Below are positions 1 to 50,208 of a DNA stretch of 50,208 nucleotides, piece after piece. Origin of the DNA: Gammaproteobacteria bacterium (GTDB taxonomy: Bacteria > Pseudomonadota > Gammaproteobacteria > Steroidobacterales > Woeseiaceae); the NCBI GenBank assembly GCA_009937525.1, contig JAACFE010000007.1, positions 1-50,208 of the forward strand, given 5' to 3'. The notes beneath the pieces were generated by a model. That model saw only the letters and a list, made by a program, of their open reading frames with translations. It was not told the DNA's origin and searched no databases. Made by a program: the position numbers and the translations under genes. Position 1 is the stretch's first letter. Every line of letters begins with the position of its first letter.

Positions 1-1220
1 CGAGCTCGTTCATCAACACCTTCTGGAATACTTACGGCTTCTTCGTGCTGTATGCGCGCCTCGACGACGTTGACGTTTCGAGACACGTTCCGGTCGAAGC
101 CCGCCCCGAAATCGACCGCTGGGCGCTGGCACTGGCGCACCGCACGGTCACGACCGTCACGGATGCGCTGGACGACTACGACGCCAAGACGGCCGGCGAA
201 GCGATCGAGTCCTTCGTCGACCAGCTCAGCAACTGGTACGTGCGACGAAACCGCCGCCGCTTCTGGAAGTCGACGGATCTCGACGACAAGCACATGGCCT
301 ACCTGACGCTCTACGAATGTCTGAAGGTGGCCCACGAACTGATGGCGCCGTTCGTGCCGTTTCTCGCCGAACACGTCTACCAGAACCTGGTCAGGAGCGT
401 CGACAGCGACGCTCCCGACAGCGTGCACATGGTGCCGTGGCCCGAGGCCGACCCCGATTGGCGGAACGACGAACTGCTTCGCGATATCGGTGTCGTGCAG
501 AAGGTCGTCGGCCTTGCGAGGGCGGCGCGCGGCCAGTCCGGCGTCCGCACGAGACAGCCACTGTCCCGCCTGCTGATCCGGGCACCGAGCGACAGAGCAG
601 CGAAGGCGCTCGAGGATCACCAGGACCAGATTCTCGAGGAACTCAACGTGAAGGCGATCGAGTTCATTGCGCGCGACGCCGGTCTCGTCAGCTACCGGAT
701 CAAGCCGAATTTGCCGGTGCTCGGGAAGCGCTACGGCAAACTCATACCGCTGATCAGGCAGGCGCTCGCGGACGCCGACGGTGCGTCGATCGCCGGCGCC
801 GTTGCCCGCGGCGAGACTTTCAGCATCGAAGCGGGCGGTGAGCAGATCGAACTCGGCGACGAAGACCTATTGATCGAGACCGAGTCGGCCGAGGGCTATG
901 CCTGTGGCGAAGACGGCGGCTACCTGACCGCGCTGGATACGAGCCTGAACGAGGAACTGGTCGAGGAAGGGCTGGCGCGCGAGATCGTGCGGTCCGTCCA
1001 GGATGCGCGCAAGCAGGCCGGCCTGGAGGTCTCCGACCGAATCGTGCTCGGCGTCACCGGTTCAGGCGGAATCGAGACGGCGCTCGCAAGACACCGCGAT
1101 TACGTTATGTCTGAAACGCTTGCAACGGACTGGGAGACGGGTCAGGCGCAGCCACTGCACAGCGGCCGGCGCGAGCTGGGTGAAGAGCACTGGACCCTGG
1201 AGTTCCGGAAGGCCCGCTGA
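1..1220 (+). CDS. ileS: Isoleucyl-tRNA synthetase, C-terminal part (5' end outside window)
   Basis: Cytoplasmic enzyme that charges tRNA-Ile with isoleucine. The frame is open from base 3, and about 405 C-terminal residues are visible. Seen: the anticodon-binding helices with NWYVRRNRRRFWKS, then the region around LDTSLNEELVEEGLAREIV that typifies the DUF5915-like tail of eukaryote-like (IleS2) enzymes. The C-terminal four-cysteine zinc finger of the E. coli-type (IleS1) enzyme is absent. Family knowledge: IleS2 enzymes are commonly insensitive to mupirocin. The usual proteobacterial partner lspA does not follow; a short conserved gene in the opposite orientation does. The catalytic HIGH and KMSKS motifs lie upstream of the window. 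Family assignment is secure; the subtype is an inference from the tail. Confidence 0.95.
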   Translation, partial: SSFINTFWNTYGFFVLYARLDDVDVSRHVPVEARPEIDRWALALAHRTVTTVTDALDDYDAKTAGEAIESFVDQLSNWYVRRNRRRFWKSTDLDDKHMAYLTLYECLKVAHELMAPFVPFLAEHVYQNLVRSVDSDAPDSVHMVPWPEADPDWRNDELLRDIGVVQKVVGLARAARGQSGVRTRQPLSRLLIRAPSDRAAKALEDHQDQILEELNVKAIEFIARDAGLVSYRIKPNLPVLGKRYGKLIPLIRQALADADGASIAGAVARGETFSIEAGGEQIELGDEDLLIETESAEGYACGEDGGYLTALDTSLNEELVEEGLAREIVRSVQDARKQAGLEVSDRIVLGVTGSGGIETALARHRDYVMSETLATDWETGQAQPLHSGRRELGEEHWTLEFRKAR

Positions 1221-1252
1221 TTCAGTGTCCGGGTAGCGCCGGGAACGGGGAG

Positions 1253-1624
1253 TCAGGAGACGGATTTGACCAGGAACGGCGGGACCTTGTCGAAGCCCTG
1301 GTGCAGCGGCAGCGGGTCCTGCAGGTTCTCGGCCTGGCGAATCACCTCGCCGAACAGGGTGACGACCAGTTCCGCGCACTCGCTTGCTTCCCTGATCGAC
1401 ATCTTGCGGACCGAGGCACGAACGGCGCCCTCGCCATTAAGCGGCGCGACGCAGTGCAGCCGTGAGCGCAGGTCACCGAACGTCTTTTTCAGTTCACGAG
1501 GCAGCTCGTCTTCTGCGATATCGCCGAGATTCTCCTGGTAGGCCTTGATAAGTCTATGTTTTATATGGCCATCGCCGGCTAGCACCGACACCGCGGCATA
1601 AAAGCGGTCGACGTGGTAGGTCAT
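1253..1624 (-). CDS. Small conserved hypothetical protein
   Basis: A 123-residue soluble protein that I do not recognise. It has no signal peptide or membrane segment and looks mostly helical, with charged stretches such as EDELPRELKKTFGDLRSRL. The ATG at 1624 is preferred because GGAG lies about 5 bases upstream; a GTG two codons earlier sits on top of that site. It is convergent with ileS (32 bp apart), with no clear terminator between them. Codon use resembles the neighbours, so it is probably a real gene. No function can be assigned. Confidence 0.7.
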   Translation of the reverse strand: MTYHVDRFYAAVSVLAGDGHIKHRLIKAYQENLGDIAEDELPRELKKTFGDLRSRLHCVAPLNGEGAVRASVRKMSIREASECAELVVTLFGEVIRQAENLQDPLPLHQGFDKVPPFLVKSVS

Positions 1625-1860
1625 TTCCACTCCAGCGTTCGTATTCTTGTTATGCCGCTTTTTTCACCTCTCAGCGGCTTTTCACGCTTCCTGAGCCGAC
1701 TGCGTCGTGCAGTCACCGGCCTTCGAAAAGGTCGTTACGTTCCTCCCTGAACTTTCAGACACCTGCGCAGCTTTTTTATAACAGAGATCGCGAACCGCGC
1801 GCAAGTGGCCCGAAAGCCGACAGTGGCCCCGGACCGGCGCCTCGTGGGAGATTTCCGCCC

Positions 1861-2862
1861 CTAGTCCTCCAGGACCGGGTAGTAGATGTCGGTCAGGAGT
1901 TCCGCCTCGGATACCGTGGTCGGATCGTTGACGTAGATCTCCCATGCATCGCCATTGCGTTCGAGACCGAGAGCGGCGAAGTAAGCGGCGATCTTACGGT
2001 GGGTCGTACCGAGTTGCCGGTAAGAGCCGACGTGGCGAACCCGGATTGCCGGGCCCGAATACGTGCTGCCCAGTTTGACCGCTGCGCCGTCGCCCGGCGT
2101 CTCTTCCGTGACGCCACGCACAGGGATCGCCGCATCGAAGCGCAGCTCACTGCCTTCGAAACCACGCACGATGGACAACGGTGCGCCGGCCTCTGCCAGG
2201 CCGTGCGCGTCGATGAAAGAGAGGATCTCGAAGTAGGCTTTGCCCATGGCCTCGGAGATCGCCGCCGGTTCGGGCAAAGATGTCGCCGGCCGGTATGCAA
2301 TCTGAACAGCCTCGACCACCCGGTGTTCCACGTCGAGATCTCCGAAGTCGGTTCGCGGCAATGACTCTGCGAGGTCTTTCAGTGCTGATATGCCGCTGTC
2401 GTATTCACGCTTCACCACTCCGGAGAGCAGCACGGCGAAATAACGGCCGACGAGATTGAGGCCGTGATCATGCGCGAACCCCCATGTCACCCGGGTCCTG
2501 CCGTCCTCGCGTCCGATGTCGAACCAGGTACGGGCCTCGCCCGGCTCTCCCGGATTGATCGTTGTGGCGACGTGTTCGGTTGCACGGCTTTCAACGATTG
2601 TCTGTGTGCCACTGCCGGCCACGATGCCGTCCCACGTGACGGTCGCGCCGACCCCGCGATTCGGGCCGGAGAAGGCAACGCGCGCGTTCGGGTCGGTGGC
2701 AGTTCTCGGCAACCAGAGGTCCACGCGACGAAAGTCGTTGACGAGCGCGAATACGGTGGCCGGCGGTGCGTCGACGAGCGTGCTGACCTCGACACGGCTG
2801 TGCCTGGGTAGTAACAGGCCGACGACGATGAGAAAGGCGACGAGCGCGCCGATGACATACAT
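1861..2862 (-). CDS. Membrane-anchored SRPBCC domain plus GyrI-like effector-binding domain protein
   Basis: A 333-residue protein. The N-terminal membrane segment (MYVIGALVAFLIVVGLLL) is followed by a polyketide-cyclase/START-like SRPBCC fold (about 25-165, beginning RVEVSTLVDAPPATVF) and a C-terminal GyrI/AraC-effector-like domain (about 180-333). Both folds bind hydrophobic small molecules, so a ligand-binding envelope protein is likely. No ligand can be inferred. The ATG at 2862 places the membrane segment at the very N-terminus; a GTG at 2889 would add nine residues. It is divergent from murI, with only 36 bp between starts, so the promoters must overlap. Confidence 0.75.
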   Translation of the reverse strand: MYVIGALVAFLIVVGLLLPRHSRVEVSTLVDAPPATVFALVNDFRRVDLWLPRTATDPNARVAFSGPNRGVGATVTWDGIVAGSGTQTIVESRATEHVATTINPGEPGEARTWFDIGREDGRTRVTWGFAHDHGLNLVGRYFAVLLSGVVKREYDSGISALKDLAESLPRTDFGDLDVEHRVVEAVQIAYRPATSLPEPAAISEAMGKAYFEILSFIDAHGLAEAGAPLSIVRGFEGSELRFDAAIPVRGVTEETPGDGAAVKLGSTYSGPAIRVRHVGSYRQLGTTHRKIAAYFAALGLERNGDAWEIYVNDPTTVSEAELLTDIYYPVLED

Positions 2863-2898
2863 GAATTTTTGCACGCCGTACTCTGGCACAATGCGCCA

Positions 2899-3726
2899 AT
2901 GAATGCATCAAACAGCAGGCGCCTGCCGGTCGGTGTTTTCGATTCCGGCGTCGGGGGGCTGACCGTGCTCCGAGAGCTTCGCGAAGCGCTGCCGCACGAA
3001 GACCTCACCTACCTGGGCGATACCGCCAGGCTGCCCTACGGCACCAAGAGCCGGTCGTCGATCAGTCGTTATGCGGGCCAGGCGACGTCGAAGCTCCAGG
3101 AACGCGGTATCAAGCTGCTCGTCGTTGCCTGCAACACGGCATCAGCGGTTGCCCTCGACGCGTTGAAGGAACAGATGCGGCCGGTGCCCGTCATCGGTGT
3201 CGTCGAGCCGGGGGCAACTGCGGCCGTCGCGGCACGGCCCGGTGGGCGGCACCTGGTGCTGGCGACCGAGGCTACCGTCCGCTACGGCGCCTACCGGGAG
3301 GCGATTCTCCGCCGCGATGACCAGGCAGAGGTGCGGGAACTCGCCTGCGAACTGATGGTGTCGCTGGCCGAGGAAGGGTGGACCGAGGGGAGCATTGCGG
3401 AAGCGATCATCCGGCGTTACCTGGAGCCACTCGAGGCGCTCGATTTCGAGCCGGACAGCATCATCCTCGGCTGCACGCACTTTCCGCTGCTGAGGCCGGC
3501 GATCCGGCGCGTGGTTGCCGAAGAAGCGGCAATCGTCGACTCGGCAAGCACGACGGCCAGTGTCGCAGCGGCGATGCTTGCCGACCTGGAGCTTTTCAAT
3601 GAACGCGCGGGTCCCGGGCAGCTGCGTTTGATGGCGACCGACGGGGCGAGCCGTTTTGCTCGTGTCGGCGGCCGGTTCATCGGCGAGGACCTGGACGCGT
3701 CGGACATAGAACTCGTCGACCTCTAG
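2899..3726 (+). CDS. murI: Glutamate racemase
   Basis: Interconverts L- and D-glutamate in the cytoplasm to supply D-Glu for peptidoglycan. It has 275 residues, normal for the family. Seen: the N-terminal FDSGVGGLTVL motif, the first catalytic cysteine in VVACNTAS (Cys78) and the second in LGCTHFPLL (Cys192), the acid/base pair of the cofactor-independent racemases. The ATG at 2899 leads straight into the conserved N-terminus; a TTG at 2869 would extend it into the divergent neighbour. No clear Shine-Dalgarno sequence is visible. Confidence 0.96.
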   Translation: MNASNSRRLPVGVFDSGVGGLTVLRELREALPHEDLTYLGDTARLPYGTKSRSSISRYAGQATSKLQERGIKLLVVACNTASAVALDALKEQMRPVPVIGVVEPGATAAVAARPGGRHLVLATEATVRYGAYREAILRRDDQAEVRELACELMVSLAEEGWTEGSIAEAIIRRYLEPLEALDFEPDSIILGCTHFPLLRPAIRRVVAEEAAIVDSASTTASVAAAMLADLELFNERAGPGQLRLMATDGASRFARVGGRFIGEDLDASDIELVDL

Positions 3727-3800
3727 AGCGACGTCTCCAGGGCGCGATGCGGCGGCGTCCTGTGCAATAATCGCCCACCTGCCTGCAGAGAGGACACGAT

Positions 3801-5462
3801 GTGACCGCAACGATGCTCGCGCGCGCAGTGCGCATTCTCGTACCTACGGTGGTGCTGGTGGCCTGCACCGCGGAGGCACCGGACGAACCGGCCGTATCCG
3901 TCGCCGATACGGTCGAACCGCGCCCCGAGATCTATGCCGAATTCGAATTGACGGCCGACCTGAGCCACCTCAGCGAGCAGCAACACGAGATGATCGGCGT
4001 ACTGATCGAGGCGTCGAAGATCATGGACGACCTGTTCTGGCGGCAGGCCTGGGGTGACGATTACAAGGCCCGGCTCGCACTCATCGACGACGACAGCACG
4101 CGGCGATTTGCGGCGCTGAATTACGGACCCTGGGACCGGCTGGCCAACGATGCGCCGTTCATTAAAGGCGTCGGTCCCAAGCCGCCCGGCGCGAATTTCT
4201 ACCCGCCCGACATGAGCAAGGAGGAATTCGAGGCGGCCTATCTCCCGGGCAAGAAAGGCCTTTACTCGCTGGTGCGTCGCGACAACGCCGGTGAGCTGGT
4301 CCTGGTCCCGTACCACGTCGCTTACAAGGACGATTTGCAACAGGCCGCAACGCTGCTGCGCCAGGCCGCCGACCTCGCCGGCGATCAGCAGTTCGCAACC
4401 TACCTCAAACTCCGGGCAGCGGCATTGATCAGCGACGAATTCCAGACCAGCGATCTGTTCTGGATGGACGTCAAGTCGAATCCGATCGACGTCGTTATCG
4501 GCCCCATCGAGACCTATGAGGACCGGTTGTACGGTTACCGCGCGGCTTACGAATCCTACGTTCTGATCAAGGACCTGGAGTGGAGCGAGCAATTGAGTCG
4601 ATTCGCGCTGTTCCTGCCGGAGTTACAGGAGGGGTTGCCGGTTCCGGACGAGTACAAGTGGGAGACGCCCGGGACGGATTCCGACCTGAATGCTTATGAC
4701 GTCGTCTACTATGCCGGGCACAGCAACGCGGGGTCCAAGACGATCGCGATCAACCTGCCTAACGACGAGGAAGTACAGCTCGAGAAGGGGACGCGCCGCC
4801 TGCAGCTGAAGAACGCAATGCAGGCCAAGTTCGAGAAGATTCTGCTGCCGATCGCCGGCCATCTCATCGACGAGGCGCAACGCAAGCACGTTACGTTCGA
4901 TGCGTTCTTCGGCAACACGATGTTCCATGAAGTCGCCCACGGGCTGGGCATCAAGAACACGGTCACCGGCAAGGGAACAGTGCGCGAGGCGCTGCTCGAC
5001 GTCGCTTCCAGCATGGAAGAGGGCAAGGCAGACGTGCTGGGACTGTACATGGTCTCGGAGTTGCACGAAGCGGGCGAACTCGGGGACGTCGACATCATGG
5101 ATCACTACGTGACGTTCATGGCCAGTATCTTTCGCTCGATCCGCTTTGGTGCAGCCAGTGCGCACGGCAAGGCGAACATGGTGCGCTTCAACTTCTTCAG
5201 GGAGCAGGGCGCTTTCGTCCGTGATCCGGAGACGGAAACGTACCGGGTCGACGAGGATCAAATGACGCACGCCATGACCGAGTTGTCGCGACTGCTCCTG
5301 ACGCTGCAGGGCGACGGAGATTACCAGGGCGCGAGCGAACTCACGGCGAGCAAGGGCGTTATCGGTGAGCAGCTGCAGGCGGACCTCGATCGCCTGACCC
5401 GGGCCGGCATTCCGGTCGATATCACGTTCAGGCAGGGCCTCGCCCAGCTCGGGCTCGACTAG
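3801..5462 (+). CDS. M49 (dipeptidyl-peptidase III)-like zinc peptidase lipoprotein
   Basis: A 553-residue predicted lipoprotein starting at GTG (AGAGAGGA upstream). The signal peptide ends in a LVAC lipobox, so it should be exported and lipid-anchored. Zinc site: HEVAH (376-380) and EEGKAD (406-411), matching the paired motifs of family M49, although classical DPP III carries a six-residue HEXXGH motif rather than this five-residue HEXXH. The rest (YYAGHSNAG, IAINLPNDEEV) also resembles bacterial M49-like proteins. The expected activity is cleavage of short peptides; whether it acts as a dipeptidyl-peptidase is uncertain. The 3' end overlaps the convergent propeller gene by 4 bp. Confidence 0.85.
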   Translation: MTATMLARAVRILVPTVVLVACTAEAPDEPAVSVADTVEPRPEIYAEFELTADLSHLSEQQHEMIGVLIEASKIMDDLFWRQAWGDDYKARLALIDDDSTRRFAALNYGPWDRLANDAPFIKGVGPKPPGANFYPPDMSKEEFEAAYLPGKKGLYSLVRRDNAGELVLVPYHVAYKDDLQQAATLLRQAADLAGDQQFATYLKLRAAALISDEFQTSDLFWMDVKSNPIDVVIGPIETYEDRLYGYRAAYESYVLIKDLEWSEQLSRFALFLPELQEGLPVPDEYKWETPGTDSDLNAYDVVYYAGHSNAGSKTIAINLPNDEEVQLEKGTRRLQLKNAMQAKFEKILLPIAGHLIDEAQRKHVTFDAFFGNTMFHEVAHGLGIKNTVTGKGTVREALLDVASSMEEGKADVLGLYMVSELHEAGELGDVDIMDHYVTFMASIFRSIRFGAASAHGKANMVRFNFFREQGAFVRDPETETYRVDEDQMTHAMTELSRLLLTLQGDGDYQGASELTASKGVIGEQLQADLDRLTRAGIPVDITFRQGLAQLGLD

Positions 5463-6559
5463 CGAGGCAGAGCGGCTTTGTCGATGTACGGCAGGTCGTG
5501 ACCGAAAAGCCGGGTCAGGTACAGCCGTTGCCCCGTTTCGCAGGCACCGGTCACGGCCGGATAGGTAGCCGAAGGATCCTGCAGGCTCAGCAGCACGTCA
5601 CCGTCGCCTGTGATCGCGACGAGATGCGACGAGGGGATCGCCTTCGGGCGCAGGAACGCCGGCAGCCGTTGCACGATCTTGCGCAGCAGGGGCCTGTCCG
5701 ACAATGCATCGAGTTTCGCGTCGCGCGGAGCGACAAGCCCGACCCAGAAACGCCCGTCTTCACCATTGTTTACGTTATCGGGAAAGCCCGGGAGGTTTTC
5801 TAGAATTGCCTCCGTCGCGCCTGCGTCCGGCCCCCGCAGCCAGTAGCGCAGGATTCTGTAGCTGCCGGTCTCCGCAACCAGCAGGAAGCGTTCGTCGGCG
5901 CTGAGCGCAACGCCGTTGGCAAAGTTCAGTCCGTCCATGATGACCTGCACGTCACCGCTCCGGGGGTCGAAAGCAATTACGCGTCCGTGTCCGCCGTGCT
6001 CGAGGATGTCCAGCAGGCTGGCTTCGTAGGTGCCGTCCCAGGCCTTCGCGCCGAATTTCGTGGACGCGTCCGAGAAATAGATGATGCCGTCCTTCGACAC
6101 CGCGAGATCGTCCGCATATGCCAGTGGCTCGCCGTCGATCTCGGTCAGCAATTCCGTAACCTCGCCGAGCGGTGAGATTCGTTGTATGCCGTAGTAGGCG
6201 TTGGCAACGAGCAAGGAACCGTCTGGTAACGCTTCGATACCGAGCGGGCGGCCACCGACACGAGCAAACTCGGCGACCTCGGCCGACTGCTGCCCGATGC
6301 GCAGTATCGTGCCGGCCTTCGTCGTGGCGTATAGCGCGCCGTCGTGGCCCACGGCAACGTCTTCCGGGCCTTCGTGGCCGCCGAGATCGATCGCGGCTGC
6401 GCCGGACAGCGCATCGTTGGCGGCGAAAACGCCGGTCAGGCCCCGGTCTTGCGGCGCCTGCCAGGCAACCGGATCCACCGGAACCGGCCAGGCCGCGAGG
6501 TACAGGCCGGGCAGTGCCAGGCACGCGACAAGGAACGGGCCGAGACGCCGCAAATGCAC
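5459..6559 (-). CDS. SMP-30/strictosidine-synthase-like beta-propeller protein
   Basis: About 366 residues with an N-terminal membrane anchor or signal (FLVACLALPGLYLAAW) and a six-bladed propeller of the SMP-30/gluconolactonase and strictosidine synthase (APMAP-like) type. Seen: GHEGPEDVAV, YADDLAVSKDGIIYFSDAS, the central strand FANGVALSADERFLLVAETGSYRILRYW (quoted in part: LLVAETGSYRILRYW) and FPDNVN. Members are usually calcium-dependent lactonases or esterases; the substrate here is unknown. The GTG at 6559 was chosen because it starts just before the membrane segment and lies 14 bp after the folE stop. A longer reading would run antisense-free into folE and is less likely. Probably cotranscribed with folE. 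Confidence 0.8.
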   Translation of the reverse strand: MHLRRLGPFLVACLALPGLYLAAWPVPVDPVAWQAPQDRGLTGVFAANDALSGAAAIDLGGHEGPEDVAVGHDGALYATTKAGTILRIGQQSAEVAEFARVGGRPLGIEALPDGSLLVANAYYGIQRISPLGEVTELLTEIDGEPLAYADDLAVSKDGIIYFSDASTKFGAKAWDGTYEASLLDILEHGGHGRVIAFDPRSGDVQVIMDGLNFANGVALSADERFLLVAETGSYRILRYWLRGPDAGATEAILENLPGFPDNVNNGEDGRFWVGLVAPRDAKLDALSDRPLLRKIVQRLPAFLRPKAIPSSHLVAITGDGDVLLSLQDPSATYPAVTGACETGQRLYLTRLFGHDLPYIDKAALPR

Positions 6560-6573
6560 GTTCGATCGCGCTG

Positions 6574-7179
6574 CTAGCGCTGGTTGTCGATCATGTCGAG
6601 GAATTCGGCGCGCGTGCGTGCATCCTTGCGGAAGGTTCCCAGCATCTGGCTGGTAACCATCGACACCTCCGACTTGTGGATACCGCGCGTGGTCATGCAC
6701 TGATGGGTTGCCTCTATGACAACGCCAACGCCCTTGGGGTTCAGGACGTTCCAGATGCAGTTGGCGATCTGCGCCGTCATCTTCTCCTGGACCTGGAAGC
6801 GGCGCGCGAACGCCTCGACGACGCGGGCGAGCTTGCTGATTCCGACGACCTTGTTGTTCGGCAGATAGCCGACGTGGGCGCGGCCGATGATCGGTGCCAT
6901 GTGATGTTCGCAGTGGGACTCGAAAGCGATATCGCGAAGCACGATCATCTCGTCATAACCCTCGACTTCTTCGAAGGTGCGCTTCATGAACTTTATCGGG
7001 TCTTCCTTGTAGCCGCTGAACCAGTCCTCGTAGGCCGTTACGACCCGTTTCGGTGTATCCAGCAGACCCTCCCGGCGGGGATCTTCCCCGGCCCAAAGGA
7101 GCAGTATCCGGATCGCTTCTTCCGCCTGCTTGCGGCTCGGCCTGCGCGGTTTTCGGGATGTCTTCTCGGTTGTTGCCAC
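6574..7179 (-). CDS. folE: GTP cyclohydrolase I
   Basis: Converts GTP to 7,8-dihydroneopterin triphosphate, the first step of tetrahydrofolate (and queuosine) synthesis in the cytoplasm. It has 201 residues, full length. Zinc ligands are visible as Cys90 and His93 in [10 protein letters not shown] and Cys161 in HQCMTTRGI. The substrate-site segment [18 protein letters not shown] is intact. The start is GTG, with AAGGA about 8 bases upstream. It is first of a pair with the propeller gene. Confidence 0.97.
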
Positions 7180-7258
7180 GGCAGGATCCTTATCGAATGA
7201 GCTGCCGATACTACCGGGAATGCCTGGGGGGTTACAGTACCGGCAGACGCCGGCGGAA

Positions 7259-7921
7259 TCAGGCGCTGTTGCGATCCGGTTCCAGGCCGGTCGGGCAGCT
7301 CACCCCCGTGCCACCGATGCCGCAATACCCTCCCGGATTCTTCGCGAGGTACTGCTGGTGATAGTCCTCGGCATAATAGAACGTATCCAGCGGCGCTATC
7401 TCGGTCGTTATGCTGCCGAAGCCCGACCTGTCGAGTTCGTCCTGGTAGGCACGCCGGGATTGCCGTGCAGCATTCTGCTGTTCATCGCTGCAGGTATAGA
7501 CGGCCGACCGGTACTGGGTGCCGATGTCATTTCCCTGCCGCATCCCCTGGGTGGGGTCGTGTGCTTCCCAGAATACGGCCAGCAGCCGGTCGTAGCTCAC
7601 GACGGCAGGGTCGAACACCACGAGCACGACCTCGGTATGGCCCGTGAGGCCGCTGCACACTTCCTCGTAGGTCGGATTCGGCGTAATGCCGCCCGCATAT
7701 CCCGCGGCCGTGCTGAACACGCCTGCGGTTTCCCAGAAACGACGCTCCGCGCCCCAGAAGCAGCCGAGACCGAATACGGCCTGTTGCAGTTCGGGCGCGA
7801 ACGGGCCTTCGAGCGGATTGCCGTTCACGAAGTGCGCTGCCGGAACCGGCATGGCGTCATCGCGCCCGGGCAAGGCCTCGTCGCGACCGGGGAGAGTGGT
7901 CTTCCTGTCTCTGCCGAACAT
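7259..7921 (-). CDS. msrA: Peptide methionine-(S)-S-oxide reductase
   Basis: Repairs oxidised protein methionine (S-sulfoxide) using thioredoxin. It has 220 residues. The catalytic Cys54 sits in GCFWG, and resolving cysteines lie in the C-terminal [13 protein letters not shown] tail. The long N-terminus ([19 protein letters not shown]) matches the E. coli-type MsrA, which supports this start. Its ATG lies 1 nt after the stop of the upstream M23 peptidase gene, so the two are probably cotranscribed. Confidence 0.96.
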
Positions 7922-7922
7922 G

Positions 7923-8759
7923 TCAGGTCGCCTGGTAGCGAGCGCCGTGGCGGGGCCGCATCACCACGCCGTCCGCACTTCGGAATCGCACTGGAATCGA
8001 CTGGGTATTACCCCATTCCGTTGCCCGGTAGACCGCGAAATGCAGGTGCGGCATGGTCGTGTGGCCGGTGTTGCCCGACAGGCCGATCTTCTGGCCGCGT
8101 GCAACGTGGTCGCCAACGTCGACGAGCGCGCCGTCCTTTTGCAGGTGGTAGTACTCGCCGGTCGTGCCGTCGTCGTGAAGTATGACGATGTAATTCGCAT
8201 AACGGCCACAGCCGTCTTCCCAGCAGCCGATCGAATGGGACTCCTCCACGCGCGCGACGACGCCGGCTCGGGCCGCATGCACCGGCGTGCCGTCCGGCAT
8301 GTCGAAATCCACGGCGAAGGCTTCGAGGCCGTTATGGCTGAAACGCGAGCCATAGCCCTGCAGGACCCGGTATGACTTGCCGCTGGCATAGGGCAATGCG
8401 TACAGGTGGTCGTCGTCGTGCGCCGCATCCTTGTCGCCGACGGTCCATTCGAGGAAATAACGATAGTGGCCTTCGGACCGCTCGTCGGCCCGGTTGAGCA
8501 TCATTATCCGTGCCGACTCCTGCGGGCCGAGAGTGCGAGTGACCGTCTTGGGACCGGCTACGTTGAAGAAATGCGTCCGAACACGAAGCGTGTAGGTGAC
8601 GGGGTAATCCTGGAGGTTCTTGGCGCGTAGCTCCACGTTCCCTCCCTGGTCGACGGCGTCGACGCAGATCCAGTCATCGCGGCAATCCGCGAGAGCGGAC
8701 GAGCCCAGCATCACGGCGATCGCCGCAGTTGCCTGCCGAATCATCTTTATTGACCTCAT
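7923..8759 (-). CDS. Secreted M23 (LytM) family peptidase
   Basis: A 278-residue exported protein with a signal peptide ending near SSALA. An N-terminal beta domain precedes a LytM/M23 domain (about 130-245). Seen: [17 protein letters not shown] (His142 and Asp151/153), EYYH (His205) and MPHLHF (His238/240), i.e. the complete zinc and catalytic set. Likely a periplasmic peptidoglycan endopeptidase or a regulator of one. It has a pair of extra cysteines (CWEDGC) inside the domain. It precedes msrA with 1 nt spacing and follows the TPR gene across a strong hairpin. Confidence 0.88.
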
Positions 8760-8778
8760 TCGCTGCCCCTCTCAGCTC

Positions 8779-8796
8779 GCCGGCGGAACCGCCGGC
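8779..8796 (-). other. Stem-loop after the TPR gene
   Basis: A perfect 8-bp inverted repeat GCCGGCGG/CCGCCGGC with a 2-base loop, beginning at the stop codon of the TPR gene. There is no T-run on the minus-strand side, so it is not a typical intrinsic terminator. It may stabilise the 3' end or reduce read-through into the M23 peptidase gene 37 bp on. Confidence 0.5.
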
Positions 8797-10340
8797 TAGG
8801 ATTCGGCGTTACCGGCTGCTGCCTCGCGTCTTTCCTCCAGGTCCGACTGCTTGTAGTAGAACAGGTGAGTCAAGACTTCGTTCATCGTTATCACGGGCTC
8901 CGCATCTTCGAAACGAGGTCGATAGACACGGGCGCGGACCTCGCTATGCACGAGCTTCTGCATGTCCGTGAACTCCGCCGGCACGACTTCAACCGGCTCC
9001 ATCTCGACTACGCGGCCGCGATGGTTTACCGCGAAACTCACCGTCACCGAGCCCTGCAGGAATTCTTCGGACGGCGTGCCGGGCAGATTCGGCTCGGCAT
9101 CACTGGCGAACTCGCGGATCGGGCGATCATTCAAGGGTACGGCGCGGTTGAATATCTCGTCACGCAGAAGCAGCCTGGACTCGTCGCCGGAGAGCGACTC
9201 CCAGATCTCCTTATAGAGCTTTCGCGCCCGCGTGAGGTTGCCCAGCATCATGTAGTAATCGGCAAGCGACAGCTTCGAACCGATAGCCGTACCCCAGTCC
9301 GACTTCGGATTGGACTCAGCGATCCGCAGCGCCCGTTTTAAATAGATCTCGCCCGTTACCGGTGATTGATAAGAGGATTGCTCGCCATGCAGATCCGTGA
9401 AGAAATAAGACTCGCCGAGTTTCGTAAGCGGTTCGATCAGGCGGACATCTTCCTTGCCGGCATTCGTCTCGATGATGCGTATGGTCCGGCGGTAGGTCGC
9501 CTGTTCATCAACTATATAACCCGCCCGGTGCTGCCATTCAGCACGCCGCATGAGCGACGGAATCAGGGCCAGCTGATCGTCTTCGTATCGACGCCGATGC
9601 AGCAGGTAGATCTTGTCGTGCATTTCACGGGCATCCTCGACGGAGCCGAGTCGCACGTTTGCCTCCGCCAGCGACTCGAGTATGTCGATCTGGTCCATGT
9701 TGTGAGGCCCTTCGTTGACGTGCGTAATGTGAACCGCGCGCGAAAAGGACTGCTTCGCAAGATCGGGCCGCCCACCTTCGAGCTGCGCCGCGCCCAGGCC
9801 TTTCAGCGGGTTGATCAGGCGCTGGTTCAGGCGGTCTTCGATATCCTCGATAATCTCGATAGCGGCCTCGAAGTTCTGCTGCGCGGCGTCGAACTGCTTG
9901 TTGCGATGCTGCACGATGCCGAGGTTGGTCAGCGCCTTCGCGGTTTCCGAAGATCGGGGTCCTGTGAGTTGAATAGACAGCGTTACGACGCGTTTGGCAA
10001 CGGTGTCAGCCTCGTCGTAAATCCCTTCCGACATCAGGCGTTTGTAATTATCGAATTCGTCGAGGAGTTCCTCGCGCAAGTCGGCCTGCTGCCGCCACGG
10101 CGGGGCCGGCTGCGCTGCCGCTTCCGCCGCCGCATCCTCTTCCGCTACCGGAACGGTCTGGTCCAGCAGGCCACCGTCGCCTTCGACATCCTCTTCCGCT
10201 ACCGGAACGGTCTGGTCCAGCAGGCCACCGTCGCCTTCGGCATCCTCGGTGGCCGACTCTTCCGCCGCGAAGGCGGCACCACCGGACAACACGATTGCAA
10301 CAGCCGCCAAGCGCAACAAATTCTTAAGAATCATACTCAT
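8796..10340 (-). CDS. Periplasmic TPR protein with TonB-like C-terminal domain
   Basis: A 514-residue exported protein with a signal peptide ending near AAFA. It starts with an acidic, internally duplicated linker (two 18-residue copies of EGDGGLLDQTVPVAEEDV), followed by a tetratricopeptide array from about 85 to 385 (e.g. AKALTNLGIVQHRNKQFDAA). The C-terminal domain GSVTVSFAVNHRGRVVEMEP ... ARVYRPRF resembles the TonB C-terminal fold. Likely an envelope scaffold; partner unknown. A TATAGT box at 10432-10437 (minus strand) could be its -10 element, but no good -35 is seen. Confidence 0.75.
   Translation of the reverse strand: MSMILKNLLRLAAVAIVLSGGAAFAAEESATEDAEGDGGLLDQTVPVAEEDVEGDGGLLDQTVPVAEEDAAAEAAAQPAPPWRQQADLREELLDEFDNYKRLMSEGIYDEADTVAKRVVTLSIQLTGPRSSETAKALTNLGIVQHRNKQFDAAQQNFEAAIEIIEDIEDRLNQRLINPLKGLGAAQLEGGRPDLAKQSFSRAVHITHVNEGPHNMDQIDILESLAEANVRLGSVEDAREMHDKIYLLHRRRYEDDQLALIPSLMRRAEWQHRAGYIVDEQATYRRTIRIIETNAGKEDVRLIEPLTKLGESYFFTDLHGEQSSYQSPVTGEIYLKRALRIAESNPKSDWGTAIGSKLSLADYYMMLGNLTRARKLYKEIWESLSGDESRLLLRDEIFNRAVPLNDRPIREFASDAEPNLPGTPSEEFLQGSVTVSFAVNHRGRVVEMEPVEVVPAEFTDMQKLVHSEVRARVYRPRFEDAEPVITMNEVLTHLFYYKQSDLEERREAAAGNAES
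10133..10240 (-). repeat. In-frame 54-bp tandem duplication in the TPR gene
   Basis: Two adjacent 54-bp units (10133-10186 and 10187-10240) that differ at the last base of the unit. They encode 18 residues twice in the acidic linker between the signal peptide and the TPR array. The near-identity suggests a recent duplication, and the length can change without frameshift. Confidence 0.95.
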
Positions 10341-10470
10341 ATCTAGCAGTACTGCGGCGGGTTAACATCCTGCCCCTCGAGCGGAGGCTTCAAATTTCGA
10401 CCCTTCCGCCGCGAATTGGTTCTGGTCTTAACTATACATCGCCCGCGGAAAAAAGGTTTCGGCATTCCAT

Positions 10471-11532
10471 TCAGAAGAGGCCCAGCTGCTGCTGCCCCGG
10501 GGGATCGAAGCGGCCGCAGTCGAGCGCCGTTTCAAGGCGACCGGAGTCGAGACCGAATCGCCTGCAGGCCGCGCGGAAACGCTTGCCCAGCAGGTCCGCG
10601 TAGTGACCCCGGCCCGTCTGGCGGATACCGAAACGATTGTCATAATCCCGTCCGCCGCTTGCCTCTCGGACGAGCCCCATTACGCGCGCATAGCGGTCCG
10701 GAAAGTGTGTTTGCAGCCACTCTTTGAAGATGTCCTTCACCTCGTGCGGCAGCCGGATGAAGATATAGGCGGCGTCGCGTGCCCCGGCGTTCGCTGCCGC
10801 CTCGAGCACCGACTCGATCTCGTCGTCATTGAGCGCCGGAATCAGCGGCGCATACAGGACGCTGACCGGGATTTCGGCTGCCGCGAGCTGCTCCATCGCC
10901 CTGAGGCGTGCCGCAGCGGAGGGCACGCGAGGCTCCATGATGCGTTTCAGTTGTCGATTCATCGTCGGGAGGCTGATCGCCACCGAACAGAGATTGCGCC
11001 GGGCGAGTATTCCGAGCAGGTCGAGGTCACGCGTGATCAGGGTGCCCTTGGTGATGATGCTGACGGGATGTGAATGTGCGACGAACAGTTCGAGTAGCTC
11101 GCGCGTCAGGCGCGTGGTTCGCTCAGCCGGCTGATAGGGATCGGTGTTTGCGCCAAGCGTAATCGGCACGCATTCATAGCCGGGCTTCTCCCATTCTTCG
11201 GCCAGCCGCGCCGCGGCGTCGGGCTTGTAAAAGATCTTCGTCTCGAAATCGAGTCCCGGCGACAGATCCAGGTAACTGTGGCTGGGCCTCGCGTAGCAAT
11301 ATATGCAGCCGTGCTCGCAGCCCTGGTAGGGATTGATGGACCGGTCGAAGGGGACGTCGGGGGAGCTGTTGCTCGAGATGATGCGCCGCGAGCGCATCGC
11401 TCGCAGCTCGGTGTCCGGCGAGTCCAGGGAGCGTTCGTGAGCTTCCTCGGCGTCGAACTCCACGGGTCTTGCCGCGAAGCGCCCCTCGCGATCGGAGACG
11501 GCGCCGCGCCCTTTGCGGTGGCGGAGAGACAT
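10471..11532 (-). CDS. PA0069-family radical SAM protein (SplB-like)
   Basis: A 353-residue radical SAM enzyme. The iron-sulfur cluster ligands are Cys72, Cys76 and Cys79 in GCEHGCIYCYAR (CX3CX2C). YQGCEHGCIYCYARPSH, ITLGANTDPYQPAE and the GIRQTGRGHYADLLGKRF tail are typical of the PA0069 family, which is related to spore photoproduct lyase. The reaction is not established; a DNA-repair or stress role is plausible. Its most informative feature is the perfect LexA box 12 bp upstream of the start codon, which predicts SOS induction. No obvious operon partner is visible; the downstream TPR gene starts 130 bp on. Confidence 0.9.
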   Translation of the reverse strand: MSLRHRKGRGAVSDREGRFAARPVEFDAEEAHERSLDSPDTELRAMRSRRIISSNSSPDVPFDRSINPYQGCEHGCIYCYARPSHSYLDLSPGLDFETKIFYKPDAAARLAEEWEKPGYECVPITLGANTDPYQPAERTTRLTRELLELFVAHSHPVSIITKGTLITRDLDLLGILARRNLCSVAISLPTMNRQLKRIMEPRVPSAAARLRAMEQLAAAEIPVSVLYAPLIPALNDDEIESVLEAAANAGARDAAYIFIRLPHEVKDIFKEWLQTHFPDRYARVMGLVREASGGRDYDNRFGIRQTGRGHYADLLGKRFRAACRRFGLDSGRLETALDCGRFDPPGQQQLGLF

Positions 11533-11544
11533 GGCAGGTTCCGT

Positions 11545-11564
11545 TACTGTATATAAATACAGTA
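11545..11564 (-). promoter_or_regulatory. LexA (SOS) box of the radical SAM gene
   Basis: CTGTATATAAATACAG (11547-11562) matches the gammaproteobacterial LexA consensus CTGT-N8-ACAG in all eight fixed positions. The outer TA pairs are symmetrical, and the inner spacer is AT-rich as in strong operators. It ends 12 bp before the start codon at 11532, so LexA bound here would cover the promoter or transcription start. Confidence 0.9.
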
Positions 11565-11615
11565 CGTGGACGGGTCCCGAATTTCAACACGGGCCCGGGC
11601 GGCCCGTCGTCGCGG

Positions 11616-11981
11616 CTAGTTCAGGACCCGGTAGCCGCGCCCGCGCATGCAGTTCTTGAAGACCTTTTGTTGTTCCCGGTCCGCCTCGAGTCCGGAGCGC
11701 GTGCCGCCATAGATCGCCCCGACACCTGCAGCCTCGCCGACCTCGCGTCGATTGCTGACGGCACCTGTCGCGGCGCCGACGACACTGCCCAGGGCAGCAC
11801 CTTTTCCGACGCCCTGTGCGATCAGAATCTCCTCCGTATACGCCTCGCACTCTTCCCAGTCTTCGGCGAGCTGCTCCGGGTCCACGCCCTTGGTGTCGAT
11901 GATCGGGTCAGGATGCGCGGCGCAACCCGTACCGAGCGCCGTCAGCACGAGCAAGGCGGTGTATCGCGTGATTGTCGGCAT
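11616..11981 (-). CDS. Small glycine-zipper lipoprotein
   Basis: A 121-residue predicted lipoprotein. The signal MPTITRYTALLVLTALGTGC carries a TGC lipobox. It is followed by a glycine-zipper membrane segment (GVGKGAALGSVVGAATGAV ... GVGAIYGGT) and a basic C-terminus with a single cysteine. The start at 11981 was chosen because GGAAG precedes it and it gives an intact lipoprotein signal; an in-frame codon at 12077 would bury the signal. Glycine-zipper lipoproteins usually sit in the outer membrane and help envelope stability. Exact role unknown. Confidence 0.75.
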   Translation of the reverse strand: MPTITRYTALLVLTALGTGCAAHPDPIIDTKGVDPEQLAEDWEECEAYTEEILIAQGVGKGAALGSVVGAATGAVSNRREVGEAAGVGAIYGGTRSGLEADREQQKVFKNCMRGRGYRVLN

Positions 11982-12151
11982 ATTGCTTCCGTCTTCTATC
12001 TTGCGTGATCCCGCATACTGCCAGGACGGCTTCAACGCAAGCTGAATAGTCACACCAGTGATGATAACGCGCGACACCGCTTCCGGTTGACAGGCGCGCC
12101 GAACCGCAAACGAAAGGGCGCTCCATCGAGTCCGGTGTCGCCCACCGAGGA

Positions 12152-13003
12152 TCAGTCGGTTGGCACGTTGTGCAGGTACACGTCCTGTTGCGGGAACGGG
12201 ATCGAAATGCCGACCTCGTCGAAACGCTTCTTGATCGCTTCAGTCAGGTCGAAATACACGCCCCAGTAATTCTCCGTCTTTACCCACGGGCGCAACACGA
12301 AATTCACGCTGCTGTCCGCGAGCTCCGAAACGGCGATCGTCACCGCCGGATCGTCGAGGATGCGATCGTCGGCAGCGACGAGATCCTTCAGTTCGCTGCG
12401 TACCTTATCGAGGTCGTCGCTGTAACTGACCCCGACGACCAGATCGACGCGGCGTGTATCGTTCGCCGAGTAATTGGTGATCGTGGTCCCCATGATCTGG
12501 CTGTTCGGGATGATCACGCGCTTGTTGTCGCCGGTCTTCAATACCGTGGTGAGAATCTGCACTTCCTCGACAGTGCCGGAAACCCCGCCGCCCTCGATCC
12601 AGTCGCCGACCTTGTACGGTCGAAACAACACGATCAATACACCGGCCGCGAAGTTGGACAAGGAACCCTGCAGGGCCAGGCCGACCGCGAGACCGGCGGC
12701 ACCGACGAGGGCGATGAGGCTGGCGGTCTGGATGCCGAGCTGGTGAATAGCCGCGATGATCACGAACAGCATCAACAGCATGCGCGCAAGGTTGGCGATA
12801 AAGCGGCGCAGCGTCACGTCCATGTCGCTTTTCTGCATGCCTTTCAGCAGACCCTTGACGACCAGGCCAACCACCCATTTGCCGACGAAAAAGATGAAGA
12901 TCGCGGTGATTATCCTCATGCCGAGATCGACGCCGGTGGTCTGTATCATCGTCAAGACCTCGGCCCAGTCGAAACCGAGATTGGGGAGACTATCTGTATT
13001 CAT
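12152..13003 (-). CDS. mscS: Small-conductance mechanosensitive channel, MscS family
   Basis: A 283-residue inner-membrane channel that releases solutes on hypo-osmotic shock. It has three N-terminal membrane helices (about 25-45, 65-90, 92-115). The pore-lining TM3 is rich in Gly and Ala (LVGAAGLAVGLALQGSLSNF). The MscS beta domain follows (RPYKVGDWIEGGGVSGTVEE, IIPNSQIMG). Length matches E. coli MscS. The start overlaps the end of the upstream EamA transporter gene by 14 bp, so it is translated as the last gene of a three-gene minus-strand operon (propeller, EamA, mscS). Confidence 0.94.
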   Translation of the reverse strand: MNTDSLPNLGFDWAEVLTMIQTTGVDLGMRIITAIFIFFVGKWVVGLVVKGLLKGMQKSDMDVTLRRFIANLARMLLMLFVIIAAIHQLGIQTASLIALVGAAGLAVGLALQGSLSNFAAGVLIVLFRPYKVGDWIEGGGVSGTVEEVQILTTVLKTGDNKRVIIPNSQIMGTTITNYSANDTRRVDLVVGVSYSDDLDKVRSELKDLVAADDRILDDPAVTIAVSELADSSVNFVLRPWVKTENYWGVYFDLTEAIKKRFDEVGISIPFPQQDVYLHNVPTD

Positions 13004-13898
13004 CCTTATTCCCTTCCGCCGTTATTTTTTTCCGCTGGCTCAAGATGAGCCAATTGCCTGCGAGGGTGAGTAGCATGCCGATCAATGCGGGAATCGTCCA
13101 GCGGTATCCCTCGAATGCGGTCGATATCAGCAGCGCGACGACCGGGAAGAGTACCGAACTGTAAGACGCACGCGTGGCGCCGATAAGTCTAAGCAACGCG
13201 AGGTAGCAGCCGAACGCCACGGCCGAGCCGAACACGGCAAGATAGAGCAGCGACAGAACGTAGTCCGCGCGTGCCGAGAAATCCAGCTGCTTCCCGAGCG
13301 CCAGCGCGATCAGCAGAGCAAGCACGGCGGCGAATGCCATCGCGTGCGCATTCACGGCAACCACGGGAAGGCCCCGTTTGGTATTGGCAACGGCCGCCAT
13401 GTTGCCGAGGGATGCGACGAGCGTGCCGAAAACGACCAGCAATCCGCCGTGAACCGACCGGTCGGTGAAACTGAAGTCGGAGATCTCGCTGCTGAAGATC
13501 AGAGCGATGCCGGAAATCCCGACGGTGGCCGCCAGCCAGAATCGTGCGTCGATGCGGCGGCCGAAGAAGAGCCGTTCGAAGATCGCATTCAAAATGAGAA
13601 TACTGCTGAACAGCACGGCGACCACACCCGATGTGAGGTAAGCGGTACCGTAGTAGACGAAGAAATAGTTGATGCAGAACAGGAGTGCGCCCTGCAGAAA
13701 TACGAGCGGATAGGCAGTGGCCGGGAGTCGCAGCGAGCGGCGACTTGCGAACGCGTATGCATACAGGGCAACGGCGGCCAGGCCGAATCGGTAGCTCACC
13801 GAGACCTCCTCGGCGACCGTGCCGAGCTGGAACGGTATGGCCGCCCACGTCGACCCCCATATCAGGACAACCGTTGCATACAGGAGCAGGGTCTGCAC
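12990..13898 (-). CDS. EamA/DMT-family transporter
   Basis: A 302-residue inner-membrane protein with about ten hydrophobic helices in two EamA repeats. The N-terminal motif LIWGSTWAAIPFQLG is typical of drug/metabolite transporters. Substrate unknown; exporters of amino acids or metabolites dominate the family. The GTG at 13898 lies 1 nt after the stop of the upstream propeller gene and directly precedes the first helix. A longer in-frame reading up to 14096 would give an arginine-rich, non-membrane head and is rejected. Confidence 0.85.
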   Translation of the reverse strand: MQTLLLYATVVLIWGSTWAAIPFQLGTVAEEVSVSYRFGLAAVALYAYAFASRRSLRLPATAYPLVFLQGALLFCINYFFVYYGTAYLTSGVVAVLFSSILILNAIFERLFFGRRIDARFWLAATVGISGIALIFSSEISDFSFTDRSVHGGLLVVFGTLVASLGNMAAVANTKRGLPVVAVNAHAMAFAAVLALLIALALGKQLDFSARADYVLSLLYLAVFGSAVAFGCYLALLRLIGATRASYSSVLFPVVALLISTAFEGYRWTIPALIGMLLTLAGNWLILSQRKKITAEGNKDEYR

Positions 13899-13899
13899 G

Positions 13900-15018
13900 C
13901 TACTGGCCGGGGATGCCTGCGACCCCCGGCCGGAATCGGAATATCCTGTAGGGACTGTTCGCCTGGATGTTTTCCTGCGACTGAAGCACCACTTCCTGCA
14001 GCGCGCTGTCGGCAACGTACAGCCATCCATCGGGCCCGAATGACATCGCGTCTGGCCAGCGGATATGCGCTGAGCGAAGCAGCGTCCTGGGCTCACGCGC
14101 TGCCCCGATCACGAAGATGGCGTTGTGCTCGACATCGGTGACGTAGACGTTGCCTTCGACATCCGTACTCAAGCCATCAGACAAGGGTTTGGCGCTGTAC
14201 TCTTCAACGCGCTTTGCCAGCTGCGCTGGCGGCAGTTCAACGTTGCGAAGATCGTGCAGCCGAACCCGATACATGGACGAGCCGCTCAGCGCGCCGTAGT
14301 AAAGCCATTCGGGACCGAGCGCGATGCCGTCGACGCCGCCTCGCAGCGCGACGAGTCCACCGAAGAAGCGCATTTCCCTGCCGTCATGCGCGATAAGGAA
14401 TTTCCCGGCGGAGACCGACAGGTGTGATTCCAGTACGCGCCGAGCCGTCGCCGTCTCGACGTCGTAAACGATGATCGCAGGTCGTTTGCGCCAGAAACTC
14501 GCGTCGGCAATGATGATCGTACGGCCGTCCACACTGATCTGAAGATCCTGAAGAAATGATCCCGCGGGCGCTATCTCTGCCGGCAGGTGATGGTCGTGAA
14601 CGACTTCACCACTGTCGAGATCGAATGCAAGCAGGCGCGCGGATCGTATCCCGTGGTTGCCGTGATCGATGGTCCAGAGCCTGCCTTGCCTGTCGATGGC
14701 AACACCAAGCACGGTATCGAACAACTCCGCCTGTCTGCGAATATCCGGATAAGGTACTGCTGCTCCATCGGTGAACTCGAGCAGCTTGTTGCCTTCGGGT
14801 CTTGCTTCGGGGTGCACCGTGAAGAAAATGCGGCCCGTCTTGCTTACCGCAACATTACCGATCGGTAGCGGGTAGGACAGCACCACTTCCAGCGCTTCCT
14901 GCTGCAGGATCGGCGCACTCGTCAGGTCCGGATACCTTTCTCCGCCGCCGTAACGAATCCACGCGGTAGCGGCCGCCGCAACCATGAGCATCAACAGCAG
15001 CAGCAGAACGTGCTTCAT
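13900..15018 (-). CDS. Exported Yellow/major royal jelly protein-like beta-propeller
   Basis: A 372-residue exported protein. The signal peptide is MKHVLLLLLMLMVAAAATAW. A six-bladed propeller follows, with motifs of the MRJP/Yellow family: VLGVAIDRQGRLWTIDHG, LQDLQISVDGRTIIIADAS, VDGIALGPEWLYYGALSG and PLSDGLSTDVEGNVYVTDVE. Insect Yellow proteins are linked to dopachrome or catechol chemistry, but bacterial members are uncharacterised. It is first in a likely operon with the EamA transporter and mscS. Confidence 0.82.
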   Translation of the reverse strand: MKHVLLLLLMLMVAAAATAWIRYGGGERYPDLTSAPILQQEALEVVLSYPLPIGNVAVSKTGRIFFTVHPEARPEGNKLLEFTDGAAVPYPDIRRQAELFDTVLGVAIDRQGRLWTIDHGNHGIRSARLLAFDLDSGEVVHDHHLPAEIAPAGSFLQDLQISVDGRTIIIADASFWRKRPAIIVYDVETATARRVLESHLSVSAGKFLIAHDGREMRFFGGLVALRGGVDGIALGPEWLYYGALSGSSMYRVRLHDLRNVELPPAQLAKRVEEYSAKPLSDGLSTDVEGNVYVTDVEHNAIFVIGAAREPRTLLRSAHIRWPDAMSFGPDGWLYVADSALQEVVLQSQENIQANSPYRIFRFRPGVAGIPGQ

Positions 15019-15080
15019 CGATAGTGATCCAAGACTGGCGACTGGCTTTGGGCAGCGATTCTAACCCATCGATGTCGGGT

Positions 15081-15959
15081 TCATGAAAGCAGGGCAATAC
15101 CCCAGGCGGCGAATATGAGCGCGACGGCGCCGGCGGCGCCGAGCCATTGCCAGCGGCTCTCGAGTATCTGGTCCCTCGCGAGCGTCAGCAGCATGCCCCC
15201 ACCGAAACCGCACAGAAAGCCGAACAGATGAGCGCCGATGTCGGTGTTATCGTCGCCGGTCCCGGTGTACATCAACAATGCGAGGCCGCCCACGATGGGA
15301 CCGTTGCGATACACCCAGCGCTCCTGCGACATCAACCGGGCGCGCCACACGTATCCCGCGACTAACCCCAGAGCGGCAAACACGGCGGTCGATGCGCCGA
15401 TGGATCGATGGTCGGGTGCGAGCACCAGCGTATTGAGCAGGTTTCCCAGGGCGCCTGCCGCGACGATGGCGGACCAGGCAACGCCCGATCCGAGGATGCG
15501 CCCCGCAAACAGTCCGAACAGGGTCCCGAATACCAGGTTGCCGGCCAGGTGCCCGAGGCCGGAATGCAGCGTCAGCGCGGTCACCGTGCGCCACACTTCG
15601 CCGGCGCGAACGAGCATGCCATCGACACGCCCTGCCCGGAACCAGTTTTCGCCGAACGCCGATTCGCCCGCGAGCCACGCTACGCCGCATACGACCACCA
15701 CGTACGCGACGATGCCAGGCATCGCGTTCTGGTAGCGTATGGTCTTGCGCGGTTTCGGCACGACCGGTGGATTAGCCTCGTCGTAGATTGAAATTTCTTC
15801 AATCGCATGAGCCGAGTGCTCGGCAGGCACTACTATCATCGAGCCGCCGTGGTCATGCAGAACCTGGTGCGGAATCCCGGCGGCGGCAAGCACCAGCGAT
15901 CGGTCCGCGCAGGCCGCCCGGTTGCGGCTCTCGAAGACGATACGCAGGTCGTCATCCAC
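15081..15959 (-). CDS. Rhomboid intramembrane serine protease with N-terminal DUF2007-like domain
   Basis: A 292-residue membrane protein. Residues 1-60 form a soluble alpha/beta domain resembling DUF2007 (RIVFESRNRAACADRSLVL). A rhomboid core follows, with the catalytic Ser190 in GASTAVFAALG and His244 in IGAHLFGF. HSGLGHLAGN matches the conserved HxxxHxxxN helix. Rhomboids cleave transmembrane segments of membrane proteins; the substrate here is unknown. It is translationally coupled to the upstream sirtuin gene by an 8-bp overlap. Confidence 0.88.
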   Translation of the reverse strand: MDDDLRIVFESRNRAACADRSLVLAAAGIPHQVLHDHGGSMIVVPAEHSAHAIEEISIYDEANPPVVPKPRKTIRYQNAMPGIVAYVVVVCGVAWLAGESAFGENWFRAGRVDGMLVRAGEVWRTVTALTLHSGLGHLAGNLVFGTLFGLFAGRILGSGVAWSAIVAAGALGNLLNTLVLAPDHRSIGASTAVFAALGLVAGYVWRARLMSQERWVYRNGPIVGGLALLMYTGTGDDNTDIGAHLFGFLCGFGGGMLLTLARDQILESRWQWLGAAGAVALIFAAWGIALLS

Positions 15960-16776
15960 GGTTGCTGCTCACGCGGTCCAGGATATCGCCGCAGTCTGCA
16001 TCGATCTTCAGTGCGGCAACGTCGTCCGCACGCGTGCGGCCGCGGTTGACGATGGCGATCGGCTTGTCGGTTTCCGCGGCCCGGCGCGCGAATCGATAGC
16101 CCGAATAGACCATCAGCGACGAGCCGACGATCAACAGCGCGGTGGCACGGTCCAGCGCCTCGAACGCGGACGCTACGCGATCCTTCGGTACGTTCTCGCC
16201 GAAGAACACCACGTCCGGTTTCATGAAGCCCCCGCAGGAATCGCAGTCCGGCGTCACGAAATCTCCGACGTCTTCGTCCCGCAGCTTCGCGTCCCCGTCC
16301 GGCGCGAAATAGTCGGCATCCGATTGCCACGACGGGTTGGCCGCAGCGAGCCGCTCCTGCCACCGCTCCCTCGCGACGCGTCTCCCGCAGCCCATGCAGC
16401 GAACGGTCTGCAGCCTGCCGTGAAGGTCGATCACGCGCCTGCTGCCCGCGCGACGGTGGAGGCCGTCCACGTTCTGGGTTATCAGCGTTTCCACCCTGCC
16501 GGCTGCCTCGAGCGTGGCAAGCGCCTGGTGGGCGAGGTTCGGCTTCGCATTTGCGATTCGCCCCCAGCCGGCGAAGCTCCGCGCCCAGTAGCGCTGGCGA
16601 ACTTCTGGTCGCGATACGAATTCCGCGTACTGCACGGGGCGTGCGTGCTTCCAGTCGCCGTTTCGGTCGCGATAATCCGGAATGCCGGACGCCGTACTGA
16701 CACCAGCGCCGGTGACGACGGCAACACGGCCGGCGCGCGCAATGAAGCGCGCTAACTCGCGGGCATCGGGATTCAT
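15952..16776 (-). CDS. NAD-dependent protein deacylase, Sir2 family
   Basis: A 274-residue cytoplasmic sirtuin that removes acyl groups from lysine using NAD. Seen: the NAD-binding TGAGVSTASGIPDYR motif, TQNVDGLH, the catalytic His in DLHGRLQ, zinc ligands in RCMGC and CDSC, and PDVVFFGE. Length and motif order resemble SIRT4-like/class II bacterial sirtuins. It is the first gene of a pair with the rhomboid, and divergent from the SRPBCC-Nudix-MBL set (50 bp apart). Confidence 0.93.
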   Translation of the reverse strand: MNPDARELARFIARAGRVAVVTGAGVSTASGIPDYRDRNGDWKHARPVQYAEFVSRPEVRQRYWARSFAGWGRIANAKPNLAHQALATLEAAGRVETLITQNVDGLHRRAGSRRVIDLHGRLQTVRCMGCGRRVARERWQERLAAANPSWQSDADYFAPDGDAKLRDEDVGDFVTPDCDSCGGFMKPDVVFFGENVPKDRVASAFEALDRATALLIVGSSLMVYSGYRFARRAAETDKPIAIVNRGRTRADDVAALKIDADCGDILDRVSSNRG

Positions 16777-16826
16777 ACGGGCATTTTGGTTAAAGTAGCT
16801 AGCCCGATCAATCGCCAGGAGGCCCG

Positions 16827-17372
16827 ATGAAGCACCTGACCACGCTGGCCGCGCTTCTCGTAATCGGCGGCGGTGCCGTTGCGGAGGTGACCGACTCCGC
16901 GGAAAACGGTTTCACGACGGTCCACGAAGTGATCGTCTCTGCGCCCCGGGCGCGCGTCTGGCAGGCTGCTGTCGACGAGATTGGCAAGTGGTGGAGCAAC
17001 GACCACACGGTAAACGGCGACGCGGGCCGCATGAGCATCGCCAGCGTGCCGCAGGGATGCTTCTGCGAGACGTTCGGCAATGGTGGAGGCGTCGTCCACA
17101 TGAGCGTCACCTTCGTCAATCCCGGCATCATCCTGCGCCTCACGGGCGGCCTAGGGCCGCTGGGCCTGATGGGGGTGGATGGCAACATGACCTGGGAGTT
17201 CTTCGATGCGGAGGAGGGCACGCGCGTGAAGTTTACCTACGCCGTCGGTGGCTATAGGCCCGGCGGCCTGAACGCGATTGCCCTGCCGGTGGACTACGTG
17301 ATCGGCGAGGCGCTCGCGCGGATGCGTGCCTATGTCGAGACCGGTGATCCGGAGAATGCCGCCATTGACTGA
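16827..17372 (+). CDS. Exported SRPBCC (START-like) family protein
   Basis: A 181-residue protein with a strong AGGAGG ribosome-binding site and a cleavable signal peptide ending near AVA. The mature part is a START-like domain (VHEVIVSAPRARVWQAAVDEIGKWW). Probably binds a hydrophobic ligand in the periplasm; ligand unknown. The 3' end overlaps the Nudix gene start by 17 bp, which suggests coupling, though an exported protein and a cytoplasmic hydrolase need not share a pathway. Confidence 0.8.
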   Translation: MKHLTTLAALLVIGGGAVAEVTDSAENGFTTVHEVIVSAPRARVWQAAVDEIGKWWSNDHTVNGDAGRMSIASVPQGCFCETFGNGGGVVHMSVTFVNPGIILRLTGGLGPLGLMGVDGNMTWEFFDAEEGTRVKFTYAVGGYRPGGLNAIALPVDYVIGEALARMRAYVETGDPENAAID

Positions 17373-18126
17373 CATTGCCGTCGCGAGGCCGTCGTCGACG
17401 GTCGTGCTTGCGCGCGAATCCGGCGGCGCTCCCGAGTTGTTGCTGATGCGCCGCCACCATCGGTCGGCGTTCGGCGGGGCACACGCGTTCCCCGGGGGCG
17501 TCCTCGAAGACGATGATGCGCTCGTCGATGATCATTGCGCTGGCATCACAGTGGACGAAGCGGATGCACTGCTGGGCGTCGATCAGGGGCTTGCGTACTT
17601 CAGTGCGGCAATCAGGGAGTTGTTCGAGGAATCCGGTGTGCTGCTGGCGACGCCAGGCGGGCAGGGTGCCGACCTGGCTGCTGCGCGCGATGCACTCAAC
17701 CAGGGGACGCTGGGCTGGCGGTCTTTCGTCGTCGACCACGACATGCAGCTGCACTGCGATGCCCTGCATTACTTCAGTTTCTGGATCACGCCGAAGGTGT
17801 TTCCACGGCGTTTTTCGACGCGATTCTTCCTGGCAGCGATGCCCGAGGGCCAGGATGCCGGGCATTGCGGCGGCGAACTGACGGACTCCTGCTGGCTGAG
17901 CGCAAACGAGGCGCTCGCCGCCTGTCGCGATGGCTCGATATCGCTGCATTTTCCAACGATACGGACGCTCGAGGCGCTGGCGCCGCACGGGACCGTCGAT
18001 GAACTCCTGGAGTGGGCCGCAGCGCTCGCGCGAGAAGGCGTGCCCTGCATATTTCCCGAGATAGAGAAGCGCCGCGGCGAGGCGCGCGTGATCGTCGCAG
18101 GCCGGGATTCCGGGGCGCTCGAGTGA
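17356..18126 (+). CDS. Nudix hydrolase (NUDT19/RP2-like)
   Basis: A 256-residue cytoplasmic Nudix protein. The Nudix box is split by a long insertion: GGVLEDDDAL precedes it and AAIRELFEESGVLL carries the catalytic REXXEE-type helix, as in NUDT19/RP2-type CoA diphosphatases. Substrates of that subgroup are CoA and acyl-CoA, so a CoA-ester role is plausible but not shown. The ATG at 17356 gives a normal N-terminus; upstream in-frame codons lie inside the SRPBCC gene. Overlaps the next gene as GTGA. Confidence 0.85.
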   Translation: MPPLTDIAVARPSSTVVLARESGGAPELLLMRRHHRSAFGGAHAFPGGVLEDDDALVDDHCAGITVDEADALLGVDQGLAYFSAAIRELFEESGVLLATPGGQGADLAAARDALNQGTLGWRSFVVDHDMQLHCDALHYFSFWITPKVFPRRFSTRFFLAAMPEGQDAGHCGGELTDSCWLSANEALAACRDGSISLHFPTIRTLEALAPHGTVDELLEWAAALAREGVPCIFPEIEKRRGEARVIVAGRDSGALE

Positions 18127-18962
18127 TCGCTTTCGGCCCCGAACTGCCCCGATATGCCGAATTGGCCCCGGGCGTGCGGCGCCTCCTGGCGCCGAATCCG
18201 TCGATGATGACGGGTCCCGGCACGAATACCTATCTCTTCGGCGTTACCGAGATCGCCGTGATCGATCCGGGTCCGGACATCGAGGGTCATATCGACAGGA
18301 TCATCGAGGTGGCCGGCGCGCCGATTCGCTGGGTGCTGGCGACGCACACGCATCCCGATCACTCTCCCGGCGCCGCGTCGCTCGCGGCCCGGACCGGCGC
18401 CGAGGTCCTCGGCTGGCCGGCCCCGGAAGACGGGCCGCAGGACAGGACGTTCAGTCCTACGCGGGTGCTAGGGGACGGCGACGCGCTGGTGACCAGCGAC
18501 TTCGTCCTCGAATCCGTGCACACCCCCGGCCACGCGTCCAACCACCTGTGCTACCGGCACACCGGCAGCAACTGGCTGGTGACGGGTGATCACGTCATCG
18601 ATGGCTCGACGGTGGTGATCAATCCGCCCGACGGTGATATGAAAGACTACATCGAGTCGTTGCGGCGACTGCAAACCTTGAATGTGGATGCCTTGCTACC
18701 CGGTCACGGCGACCGGATCGACGACCCGATACGCGCTATCGACTGGATCATCGAGCACCGGCTGGAACGCGAATCGAGAGTGCTCGAAGCGCTGACCGCC
18801 CACCCGCGGCTGTCGTCAAATGACCTGGTCGCCCATGTCTACAAGGATGTGCCCGCCCACCTGCACGCGCTCGCCGAGCGATCCCTGTATGCGCATTTGC
18901 TCAAACTGGAGCACGAGGGGCGGGCGCGGTCCGACGACGACGCCTGGATCCCGGTCAGCTAA
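18123..18962 (+). CDS. Metallo-beta-lactamase fold hydrolase (LACTB2-like)
   Basis: A 279-residue cytoplasmic MBL protein. Seen: THTHPDHS (HXHXDH metal site), TPGHASNHLCY, VTGDHVIDGS and LLPGHGDRI, i.e. the full two-metal set. A C-terminal winged-helix-like tail (RLSSNDLVAHVYKDVPAHL) is typical of LACTB2-like members, one of which is an RNA endonuclease. The GTG at 18123 overlaps the Nudix stop codon (GTGA). The pair is probably functionally linked; the reaction is unknown. Confidence 0.87.
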   Translation: MIAFGPELPRYAELAPGVRRLLAPNPSMMTGPGTNTYLFGVTEIAVIDPGPDIEGHIDRIIEVAGAPIRWVLATHTHPDHSPGAASLAARTGAEVLGWPAPEDGPQDRTFSPTRVLGDGDALVTSDFVLESVHTPGHASNHLCYRHTGSNWLVTGDHVIDGSTVVINPPDGDMKDYIESLRRLQTLNVDALLPGHGDRIDDPIRAIDWIIEHRLERESRVLEALTAHPRLSSNDLVAHVYKDVPAHLHALAERSLYAHLLKLEHEGRARSDDDAWIPVS

Positions 18963-19525
18963 TCCGACTCCCACAAGCACGTGTCGCAATCCGGCGAGCG
19001 GCCGTTCTCCTCGAGGACGTCGAAGATGAATTCGCGCCAGGTGTCGTTCGGAACCCAGACGCTGTTCAGGTCGTCCTTCGCCTCGTCGAGGGGCACATCC
19101 AGGTGCAACACGCGGTACAGGAAACTGAATGTGGATGCGCGGAAATTCACCTGGCAGTGCACCAACGTCTTTTTCTCGGGTTCGCGCTGCATGAGCCCGG
19201 CGAACATGTAGAAGTCGCTGTTTCGGGGCGCGTCCCAGTCGACCGGGATGTGTGCGTATTCCATGCCGAGTCCCTTCACGAGCCGGTCCTCGTTGGCGAG
19301 CGATTCGTGATTATCACTGAATGCGAGGAAGACGACGCGCTCGTAACCTTTGTCCGCGACGGCCTGGAGCTGGGCTTCTGTCGGCTGACCGGAACTCGAC
19401 AGAGCGTCCGAGTATTCCCGAAAATTCACGATTTCCTCGACGCCGGCGGCGTGCGCCGCAGCGACCGCGCCGAACAGGCAGGAACAGGCCGCTATTCCGA
19501 CGTGCACACTTCGTATTCCGATCAT
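18959..19525 (-). CDS. Exported protein-tyrosine-phosphatase-like protein with a CX4R loop
   Basis: A 188-residue exported protein with a signal peptide ending near AAAHA. It resembles DUF442/PTP-like proteins: EIVNFREYSDALSSSGQPTEAQL (in part) and a would-be P-loop VHCQVNFRAS. The catalytic Cys124 and Arg129 are separated by four residues, not the five of the CX5R signature, so it may not be an active phosphatase of the usual kind. The ATG at 19525 is preceded by GGAG, formed by the last codons of korB, and starts 2 nt after its stop. A four-base overlap joins it tail-to-tail to the MBL gene. Confidence 0.75.
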   Translation of the reverse strand: MIGIRSVHVGIAACSCLFGAVAAAHAAGVEEIVNFREYSDALSSSGQPTEAQLQAVADKGYERVVFLAFSDNHESLANEDRLVKGLGMEYAHIPVDWDAPRNSDFYMFAGLMQREPEKKTLVHCQVNFRASTFSFLYRVLHLDVPLDEAKDDLNSVWVPNDTWREFIFDVLEENGRSPDCDTCLWESD

Positions 19526-19527
19526 CC

Positions 19528-20514
19528 TTACTCCACCTTCCAACTGTTCGGCCCCTTGATGAAATCCGCTACGCTCTTAGTGCGCCGCATGCCAGTCGGG
19601 TGATTAGCGTAAAATGCACGCTCGAATGCTTCCGCGGGCTGTTTGTAAATGACACCGAGGGCGACCGGTAGTTGCAGGTCGATCAGCAGCCGCGCCAGCA
19701 CGGCATTGGCTTCGTCGTGTACGAGCACGTCGCCGCGACGTTCGGCTGCATCGACCACTTCGAGCGCAAATGCCTCCGGGTTGAATCGGACTCCTTTGCT
19801 GTTGTTCTCGCCGAACAACATCGGCTCACCGTGCCTGAGGTGCAGCTGCGTGTCGGCTGCGTTCCTGCGGTCCGTGAAGGCTGCGAATACGTCTTCGTTG
19901 TAGACGATGCAATTCTGGAAGATCTCCGTGAATGACGTGCCGTCGAACGCATGTGCCTGCCGCAAAACGTCTCCAAGCCCGGTCTTGTCGGTATCGATTG
20001 CTCTTGCGAAGAACTTCGCTCCTGCACCGAGTGCGAACTGCCCCGGCGAGACCGGCGTGTCGATAGAGCCCGCGGGGCTCGACGGCGACACCGTTCCCGT
20101 TCGCGACGTCGGTGAATACTGTCCCTTGGTGAGGCCGTAGATCTCGTTATTGAACAACAGGATCTTCAGTCCAACATTGCGGCGCAGGGTATGCAGCAGG
20201 TGATTACCGCCGATCGACAGGCCGTCGCCATCGCCGGTGACGACCCAGACGTCGAGATCGGGATTGGCGAGTTTCAGCCCCGTGGCTACCGCGGGAGCGC
20301 GGCCGTGAATCGTGTGGAAACCGTACGTCTCGACGTAGTACGGGAAACGCGACGCGCAGCCGATCCCGGAGACGAATACCGTGGACTCCGGTTTCGCGCC
20401 GACATCGGCAAGGGCCTTGGTGACGGCCTTGAGGATCGCATAGTCGCCGCAGCCCGGGCACCAGCGGACTTCCTGCGAGCTTGTGAAGTCTTTTGCGACG
20501 AGCGGCTCGTTCAT
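19528..20514 (-). CDS. korB: 2-oxoacid:ferredoxin oxidoreductase, beta subunit
   Basis: Thiamine-diphosphate and iron-sulfur subunit of the enzyme that converts a 2-oxoacid (usually 2-oxoglutarate) plus CoA to acyl-CoA, CO2 and reduced ferredoxin. It has 328 residues. Cluster cysteines lie in RWCPGCGDY and GIGCASRFP. The thiamine-binding motif is WVVTGDGDGLSIGGNH. TIHGRAPAVATGLKLA also fits the KorB type. It overlaps korA by ATGA, so the subunits are coupled. The substrate is inferred from the family as 2-oxoglutarate, but pyruvate or branched acids are not excluded. Confidence 0.92.
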   Translation of the reverse strand: MNEPLVAKDFTSSQEVRWCPGCGDYAILKAVTKALADVGAKPESTVFVSGIGCASRFPYYVETYGFHTIHGRAPAVATGLKLANPDLDVWVVTGDGDGLSIGGNHLLHTLRRNVGLKILLFNNEIYGLTKGQYSPTSRTGTVSPSSPAGSIDTPVSPGQFALGAGAKFFARAIDTDKTGLGDVLRQAHAFDGTSFTEIFQNCIVYNEDVFAAFTDRRNAADTQLHLRHGEPMLFGENNSKGVRFNPEAFALEVVDAAERRGDVLVHDEANAVLARLLIDLQLPVALGVIYKQPAEAFERAFYANHPTGMRRTKSVADFIKGPNSWKVE

Positions 20515-22358
20515 ACTGCGTCACCTTTGCGTTCGGCCTCGATGCGGCCGGCGAGTTCCGAGATCCTGAATGGCTGTCCGCTGACCTTGCTGTATGAGAT
20601 CGGCTGTATGGCCAGTTTGTCGCGCAACAGGGTCGCCAGCTGGCCGGTGTTCATTTCGGGCACGAGTACCTTGTCGAAACCCGTAAGGAGTTCGCCCAGG
20701 TTGCGCGGGAGCGGGTGGATGTGCCGCAGGTGCACGAAGCTCGCCCCGGTTCTGCGCGCGGCCTGGTAGATCGGCCCGTAGGTCGATCCCCAGCCGACAA
20801 CAACGATTTCGCCGCTGCTGTCACCGAGCTCGATGCCCTGATCCGGTATGAAACCGGCAACCGAGTCGATCTTCGCCTGGCGGAACTCCGTCATGCGTTG
20901 ATGGTTGTCGGGGTCGTAGGAAATATGCCCGGTAACGTAGTCCTTTTCGAGGCCGCCCGTACGATGCACCAGTCCCGGCATGCCGGGTGTGATCCAGGGG
21001 CGGCCGAGGCTGTCCGGGTCGCGCTGGTAAGCGAGCATTTCGGCGTCAAGCTCGTCCGAGCCCTCGGGCACCGGCCGGCTCTCGATGCGTGGCAATGACC
21101 CGACGTCGGGCATCCGCCAGGGCTCCGATGCGTTCGACAGGTAACCGTCAACGAGCAGGATGACCGGGGTCATGTGCCGCACCGCGATACGCACGCCCTC
21201 GACGGCCATGTCGAAGCATTCGCCGGAAGAAGCGGCCGCAAGTACCGGCAGCGGCGTGTCCGCGTTGCGACCATAAACGGCCTGGTACAGGTCCGACTGT
21301 TCGGTCTTCGTCGGCAGCCCCGTGGACGGGCCGCCGCGCTGCCAGTTGACGATCAGCAACGGCAATTCTGCGCTCACTGCGAGCCCCATGGCCTCGGTCT
21401 TCAGCGCGATGCCGGGCCCCGAACTCGACGTCACGCCGATCATGCCGCCGTATGACGCCCCGATTGCCGCGCAGATTGCGGCGATCTCGTCTTCCGCCTG
21501 GAAGGTACCTACACCAAGCTCCTGCAAGCGGGTCAGCCGGTGCAGCAGCGGCGACGACGGCGTGATGGGGTAGGAACAGAACAGCACAGGGCGATCCGCG
21601 AGTTCACCCGCTGCGGCCATGCCCAGCGCGAGCGCCTCCGCGCCGGTGATGCCGCGGTACTCCCCGGGCGCCATCCGTGCCCTGTCGACGCTGAGCTGCG
21701 GCAGCGACGCCGACAATTCTGCCGTTTCACCGAACGCGTGGCCGGCATGCAGCGCCGCAATGTTTGCGTCGCGCATGGTCGGACTGGCGGCAAGGCGGCG
21801 CCGGATCCAGGCTTCGACCGGCTCGAGCTGGCGGTCGAACATCCACAGCAGCAAGCCGAGCGTCCAGAAATTCTTGCAGCGACCGCCTTCGGACTTGCTC
21901 AGCCCGAAAGACCTGACTGCTTCGAGATTGAGATGGCTGATGTCGGCCGTGACCACCTGGAACTGGTCGAGCGTATTGCCTTCGCGCGGGTCCGCATCAT
22001 AGCCCGCCTTCGCGAGGTTCCTCGGCGTGAAGCTGTCGTTATTGAGTACAAGCAGCGCACCCGGCTGCAGCATCGGCAGGCTGACCTTCAGCGCGGCGGG
22101 GTTGAATGCAACGAGCACGTCGGGGGCATCGCCCGCCGTCGTAATGGGTTCGCCACCGAGATTGATCTGGTAGGCGGATACGCCGAAGGTGGTGCCGGCG
22201 GGCGCCCGGATCTCCGCCGGGTAGTCGGGGAAGGTTGCGAAGTCCCTGCCCGACAGTGCCGTCGACACTGCGAACTGCGAGCCCATGAGCTGTATTCCAT
22301 CGCCCGAGTCGCCGGCAAGGCGCACGACTATCGATTTTAAGTTTCTGTTTTTATTCAC
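20511..22358 (-). CDS. korA: 2-oxoacid:ferredoxin oxidoreductase, alpha subunit (gamma-alpha fusion)
   Basis: A 615-residue subunit. The N-terminal gamma domain (VVRLAGDSGDGIQLMGSQF, about 10-190) is fused to the alpha pyrimidine-binding domain (YRGITGAEALALGMAAAGEL, SYPITPSSPLLH, QAEDEIAAICAAIGASYGG in part). The fused order is typical of KorA of aerobic and facultative proteobacteria. The GTG at 22358 was chosen because the conserved gamma domain begins right after it; an upstream in-frame reading to 22481 looks like non-coding sequence. There is no clear ribosome-binding site. Divergent from the ferredoxin gene that can take its electrons. Confidence 0.92.
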   Translation of the reverse strand: MNKNRNLKSIVVRLAGDSGDGIQLMGSQFAVSTALSGRDFATFPDYPAEIRAPAGTTFGVSAYQINLGGEPITTAGDAPDVLVAFNPAALKVSLPMLQPGALLVLNNDSFTPRNLAKAGYDADPREGNTLDQFQVVTADISHLNLEAVRSFGLSKSEGGRCKNFWTLGLLLWMFDRQLEPVEAWIRRRLAASPTMRDANIAALHAGHAFGETAELSASLPQLSVDRARMAPGEYRGITGAEALALGMAAAGELADRPVLFCSYPITPSSPLLHRLTRLQELGVGTFQAEDEIAAICAAIGASYGGMIGVTSSSGPGIALKTEAMGLAVSAELPLLIVNWQRGGPSTGLPTKTEQSDLYQAVYGRNADTPLPVLAAASSGECFDMAVEGVRIAVRHMTPVILLVDGYLSNASEPWRMPDVGSLPRIESRPVPEGSDELDAEMLAYQRDPDSLGRPWITPGMPGLVHRTGGLEKDYVTGHISYDPDNHQRMTEFRQAKIDSVAGFIPDQGIELGDSSGEIVVVGWGSTYGPIYQAARRTGASFVHLRHIHPLPRNLGELLTGFDKVLVPEMNTGQLATLLRDKLAIQPISYSKVSGQPFRISELAGRIEAERKGDAV

Positions 22359-22457
22359 AAAAAAGAGATATTGTCGCCACGTGGTGCCGCGGAGCGGATC
22401 GCAAGACGCGCAGTTTAGCGTATTCGCGCAGGCGAGCGGGATGCGGCGCTGCGCAGC

Positions 22458-22486
22458 TTGATATGCTGCGTTCTTTCGCATAGCTT
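22458..22486 (+). promoter_or_regulatory. Possible promoter of the ferredoxin gene
   Basis: TTGATA (22458-22463), a 17-bp spacer and TAGCTT (22481-22486) lie 42 bp before the ferredoxin start. The -35 box is good (5 of 6) and the -10 box is weak (3 of 6), so this is a tentative call. Confidence 0.35.
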
Positions 22487-22527
22487 ACGCGCTCCGAAGC
22501 CAATAAACCTGCCTGGAAAACGCACCA

Positions 22528-22851
22528 ATGACGTTCGTTGTCACCGAAGCCTGTATCAAGTGCAAACTGACCGACTGTGTCGAGGTTTGCCCCGTGGACT
22601 GCTTCCACGAGGGACCGAATTTCCTCGTCATCGATCCGGACGAGTGCATCGACTGCACGTTGTGCGAACCGGAGTGCCCGGTGGAGGCGATTTACTCGGA
22701 AGACGAACTGCCGGCTGATCAGGAGCAATTCCTGGCGCTGAATGCCGAGCTGTCGAGGGAGTGGCCGGTCATTACCGAGATGAAGGATCCTCCCGAAGAC
22801 GCCGACGAGTGGCGCGACGTCAAGGACAAGCTCAAGTACCTCGAAAGATAG
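22528..22851 (+). CDS. fdxA: 7Fe ferredoxin
   Basis: A 107-residue cytoplasmic electron carrier of the FdxA type, binding one 3Fe-4S and one 4Fe-4S cluster. Nine cysteines are seen: Cys9, 12, 17, 21 and 25 in the first half and Cys40, 43, 46 and 50 ([12 protein letters not shown]) in the second. It has the long acidic C-terminal tail of this family. Divergent from korAB, which makes it the likely electron acceptor of that enzyme. Confidence 0.95.
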
Positions 22852-22859
22852 ATCGCTGT

Positions 22860-22926
22860 ATCGCGGTTCAAGAACCGCTCCTACAGTTTATTTCTGCGAC
22901 GTAGGAGCGCTTCTCGAAGCACGATC
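22860..22926. repeat. REP-like palindromic repeat pair
   Basis: Two oppositely oriented copies of a GTAGGAGCG-headed element face each other. The left copy (22860-22886) reads CTGTAGGAGCGG on the minus strand, with inner stem GGTTC/GAACC. The right copy (22901-22926) starts GTAGGAGCGCTTC on the plus strand. The family recurs at 28756-28950 and 41146-41212. The right copy lies inside the 3' end of the dehalogenase gene. Confidence 0.85.
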
Positions 22927-23811
22927 TTGGTCAATGAAATCGATCAGGACCTGCGCCAGCTCGGGACCCTTGTCCTCCTGCAGGAAGTGTCCGGCGCCTT
23001 CGATCGTCACGTGATCCTGGCCCTGTGCGCCCGGGACGTGCTTGTGCCAGACGCGATCGCCACCCCGGGTGATGGGGTCCTTGTCGCTGAACGCAGTGAG
23101 GAACGGCTTTTCCCAGCGGCCGAAGGCATCCCATGCTTTGCGATTCGCGTCGCTGGCGGGATCGTCGGGCCGGATCGGCACGAGCGCCGGGAACATGCGG
23201 GCCCCGGCCTTGAACTTGCGCGAAGGGAAGGGTGCGTCGTAGGCGGCCACCACGTCGTCGCGCAGCTTTGTCGTCGTGGCCTTCTGGATGATCTTGCCGA
23301 TGGGGAAATACGGGCTGTGCAACGCGAATGCGCGCCACTTCATGAACGCGTCGGGCATGGTCTGATCGCCGGTTGGCAGGCCACCGTTGCCGAGCGCGAT
23401 TCGGGCGAAGCGGTGTTCGTTCTCGGCGGCGACGCGCAGGCCGATGAGCGATCCCCAGTCCTGGCAGAACAGGGTGATGGCGCCGAGATCGAGCTCATCG
23501 ATGAACTCGCGCATCCACTGGACGTGGCCAGCGTAGCTGTAATCACTTTTTTTCGCCGGTTTGTCCGACTTGCCGAAGCCGATGAGGTCCGGCACGACGA
23601 CGCGCAGCCCCGATGCCACGAGCGGCGGCACCATGTGCCGGTAGAGGAAGGACCAGCTCGGCTCGCCGTGCAATAACAGCACGGGATCCGCGTCCTGCGG
23701 CCCCTCATCGAGGTAATGCATACGCATGCCGGCTACCCTCGCGTAGTGCGGTTCGAAGTCGTAGTCCGGCAGATTCTCGAAACGGTCGTCGGGCGTGCGA
23801 AGCGTCTTCAT
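22888..23811 (-). CDS. Haloalkane dehalogenase-like alpha/beta hydrolase
   Basis: A 307-residue alpha/beta hydrolase. LLLHGEPSWSFLYR, GFGKSDKP and FCQDWGS match the DhlA/DhmA group (HLD-I). Nucleophile Asp118 is followed by the halide-binding Trp119. The acid is probably Asp245 (SDKDPI) and the base His275 (EGAGHFLQED). It would hydrolyse haloalkanes to alcohols; the true substrate is unknown, and related epoxide hydrolases share much of this pattern. The last 11 codons (from about 22926 to the stop) lie within a REP-like repeat, so the C-terminal RASRSAPTSQK is repeat-derived. Confidence 0.85.
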   Translation of the reverse strand: MKTLRTPDDRFENLPDYDFEPHYARVAGMRMHYLDEGPQDADPVLLLHGEPSWSFLYRHMVPPLVASGLRVVVPDLIGFGKSDKPAKKSDYSYAGHVQWMREFIDELDLGAITLFCQDWGSLIGLRVAAENEHRFARIALGNGGLPTGDQTMPDAFMKWRAFALHSPYFPIGKIIQKATTTKLRDDVVAAYDAPFPSRKFKAGARMFPALVPIRPDDPASDANRKAWDAFGRWEKPFLTAFSDKDPITRGGDRVWHKHVPGAQGQDHVTIEGAGHFLQEDKGPELAQVLIDFIDQDRASRSAPTSQK

Positions 23812-23861
23812 ATGCGTTCCTGTTTCGATTCCGGCCGCTCAATGTGTGCCAAGATAGCAGA

Positions 23862-24491
23862 ATGGCCGGACACGTTTACATCGACCTGGACGGAACGCTG
23901 ACCGATCCGTTCGAGGGCATTTCAAAATGCATCGCGTACGCCATGGAGCGACTGGGGCAAGCCGTGCCGCCTGACACGCGTCTGCGCCGTTTCATCGGTC
24001 CGCCGCTGCTCGAGACATTCGGCGAGCTCGTCGGCAACGAGCTTGCGCCGCGTGCTCTCGAGCATTACCGCGAACGCTTCAGCGAAGTCGGGTGGCGGGA
24101 AAACGCCGTGTACCCGGGTATTCACGACGCGCTCGCGGCGATTACGGCGGCGGGGCACGACTGTTTCATCGCGACGACCAAGCCGCACGTGTTCGCGCGA
24201 CGCATCGTCGAACATTTCGAACTGGCGACGTTTTTTACGGCGGTCTATGGATCCGAACTCGACGGCACGCGCACGGACAAGACGGAGCTGCTCAGGTATG
24301 CGCAGCGCGGCCGGCCTGCCGGCCGGGAGACGGTAATGATCGGCGACCGCTATCATGATGTCGTCGGCGCGCTCAACAACGGGTTCCGGGCTATCGGTGT
24401 AACCTGGGGTTTCGGCACGGCGGACGAGCTGCTCGATGCCGGAGCCGACTGCCTCGCGGCTACGCCGGCGGACTTACCCGGGCTGGTCTAG
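23862..24491 (+). CDS. HAD-superfamily phosphatase (phosphoglycolate phosphatase-like)
   Basis: A 209-residue cytoplasmic hydrolase. Motif I is YIDLDGTLTDPFEG, motif II IATTKPH, and motif IV MIGDRYHDVVGAL, with a helical cap between I and II. The subfamily resembles Gph/PGPase-type enzymes; substrate not determinable. The ATG at 23862 gives motif I at the expected place. Divergent from the dehalogenase gene, and overlaps the convergent CDP-alcohol transferase gene by 18 bp at the 3' end. Confidence 0.87.
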   Translation: MAGHVYIDLDGTLTDPFEGISKCIAYAMERLGQAVPPDTRLRRFIGPPLLETFGELVGNELAPRALEHYRERFSEVGWRENAVYPGIHDALAAITAAGHDCFIATTKPHVFARRIVEHFELATFFTAVYGSELDGTRTDKTELLRYAQRGRPAGRETVMIGDRYHDVVGALNNGFRAIGVTWGFGTADELLDAGADCLAATPADLPGLV

Positions 24492-25085
24492 TTCATCGAG
24501 CGCGCCGCGCGCCCGTCTCAGGATGGTTGCGGCGGTCAATGCCGCAATGACCAGGAGACCGGCAGTCGCCCAGGCGCCGGGCTCGAGGCCGCATGCCAGC
24601 AGCACGGCCAGCAGACCGAATGCAGCAGCGCGGTCGCTCTTGCCCATCGGTCCGTCGTAGCGCCGGCTCGCGCCGATCTGCACGGCGACAACGCCCGTCA
24701 TCTCGCTCAATGCCGCGAGCACGACCGTGGCGACGACAGTGACGGGCGATATTCCGGCGACCAGGCCGAACGGGAGGTACAGGGCAACATCGGAAACCAC
24801 GTCGCCGAGCTCGTTGAGCAGACCCCCCAGTGCGCTTTGCATGCCGTGTTCCCGTGCCAGCATGCCGTCGATCGCGTTGAGGGCCATCCGCAGGAAGAGT
24901 ACGGCCGGTACGAGAAAGAGTGCCCAACGGTCGGCGCCGGACACAATGAGCGCGGCGCCGGTGGCAATCGACAGGAACATGGCGGCGAGCGTTACCTGGT
25001 TTGCCGTGATGCCGGCCCTTGCAAGAACACCGCAGGCCGGCCTGAGCAGGTTCTGGAACGCGGGCTTGAGATCGTAGATCGTCAT
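24474..25085 (-). CDS. CDP-alcohol phosphatidyltransferase family protein
   Basis: A 203-residue inner-membrane protein of about five or six helices. It transfers a phosphatidyl group from CDP-diacylglycerol to an alcohol. The signature DGxxAR-x8-G-x3-D-x3-D is present as D73 G74, A77 R78, G87, N91 and D95: the third aspartate is replaced by asparagine, with another Asp at 99. The ATG at 25085 overlaps the plsC-like stop (ATGA). It is the last gene of the phospholipid cassette. The alcohol (glycerol phosphate, inositol or other) cannot be told from sequence. Confidence 0.85.
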   Translation of the reverse strand: MTIYDLKPAFQNLLRPACGVLARAGITANQVTLAAMFLSIATGAALIVSGADRWALFLVPAVLFLRMALNAIDGMLAREHGMQSALGGLLNELGDVVSDVALYLPFGLVAGISPVTVVATVVLAALSEMTGVVAVQIGASRRYDGPMGKSDRAAAFGLLAVLLACGLEPGAWATAGLLVIAALTAATILRRARGALDELDQPG

Positions 25086-25816
25086 GAGGAACCTCCACCG
25101 AGTTCGGCAACGCCTTCCTCGAGGTCCGCACAGACGGCCCTGACGGACGCCGGGCCCTGGTCGAGGTGGCGGTAATTCCTCGCCCGCCCGATGCGCAAAT
25201 GCAGTCTTCGCGGACTCGGGAACAGCTTGCCCTTGGGCCACGCGCGAATGCCGCCCTCGAGGTGGCACGGCAGGATGTCGAGATCCTTACCCGCGGCCAG
25301 GCGGCCGATACCGGACCGGAAACGCCCCATTTTGCCCGTGGTCGTTCGCGTGCCTTCAGGAAAGAGAATCAGGATGTTTCCGTCTTTCTGCAGGAGCGCG
25401 GAGCACAGGGCGAGACTTCGGGCCCCCCTCGCCTTCCGGTCGAACGGCAGCGCATTGATGAGAATCGCCGACACGGCCGAGCGGGGCAGGCTCGAGAAGA
25501 AGTAGTCGGCGGCGGCCGCCGGAAAGCAGTGGTGGATCCTGCGCAACGGCACCGACGACAACAGGCAAAGCGTATCGAGGTGGCTGGTGTGGTTGCAGAC
25601 GAGTACGAAGGAGCCGCGCGCCGGCAGGTTCTCATGACCCTCGATACGAAGTCGATGGTAGGTCCGCATCCACAAGCGCAGCACCAGCGCTGCAATCGAG
25701 CGTATCGCGTATGCGAGCATGCCCGGCTCGCGCGGGAAGCTGCGCAGGCTCTCGGAGACCGGTGTGCCGATGCCGGGAGAGGGATGGTATTTCCAGGTAT
25801 CCATAAGCTGTGTCAC
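25082..25816 (-). CDS. Lysophospholipid acyltransferase (PlsC family)
   Basis: A 244-residue membrane-associated enzyme that acylates lysophosphatidic acid or a similar lysolipid. Seen: NHTSHLD (HX4D, His76-Asp81), LPFDRKARG and FPEGTR, the three family motifs. A 35-residue leader precedes the first hydrophobic segment. The start at 25816 overlaps the cdsA stop as ATGA. Its product, phosphatidate, is the substrate of the CdsA protein encoded just upstream. Confidence 0.9.
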   Translation of the reverse strand: MTQLMDTWKYHPSPGIGTPVSESLRSFPREPGMLAYAIRSIAALVLRLWMRTYHRLRIEGHENLPARGSFVLVCNHTSHLDTLCLLSSVPLRRIHHCFPAAAADYFFSSLPRSAVSAILINALPFDRKARGARSLALCSALLQKDGNILILFPEGTRTTTGKMGRFRSGIGRLAAGKDLDILPCHLEGGIRAWPKGKLFPSPRRLHLRIGRARNYRHLDQGPASVRAVCADLEEGVAELGGGSS

Positions 25817-26757
25817 CCTGCGCCGCCAAACCAGCGAACCGTGTGAAAGAAGATCGGCGCAACGAATATCATGCTGTCAACGCGGTCGAGTATTCCGCCG
25901 TGACCCTGGATCGTCGTTCCCATGTCCTTGATGCCGATGTCCCGCTTGATGTAGCTGATCACCAGATCGCCGAGCTGGCCACCGATGCCGACGATGAGGC
26001 CGGTGAGGACGAGCAACGCCGGGCTGAAGTGCGGAAACGAAAACCACAGCAGCCACGGCAGCACCAGCGAGACGGCAATTGCGCCGACCGAGCCGGCAAG
26101 CGTCTTGTTGGGGCTGATTCGTTCCCTGAGCTTGCGTCTGCCGAAGATCCTGCCGAAGGTGTATGCGGCCACGTCGTTGACCTCGACCGCGAACACGAGG
26201 AAGAGCAGGTAGCCATAGGCATTGCCCGTGTTCGCGAGAAAGCCGAGATGCATGAACATCCAGCCGAAGTAGATGAAACCGAGTATGGTCAGAGCGACCT
26301 TCTGTAATTCACCGCTGGCGTGGTTGCGAAGGATGGGCACCAGCAGGATCAGCGCGATGACGAACACGGGCGACGCCATGAAGAACCCGTACCAACCGGG
26401 ACTGCCGAGGCGCGGGTCGGTCACGAGAGACACCGCGCCCAGCGCGAAAATCGCGAGATACACGATGCCCGTCATCCACCAGTCCTCGTGCAGCCCGGTT
26501 GCGCGCGCAAATTCCTTGAAACCGATGGCAGCGAGCAGCGTGACGCCGAGAATCGTCGCCTCCCGGCCGAGGAAGAGCGTGCCCAGCACGATCGGAATCA
26601 TCACGAGCCAGCCGCGGTAAGTGCGCAGCGGCGATGCGACGTTTCTGCCAACCAGGTGCAGCGCGCCGAGCACGACACCGGCGCACGCCAGCAGGCCGCC
26701 GACGATCACGAGGTAGCGGAGGAATATCGGGCTGTTGAATGCGAGCTCGATGGACAC
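25813..26757 (-). CDS. cdsA: Phosphatidate cytidylyltransferase
   Basis: A 314-residue inner-membrane protein with about eight helices. It makes CDP-diacylglycerol from phosphatidate and CTP. The C-terminal family signature is intact: RISPNKTLAGSVG, then KRDIGIKDMG and GILDRVDSMIF with the metal-binding aspartates. It starts at GTG 26757, 4 bp after the SMR gene; a longer upstream reading lies in that gene. Overlaps the next gene as ATGA. It may be a second copy dedicated to this cassette; the housekeeping copy usually lies near frr/dxr. Confidence 0.92.
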   Translation of the reverse strand: MSIELAFNSPIFLRYLVIVGGLLACAGVVLGALHLVGRNVASPLRTYRGWLVMIPIVLGTLFLGREATILGVTLLAAIGFKEFARATGLHEDWWMTGIVYLAIFALGAVSLVTDPRLGSPGWYGFFMASPVFVIALILLVPILRNHASGELQKVALTILGFIYFGWMFMHLGFLANTGNAYGYLLFLVFAVEVNDVAAYTFGRIFGRRKLRERISPNKTLAGSVGAIAVSLVLPWLLWFSFPHFSPALLVLTGLIVGIGGQLGDLVISYIKRDIGIKDMGTTIQGHGGILDRVDSMIFVAPIFFHTVRWFGGAG

Positions 26758-26761
26758 GTCG

Positions 26762-27109
26762 CTACTTCCCCATGAGGAACATGCCGATGACCAGCATGCC
26801 CATGCCGGCGACGTTGACGGGCCGGATGGGAATCGACTGGAACGCGAATGCCAGGACAGCGGCCCAGATGAACGTCGACGCATAGATGGGGTAGAGCACG
26901 GTCAGCGCTCCACCTTTCCTGAAGGCTGCCACGAACAGGGTCATGACCGCGATATAACAGGCCACTCCTGCGAGCAGGCGCCAGTTGAGCAGGTAGCTCG
27001 ACAGGCTGCCGCCGGCCAGATCGGCGCCGGTCTTGTACAGGTACTGACCGAGCGCGCCGAGAAACGCGGCCACGACAAAAAAGATGATGGAAATAGCGGG
27101 AGTCGTCAT
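26762..27109 (-). CDS. Small multidrug-resistance/EamA-like membrane protein
   Basis: A 115-residue protein with four helices, the size of one SMR or ArnE/ArnF-type half-transporter. Seen: AAFLGALGQYLYKTGADL at the N-terminus, lacking an obvious conserved membrane-embedded Glu as in EmrE. It is the first gene of the phospholipid cassette. A lipid or lipid-precursor flippase subunit is a reasonable guess; drug export is less likely given the context. Confidence 0.75.
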   Translation of the reverse strand: MTTPAISIIFFVVAAFLGALGQYLYKTGADLAGGSLSSYLLNWRLLAGVACYIAVMTLFVAAFRKGGALTVLYPIYASTFIWAAVLAFAFQSIPIRPVNVAGMGMLVIGMFLMGK

Positions 27110-27237
27110 CGCCTGGGGCCCCTTCGACCACTGGCCGTTGCAAGTTCTTGATTCTTATTCTGGTTACCGCGATCGACGACGGCATGATGGAACCCGGATG
27201 AATTCCGGATGTATGCCTGTGGGGTGGTCTGCGGCGC

Positions 27238-28617
27238 CTAGTAGCCTTGCTGGCGCTGCGAATCGTCGTGCATGCGGGTGAGGAACGAACGGATCGCGGG
27301 CACTGCTTCCTGGCGAGTCATCAGCTTCTGCTGCTCCAGGATCTTCGCCATGTCCTCGATGGACCGCTTCCCGTCAATCAGCGACATGATGAATGAATAG
27401 ATCTGCGTCGTCATGGCCTGTGTGCGGAAAGACTGCGTCAGCGGCACCGCCTCCTTGCCCGTGACGAGCCAGTCCGGCAATGCCTTGTGTCGCGGCACCT
27501 GCAAGGCATCGCGTTCCTTGTAGGCGCAAAAGGAAAACACGCGCTCCTGCCTGCCGTGACGGCTGGCCGGCGAGCACATATACGGGATGGTCGCCTGCGA
27601 CACGTAGGGATCCGAGAAACCGGACTCCGCGATGATCGCCTTGGTTTCTTCCGGGCTGTAATGTCGTGCCCGGCCCGGATCCGCAAACGCCAGCGAGCCG
27701 AAGTTGACCCAGCGGCCGTTGTCTTTGAGCAGGCGATTGACGCGCGCCGCGAACACGGGCAGGTCTTCGGTGACGATGTCGATGAGCCAGGGCGTCACGA
27801 CGGTGTCGAACGAGCAGGCGGCAAACGGTGCGCGCAGTGCATCGCCGAGCACCAGGTGGAAGTCCTCTCCGGCGGGCTCCGGCGCCGACAGTTTACGCAG
27901 GACGGCGTCGTCTTCGAGCGACTTCGGTGCGATGGGAAACTCGTACAAGGACAGGCGATCGCCTTTCGCCATTCTGTCGGCCACGAGCATCAACATCGGG
28001 TTGAAGTCCATGGCGATGAGCCGTGAACAGTCGAGTTCCTTGTGAATGTCGTAGGCGAGGCGGCCCGCGCCCGCGCCGAGTACCAGCACATCGCCCAGCT
28101 CCGCGTGATCGTGGAGTACCGAACGAATCTGCTTGAGTGACGCCTCGTTCTCCTCCTCGCCCCATGCCCAGTCGCGGTGGATATTCGCATAATAGGTATT
28201 CAGGCCCTGGTCGGCTGGTGGCCGGGTCCTGAGTGCCAGGTAGGACTCGTAACTGCCGCTGTGCGACTGCACGTCGACGGGCCGCAGTAGTTTCTGCAGC
28301 GCACGGCGATGCTGCTCGACCGATTTTCTGTATCGTTCGACGCGCCGGCGGGTCAGCGCGCGAAGCTCCTTGTCCTTCAGCTCGACCTCGAGTCCTGCGA
28401 TCTCGTGGCCGAGCTGTTGCAACGCGAACTGCAGTCGGTTACGCCATTCGCCGAGGCTCGCATCCGGGTCCGCAAACATCCACGGAATGCCCTCGATGTC
28501 GGGGAATTCGATCTTGCAGGCGTCGCAGCCGAACCTGCCGGTGTCATCAAAGGATAGCGGCGTCTTGTCGCAGCGCGGACACGCAAGATAGCTCTGCAAT
28601 TGCTTCAGCTCACCCAT
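27238..28617 (-). CDS. Zinc-ribbon SAM-dependent methyltransferase (N2227/carnosine methyltransferase-like)
   Basis: A 459-residue cytoplasmic protein. The N-terminal Trm112-like zinc ribbon (Cys13, Cys16, Cys31, Cys34) leads to a charged helical stretch (70-115). A class I methyltransferase core follows, with the SAM motif LGAGAGRLAYD (180-190) and LVLGDALRAPF. FNPMLMLVADRM and GRWVNFGSL resemble the N2227 (carnosine N-methyltransferase) family. The last 60 residues (IDGKRSIEDMAKILEQQ) form a small winged-helix-like domain. Substrate unknown. Separated from the phospholipid cassette by 128 bp. Confidence 0.8.
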   Translation of the reverse strand: MGELKQLQSYLACPRCDKTPLSFDDTGRFGCDACKIEFPDIEGIPWMFADPDASLGEWRNRLQFALQQLGHEIAGLEVELKDKELRALTRRRVERYRKSVEQHRRALQKLLRPVDVQSHSGSYESYLALRTRPPADQGLNTYYANIHRDWAWGEEENEASLKQIRSVLHDHAELGDVLVLGAGAGRLAYDIHKELDCSRLIAMDFNPMLMLVADRMAKGDRLSLYEFPIAPKSLEDDAVLRKLSAPEPAGEDFHLVLGDALRAPFAACSFDTVVTPWLIDIVTEDLPVFAARVNRLLKDNGRWVNFGSLAFADPGRARHYSPEETKAIIAESGFSDPYVSQATIPYMCSPASRHGRQERVFSFCAYKERDALQVPRHKALPDWLVTGKEAVPLTQSFRTQAMTTQIYSFIMSLIDGKRSIEDMAKILEQQKLMTRQEAVPAIRSFLTRMHDDSQRQQGY

Positions 28618-28755
28618 GCGCCGCTTTATAGCACGCCCCCGCGCACACTGCCGGACGCGGTTCTCACTTGATTCAACACGGCTCCCCGGCAGGCATTCCT
28701 CCCGGTCATCGCCGCTCCGTGCGGGGGAGGGCTCCGGCGATGCCTCTGAGAATTC
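28618..28755. other. Gene-free stretch before the repeats
   Basis: The interval 28618-29115 (498 bp) has no convincing gene. This first part shows no repeat or hairpin and presumably holds the promoter of the methyltransferase gene on the minus strand. The remainder consists of the repeat block (28756-28950), 78 unremarkable bases and the terminator at 29029-29063. Confidence 0.6.
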
Positions 28756-28950
28756 AGGAGCGGTTCTCGAACCGCGATCGCGCGCCGAGGCGCGCTCCTA
28801 CAGTCGAAAAACGCCCCGATCGCCTGTCGGTCAACGCGCAGAGACTGACAGGCGGGCTGCCGGCGATGTTTTTCGAGGCCGTAGGAGCGGTTCTTGAACC
28901 GCGATCGCGCGCCGAGGCGCGCTCCTACAGAAAGACGCCCCGATCGCCTG
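28756..28950. repeat. Tandem pair of REP-like composite palindromes
   Basis: Two direct copies, starting at about 28756 and 28881. Each reads GTAGGAGCGGTTC...GAACCGC, then a GCGCGCC-GAG-GCGCGC stem, then GCTCCTACAG, so the outer GTAGGAGC/GCTCCTAC arms enclose two inner hairpins. The flank CGCCCCGATCGCCTGTC is repeated too (from about 28812 and 28936), which shows duplication of a unit of about 125 bp. The first copy lacks the leading GT. Same family as 22860-22926 and 41146-41212. Confidence 0.9.
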
Positions 28951-29028
28951 TCACCTCGCCAGGACAGTTGGCGATGACCGGGAGGAATCGGCGATGGCCG
29001 CGCTGCGCGTTGCGGGAAACCGGGAGAT

Positions 29029-29063
29029 AAAAAACGGCCGGTCGGGGGGTACCGACCGGCCGT
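29029..29063 (-). terminator. Intrinsic terminator of the DUF1501 operon
   Basis: A perfect 12-bp inverted repeat (ACGGCCGGTCGG with CCGACCGGCCGT, loop of 6) is followed on the minus strand by six T residues (AAAAAA at 29029-29034 on the plus strand). It lies about 50 bp beyond the DUF1501 stop and is the strongest terminator in the window. Confidence 0.95.
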
Positions 29064-29115
29064 AGGAGGTGCCGGGGCTGCCGGGGAGCAGCCGCACGGC
29101 GGTACAGCCGCAAGG

Positions 29116-30741
29116 CTATACGGGGTTGGCAATCGTTCCGTTTACGATCGGTGTGAACGCGGTGAGGCTGTCCTGCATCGCGGCATTGCCGAGGCCGTGG
29201 TTCGGGAACAGGCTGGCAAATTGCCCCTGTTCGCCATGCAGCGCCATGTAGTTGAGGATCACCGTGTTCACGAGCAGGTTGACGTTGTTCGCCGCGGGCG
29301 TCGCCGCGCGCTGCACGGCGCCGTCGGCGCTCATGTAGCCGATCTGCTGGTGCAGCGCCTGCTCCTCGGGCGTCGCGCCGAGCAACGTCGCTCGTCCGCC
29401 GGGGTTGTACACCAGGAAGAAGGAGCCGGCCGTCGACGAGTTGTCGCTCGTCCACTCGCCCTTGCCGCGGCCCTCGACCGTATTGTCGATCGCGCCGTTG
29501 GACGACAAGGAACCGTCGCTGAATACGTACAGCATGAGCGGGGTGCCGAGCCGAGCTGCATACTCGAGGCATGCGCCCATGCAGCGTCCGGCGCGGAAGT
29601 CCTTGACCTCGCCCTCGGCGCGGCGGCCGCCATGGTAGTCGTAACCGCCCATCTCGATCGTGCCGGCGCCGGCATAGCCGTTCATCACCAGCTTCATGAT
29701 CGCTGCCGTCTTCTGGAACTCGCGGGCATCCCGATCGCCGGCGTTGAACTCGGCGTCCGTGAAGATGCCGGTCGGGCCGACGATCTCCGGGTCGAGGCTG
29801 GGATCGACCGGAACGCCGGCAAAGCGATCGGCGATATCGGCCGATTTCAGGTAGCCGCATTCGACGAGCCGCTTCATGGCTGCGTCTTCCGTCGGCGCCA
29901 GCATCGTATCGACTGCCGGGTTGCCCAGCTTGGTCCCGGAGACGCGGAAGATGGACTCCATGACAGCCGTCGCATCCCGCGGACTGAGGATCGCGGCCAG
30001 GTCGCCGGTATCCACCAGGTTCACGACGTCCGAAGGACGGTCGACCTTCGTCGGGCGCAGTTCCGGATCGTAGAGCATCGCAGGCAGCATGGAATTGCCG
30101 CCCGAGTCCGTGTTCTCGGAACCGGCGAGCTGGAGGATCGAGCCGTTGGCCCCGGCACGGGCAATACCGTACATCGGATTGTGCGGGTTATTGCCGGTGT
30201 CGTTGTCCGAGCGGGCGGGGATGACGGCGCCGTTGATGTTTGCTTCCGTCCCCGGGGTCAGGCTCGCCAGGATGCCGCGACGGAACGCGGAATCGAGGTG
30301 AAAGCCGAGGCCCAGGTCGAAGTTCGCATAGTCCTGCTGCGTGACGGGATCCACGAGCCCGGGGATCATATCGCCCGGCAGACCCTGCCGTTCGTAGCCG
30401 CCCGTGCCGAGGAAGTCCCGCTGGCCGGCTTCCTGGCCGATCAATACGTTGGAACCGGCGATATTTGCGCCGCCAGCGAGATCGAAGCAGATGAAAGGGA
30501 TCTTGCCTGCACCCGCTGTTGCGATGCCGCAGCTCGCCAGCTGGCTGTCCAGGTCTCCGGACAGCGCGGCCCTGGCCAGGCGCGGGTTGGCCGCTACTGC
30601 ACTCAGGATTCCGCCGCCGACCGCATAAGCGGCACCGGTTCTGAAGCCCTGTGCGACAAACTGACGTCGCGTGACAGGACGTGGATGATCTCCATGCATC
30701 AGAGGAGCATCAAAGTCTCTTGCATTGCGTTTCTTAGCCAT
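29116..30741 (-). CDS. Tat-exported DUF1501-like protein
   Basis: A 541-residue protein. Twin arginines (Arg25-Arg26 in VTRRQFVAQG) followed by a weakly hydrophobic Ala/Gly stretch mark a Tat signal, so it is exported folded. The core resembles DUF1501, which is related to the alkaline-phosphatase/sulfatase fold: PFICFDLAGGANIAGSNVLIG, NPMYGIARAG, GGYDYHGG, YVFSDGSLSSNGA. Family members are commonly encoded beside cytochrome-like c genes. It is the last gene of the minus-strand operon (30-bp gap from the LamG gene), before the strong terminator. Function unknown. Confidence 0.82.
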   Translation of the reverse strand: MAKKRNARDFDAPLMHGDHPRPVTRRQFVAQGFRTGAAYAVGGGILSAVAANPRLARAALSGDLDSQLASCGIATAGAGKIPFICFDLAGGANIAGSNVLIGQEAGQRDFLGTGGYERQGLPGDMIPGLVDPVTQQDYANFDLGLGFHLDSAFRRGILASLTPGTEANINGAVIPARSDNDTGNNPHNPMYGIARAGANGSILQLAGSENTDSGGNSMLPAMLYDPELRPTKVDRPSDVVNLVDTGDLAAILSPRDATAVMESIFRVSGTKLGNPAVDTMLAPTEDAAMKRLVECGYLKSADIADRFAGVPVDPSLDPEIVGPTGIFTDAEFNAGDRDAREFQKTAAIMKLVMNGYAGAGTIEMGGYDYHGGRRAEGEVKDFRAGRCMGACLEYAARLGTPLMLYVFSDGSLSSNGAIDNTVEGRGKGEWTSDNSSTAGSFFLVYNPGGRATLLGATPEEQALHQQIGYMSADGAVQRAATPAANNVNLLVNTVILNYMALHGEQGQFASLFPNHGLGNAAMQDSLTAFTPIVNGTIANPV

Positions 30742-30771
30742 TGCTGTGTTCCTTGTCAGTCCTGTCTGTAC

Positions 30772-33285
30772 TTACTGAACCAGTGTTACTGCGTTACCGA
30801 GCATCGCTGCGCAGACGCCCTTGCCGATGGAGCGCGTATCGCTGCCTCCGGCGATGAGTCGGTCAACGAGGTTGTCGGGACGGTTGCCCGCAGCCTGGAA
30901 TGAGGCGAGTTCCTCGTAGACGTTCGCGCGTAGCGGCTGCGTGCCGATGTTCGTGCCCATGATGCGGTCGATCAGCGGATTCACGAAGCTATCGCGGTTG
31001 GTGCTGAACTCGCTGCCGTTGTTCCAGTTGAAGCCCGGGAACAGCGTGGCGAGATTCGCCCCCGGACTGCCTGGACTGCCGATCATCGCGTCGCAATACT
31101 GGATCGCGAGCTGCGCGATCGCGACCTGGTGCGACGACAGGAAGGTATTGAGGCTCTCCACCGCGGGCAGCGATTGCCTCAGTTCCTGGTAGGTAATGTC
31201 GACCGCGGGCGTCGTCGGATCGACCAGCGTCACCTCGGAATAGGTCGCGTTGATCTCGTCGAAGGTACGCAGGCCGATATGCGAGGACGGCGGGAGATCC
31301 GCCTCGGTAATCACCAGCGTCGGGTCAGCCGGCCGGCTGAAGCTGTTGCTGGCCAGTACGTCGAAGGTCAGGAAGAACTCGTCGTCCTCCGGTCCTTTCT
31401 CGAGCGGCAGCACTGCGCCCAGCGTCGACAGCGGCTGGCCGAGTTCGCCGAACTGTGAGGCACTCAGTGTCTCGACCAGCGTTGCATAGGTCTGGCCGAC
31501 CGGCGCTTCCATGCCGTTCATCGCGATGCGCACGCCCTCAATCGGAATGCCTTCCGGCGCCGAACCGTCGAGCGTTATGAAATGCGGCCGGTCGAACAGG
31601 TACGCATAGGTGTCGTACTGCGCCGCCTCGAACAGAATGTACGAGGATTGCGGCGCCGCTGCGATGTTCTCGGAGATGTCGAACAGCAGGAAGAAGCGTT
31701 CGCCAACACCGGCATCGAAGTTCTGTGTAACCTGCTCCTGCGTCATCGCGCGGCGATGGACTGCCGCGAGGCGAATCGTACCCTGCCACAGACCGCCGCC
31801 CGATGCTTCGTTGCCGAGCACCAGCGCGAACTCGCGCTGCCAGTCGATCAGCGTACCGCCCGGAACCAGGTCGGTCTGCGAGACCAGGCTGCCGTTGACG
31901 TAGATGCGGCGGCCGTTAATCGGGTCGTAGGTCGCAACCACGTGCTGCAATGTCGCCTGCAGGACCTCGTCCGCCGACGGCGTGGACAGTGCCGGATCGC
32001 CGTTGAGGCTGGTCTCGGTCGTGCGCAGCTGGAAGTTGTAGTCGTACAGCGTCTGCTGCAGCGTGAAGTTGCGCTGCGTCGTACCCGCCGAGTAGCTGAC
32101 GATACGCGCCTCTTCCTGCGTAACGTTCGCGGGAACCACCCATGCCTCGATCGAGAATTCGCCGGACTCCTGGATGATGTCGAAGAGTTTCGCCGATGCG
32201 GTCGTCGAGGCCTGCGCCTTGCCGTCCGTGATCGTGATACCCCAGCCGCCGAACCAGGTGACGCCACCGGAGAAATTGAGATCGATCGCCGGATCCACAC
32301 CACTGGTATCGTAGGCGATGGTTCCGCTGCCGGTCTTGAACTCCCACAGCGCGATCTGGGCATCCTCGTAACGGTTACCGCCGGAGGCCAGCGTCCCGTC
32401 GACGAGGCGCAGAGCTTTACTCGTGACGAGGTTCGGGTCGACCATCGTCAGCGTAATGCCGCCCGCGAATGTGGTTATCGCATCTTCCATGACCTGGGCA
32501 TCGGCGGCGCAATTGCCGGACCAGCAGTTGTGGAACTCGCTGCGCAGGCGAATGACCATGCGCGAGTTGGCCGGCGTGTCGAGATTTATCTTCGGTTTCG
32601 CGGCGTCGTAAGCGGCGACGACGTCCGGGTCCGCGAAGTACGGCTGTTGGGCGGTGGCCGATTCCGAGCTGTGGCAGCCGTTGCAGTTGGCGACCAGCAC
32701 GGGGTAGACCGTTGCCTCGAACGCCGCCGTGTCGGCCGGGAAATTCAGGCTGGCGCCCGGATCAGTCGACGGCGGTGGCGTCAGAATGATCTGGCGGCCG
32801 CCGCCACCGCTGCCGCCAACCCAGTTCTCGATCCAGGTTGTCATGATAGCGGCGCAGCTCGACGGATCTGCATTCCAGCAGTTGTGGCCACCGCCGACCT
32901 TTTCGACGAGGCGCGACAGTGCCGGCTGCGCGGTGTCTACGACGGGCAGCGCCTCGTCGTAAGCGAGGTTGACGTCGTCGTTTCTGACGAACATGGGCGT
33001 TTGGCCCACGACCTCGTTGTGGCAGGAACCGCAACGATCGGACGTCTTCGCATTCGCCCAGAATTCCTGCTGGAATGCCAGTACGTTGGCGTCGCGGGCA
33101 ACCGGACCGGTATAAGGCGCGCTGCCCGGGGGCGGCGCCTGCGTGAGCGGATTCTCGGTCGTCGCCGCGCCGCCGCCGCATGCGGCAAGCACGGCGCTGG
33201 CGAATACGCTGACGGCGGCTGCCCTGAGTACGCGCGTGTTCACAGCCAGGGCCGAAAAGGTAGCAATCATGTCTGCTGTCTTCAT
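30772..33285 (-). CDS. Diheme c-type cytochrome lipoprotein with LamG domain
   Basis: An 837-residue predicted lipoprotein; the signal ends in a LAAC lipobox with Gly at +2, which suits the outer membrane. Two tandem cytochrome modules follow. Module 1 has CGSCH (85-89) and HNCW (134-137); module 2 has CNGCH (201-205) and HNCW (252-255). A LamG/concanavalin-like domain (about 312-522) with FSIEAWVVPANV and YVNGSL comes next. The remaining C-terminal 300 residues contain no further heme motif. Likely an exposed electron carrier that also binds a glycan or surface. GGAGACAGGAC precedes the ATG. Middle gene of a three-gene operon (12-bp and 30-bp gaps). Confidence 0.85.
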   Translation of the reverse strand: MKTADMIATFSALAVNTRVLRAAAVSVFASAVLAACGGGAATTENPLTQAPPPGSAPYTGPVARDANVLAFQQEFWANAKTSDRCGSCHNEVVGQTPMFVRNDDVNLAYDEALPVVDTAQPALSRLVEKVGGGHNCWNADPSSCAAIMTTWIENWVGGSGGGGRQIILTPPPSTDPGASLNFPADTAAFEATVYPVLVANCNGCHSSESATAQQPYFADPDVVAAYDAAKPKINLDTPANSRMVIRLRSEFHNCWSGNCAADAQVMEDAITTFAGGITLTMVDPNLVTSKALRLVDGTLASGGNRYEDAQIALWEFKTGSGTIAYDTSGVDPAIDLNFSGGVTWFGGWGITITDGKAQASTTASAKLFDIIQESGEFSIEAWVVPANVTQEEARIVSYSAGTTQRNFTLQQTLYDYNFQLRTTETSLNGDPALSTPSADEVLQATLQHVVATYDPINGRRIYVNGSLVSQTDLVPGGTLIDWQREFALVLGNEASGGGLWQGTIRLAAVHRRAMTQEQVTQNFDAGVGERFFLLFDISENIAAAPQSSYILFEAAQYDTYAYLFDRPHFITLDGSAPEGIPIEGVRIAMNGMEAPVGQTYATLVETLSASQFGELGQPLSTLGAVLPLEKGPEDDEFFLTFDVLASNSFSRPADPTLVITEADLPPSSHIGLRTFDEINATYSEVTLVDPTTPAVDITYQELRQSLPAVESLNTFLSSHQVAIAQLAIQYCDAMIGSPGSPGANLATLFPGFNWNNGSEFSTNRDSFVNPLIDRIMGTNIGTQPLRANVYEELASFQAAGNRPDNLVDRLIAGGSDTRSIGKGVCAAMLGNAVTLVQ

Positions 33286-33297
33286 TGTCCTGTCTCC

Positions 33298-34509
33298 CTA
33301 CTGGCCCATGCAGTGAACGGCCGTGTCGGCGAACACCTGCTTCAAGCTGTAACCCGTCGAGCGGAACGTGCTGGTAATCGTGTCGACAGCGGAGCGATCC
33401 GCCGCGTTCTCCGGTTCGCGGAGACAAACGGTGCGGAAGACCTTCCTGACCTGGCAGGACGCGAACGCCTGGCTATTGCCCAGCTCCTCACCCAGCGACT
33501 TCGCGCCGCTGCCGCTGCCCGGAAGAGAGTTGTCGAAGCCAAGGTAGGCGTTCTGGCCCGCGCGCCAGCGGTTCTCCCAGGAGTCGTCGACCGTCCTGAA
33601 TCCCTGCGGGAAGTTGAGGTCGTTGTTGAAATACTTCGGTTGCACATTGTCCGGCGTGTATTCCATCGCGCCGGATTCCTCGTTGTAGTTGTAGTACGCG
33701 TAGGCACCGGCGAGGGTATCCATACCCGAGTGGCAGCCGATGCAGTTGTTGAGGAACAGACGGCTGTCGCCGCCCGGGCTGCGGCTCACATCCTGGCGAA
33801 TCCAGTCGGGCGGCAGCTTGGTGTCGAGCATCTGCTCCATGTCGTAGCACATGTGATTCAGCAAGGTGAAGCGGAACATGGCGCGGTTGGTGCCGGCCAC
33901 GAAGAAAGCTTCAGCCGCGGCGCGCGACGTCATGACGCCCGCCGTCGCGGAAGACGGGATGCCGAGGATCGACGATTGCGCAACCGGCACGAAATCGTTG
34001 ACGTTGCTCAGGTCCACGTTGTTGGTTTCGAGTTGCTCGAAATGATTGTTGTTGTTCGCCGCGGGAGCTGCCGCGACGATGCCGGAGCGGCCGACATAAG
34101 TCAGATCGGCCGAAAGCAGCGTGCTGAAATCGACGTCGTCACGGACCATACCGATGACCGTCGCTATGTAGTCGTTCATCGGAACGAATACAGACTGGTC
34201 ACGATTGGTCCACGGAGCAGCAAAGTTTTTCAGTGTCACGTTATAGAAGTACATGTTGTCCATCGCCGTGTAGGCCGCAGCAACCGGATCGCCGCCGGCG
34301 ATCTGGTTTTGCATGGTCTGCAGCACGGCATCGGTCGGCGGGACGCCGGCAAGCCGATCGTGAATGCGTTTCGCCTGCTCGCGTGGCCCGGCATACGCAG
34401 TGGCCATGAATCCCGCGAGCAGGACTCCGATGAGCGCTATCTGCCAGGGGCCGAACACTCGTCCAAGGCCGCCGGCAAACTTGTCTTTCGTGTATGTCGT
34501 GTTTTTCAT
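33298..34509 (-). CDS. Exported monoheme cytochrome-like protein
   Basis: A 403-residue exported protein with a signal peptide ending in ATAYA-GP. One heme-binding motif, CIGCH (256-260), follows FLNNC. A further conserved-looking cysteine pair occurs in FASCQVRKVFRTVCLREP, which resembles the C-terminal part of planctomycete-type cytochrome domains. The ATG at 34509 is preferred, with GAGCAG upstream; a GTG at 34524 is an alternative. First gene of the minus-strand operon. Expected to work with the LamG diheme protein and the DUF1501 protein; substrate unknown. Confidence 0.75.
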   Translation of the reverse strand: MKNTTYTKDKFAGGLGRVFGPWQIALIGVLLAGFMATAYAGPREQAKRIHDRLAGVPPTDAVLQTMQNQIAGGDPVAAAYTAMDNMYFYNVTLKNFAAPWTNRDQSVFVPMNDYIATVIGMVRDDVDFSTLLSADLTYVGRSGIVAAAPAANNNNHFEQLETNNVDLSNVNDFVPVAQSSILGIPSSATAGVMTSRAAAEAFFVAGTNRAMFRFTLLNHMCYDMEQMLDTKLPPDWIRQDVSRSPGGDSRLFLNNCIGCHSGMDTLAGAYAYYNYNEESGAMEYTPDNVQPKYFNNDLNFPQGFRTVDDSWENRWRAGQNAYLGFDNSLPGSGSGAKSLGEELGNSQAFASCQVRKVFRTVCLREPENAADRSAVDTITSTFRSTGYSLKQVFADTAVHCMGQ

Positions 34510-35533
34510 AACGATTCTGCTCACGCATCAATTCGATTCAAAAACCTCGTCGTCTTCCGTCGCATGCGGCGGATGACTAACGAACGATGTACCGGAGAAT
34601 CAAGAACTTCGATCTGTTACGCGATTCGCGTTTCCCTGATCGTTGCTCTACGCAACTCCGCCGTCCCAAGACCTTCTGATTTGCGAAGCCGCTGCCCAAG
34701 CACTTCAACCTTCCCTGTCTGGTGCCGCCTTTTACAGGAACCCCGTTCTTATCGTGCCAGAGCGTGGCTTGCGGCGCCGTGAATGCATTCACACATCCCT
34801 TAAGCCTTGAGCCTGCAGCTCGAGCGCCGAAATCAATCGGTCTGTCCGTGTAAAAGCAATTGCTGTGCCAGTTTTGCCGTTTGCCCGAATTTCGTCCGGC
34901 AATCTTTTATTAAACAATGGCTTGGCGGTGCCAAGTAGGTGTATTCCGAGATACCACTATGTCAAACCGTTGTCGGCGCTTTCACACAACTTTTGGGAGC
35001 GGTGACTCTAAGGCACTGATTCGACTGGTCGCGCGCGCTGTCGCCGAAGGGAGACAGGCGACAGCGCCCAGGACGCGAGCGGGCGTCAATACCGGCTACG
35101 GCAAGCAGGTCAGGAATAGAACCCTGTTGCGTCGGCGACACGCTGGACAAGCGGACGAACGTAAAAAGCAAACGATCCGGACGTCAGTGAAATCTGCGGT
35201 GCGGGCGCCGGCTTCGTGGTCGAAACGGCGGCGGAAGCGGATCAGGAAATTGGCAAACAACGCATTTGACAATGCGTACTGTCGCTCATTTTCCACATTA
35301 CATCGGCTCCCGGGCCTCTTTTATACTCCGCCGGAAATTAGCCTGCGGTTCAGTATGTATGGAGCAACAACGGCCGCAGGCGCCGGCCAGAAATTACGCG
35401 GCTTGGGCTGCCGTGCGCTACGCAACGGGCATTCAGTGGTTTGTGATGGTGTTAACGGTAAGCGGCCGGATTCACAGTCAACATAACCCATTAATCGAAT
35501 GATGGGTGAATGCGCACATTCGAGGACGATGTA
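34510..35533. other. 1-kb gene-free divergent control region
   Basis: No convincing gene in about 1,020 bp between the divergent operons. Open frames are present (e.g. 34917-35486 plus), but their products are arginine-rich and unlike proteins. The base composition is visibly less GC-rich than the flanking genes. Possible elements: a TATACT -10-like box at 35322-35327 without a good -35, a TTGACA at about 35265 without a matching -10, and a short hairpin CTTGGC-GGT-GCCAAG at 34921-34935. Promoters of both operons and perhaps a long leader or small RNA must lie here. Confidence 0.55.
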
Positions 35534-38278
35534 ATGAACAGGAAATCGCGACAAATCAAGGATGCGAGCATGCAGCCGGCATTGAAGCTGGCGGCGTTGA
35601 TTTCCGTGGCAGCCGCGTTTGCGGCGTGTGACGGCGCCAACCAGGGCGTGCAGATCGGAACGGGGCAGAACCCGGATCCGGTCGTTATCGATTTTCCGAT
35701 CGCCTACGTCAAGCAGCCGATTCCGGTTGATGACAACGGCGAATTCGAGCAGCAGGATCTGCGTGAGCAGATCAGCTTCCAGGTCGGCGGCAACCTGTAT
35801 TTCCGCGATCGCGCGTCTCCCAGCGCACTTGAAGTAAACATCACCGAGCCGATTATCGCTGACCAGGGTGACGTCCGCGATGTCGAGATAGCCTACGACG
35901 GCAGCAAACTGCTGTTCGCCATGCGTGGGCCCGCGGACCCGAATCTCGCCCTCGACGACGAGGATCAGCCCACCTGGAATCTCTGGGAGTACACGTTCGA
36001 GACCTCCGAGTTACGCCGCGTAATTGCAACGGACCTGACCGCGGAGAACGGTCACGACATCATGCCGAAGTATCTGCCCGACGGTCGCATCGTGTTTGCT
36101 TCGACGCGTCAGACACGCTCGCAGGCGATATTGCTGGACGAAGGCAAGGGCGCGTTCCCGCATGTGGACGAGGATCGCAACGAATTCGCATTCAACCTGC
36201 ACATCATCAATTCGGACGGCACCGGGCTGGAGCAGGTCACCTTTAACCAGAGCCACGACCTCGACCCCGCCGTACTCGACGACGGTCGCGTGGTATTCGG
36301 CCGCTGGGACGGGGCTCGGCAGAATGACGGCGTCGACTTCTATGTCATGAACCCCGATGGTTCCAATCTCGAATTGCTGTACGGCAAGCAAAGCCACGAC
36401 ACCGGGCCTGATGGCGACACCATCCAGTTCACCCAGCCCAGGCAGCTCGAGGACGGCCGCGTCATGGCGCTGATCCGTCCGTTTACCGACTCGGAAGGCG
36501 GTGGAGAGCTGATCACGATCGACACGATCCAGTATCTCGAGAATACGCAGCCGACGGCCCCGAATATCGGCGTTCTCGCGGGCCCCGCCCAGGAAGACGC
36601 GACGATCAACGAGGTCCTGACGCAGGCCGGCCCGTCACCGGGCGGCCGATACGGTTCGGCTTACCCTATCCAGGACGGCACCGGGCGCCTGCTGGTCAGC
36701 TGGAGCCAGTGCCGGCTGATCGAGGTCACCGAGGATTTCGGTGATCCCCTGGTCGAGCCGCGCATCGTCCCGTGCACGGAAGAACGGCTCGCGGCCGTCG
36801 TCCAGATCGATCCGAACAATCCCGTTACGCCGGCCGTTGGCGAATTCCTGATCGCACCGCCGCTCTACGGCATTTGGATGTACGACCCGCGCGACAACAC
36901 GCAGTTGCCGGTAGTTCCCGGCGAAGAGGGGATCATGGTCAGCGAGGTGGTTGCCGCCGACCCGCGGGTAAGCCCGCCGACGATCCTCGACGGCAGCAAC
37001 GACTATCAGCTCGATCCGACACTGGCCGATAACGGCGAGGCGGTCCTGAACATCCGCAGTGTCTATGACTTCGATGGTGCGGCAGTGGCCGACATCAACG
37101 CGCTGGCCGACCCCGCACAGACGCTGGCGGCGGATCGTCCGGCGCGATTCCTGCGCGTCGTGAAGGCCGTTTCCCAGCCGGACGATGATTTGCTCGATAT
37201 CGACAACACGGCCTTCGGTGTCAGCCAGGCAAACGGCATGCGCGAGATCGTCGGCTATACGATGATCGAGCCCGACGGCTCGGTCATGGTCAAGGTGCCG
37301 GCGAACACGGCATTGCAGATCAGCGTCCTCGACGAGGACGGCAAGCGTATAACGCCGCGCCACCGCAACTGGATTGCGCTGGTCCCCGGACAGGAACTCG
37401 AGTGCAATGGCTGCCACGTGCAGAACAGCGGCCTGTCCCACGGGCGCCGCGAAGCATTCGACTCGGCCTGGGCCGGTGCACAAACGGCCGGCGTTGAGTT
37501 CCCGAATACCGACCCGAGATGGTTCGTCGGCGACATCGGCGAGACGATGGCGGAGGTTCGCGCACGCGTGACCTGCACGGACGACGGCTGCTCCTCGCTG
37601 GAGCCTTCGATGAACATCGTCTACCGCGATGTCTGGTCGGCGGACCCCGCGATCGCGGCGCAGAATCCCGATATCTACATGCTGTATACGGACCTTACGA
37701 CGCCGTTGCCGACCAGCATCGGTTGCGCACAGGCCTGGTCGCCGAATTGCCGGACGGTCATCAATTACGAGACCGTCATCCACCCGTTGTGGAGTCAGCC
37801 GCGCCTCGTCTTCGATGCCGTCGGTAATCCGGTCATCGATCCGGTCACCGGCTTGCAGGTGAACAACAACTGTCTCAACTGCCACACGCCGGTCGATGCC
37901 GCGGGAGTGGTGCGCGTGCCCGCCGGGCAGCTCGAGCTGCAGGACGGGCTGTCGCCTGACGAACCCGATCATTTCCACGCGTATCGCGAACTGCTGGTCA
38001 CTGATAATCTTCAGGAAGTGGTGAACGGCGCGCTCGTCGACGCTCAACAACAGGTAGGGGTCGACGTCGATGGCAATCCCATTTTTGATGTGATTCCGAT
38101 TGCGTCGCCCGCCACGATCGCTGGGGCAGCGGCGTCTGACGATTTCTTCGACCGGTTCGAAGACACGAACGATTTGCACTACAACATCTTGTCCATAGCG
38201 GAGAGACGCTTAATTGCGGAATGGTTAGATGTCGGAGCCCAGTACTACAACAATCCATTCGACGCCCCGGCCAACTAA
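35534..38278 (+). CDS. Diheme beta-propeller lipoprotein related to hydrazine synthase alpha subunit (HzsA-like)
   Basis: A 914-residue exported protein starting at the ATG with GAGGA upstream (ATG 35510 is an alternative). The lipobox AFAAC has Asp at +2, which may favour inner-membrane retention. The N-terminal half is a TolB/PD40-type propeller with repeated DGRIVF-like strands (about 174-315). The middle domain reads PANTALQISVLDEDG and PGQELECNGCH, heme motif CNGCH at 624-628. The C-terminal domain has CLNCH at 780-784. Propeller, middle heme domain and second heme domain is the order known for HzsA of anammox bacteria. True hydrazine synthase needs beta and gamma subunits, absent here, so the activity is unknown. 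First gene of the plus-strand operon. Confidence 0.8.
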   Translation: MNRKSRQIKDASMQPALKLAALISVAAAFAACDGANQGVQIGTGQNPDPVVIDFPIAYVKQPIPVDDNGEFEQQDLREQISFQVGGNLYFRDRASPSALEVNITEPIIADQGDVRDVEIAYDGSKLLFAMRGPADPNLALDDEDQPTWNLWEYTFETSELRRVIATDLTAENGHDIMPKYLPDGRIVFASTRQTRSQAILLDEGKGAFPHVDEDRNEFAFNLHIINSDGTGLEQVTFNQSHDLDPAVLDDGRVVFGRWDGARQNDGVDFYVMNPDGSNLELLYGKQSHDTGPDGDTIQFTQPRQLEDGRVMALIRPFTDSEGGGELITIDTIQYLENTQPTAPNIGVLAGPAQEDATINEVLTQAGPSPGGRYGSAYPIQDGTGRLLVSWSQCRLIEVTEDFGDPLVEPRIVPCTEERLAAVVQIDPNNPVTPAVGEFLIAPPLYGIWMYDPRDNTQLPVVPGEEGIMVSEVVAADPRVSPPTILDGSNDYQLDPTLADNGEAVLNIRSVYDFDGAAVADINALADPAQTLAADRPARFLRVVKAVSQPDDDLLDIDNTAFGVSQANGMREIVGYTMIEPDGSVMVKVPANTALQISVLDEDGKRITPRHRNWIALVPGQELECNGCHVQNSGLSHGRREAFDSAWAGAQTAGVEFPNTDPRWFVGDIGETMAEVRARVTCTDDGCSSLEPSMNIVYRDVWSADPAIAAQNPDIYMLYTDLTTPLPTSIGCAQAWSPNCRTVINYETVIHPLWSQPRLVFDAVGNPVIDPVTGLQVNNNCLNCHTPVDAAGVVRVPAGQLELQDGLSPDEPDHFHAYRELLVTDNLQEVVNGALVDAQQQVGVDVDGNPIFDVIPIASPATIAGAAASDDFFDRFEDTNDLHYNILSIAERRLIAEWLDVGAQYYNNPFDAPAN

Positions 38279-39023
38279 CTTATTCAGGGTCGCATGCCTG
38301 GCGTTGTTTGCGCTACTGGCCATAGCCCCCGGACAAGCCAAGGCCGCCAAGGAGCTTCGTAATGTGGCGGTCGCCGACCCGTATCTCGAAATGCATACGG
38401 GTCCCGGACGCGGCTACCCTATTTTTCACGTCGTCGATCGCGGCGAGTCGGTCCAGATCATCAAGCAGCGCACGGACTGGTTCCTGGTTCGCGATGCCGA
38501 TGGTGACGAAGGCTGGGTCGACCAGGACCAGATGGAACTCACGTTGAATCCCGATGGGTCGGAGGTCGACTTCGAACGTGCGGTACTGCAGGACCTGACG
38601 AATTCGAAGTGGGAAATCGGCGCGCTGGCGGGCGATTTCGGCGGTGCGAACATCGTCTCGCTGTACGGTGCGTACTCGCTCAACCCCCACGTCTCCCTGG
38701 AGGTATGGGGTTCACAGATTTTGGGTAATTTTTCGAATGGATGGACGGCAAGTGTTAACGTCGTTCACGAAACGTGGCCCGACTGGCGCATATCGCCGTT
38801 TTTCACCTTGGGCGCGGGCGTCATTCGCACGGAGCCGAAATCGACGATCATCCAGGGTGAAGACCGCAACGACCAGATCGGCCACGCCGGCGCCGGGTTT
38901 CGCGTCTATGTAACGCGGCGATTCCTGTTCCGGGCGGAATACAAGACGCATGTCGTATTCACGAGCCGTAACGACAACGAGGAAGTAGAGGAATGGAAAG
39001 TCGGTTTCGCGTACTTTTTCTGA
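38229..39023 (+). CDS. SH3-domain outer-membrane beta-barrel protein
   Basis: A 264-residue exported protein. The signal peptide (LFRVACLALFALLAIAPGQAKA) is followed by a bacterial SH3-like domain (about 45-100: YLEMHTGPGRGYPIFHVVDRGE, in part, WFLVRDADGDEGWV). From about 115 on comes an amphipathic beta-barrel segment ending KVGFAYFF, with the C-terminal Phe typical of BAM substrates. The start overlaps the HzsA-like gene by 50 bp, so translation is probably coupled. It resembles the family named outer membrane beta-barrel domain-containing protein. The SH3 part may contact peptidoglycan. Confidence 0.8.
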   Translation: MSEPSTTTIHSTPRPTNLFRVACLALFALLAIAPGQAKAAKELRNVAVADPYLEMHTGPGRGYPIFHVVDRGESVQIIKQRTDWFLVRDADGDEGWVDQDQMELTLNPDGSEVDFERAVLQDLTNSKWEIGALAGDFGGANIVSLYGAYSLNPHVSLEVWGSQILGNFSNGWTASVNVVHETWPDWRISPFFTLGAGVIRTEPKSTIIQGEDRNDQIGHAGAGFRVYVTRRFLFRAEYKTHVVFTSRNDNEEVEEWKVGFAYFF

Positions 39024-39670
39024 TCCTGATCGGTCAGTTTGCACTGTCAGGATGCGCGGCCACGAAGAACCTGTTCGGGTTCGGTCGCGATGAAGCGCCG
39101 CCGCCGACCGCGGAGCCGCCAGGACAGGTCATCGACCCGGAAGTCGAACGGCGCGAGATCAAGGAGCCGAAGATCGACAGGGAGAACTTCGAGATCGGCG
39201 CGTTCGCGGGGATCATGAGTATCGAGGATTTCGGGACCGACCTTTCCTACGGCGCGAGGTTCGCGTATCACCTGACAGAGGGCTTCTTCGTTGAGGGCAC
39301 GATCGGCCAATCGGAAGCCGGCCTTACCAGTTTCGAAGCGTTGAGCGGCGGTGCGCGCCTCTTCGAGGATCGCATGCTCACCTACTACAACCTGAATCTG
39401 GGCTACAACATCCTGCCCGGCGAGGGATTCATCGGTGAGAAGCGCGCCTACAACACCCAGTTCTACCTGATCGCCGGGCTGGGTTCGACCGAGTTCGCCG
39501 ACGACGACCGCTTTACGGTCAACTTCGGCGCGGGACTGCGCCTGCTGCTGAACGATGCCTGGACGCTACGCTTCGACTTCCGCGATCACCTTTACGACAT
39601 AGACATCCTCGGCGAGGAAAAGACCGTGCATAACCTCGAGGGCACGCTGGGTTTCACGTTTTTCTTCTGA
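38993..39670 (+). CDS. Lipoprotein with outer-membrane beta-barrel domain
   Basis: A 225-residue protein with a lipoprotein signal (ALSGC lipobox) and a proline-rich linker (APPPTAEPPGQ). The barrel domain (about 65-225) alternates hydrophobic strands (FEIGAFAGIMSIED, LTYYNLNLGYNIL) and ends TLGFTFFF. Same fold family as the previous gene without the SH3 domain, so probably paralogous. It overlaps that gene by 31 bp. Its role may be to form or brace an outer-membrane complex. Confidence 0.78.
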   Translation: MESRFRVLFLILIGQFALSGCAATKNLFGFGRDEAPPPTAEPPGQVIDPEVERREIKEPKIDRENFEIGAFAGIMSIEDFGTDLSYGARFAYHLTEGFFVEGTIGQSEAGLTSFEALSGGARLFEDRMLTYYNLNLGYNILPGEGFIGEKRAYNTQFYLIAGLGSTEFADDDRFTVNFGAGLRLLLNDAWTLRFDFRDHLYDIDILGEEKTVHNLEGTLGFTFFF

Positions 39671-39717
39671 GGCAGGAGTCACGGTCAGTGCATCGATCAA
39701 TGGATAGAGTAGGGAAT

Positions 39718-39957
39718 ATGAAGGCAGAACTCGCTAAACCCGGACGAATATTGCTTGCGTTACTCGCATGTTACGGACTTTCGGCCTGCAGCATTGAGCC
39801 GTGGGTGAAGCCTTACGAACGCGACCGGCTGGCGGATCCGATCATGGCGCTCGAAGGCGATCCCGTATCGACCGCATACATACAGCACGTCTACGAAGCT
39901 CGAGAAGGAGCACGGGGCGGCGAAGGCGCTGCCGGCGGCGGCTGCGGGTGTAACTAG
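39718..39957 (+). CDS. Small DUF4266-family lipoprotein with a Cys-rich tail
   Basis: A 79-residue predicted lipoprotein. The start at 39718 has GTAGGGA upstream; an in-frame codon at 39688 is less likely. The signal ends in LSAC. The mature form is only about 55 residues: a conserved block VKPYERDRLADPIM, then a Gly-rich tail GGGCGCN with two cysteines at the C-terminus. This matches my recollection of DUF4266, which is commonly found next to DUF3570. The tail could bind metal or be modified; no evidence decides which. Confidence 0.75.
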   Translation: MKAELAKPGRILLALLACYGLSACSIEPWVKPYERDRLADPIMALEGDPVSTAYIQHVYEAREGARGGEGAAGGGCGCN

Positions 39958-39969
39958 GAGCGCACACAG

Positions 39970-41106
39970 TTGAATCTCCGACGGCCCCTCATTTTTCTGG
40001 CAATCCTGCTCGCGCTCCCCGGCAGCGTGCTGGGCGGCGTATTGCCTGACGACCGCGGGGACGTGCTCTACCACCGTTACGAGGGCGGTGGCGTGACGAT
40101 CGACGGGCCGTCGGTACTCGTGCGCAAGAAAGCGGGCAAGAGTCTGTCATTCGTCGGCAATTACTACCTCGACATGGTGAGTTCCGCGTCGATCGACGTG
40201 ATCACGACGGCGAGTCCCTATACCGAGGAGCGTACGCAGTGGTCCTTGGGCATGGACTACCTGCGCGGCAATACCACGATGCGCATGAACTACGTCAGCA
40301 GCGTGGAATCCGATTTCGACGCCAGCACCTACGCATTCTCGGTCAGTGAAGACATGTTCGGCGACCTGACGACGCTGACGCTCAGCTACGCGTATGGTGA
40401 GGATATCGTCGGCAAATCCGACGATCCGACATTCAGGCGCGAGAACACGCGGCAGCACTACGGCGTTGGACTGACGCAAATCCTCACGCGCAACCTGATC
40501 GCGACGCTCAATTTCGAGACCGTCACCGATGAGGGCTTTCTCAATAATCCGTATCGATCGGTGCGCTATGCCGATCCTGGCAGCGCCCGTGGTTTCAGCT
40601 TCGAACCGGAACTCTATCCCGAGACTCGAACCTCGAACGCGCTCGGGCTTCGGGCCCGGTATTTTCTGCCGTACCGGGCGGCGGTGGAAGCCGAATACCG
40701 TTTCTACACGGATACCTGGGAGATCGAGGGGCACACTGCCTCTCTGACCTACGTGCATCCCTGGGGACCGTTCACCTTCGAGGGCAAGTTCCGCTATCAC
40801 GACCAAACCGGGGCGGCTTTCTTCAGGGACATCTTCGCGCGTTCCGAGGCGACGAATTTCCGCGGCCGCGACAAGGAACTCAGCCCGCTCACCAGTTACA
40901 CGTTTCGCGGCAAGGTGAGCTATGAATTCCTGGACCCCAACAGGGGGTGGGGGATATTCAAGCGTGGCTCGCTGAACTTCTCGCTGGATCACCTGTTCGT
41001 CGAGTATCACGAGTTCAGGGACTTAACGTCCGGGCCGCTCGGCGAGGAAGCGCTCTACGAGCTCAAGGCAAACGTCTACCAGATATTCGTGTCGTTCTGG
41101 TATTAG
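39970..41106 (+). CDS. DUF3570-family outer-membrane beta-barrel protein
   Basis: A 378-residue protein starting at TTG, with AGGAG about 9 bases upstream. The signal peptide ends ALPGSVLGG. The mature chain is a run of amphipathic beta strands (SLSFVGNYYLDMVSS, THTASLTYVHPW-like segments) and ends IFVSFWY, an aromatic C-terminus for outer-membrane insertion. Family DUF3570 is usually linked to DUF4266 and often to ApbE-type flavin transferase and thioredoxin-like genes; neither is seen here. Last gene of the plus-strand operon. Confidence 0.85.
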   Translation: MNLRRPLIFLAILLALPGSVLGGVLPDDRGDVLYHRYEGGGVTIDGPSVLVRKKAGKSLSFVGNYYLDMVSSASIDVITTASPYTEERTQWSLGMDYLRGNTTMRMNYVSSVESDFDASTYAFSVSEDMFGDLTTLTLSYAYGEDIVGKSDDPTFRRENTRQHYGVGLTQILTRNLIATLNFETVTDEGFLNNPYRSVRYADPGSARGFSFEPELYPETRTSNALGLRARYFLPYRAAVEAEYRFYTDTWEIEGHTASLTYVHPWGPFTFEGKFRYHDQTGAAFFRDIFARSEATNFRGRDKELSPLTSYTFRGKVSYEFLDPNRGWGIFKRGSLNFSLDHLFVEYHEFRDLTSGPLGEEALYELKANVYQIFVSFWY

Positions 41107-41145
41107 TTTCAGTTCGAGGCGGCCCGCACGCCGGTATCCACAATG

Positions 41146-41212
41146 CTGTAGGAGCGCTTCTCGAAGCGCGAACCGCCTGGCATCGATCGCGCGCCCAGGC
41201 GCGCTCCTGCAG
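41146..41212. repeat. REP-like composite palindrome
   Basis: CTGTAGGAGCGCTTC ... CGAAGCGCG followed by GCGCGCCC-AG-GCGCGC and GCTCCTGCAG: the same architecture as the 28756-28950 copies, with a slightly longer centre. It lies between the DUF3570 and lemA genes, so the family sits outside both ends of the cytochrome/beta-barrel locus. Confidence 0.85.
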
Positions 41213-41262
41213 TCCGGGAACACCCCGCCCGGCGATAGCGCGTTGATGGTAGGATTCGACCG

Positions 41263-41826
41263 ATGTCGTTGACTTTCCTGATCATCGTTCTCGCGGCGCT
41301 CGGCGTCATCGTCGTGGTGCTCTACAACCGCCTCGTGCGCAGCCGCAACCGGGTCAGCACCGCGTGGAGCGACATCGACGTGCAACTGCAGCGGCGACAC
41401 GACCTGGTACCGCAGCTGGTGAAGGCCGTGAACGCCTACGCGAAGTACGAGAAGGCCACACTGGAGGCCGTGACCGAGCTGCGCGCCGAGGCGATGCGCG
41501 TCGTCGAGGTGAATGCGCGCGGCGAGGCGGAACAGGCGCTGAGCGAAGGCGTAATCCGCTTGCTGGCGCTCGCGGAGAGCTACCCCGACCTCAAGGCCAA
41601 CGAGAATTTCCTCAAACTGCAGTCCCAGCTCGTCGAGACCGAGAACTACCTGCAGTTCGCGCGCCGTTACTACAACGGGTCCGTACGCGACTACAACACG
41701 ATGACCGAGACGGTGCCGAGCAACCTGGTTGCAACGATGTTCCGTTTCGAGCCACGCGAGTTCTTCCAGAGGACGGCGGACGAGGCCGCGAACGTGCCGC
41801 TCGTCAAACTGGGTTCCGTCGAGTGA
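41263..41826 (+). CDS. lemA: LemA family protein
   Basis: A 187-residue inner-membrane protein. One N-terminal helix (FLIIVLAALGVIVVVLY) anchors a long helical cytoplasmic or periplasmic domain with the family blocks RRHDLVPQLVKAVNAYAKYE and ENYLQFARRYYNGSVRDYN. Function is still undefined. The stop overlaps the DUF2207 start as GTGA; that pairing recurs widely and implies a joint envelope role. Confidence 0.94.
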   Translation: MSLTFLIIVLAALGVIVVVLYNRLVRSRNRVSTAWSDIDVQLQRRHDLVPQLVKAVNAYAKYEKATLEAVTELRAEAMRVVEVNARGEAEQALSEGVIRLLALAESYPDLKANENFLKLQSQLVETENYLQFARRYYNGSVRDYNTMTETVPSNLVATMFRFEPREFFQRTADEAANVPLVKLGSVE

Positions 41827-43523
41827 GGAAACTCGCCTGTCTCGTCGCGCTGGCGTTGCCGCTGCTGGCGGGCGCGGACGAGCGCATCCTCGAGTTCCAT
41901 AGCGACATCACGGTGATGCGGGACGGCTGGATCGAGGTAACGGAAACGATCCGCGTGCGTGCAGAGGGCGACCGCATCCGCCGCGGAATCTATCGTGACT
42001 TTCCGACCGAGTATTTCGACAAGCTCGGCAACCGCTACCTGGTCGATTTTCAGCCTTTGGCCGTATTGCGCAACGACGCGCCCGAAAGTTTTCACTCGGT
42101 TGAAGACCGCAATGGCGTGCGCACCTACTTCGGGCGCAGCGACCGTTACATCGAACATGGCATACACACCTACCGCTTCCGCTACCGCGCATCCAGGATG
42201 CTCGGGTTCTTCGAGGACCACGACGAGCTGTACTGGAACGTCACGGGTTTCGACTGGGCATTTCCGATCGACCGGGGCAGCGCGACCGTGCGTCTGGACT
42301 TTTCGCCCCCCGCGGGCAAGATCTCGAGCGAGGGCTATACGGGGCCGTACGGCAGCACAGAGCAGAACTACAGGTCCCGTGTCGATGCCGACGGCGTCGT
42401 GCACTTCGAGGCCAGTGACCCGCTCGGGCCGCTCAACGGACTGACGATCGTCGTCATGTGGCCCAAGGGCTTCGTCGCCGAACCGACGGCCTTGGACCGC
42501 GCGACCTGGATCCTGAAAGACAACCTGAATCTCCTGATTGCGCTCGCGGGCTATGCCGGCCTGCTCGCCTATGCGATCCCGGTCTGGCGCCGCTACGGCA
42601 AGGACCCGGAAGAGGGTGTGCTCGTCACTCGCTACGAGCCGCCCCAGAGATATTCACCGGCTTCGCTGCGGTACATCAGGCAGATGTATTACGACAACAA
42701 GACCATGACGACCGCCATCCTCAGCCTCGCGGTGAAGGGCTACCTCAGGATAAACGACCTGGGCAGCAAGCATACCTTGTTCAAACTGGAGCCCGGCGAC
42801 GATGCACCGCCCCTCGCGACCGGCGAAGCGGAGCTCTACGAGGCGCTCTTCAAGGATGACAGGCGCGTTGTGCTGGAGCAGGACAATCATGCCCTGCTCG
42901 GCGATGCGCGAGGCGCGCACAGAGCTTCCCTGGTAAAGGATTACAAGAAACACTACTTCCGCCTCAACAGCATGCTGAACATCCCGTCGATACTCATCAC
43001 CCTCATCGCCGCGGGGCTCGCAATCGTCGTAGGGGAGCGCCTCTCGTTCGCCCTGATAATCGTCATCGTCGCTATGCTCGCGACAGCCGCGTTCTTCGGG
43101 GTGATCATGAGGCGCCCGACGCTGCGTGGCCGCAAGGTACTGGACGAGATGCTCGGTTTCAGGGATTACCTCGAGATCGCCGAGAAGGATGAGCTGAACC
43201 TCCGCAATCCCCCGGAAAAGACGCCCCAACTCTTCGAGGCTTACCTGCCGTTCGCGCTCGCGCTCGGGGTCGAGCAGCAATGGGCCGAGAAGTTTGCCAG
43301 CGTACTCGAGGCGATTCGCGAGCCGGACGGAGGTGGCTACCAGCCGTCCTGGTACAGCGGTTCCTGGGACAGCTCGCGGATCAGCTCGAATATCGGCTCC
43401 GTGTCCAGCGGACTGGGCTCCGCCATCAGCAGCTCGGTGACGCCCCCGGGGTCGTCCTCTGGCGGCGGTGGGGGCGGGTTCTCCGGCGGCGGCGGTGGGG
43501 GCGGCGGCGGTGGTGGCTGGTGA
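41823..43523 (+). CDS. DUF2207 membrane protein with poly-glycine tail
   Basis: A 566-residue protein starting at GTG 41823; the in-frame upstream reading lies within lemA and is rejected. A signal peptide (LACLVALALPLLAGA) is followed by an extracytoplasmic beta domain (EFHSDITVMRDGWIEVTETI in part), a helix near 234-255 and a helix pair at about 388-425. The C-terminus is low complexity: serine-rich, then nearly all glycine, ending in Trp. Typical DUF2207 partner of LemA. Function unknown. Confidence 0.9.
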   Translation: MRKLACLVALALPLLAGADERILEFHSDITVMRDGWIEVTETIRVRAEGDRIRRGIYRDFPTEYFDKLGNRYLVDFQPLAVLRNDAPESFHSVEDRNGVRTYFGRSDRYIEHGIHTYRFRYRASRMLGFFEDHDELYWNVTGFDWAFPIDRGSATVRLDFSPPAGKISSEGYTGPYGSTEQNYRSRVDADGVVHFEASDPLGPLNGLTIVVMWPKGFVAEPTALDRATWILKDNLNLLIALAGYAGLLAYAIPVWRRYGKDPEEGVLVTRYEPPQRYSPASLRYIRQMYYDNKTMTTAILSLAVKGYLRINDLGSKHTLFKLEPGDDAPPLATGEAELYEALFKDDRRVVLEQDNHALLGDARGAHRASLVKDYKKHYFRLNSMLNIPSILITLIAAGLAIVVGERLSFALIIVIVAMLATAAFFGVIMRRPTLRGRKVLDEMLGFRDYLEIAEKDELNLRNPPEKTPQLFEAYLPFALALGVEQQWAEKFASVLEAIREPDGGGYQPSWYSGSWDSSRISSNIGSVSSGLGSAISSSVTPPGSSSGGGGGGFSGGGGGGGGGGGW

Positions 43524-43619
43524 CCGAAACCTTTTGGGCCGCCCGGTATCAGACCTTAGAGATACTGCGGCAAACGTGACAATATTCTGCACCCGCAGCC
43601 AGCGAACAAGGCAGGTACA

Positions 43620-44258
43620 TTGAATCAACCTGGATACGGCTATCGGCGCCCGGTCGACAACAGCGTGATCCCGAACGTGATCTTTGCGCTGCTTGTCGCG
43701 AACGGGCTCGTGTTTGCGCTGCAGCGGTTCCAGTGGGAGTTCCTGCTCCAGTACTTCGCGCTCTGGCCGGTCTATACGCCGCCGGGCTGGCCGTCCTTCA
43801 TGCCGTGGCAACTCGTAAGCTACGGATTCCTCCACGACCCGAATGGACTGGCGCACATCTTCTTCAACATGTTCGGTCTCTGGATGTTCGGCCGCGACCT
43901 GGAGCGGCTGATGGGGCCGAAGCGCTTCCTGACCTATTACATGACCTGCGTCATCGGTGCCGGCGTCATCCAGCTGATCGTTGTCGAGTTCCAGGGCAGC
44001 GTGTACCCGACGCTTGGCGCGTCCGGGGGGCTGTTCGGGATCCTGCTTGCCTACGGCATGTCGTTTCCCAATCGCACGGTGATGCTGCTGTTCCCGCCGA
44101 TTCCCATGAAGGCGAAGGTGTTCGTGATCGTCTACGGCGTGCTCGAGCTGTTTCTCGGCGTCAGTGGCTATGCGCCGGGCGTCGCACACTTCGCGCATCT
44201 CGGTGGTATGCTTTTCGGCTTCCTGCTTCTGCGTCACTGGTCTCGGCGGCGGAACTGA
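43620..44258 (+). CDS. Rhomboid-family intramembrane protease
   Basis: A 212-residue protein with six helices, starting at TTG after AGGCAGG. Catalytic Ser135 is in GASGGLFG and His193 in HFAHLGGM. HIFFNMFGLWMFG is the conserved helix 2. Unlike the rhomboid at 15081-15959 it has no extra N-terminal domain. Overlaps the next gene by one base (TGATG). Confidence 0.93.
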   Translation: MNQPGYGYRRPVDNSVIPNVIFALLVANGLVFALQRFQWEFLLQYFALWPVYTPPGWPSFMPWQLVSYGFLHDPNGLAHIFFNMFGLWMFGRDLERLMGPKRFLTYYMTCVIGAGVIQLIVVEFQGSVYPTLGASGGLFGILLAYGMSFPNRTVMLLFPPIPMKAKVFVIVYGVLELFLGVSGYAPGVAHFAHLGGMLFGFLLLRHWSRRRN

Positions 44259-45076
44259 TGATCAGCGAGTGTCGATTGTGCGGCGGTACCAACCTGCGTC
44301 CCTGGATGACGGACGGCAGGAACCGTGACCTCGTGTATTACAAGTGCGACGATTGCTCACTGTGGAACTACGATCTGGACTGCGGTGTCGATCAGACCCA
44401 GTACACCGAGGTGTATATCAGCCCGCGCGACGTGGAGCACCGATCGAACCGGCTCAATGTCGACAGCTGGAACTTCCTCAGGCGCTATGCAGACTCGCCC
44501 CGATCCATCATGGACATCGGCTGTGGTAATGCCGGGCTGCTGCATCTTGCGCGGGAGGCCGGCTGGGACGTCGCCGGGATGGAGTTGTCCCGACAGGCTG
44601 CAGACTCGATACGGGAAGACCAGGGTATCGACGTCGTGGTGTCTGACTTCCTGAAGTACGAGAACCCGGAGGGCCGGAGTTACGACGTCGTTGCGCTCCG
44701 GCACGTACTCGAGCATCTTCCTGACTCCCTCCTCGCGATGCGCAGGATCGCGGCCCTGCTGAAGGACAACGGTCTCGCGTTGCTGGAGTTTCCGAACACC
44801 GGCTCTTTCAGTTACAGGCTGAAGCGGGTTCTGAAGAACCGCGGACTCAAGAACGCCAAGTACGCACCGGACTGGCGGCCCGGGCACGTGAACGAATTCT
44901 GCCGCAAATCGTTCGAGTACCTGCTCGACCAGACGGGCTTCGAACTCGTCGTGTGGCGCACCTACTCGAACAAGCGGGTCGCAAACGCCTTCTACCGCTG
45001 GGTGCCCATCGCGAGCAAGGTTCGCGTGCTCGTCCGCAAGCAGCCGGCTTCCGCGGTGGGGCAGGAAGCGGCCTGA
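44258..45076 (+). CDS. Zinc-ribbon class I SAM-dependent methyltransferase
   Basis: A 272-residue cytoplasmic methyltransferase. It has an N-terminal zinc ribbon (Cys5, Cys8, Cys30, Cys33), a SAM motif MDIGCGNAGLL (85-95), and LRHVLEHLPDSLLAMRRI, as in lipid- and sugar-modifying members. Substrate unknown. The start at 44258 overlaps the rhomboid stop. Codon use matches the neighbours. Confidence 0.85.
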   Translation: MISECRLCGGTNLRPWMTDGRNRDLVYYKCDDCSLWNYDLDCGVDQTQYTEVYISPRDVEHRSNRLNVDSWNFLRRYADSPRSIMDIGCGNAGLLHLAREAGWDVAGMELSRQAADSIREDQGIDVVVSDFLKYENPEGRSYDVVALRHVLEHLPDSLLAMRRIAALLKDNGLALLEFPNTGSFSYRLKRVLKNRGLKNAKYAPDWRPGHVNEFCRKSFEYLLDQTGFELVVWRTYSNKRVANAFYRWVPIASKVRVLVRKQPASAVGQEAA

Positions 45077-45136
45077 TTCACGCAGTACGGCGCAGGCGCC
45101 GTCTCCGGTCGTCGCCGACCCGGGCCTCTCGGGAGG

Positions 45137-45871
45137 CTAGGCGGTAGTGCCACCATCGATCGAAATCGCGGTTCCGGTGATGTGGCGGCCTGCGTCGCTC
45201 GCCAGGTACAGCACGAGCGAGGCGATTTCGCCGGGCTCGGCAATGCGCCCGTTCGGACTGTCGTCGGCCGCCTCGGCCAGGAACTCGTCGATGTCCTCGT
45301 CCACCAGTTCGGCCTCGTGTGCCAGCATCGGCGTGTCCACGTCCCCCGGGCAGACGGCGTTCACCCGCAAGCCGGTGCGGGCATGGTCTTTTGCCATTGC
45401 CCGGGTGAGCATGATCAGGCCGCCCTTGCTGGTGCAGTAAGCGACGTGATCGGCGCCTGCGCGCAAGCCCCAGTCGGATGCGACGTTTACGATGCTGCCC
45501 GCTGTCTCGAGCAGGTGCGGCAGGGCGGCCCGGCTGAGGTAGAAAGGTACGTCAAGGTTGATGTGCATCGTATCCCGCCAGTTGTCGTCGCTGGTCCCGG
45601 CGGCGTTGCCGCGGACGAGGATGCCCGCGCAGTTCACCAGGCAATCGATACGGCCGAATTCGTCGATCGTGTCCGCGACGAGTTCCTCGCAGGCTTCCGA
45701 GGTGTCGAGATCACCTTCCCAGGTAGCGATGTCGTCGGACGCGACGGCGACTTCCTCCAGCCTTGCCGAGTTCCTTCCTGCTGCCATGACCGACCAGCCG
45801 GCGTCGGCAAACTCGATGGCCGCCGCGGCGCCGATGCCCGAGCTTGCTCCGGTAATAAGAACGACTTTCAT
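45137..45871 (-). CDS. Short-chain dehydrogenase/reductase
   Basis: A 244-residue NAD(P)-dependent oxidoreductase of the classical SDR type. TGASSGIG (7-14) binds the cofactor, NCAG follows, and the catalytic Ser (NVASDWG) and YCTSK are present. C-terminal family block: RVNAVCPGDVDTPM. GAGGGA precedes the start. Substrate unknown. Convergent with the methyltransferase gene and divergent from rsgA. Confidence 0.93.
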   Translation of the reverse strand: MKVVLITGASSGIGAAAAIEFADAGWSVMAAGRNSARLEEVAVASDDIATWEGDLDTSEACEELVADTIDEFGRIDCLVNCAGILVRGNAAGTSDDNWRDTMHINLDVPFYLSRAALPHLLETAGSIVNVASDWGLRAGADHVAYCTSKGGLIMLTRAMAKDHARTGLRVNAVCPGDVDTPMLAHEAELVDEDIDEFLAEAADDSPNGRIAEPGEIASLVLYLASDAGRHITGTAISIDGGTTA

Positions 45872-45938
45872 GGCGTTTCCCTCGCTCGCCGTATCGTGCT
45901 ATGCAGTGTATATCAGAAGCGATTTACCGGTGCGTGAA

Positions 45939-46976
45939 ATGAACGAACTCGAATCGCTGGGTTGGCGCGGTTTCTTCGCGTCGCAGGTCGATGCGGACAC
46001 CGGACTCGCACCGGCCCGGGTCATGGCGGCACACCGGGGCCGGGTCGATGTCGCCGGCGCAGACTTTCGCTGCTCCGTTACGCTTTCCGGCAACAGCGCG
46101 GCCCTGGTCATGACGGTCGGTGACTGGGTGCTGATTGACAGAGACGGGCCACGGGTCGATCGTGTACTCGAGCGGTTTGGTGCTTTCAAACGCGGCGCCG
46201 CAGGAACTTCGAATACGATCCAGCTGATCGCGGCCAATGTGGACACGCTGTTCATCGTTACCTCGGCAAACAGGGACTTCAATGTCGCACGGCTGGAGCG
46301 CTATCTCGCTATCTCGCACGACGCCGGCGCTTACCCGCTGATCGTGATTACGAAGGCGGACATGGTCGAGTCGGCAGAAGCGTACGTTGCCCGGGCAAGG
46401 GCGCTCGGCAACAGCCTGTCAGTCGAATCGATGGATGCCCGCGAGCCGGACGACGTGGGCAAGTTGAGGCCGTGGTGTGGCCCGGGACAGACCGTCGCCT
46501 TGCTGGGTTCCTCGGGCGTCGGTAAATCCACGCTCATCAACACGCTTACCGGAGCTGGCCTGGACACTCGCGAAGTACGCGAAGACGATCAGCGCGGGCG
46601 CCATACCACGACCTCCCGGTCGATGCACAGGCTGCCGCAGGGTGGCTGGCTGATCGACACACCCGGCATGCGTGAATTGCGGCTCGTCCAAAGCGGCGAT
46701 GCGCTCGACGATGTGTTCAGCGAGATTGCCGCGTTCGCCGCAGACTGTCGTTTCTCGGACTGCCGGCACGAAGCCGAGCCGGGTTGCGCCGTGCGGGCCG
46801 CGATCGACGCGGGCGTGCTCGATCAACAACGACTGGAACGATTCCGTAAACTGCAGGCCGAGGACAGGCGCAATTCCGAAACAGTGGCCGAGCGGCGGGC
46901 ACGTGATCGGAACCTGGGACAGCTGTACAAGTCCATCTTATCGGGGAAACAGCGCCTCAAGGGCGGGAACGAATAG
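45939..46976 (+). CDS. rsgA: Ribosome small-subunit GTPase A
   Basis: A 345-residue circularly permuted GTPase that helps late 30S maturation. An OB-fold N-terminus is followed by the permuted motifs: G4 TKAD (138-141), then G1 GSSGVGKST (190-198), then G3 DTPG (240-243). The C-terminal zinc site is Cys270, Cys275, His277 and Cys283. The ATG at 45939 was chosen from the start of the OB domain. The stop abuts pxpA directly. Confidence 0.96.
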   Translation: MNELESLGWRGFFASQVDADTGLAPARVMAAHRGRVDVAGADFRCSVTLSGNSAALVMTVGDWVLIDRDGPRVDRVLERFGAFKRGAAGTSNTIQLIAANVDTLFIVTSANRDFNVARLERYLAISHDAGAYPLIVITKADMVESAEAYVARARALGNSLSVESMDAREPDDVGKLRPWCGPGQTVALLGSSGVGKSTLINTLTGAGLDTREVREDDQRGRHTTTSRSMHRLPQGGWLIDTPGMRELRLVQSGDALDDVFSEIAAFAADCRFSDCRHEAEPGCAVRAAIDAGVLDQQRLERFRKLQAEDRRNSETVAERRARDRNLGQLYKSILSGKQRLKGGNE

Positions 46977-47723
46977 ATGACCACGATCGATCTGAATGCG
47001 GATCTCGGTGAAGGCGATGCTTACGACGCTGAACTTTTACAGGTGGTCTCGAGCTGCAACATCGCCTGCGGCGGTCACGCCGGAGATACGGCAAGTATCG
47101 CGGCGACGATGCGGGAGGCCATGGCCAATGGCGTGAGTGTCGGCGCGCATCCCTCGTATCCCGACCGCGAGGGCTTCGGTCGTCGCAGCCGTTTCATCGC
47201 CGGTGAACCGCTGCGCGAGGCACTGCGGACGCAGCTCGAGAGATTTGGCGAGGTAGCGGACGAACTCGGTGCGACGATCACGCACGTGAAACCGCACGGT
47301 GCGCTCTATACCGATGCGGTCGTCGATCCGAAACTGGCCGACGTCATCGCGAGCGCTGTTGCGGATTTGCCGGGCAAACCGCTGCTGGTTGGGCAGGCGG
47401 ACACGGAACTCGAGACCGCCGCGCGAGCGCATGGGCTAGGGTTTGTCGCGGAAGCTTTTGTCGACCGTGCGTATCAGCCGAACGGGCAACTCGTGCCGCG
47501 CTCTGAGCCGGGTGCGGTTCATGGCGACGTGTCGAGCATCCAGCATCAGGCCGTCAGACTTGCGCGGGACGGGGAAGTCACGGCCCGCGACGGCAGCACC
47601 GTATCCGTCCGCGCGGACACCCTGTGTATTCACGGCGATACGCCAGGCGCCGCCGCAGCGGCCAGGGCCGTGCGCGAGGCGCTCGAGAAAGAAGGCGTCG
47701 ATATTCGTGGGGTCGACGGGTGA
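46977..47723 (+). CDS. pxpA: 5-oxoprolinase subunit A (LamB/YcsF family)
   Basis: Part of the ATP-dependent PxpABC 5-oxoprolinase, which opens 5-oxoproline (pyroglutamate) to glutamate. It has 248 residues. Seen: IDLNADLGEGDAYD, NIACGGHAGD, GAHPSYPDREGFGR and VKPHGALY, all typical of the family. The ATG begins the base after the rsgA stop. The three pxp genes then follow in order A, B, C. Confidence 0.96.
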   Translation: MTTIDLNADLGEGDAYDAELLQVVSSCNIACGGHAGDTASIAATMREAMANGVSVGAHPSYPDREGFGRRSRFIAGEPLREALRTQLERFGEVADELGATITHVKPHGALYTDAVVDPKLADVIASAVADLPGKPLLVGQADTELETAARAHGLGFVAEAFVDRAYQPNGQLVPRSEPGAVHGDVSSIQHQAVRLARDGEVTARDGSTVSVRADTLCIHGDTPGAAAAARAVREALEKEGVDIRGVDG

Positions 47724-47733
47724 CGCGACAGCG

Positions 47734-48390
47734 ATGAGCCCGGGCGTCACATTGTGCGGCGACGACGTCGTTTCCGTCGAGTGCGAGGACACGCGCTCGG
47801 CACAGGTGCTCGCCGACCACCTTCGCGAGTCCGGGGACTGGCTCGAGTGCGTCGCTGGAATCGCGAGCTGTGTCGCACAGTTCGACCTCGCGGTGATGAG
47901 CGCGGAAGAAGCGAAGCAGCGAATGTCGAGCGCGCTGGGAGATACGCCGGTCGCTCACGACGCCGAGACAAAGCTCATCGAAGTGCCGGTGTGTTATGGG
48001 GGTGTTCACGGCCCCGATCTGGACGATGTCTGCGAGTTTCTGGGCGTATCTCGCGAGGTCTTCATCGGCTGGCATACCGGTAGCGAGTACCGGGTGGACA
48101 TGCTCGGCTTCACCCCCGGGTTCGCGTTCATCGGGGGCTTCGACCAGGCCCGCGACGTGCCGCGCCGCTCGCAGCCACGCGTGCGGCTCGAATCGGGTTC
48201 GATCGGTATCGCCGGCGGCAGGACCGGCATTTATACATTGCCCAGTCCGGGTGGTTGGCAGATTGTCGGAAGGACGCCGATGGCACTATTCGATGCCGGG
48301 GCCGAACAGGCTTTCCGGCTGCGTGCCGGCATGCGCGTCCGCTTCGTCGCGATCGAAGCCACCGAGTTCGACGAGAGGCGCGAGGAATGA
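47734..48390 (+). CDS. pxpB: 5-oxoprolinase subunit B (KipI family)
   Basis: A 218-residue subunit of PxpABC. Seen: VPVCYGGVHGPDLDDVCEF, FTPGFAFIGG and SVGIAGGRTGIYTLPSPGGW-like blocks typical of KipI/PxpB. Subunits B and C carry the ATP-dependent step. It starts 10 bp after pxpA and ends in an ATGA overlap with pxpC. Confidence 0.95.
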   Translation: MSPGVTLCGDDVVSVECEDTRSAQVLADHLRESGDWLECVAGIASCVAQFDLAVMSAEEAKQRMSSALGDTPVAHDAETKLIEVPVCYGGVHGPDLDDVCEFLGVSREVFIGWHTGSEYRVDMLGFTPGFAFIGGFDQARDVPRRSQPRVRLESGSIGIAGGRTGIYTLPSPGGWQIVGRTPMALFDAGAEQAFRLRAGMRVRFVAIEATEFDERREE

Positions 48391-49334
48391 CGCTCCGGAT
48401 CCTCAAGCCCGGCCTGCAGACCACGGTCCAGGCGGGCCCACGTGCCGGCCTGCGCCACCTCGGCGTGCCCGCCTCGGGCGCGGCGGATCCGCTGTCTCTG
48501 GCACTCGCCAATCGCCTCGTCGGCAATGCCCTGCTGGCACCGGGGATCGAGACGACACTCACCGGCGTACGCCTTCTCTTCGAAGATGACGGTTTTGCCG
48601 CCATCACGGGTGCGAAGGCGAAAGCGAGGCTGAACGGCGAGCGGGTCAAGCCGCATCGAACGCTTGCCGTTGCCGCGGGTGACGAACTTGAAATCGGTCC
48701 CGCGAAAGCGGGTGCCCGAAACTACCTGGCGCTGGCAGGCGGAGTCGCGGTGGACGAGGTGCTGGGTTCGGCATCAACATACCTGCCAGCCGGTTTCGGC
48801 GGATTCGAGGGCAGGGCACTGCGGAGTGGCGACGTCATTACTGTGGGGCCTCACGGCAAAGCGCCGAAGATGCTGAAGACGCCGAAGGAGTTCCGGCCGC
48901 GCGCCAGCTCGAGCTGGGCGCTGCGCGCGTGCTACGGCGCCGAGGTCGACCTGCTGAGCAAGGAAAGCCGCTTCGATCTGTTCGACACCAATTTCACGGT
49001 CGGCCGCCGGGCTGACCGCATGGGCCTGCAGCTGGAAGGTGCGCGATTCCAGGTCACGTCGGGCGGGCGGCTTGCCAGCGCGCCGGTATTCCCGGGCACC
49101 GTCCAGTGCCCCGAGGACGGTACGCCTTTCCTGCTGTCCATCGATGCGCAGACGATCGGCGGCTATCCGCGGGTCGCACAAATAGCTCGCGCGGACCGAC
49201 ATCTTATCGGTCAGCTGAGGCCTGGCGATCACATTCGCTTGCTGTGGCGCGACGCCGACAGCGCGCGCGACGAGCTAATCGCGAAACACGAATATTGGCG
49301 GGAATGGCTGCCGGGTATTGGCGACGTGATCTAG
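48387..49334 (+). CDS. pxpC: 5-oxoprolinase subunit C (KipA family)
   Basis: A 315-residue subunit of PxpABC. Seen: LKPGLQTTVQAGPRAGLRHL in part, GVPASGAADPLSLALANRLVGN in part, YLALAGGVAVDEVLGS and the C-terminal GTVQCPEDGTPFLLSIDAQTIGGYP region (FLLSIDAQTIGGYPRVA). The ATG at 48387 overlaps the pxpB stop. Confidence 0.95.
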   Translation: MTLRILKPGLQTTVQAGPRAGLRHLGVPASGAADPLSLALANRLVGNALLAPGIETTLTGVRLLFEDDGFAAITGAKAKARLNGERVKPHRTLAVAAGDELEIGPAKAGARNYLALAGGVAVDEVLGSASTYLPAGFGGFEGRALRSGDVITVGPHGKAPKMLKTPKEFRPRASSSWALRACYGAEVDLLSKESRFDLFDTNFTVGRRADRMGLQLEGARFQVTSGGRLASAPVFPGTVQCPEDGTPFLLSIDAQTIGGYPRVAQIARADRHLIGQLRPGDHIRLLWRDADSARDELIAKHEYWREWLPGIGDVI

Positions 49335-49339
49335 GAAGG

Positions 49340-49364
49340 TGGTGGGCCCGCCAGGACTCGAACC
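49340..49364 (-). repeat. 25-bp relic of a tRNA-Ile 3' end
   Basis: Identical over 25 bp to 49439-49463, the T-loop, acceptor arm and CCA end of the neighbouring tRNA-Ile, in the same orientation and 99 bp away. Beyond this block the match stops and the T-stem cannot form, so it is not a functional tRNA. Confidence 0.9.
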
Positions 49365-49438
49365 ACTCGCCGCGCGGCGGTAGACTTTGCCTCTCCCGAC
49401 AGGGGCATACTGTGACTGGTACCGGTGGCAGTGAGGAT

Positions 49439-49515
49439 TGGTGGGCCCGCCAGGACTCGAACCTGGGACCAAGAGATTATGAGTCTCCTGCTCTAACCAA
49501 CTGAGCTACAGGCCC
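49439..49515 (-). tRNA. tRNA-Ile (CAU anticodon, lysidine type)
   Basis: A 77-nt cloverleaf with encoded CCA. The acceptor GGGCCTG pairs with CGGGCCC (one T-G pair), the T-arm CCAGG/CCTGG encloses TTCGAGT, and the anticodon loop reads CTCATAA. The AGCAGGAGACTCATAATC block and the following CTTGGTC fit the isoleucine tRNA whose CAU is converted to lysidine, rather than elongator tRNA-Met. Position just downstream of rpoD agrees, as I recall E. coli ileX lying near rpoD. A TATAGT -10-like box lies at 49529-49534. Confidence 0.93.
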
Positions 49516-49566
49516 GCCGGGAATATGGACTATAACAGAGCAGCGCCGGGCAGAGCCCGGCCTGCA

Positions 49567-50208
49567 CTAGTCCTCAATCAGGAAACTCCTGAGCTGGTCC
49601 GATCGCGTCGGGTGCCGCAGCTTGCGGAGCGCCTTCGCCTCTATCTGGCGGATGCGCTCACGCGTCACGTCGAACTGCTTGCCGACTTCTTCGAGAGTGT
49701 GGTCGGTGTTCATGTCGATGCCGAAACGCATGCGAAGCACCTTGGCCTCGCGAGGCGTCAGGCCGGCCAGCACGCTGTGCGTGGTTTCCTTCAGGCCCTG
49801 CGACGTAGCCGAATCGACCGGCGAATGTACGGTCTGGTCTTCGATGAAGTCGCCGAGGTGCGAGTCTTCGTCGTCGCCGATGGGTGTTTCCATCGAAATC
49901 GGCTCTTTCGCGATCTTCAGTACCTTGCGGACCTTGTCCTCGGGCATGTCCATGCGCTCGGCAAGCTCGTCCGGCAGCGGTTCGCGGCCCATCTCCTGCA
50001 GCATTTGCCGGGAGATGCGGTTGAGCTTGTTGATCGTCTCGATCATGTGAACCGGAATACGGATCGTGCGGGCCTGGTCGGCGATCGAACGCGTGATCGC
50101 CTGGCGAATCCACCAGGTTGCATAGGTCGAGAACTTGTACCCGCGACGGTATTCGAATTTGTCCACGGCCTTCATCAGGCCTATGTTGCCTTCCTGGATC
50201 AGGTCGAG
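49567..50208 (-). CDS. rpoD: RNA polymerase sigma-70 factor, C-terminal part (5' end outside window)
   Basis: Housekeeping sigma factor. About 213 C-terminal residues are visible. Region 2 ends with [20 protein letters not shown], region 3 follows ([20 protein letters not shown] in part), then region 4 with the -35-reading helix [12 protein letters not shown] and the terminal [18 protein letters not shown]. This is the RpoD-type sequence, ending SFLIED. The gene enters the window from the right; the tRNA follows on the same strand. Confidence 0.98.

Follow-up and report, generated by a model that had tools for sequence, protein, structure and literature searches.

A conserved two-module locus of exported heme proteins in Woeseiaceae and a possible role in envelope redox chemistry

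We analysed a stretch of 50,208 nucleotides (contig JAACFE010000007.1, hereafter the window) from a gammaproteobacterium of the Woeseiaceae and found that eight adjacent genes, A to H, belong to two separable modules, C-B-A and D-E-F-G-H, which are conserved side by side in related genomes and carry conserved heme motifs. We give about even odds (probability about 0.5) to the reading that these modules form an envelope redox system, in which a D-H relay derived from flavinylation clusters would be coupled to C-B-A.

Results

Organization of the locus

An open reading frame check recovered all eight genes where the preliminary description of this DNA had placed them. The minus-strand group consists of genes C (33298..34524), B (30772..33285) and A (29116..30741), with gaps of 12 bp between B and C and 30 bp between A and B. 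The plus-strand group consists of genes D (35510..38278), E (38229..39023), F (38993..39670), G (39688..39957) and H (39970..41106); D and E overlap by 50 bp and E and F by 31 bp, while F and G are separated by 17 bp and G and H by 12 bp. The tight spacing claimed for both groups was thus found, with measured gaps of 12 to 30 bp and overlaps of 31 and 50 bp. The start codon of C is uncertain (GTG at 34524 or a downstream ATG), as are the starts of E and G, and an alternative start of D is possible at 35534.

Export signals were judged by eye from the translations. Lipoboxes were read in B, D, F and G, a twin-arginine motif in A and Sec-like N-termini in C, E and H, in agreement with the claim that every product is exported. 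The five CXXCH motifs described in three proteins are present at residue 261 of C, residues 85 and 201 of B and residues 632 and 788 of D. They are also conserved among homologues, with few exceptions: one motif is kept in 101/101 C proteins (ORFs longer than 330 aa), two in 90/91 B proteins (ORFs longer than 700 aa; L194 has none) and at least two in 116/122 D proteins. The D exceptions are L136, L145, L161 and L196, with one motif in a full-length frame, L158, whose D starts near the contig end, and L202, whose D is in pieces.

Genes C and D are separated by 985 bp. The control region of about 1 kb attributed to both operons was supported by conserved non-coding blocks across ten same-genus intergenic regions. 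These are a palindrome, GTGAATGCATTCAC (34779..34792), whose GTGAA-N4-(T/C)TCAC form occurs in 9 of the 10 aligned regions, the block AAAGCAATTGCTGTGCCA (34853..34870), the stem-loop-like block CTGTCGCCGAAGGGAGACAG (35038..35057), the block ACTGTCG...TTTTCCACATTACATCGG...CTTTTATACT (35278..35327), which looks promoter-like by eye only, and the block GGTTTGTGATGGTGTTAACGGT (35438..35459). A sigma-70 scan reported no sigma-70 promoter site in the control region, and the sole match of an Rfam search was a tRNA.

Conservation and separability of the two modules

Among the related loci, 53 distinct ones had flanks long enough on either side to be judged, and 52 of these carried all eight genes. Many Gammaproteobacteria keep the set in one and the same order. 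For the counts in 276 genomes drawn from the class, weak matches were dropped beforehand (six D genomes, from 47 to 41, and five B genomes, from 42 to 37) and small DUF3570 fragments were excluded. Strong B and strong D occurred together in 36 genomes, B alone in one and D alone in five; this co-occurrence includes genomes in which the modules are unlinked. Full-length B was found in 34/276 genomes, counting G195, whose match spans positions 247-827 of the model, and D was present in all 34, within 10 kb of B in 27 of them. The two halves are thus found together in other genomes, and the conservation of the loci and the co-occurrence of B and D rule out a chance neighbourhood. The distances of B and D were correlated across the divergent promoter (0.948 over 81 loci, a value inflated by shared ancestry).

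Co-occurrence and heme conservation bear out the proposal of a conserved exported redox locus, but not that of a single fixed eight-gene machine: C-B-A and D-E-F-(T)-G-H, where T is a thioredoxin gene, each also occur without the other alongside. In type-2 loci D lacks C-B-A alongside, and in L112 this module is absent although at least 7.5 kb lies upstream of D. Nor do the eight genes make up the full set, since relatives add a TlpA/ResA-like thioredoxin gene between F and G and often an ApbE gene.

Cultured Alteromonadaceae, such as Paraglaciecola, Aliiglaciecola and Alteromonas flava, are among the named sources of D homologs, while a plasmid search for D gave three remote Bacteroidota records only. 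Clustering of flanking ORFs was noisy from shadow ORFs of known genes and was relied on only for LemA and a methyltransferase. Coiled-coil and TPR genes lie downstream in some relatives. One TPR lipoprotein of 953 aa, in L156, has matches to the models of YbgF and BamD that fall short of the model cut-offs.

The D-E-F-G-H module

D carries a PD40 propeller repeat and an HZS_alpha middle domain (1.8e-15, 57.7 bits against a Pfam cut-off of 26.6), and among PDB sequences it matches HzsA (5c2v) best. The match to the NCBIfam hydrazine_alpha equivalog was 49.7 bits, far below the cut-off of 800 bits. In HzsA, Tyr591 is a ligand of heme alpha-I and lies four residues after the CXXCH histidine (PMC12607021, PMC12758564). 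Judged by sequence position, no tyrosine stands at +4 from the first CXXCH histidine in any of the 116 D proteins that keep two CXXCH motifs or more, and profile searches found no hydrazine synthase beta or gamma subunit among the eight genes. Because the position of the heme-ligand tyrosine is never a tyrosine in these 116 proteins, D is, as judged from its sequence, a remote relative of HzsA and not a hydrazine synthase.

The preliminary description predicted three barrels. This held for F, whose score against the outer-membrane barrel model TIGR04565 was 163.8 bits (3.1e-48; cut-off 60) and which also matched OMP_b-brl (3.5e-9). E has an SH3 domain (SH3_3, 3.1e-10) and a small barrel-like domain that scored 33.4 bits on TIGR04565, below the cut-off, and H is a candidate barrel by its family and C-terminal aromatic residue only (present in 102/103 H proteins). 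H matched DUF3570 (6.1e-32, 111.4 bits against a cut-off of 25) and belongs to a divergent branch of that family. G is a DUF4266 protein (5.2e-23) ending in GGGCGCN, and the CGCN end, a CXC motif, was found in 104/104 G homologs.

Outside the Woeseiaceae, the plus-strand module usually has the thioredoxin gene between F and G, matching Redoxin/AhpC-TSA, and an ApbE flavin transferase gene is often near. No match to ApbE or to a one-sequence thioredoxin profile was found on the window, where F and G are merely 17 bp apart. Of the 20 complete loci whose fetched stretch held a thioredoxin match at any position, 13 also had ApbE in that stretch, compared with 0 of the 32 loci lacking such a match, which are mostly of one lineage. 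The predicted flavinylation sites of the window H are degenerate (SSAS and TTAS), and neither is the [S/T]GA[S/T] expected at both sites of DUF3570 in flavinylation clusters. Among 102 distinct H relatives, 14 had one intact [S/T]GA[S/T] site (11 the first, 3 the second), 87 had neither and one was unread. ApbE is near H in L245 and L246, which have SGAS, and also stands beside many loci with an SSAS-type H.

The genome of the window has three ApbE matches elsewhere and a separate, canonical ApbE-DUF3570-DUF4266-thioredoxin locus. Canonical DUF3570 was found in 18/41 genus genomes, and some [S/T]GA[S/T] motif was present in 19 of the 20 canonical loci fetched, out of 50. In the class draw, none of 50 canonical DUF3570 loci lay within 12 kb of D, against 37 of 50 divergent ones, so the two DUF3570 branches are distinct.

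The C-B-A module

B has a LamG/ConA-like domain at residues 371-519 (Laminin_G_3, 7.6e-21), which was found in 11/11 B members. C matched PSD2 (DUF1585) weakly at its C-terminus: all 11 members matched at E<=0.1, with a best value of 5.8e-5, and the window C scored 23.2 bits, under the Pfam cut-off of 25.8. Protein A (541 aa) had been assigned to DUF1501, which we could not uphold: the window protein had no match to Pfam DUF1501 (PF07394) at E<=1, and none of 10 aligned A members, the window among them, had one at E<=0.1. Two profile-profile comparisons of A with DUF1501 gave probabilities of 3-6%, and neither these nor a PDB sequence search gave anything significant; no DUF1501 was found in the genome of the window. 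The DUF1501-related HXXSHH family (PF07586) occurred in only 2/114 genomes, too few for a profile. The predicted structure of A has an alkaline-phosphatase-superfamily fold, and only this superfamily fits.

Discussion

The preliminary description knew of no described system with this gene set. No paper describing the full set was found in the literature searched, nor one giving a physiological function for any part of it; however, DUF3570, DUF4266, thioredoxin-like and ApbE genes are grouped as flavinylation clusters in PMC8238504, so this part was known. The locus resembles the DsbD-type and orphan clusters described there in its DUF3570 protein H, in its DUF4266 protein G with a C-terminal CXC, and in the thioredoxin-like and ApbE genes of its relatives. 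It differs from them in the addition of D, E, F and C-B-A, in a divergent H that mostly reads SSAS or TSAS at its first flavin site, in the absence of thioredoxin and ApbE from the window, and in the thioredoxin family of its relatives (Redoxin/AhpC-TSA, whereas PF13899 is named in PMC8238504). Since relatives of the plus-strand module usually have the thioredoxin gene and often ApbE, D-E-F-G-H is a cytochrome-linked branch of these flavinylation clusters.

Porin-multiheme conduits of the Mtr/Omc type also combine heme lipoproteins with outer-membrane barrels. Here, in contrast, there are one or two hemes per protein, small barrels and no multiheme wire.

The locus would most likely relay electrons in the envelope, with thiol/flavin and heme carriers on one side and a ligand of B, the LamG protein, on the other; its co-function, electron path, direction, substrate and membrane placement are what we infer. 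The first module would descend from DUF3570/DUF4266/thioredoxin/ApbE clusters and would have gained the diheme lipoprotein D and the two small barrel proteins E and F; the second would contribute the monoheme protein C, the LamG lipoprotein B with its two hemes, and A, which is exported by the Tat route and has an alkaline-phosphatase fold. Thioredoxin and then G, the lipoprotein with the CXC end, would hand electrons from periplasmic thiols or cytochromes on to H at the outer membrane. In lineages that have both ApbE and an intact SGAS-type site, H would carry covalently bound flavin. The electrons would next move to the heme groups of D, from there to C and B with their hemes, and finally to a ligand that A and the LamG domain of B hold, or the flow may be reversed. 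Because the locus of the window lineage has lost both thioredoxin and ApbE and its two flavin sites are degenerate, the relay there would run mainly on hemes and CXC thiols. More tentatively, the whole may be an undescribed outer-envelope machine widespread in Gammaproteobacteria, with an HzsA-related cytochrome grafted on a DUF3570 flavin/thiol relay and coupled to the LamG-cytochrome/alkaline-phosphatase-fold module, and run on hemes in sediment Woeseiaceae, which dropped thioredoxin and ApbE. If so, heme would have naturally taken the place of flavin inside a single machine in these bacteria.

It is rather unlikely that this is a plain flavinylated DUF3570 system, with H flavinylated by an ApbE encoded elsewhere and the cytochromes as ordinary electron partners. 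The DUF3570 and DUF4266 matches, the three ApbE matches elsewhere in the genome, ApbE beside relatives of the locus, SSAS types included, and the intact site in 14 of 102 H relatives are consistent with it, but the SSAS and TTAS sites of the window H, the separate canonical copy in the same genome and the 0/50 against 37/50 loci near D speak against it. We rate no higher the idea that C-B-A is a relative of planctomycete PSCyt/PSD and DUF1501-type pairs and takes part in turning over carbohydrates or other organic ligands oxidatively, D-H being the electron sink or source. A-homolog sources include Cellvibrio, Microbulbifer and Gilvimarinus, which are known polymer degraders, and the PSD2 match of C, the LamG domain of B and the modelled fold of A fit such a relationship, as do PSCyt genes with Laminin_G_3 and two neighbouring gene families of unknown role (PMC5615132). 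However, the window C falls under the PSD2 cut-off and A misses Pfam DUF1501. C-B-A consists of separate proteins coupled to the D-H module, unlike the fused PSCyt/PSD architecture described in that source.

A module for outer-membrane biogenesis or stress, its hemes and thiols merely sensing redox state, would account for the small barrels, SH3 domain and lipoproteins, for the coiled-coil/TPR genes downstream in some relatives and for the below-cut-off YbgF/BamD matches in L156, yet we think it quite improbable, five heme sites over three proteins being many for a sensor. Hardly credible is a hydrazine-synthase-like enzyme of N-N or other nitrogen chemistry: the HZS_alpha and 5c2v matches favour it, but the equivalog score, the missing tyrosine and the lack of a beta or gamma subunit match among the eight genes argue against it. 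D shares the HZS_alpha middle domain, two CXXCH motifs and a propeller-type N-terminal region with HzsA and its Planctomycetota and Desulfobacterota homologs (PMC12758564), and differs from HzsA as treated there in the residue at position 591, the equivalog score and its partners. The main text of that paper mentions neither Gammaproteobacteria nor Pseudomonadota, and HzsA-like annotations in Gammaproteobacteria should be read with caution and not as anammox.

The envelope relay that we favour would join three orphan groups in one testable system: DUF3570/DUF4266, non-anammox HzsA relatives, and LamG cytochromes with PSD2-like partners. The gene set is present in the Woeseiaceae, a marine-sediment family making up 1-22% of retrieved marine-sediment 16S sequences (PMC7082342), and D homologs occur in cultured Alteromonadaceae. 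The loci offer a natural series (ApbE with SGAS, ApbE with SSAS, and neither) in which to ask if flavin and heme can stand in for one another. The relay is favoured by the co-occurrence of B and D even where the modules are unlinked, the kept heme motifs and CXC end of G, thioredoxin and ApbE in relatives, and the conserved control blocks. Against it stand the five genomes with D but not B and the one with B but not D, the loci in which D lacks C-B-A alongside, the four full-length D proteins with a single motif and the long B with none, and the 87 of 102 H proteins that have neither flavin site intact, although ApbE stands beside many of SSAS type. Also against it, the window D has an aspartate directly after the lipobox cysteine, a position at which relatives differ. 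In E. coli, an aspartate at this position retains a lipoprotein in the inner membrane, and by this rule the window D would stay there.

Gene content of the locus

The minus-strand module consists of A (29116-30741), a predicted Tat-exported protein of the alkaline-phosphatase-superfamily fold, B (30772-33285), a putative LamG lipoprotein with a Laminin_G_3 domain and two CXXCH motifs, and C (33298-34524), with one CXXCH motif and a PSD2/DUF1585 match that is below threshold and recurs in 11 of 11 aligned members. The divergent plus-strand module consists of D (35510-38278; HZS_alpha, PD40 and two CXXCH motifs), E (38229-39023; SH3), F (38993-39670; outer-membrane barrel TIGR04565), G (39688-39957; DUF4266) and H (39970-41106; DUF3570), the domain names for B and for D to H being those of Pfam and NCBIfam. 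The spacings A-B, B-C, C-D, D-E, E-F, F-G and G-H are 30, 12, 985, -50, -31, 17 and 12 bp, respectively. The five CXXCH motifs in three proteins of the preliminary description were recovered (C one, B two, D two); its DUF1501 label for A was dropped, as this ORF has no Pfam match. Public records name some A homologs 'general secretion pathway protein GspF'; for a Tat-exported protein of this fold, the name seems to be wrong.

Conservation and separability of the two modules

The source draft genome is 3.0 Mb in 167 contigs, and the nearest named relative among the matches listed is an uncultured Woeseiaceae MAG with D at 95% identity. D matched 46 of 60 relatives, partly over partial length. 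Scanning named genomes with a D profile gave at least 563 relatives, of which 80 were retained; their gene order was close to uniform, with deviations in loci L147, L150 and L161 when loci cut by contig ends are set aside. The merged set held 129 loci (20 + 80 + 20 + 9), 122 of them distinct by D sequence. Since these loci were retrieved via D, the counts tell what accompanies D: A, B and C were all present in 66 of the 68 loci whose upstream flank is 7.5 kb or longer (exceptions L045 and L112), E, F, G and H in all 86 whose downstream flank is 6.5 kb or longer, and all eight genes in 52 of the 53 with both flanks.

A class draw of 276 genomes was used as a co-occurrence test in both directions, B to D and D to B. 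Strong D was found in 41 genomes and full-length B in 34. The two half-operons, which the preliminary description had joined in one locus, do occur together: all 34 genomes with full-length B also had D, 27 of them within 10 kb on one contig, the other seven having B and D on separate contigs or 48 kb apart (G239). When shorter B proteins were included, 36 genomes had B and D, one had B without D (G144) and five had D without B. A phylum draw of 397 genomes gave any match in 18, and the 11 with E <1e-100 were all from the same class.

The C-B-A trio was found apart from D in G322, G144, G098 and G248, where B is shorter and has one heme; G322 also holds another trio, whose B has two hemes, and in G091 C-B lies close to a contig end. 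D-E-F-T-G-H (T, thioredoxin) without C-B-A, with ApbE immediately ahead of D, was found in L045, L190, L200, L201, L250 and L251, and in G098 and G248 the two modules are both present at a large distance from each other. The halves are therefore separable, though found in nearly the same genomes. The trios apart from the D module (L256, L257, L258, L259 and L260) mostly have a one-heme B. A third CXXCH was seen in the D frames of L045 and L251, two of the type-2 loci lacking C-B-A beside D, and a single one in the full-length D frames of L136, L145, L161 and L196.

Because the modules co-occur and are co-inherited, we take them to function together. We give a probability of about one half to the reading that the locus is a two-module electron relay of the cell envelope.

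Comparison of D with hydrazine synthase

A PDB sequence search with D gave HzsA 5c2v as the best match (2.1e-16), followed by four designed propellers (0.035-0.057). A heme ligand of HzsA is Tyr591, four residues past the CXXCH histidine (PMC12607021 and PMC12758564, partial texts), whereas none of the 116 D proteins carrying two or more motifs has tyrosine at this position, and D is not considered a hydrazine synthase. The proposal of a wider family of hydrazine-synthase-like proteins with other substrates (PMC10732223, partial text) fits this result. HzsA homologs are reported from Planctomycetota and Desulfobacterota in the available part of PMC12758564, whose text does not mention Gammaproteobacteria. 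The invariant histidine 890 of D lies within a stretch aligning weakly to the C-terminal heme domain of HzsA and may supply heme two with its second ligand.

Thioredoxin, ApbE and the flavinylation sites of DUF3570

Loci outside Woeseiaceae have an extra gene between F and G. The one tested (L040) is Redoxin/AhpC-TSA, with ResA and DsbE as the top NCBIfam models, under their cut-offs; CGPC was present in the best thioredoxin match of 40 of 58 loci. Of the complete loci, 20 gave a thioredoxin match and 32 gave none; ApbE was found in 13 of the former and 0 of the latter, but the latter are mainly Woeseiaceae, so that the absence may reflect one loss event. The window gave no match to thioredoxin or ApbE. 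A second DUF3570 locus of its own genome (L164, contig C112, 1-10000), in the order ApbE, DUF3570, DUF4266, thioredoxin, is of the canonical branch, H belonging to the divergent one. In a genus draw, canonical DUF3570 was present in 18 of 41 genomes and divergent DUF3570 in 37 of 41, two of these being fragments.

According to part of PMC8238504, a Chlorobium DUF3570 is flavinylated at two [S/T]GA[S/T] sites, and DUF4266, thioredoxin-like and ApbE genes are described together with DUF3570. The corresponding region of H in the window reads SSAS and TTAS. Among 102 distinct H proteins, the first site was kept in 11, the second in three (L044, L161 and L195) and neither in 87, one being unread; SSAS was the commonest first-site motif (81/102, counted from 120 loci with duplicates included). 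Of 50 canonical loci, 20 were fetched, and 19 of these had some [S/T]GA[S/T] and 19 had ApbE. Family f137 of the phylum draw shows TGAS or SGAS in L244, L245 and L246 and SSAS in L198 and L249. ApbE is retained beside SSAS-type H in 19 loci, which argues against a simple tie of ApbE to an intact site.

In L132, L149, L156 and L201, the genes after H (or ApbE) encode an approximately 180-aa coiled-coil-like protein (no Pfam match in two tested) and an approximately 630-aa TPR protein, both of which may belong to the full system; L132 and L149 additionally have a second thioredoxin.

In the proposed relay, electrons would pass, in whichever direction, between a thiol, a flavin or CXC, the D hemes, the C and B hemes and a ligand held by the LamG domain. 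No paper describing this locus was found among the open-access journal papers searched, and neither hydrazine nor DUF occurs in the available parts of two Woeseiales papers, PMC12175321 included. The latter, in part, reports mtrA, mtrB and mtrC from Woeseiaceae of sediments, which may thus possess further surface electron routes.

Control region and neighbouring genes

Conserved non-coding blocks recur in ten same-genus C-D intergenic regions, in the window at 34779-34792 (here the 14-bp palindrome GTGAATGCATTCAC), 34853-34870, 35038-35057, 35278-35327 and 35438-35459. The conserved blocks of the intergenic region (34525-35509) include a stem-loop-like CTGTC...GACAG element.

LemA and DUF2207 genes lie immediately downstream of the locus (41263-43523) and a methyltransferase adjoins A (27238-28617). 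By a noisy ORF clustering, the LemA-like cluster was present in 42 of 56 Woeseiaceae-type loci versus 2 of 61 others, and the methyltransferase cluster in 38 of 56 versus 13 of 61. The window also holds a two-gene 2-oxoacid:ferredoxin oxidoreductase with POR and TPP domains (19528-22481), and a LamB/YcsF gene with carboxyltransferase A/B domain genes (46977-49334), resembling a 5-oxoprolinase set.
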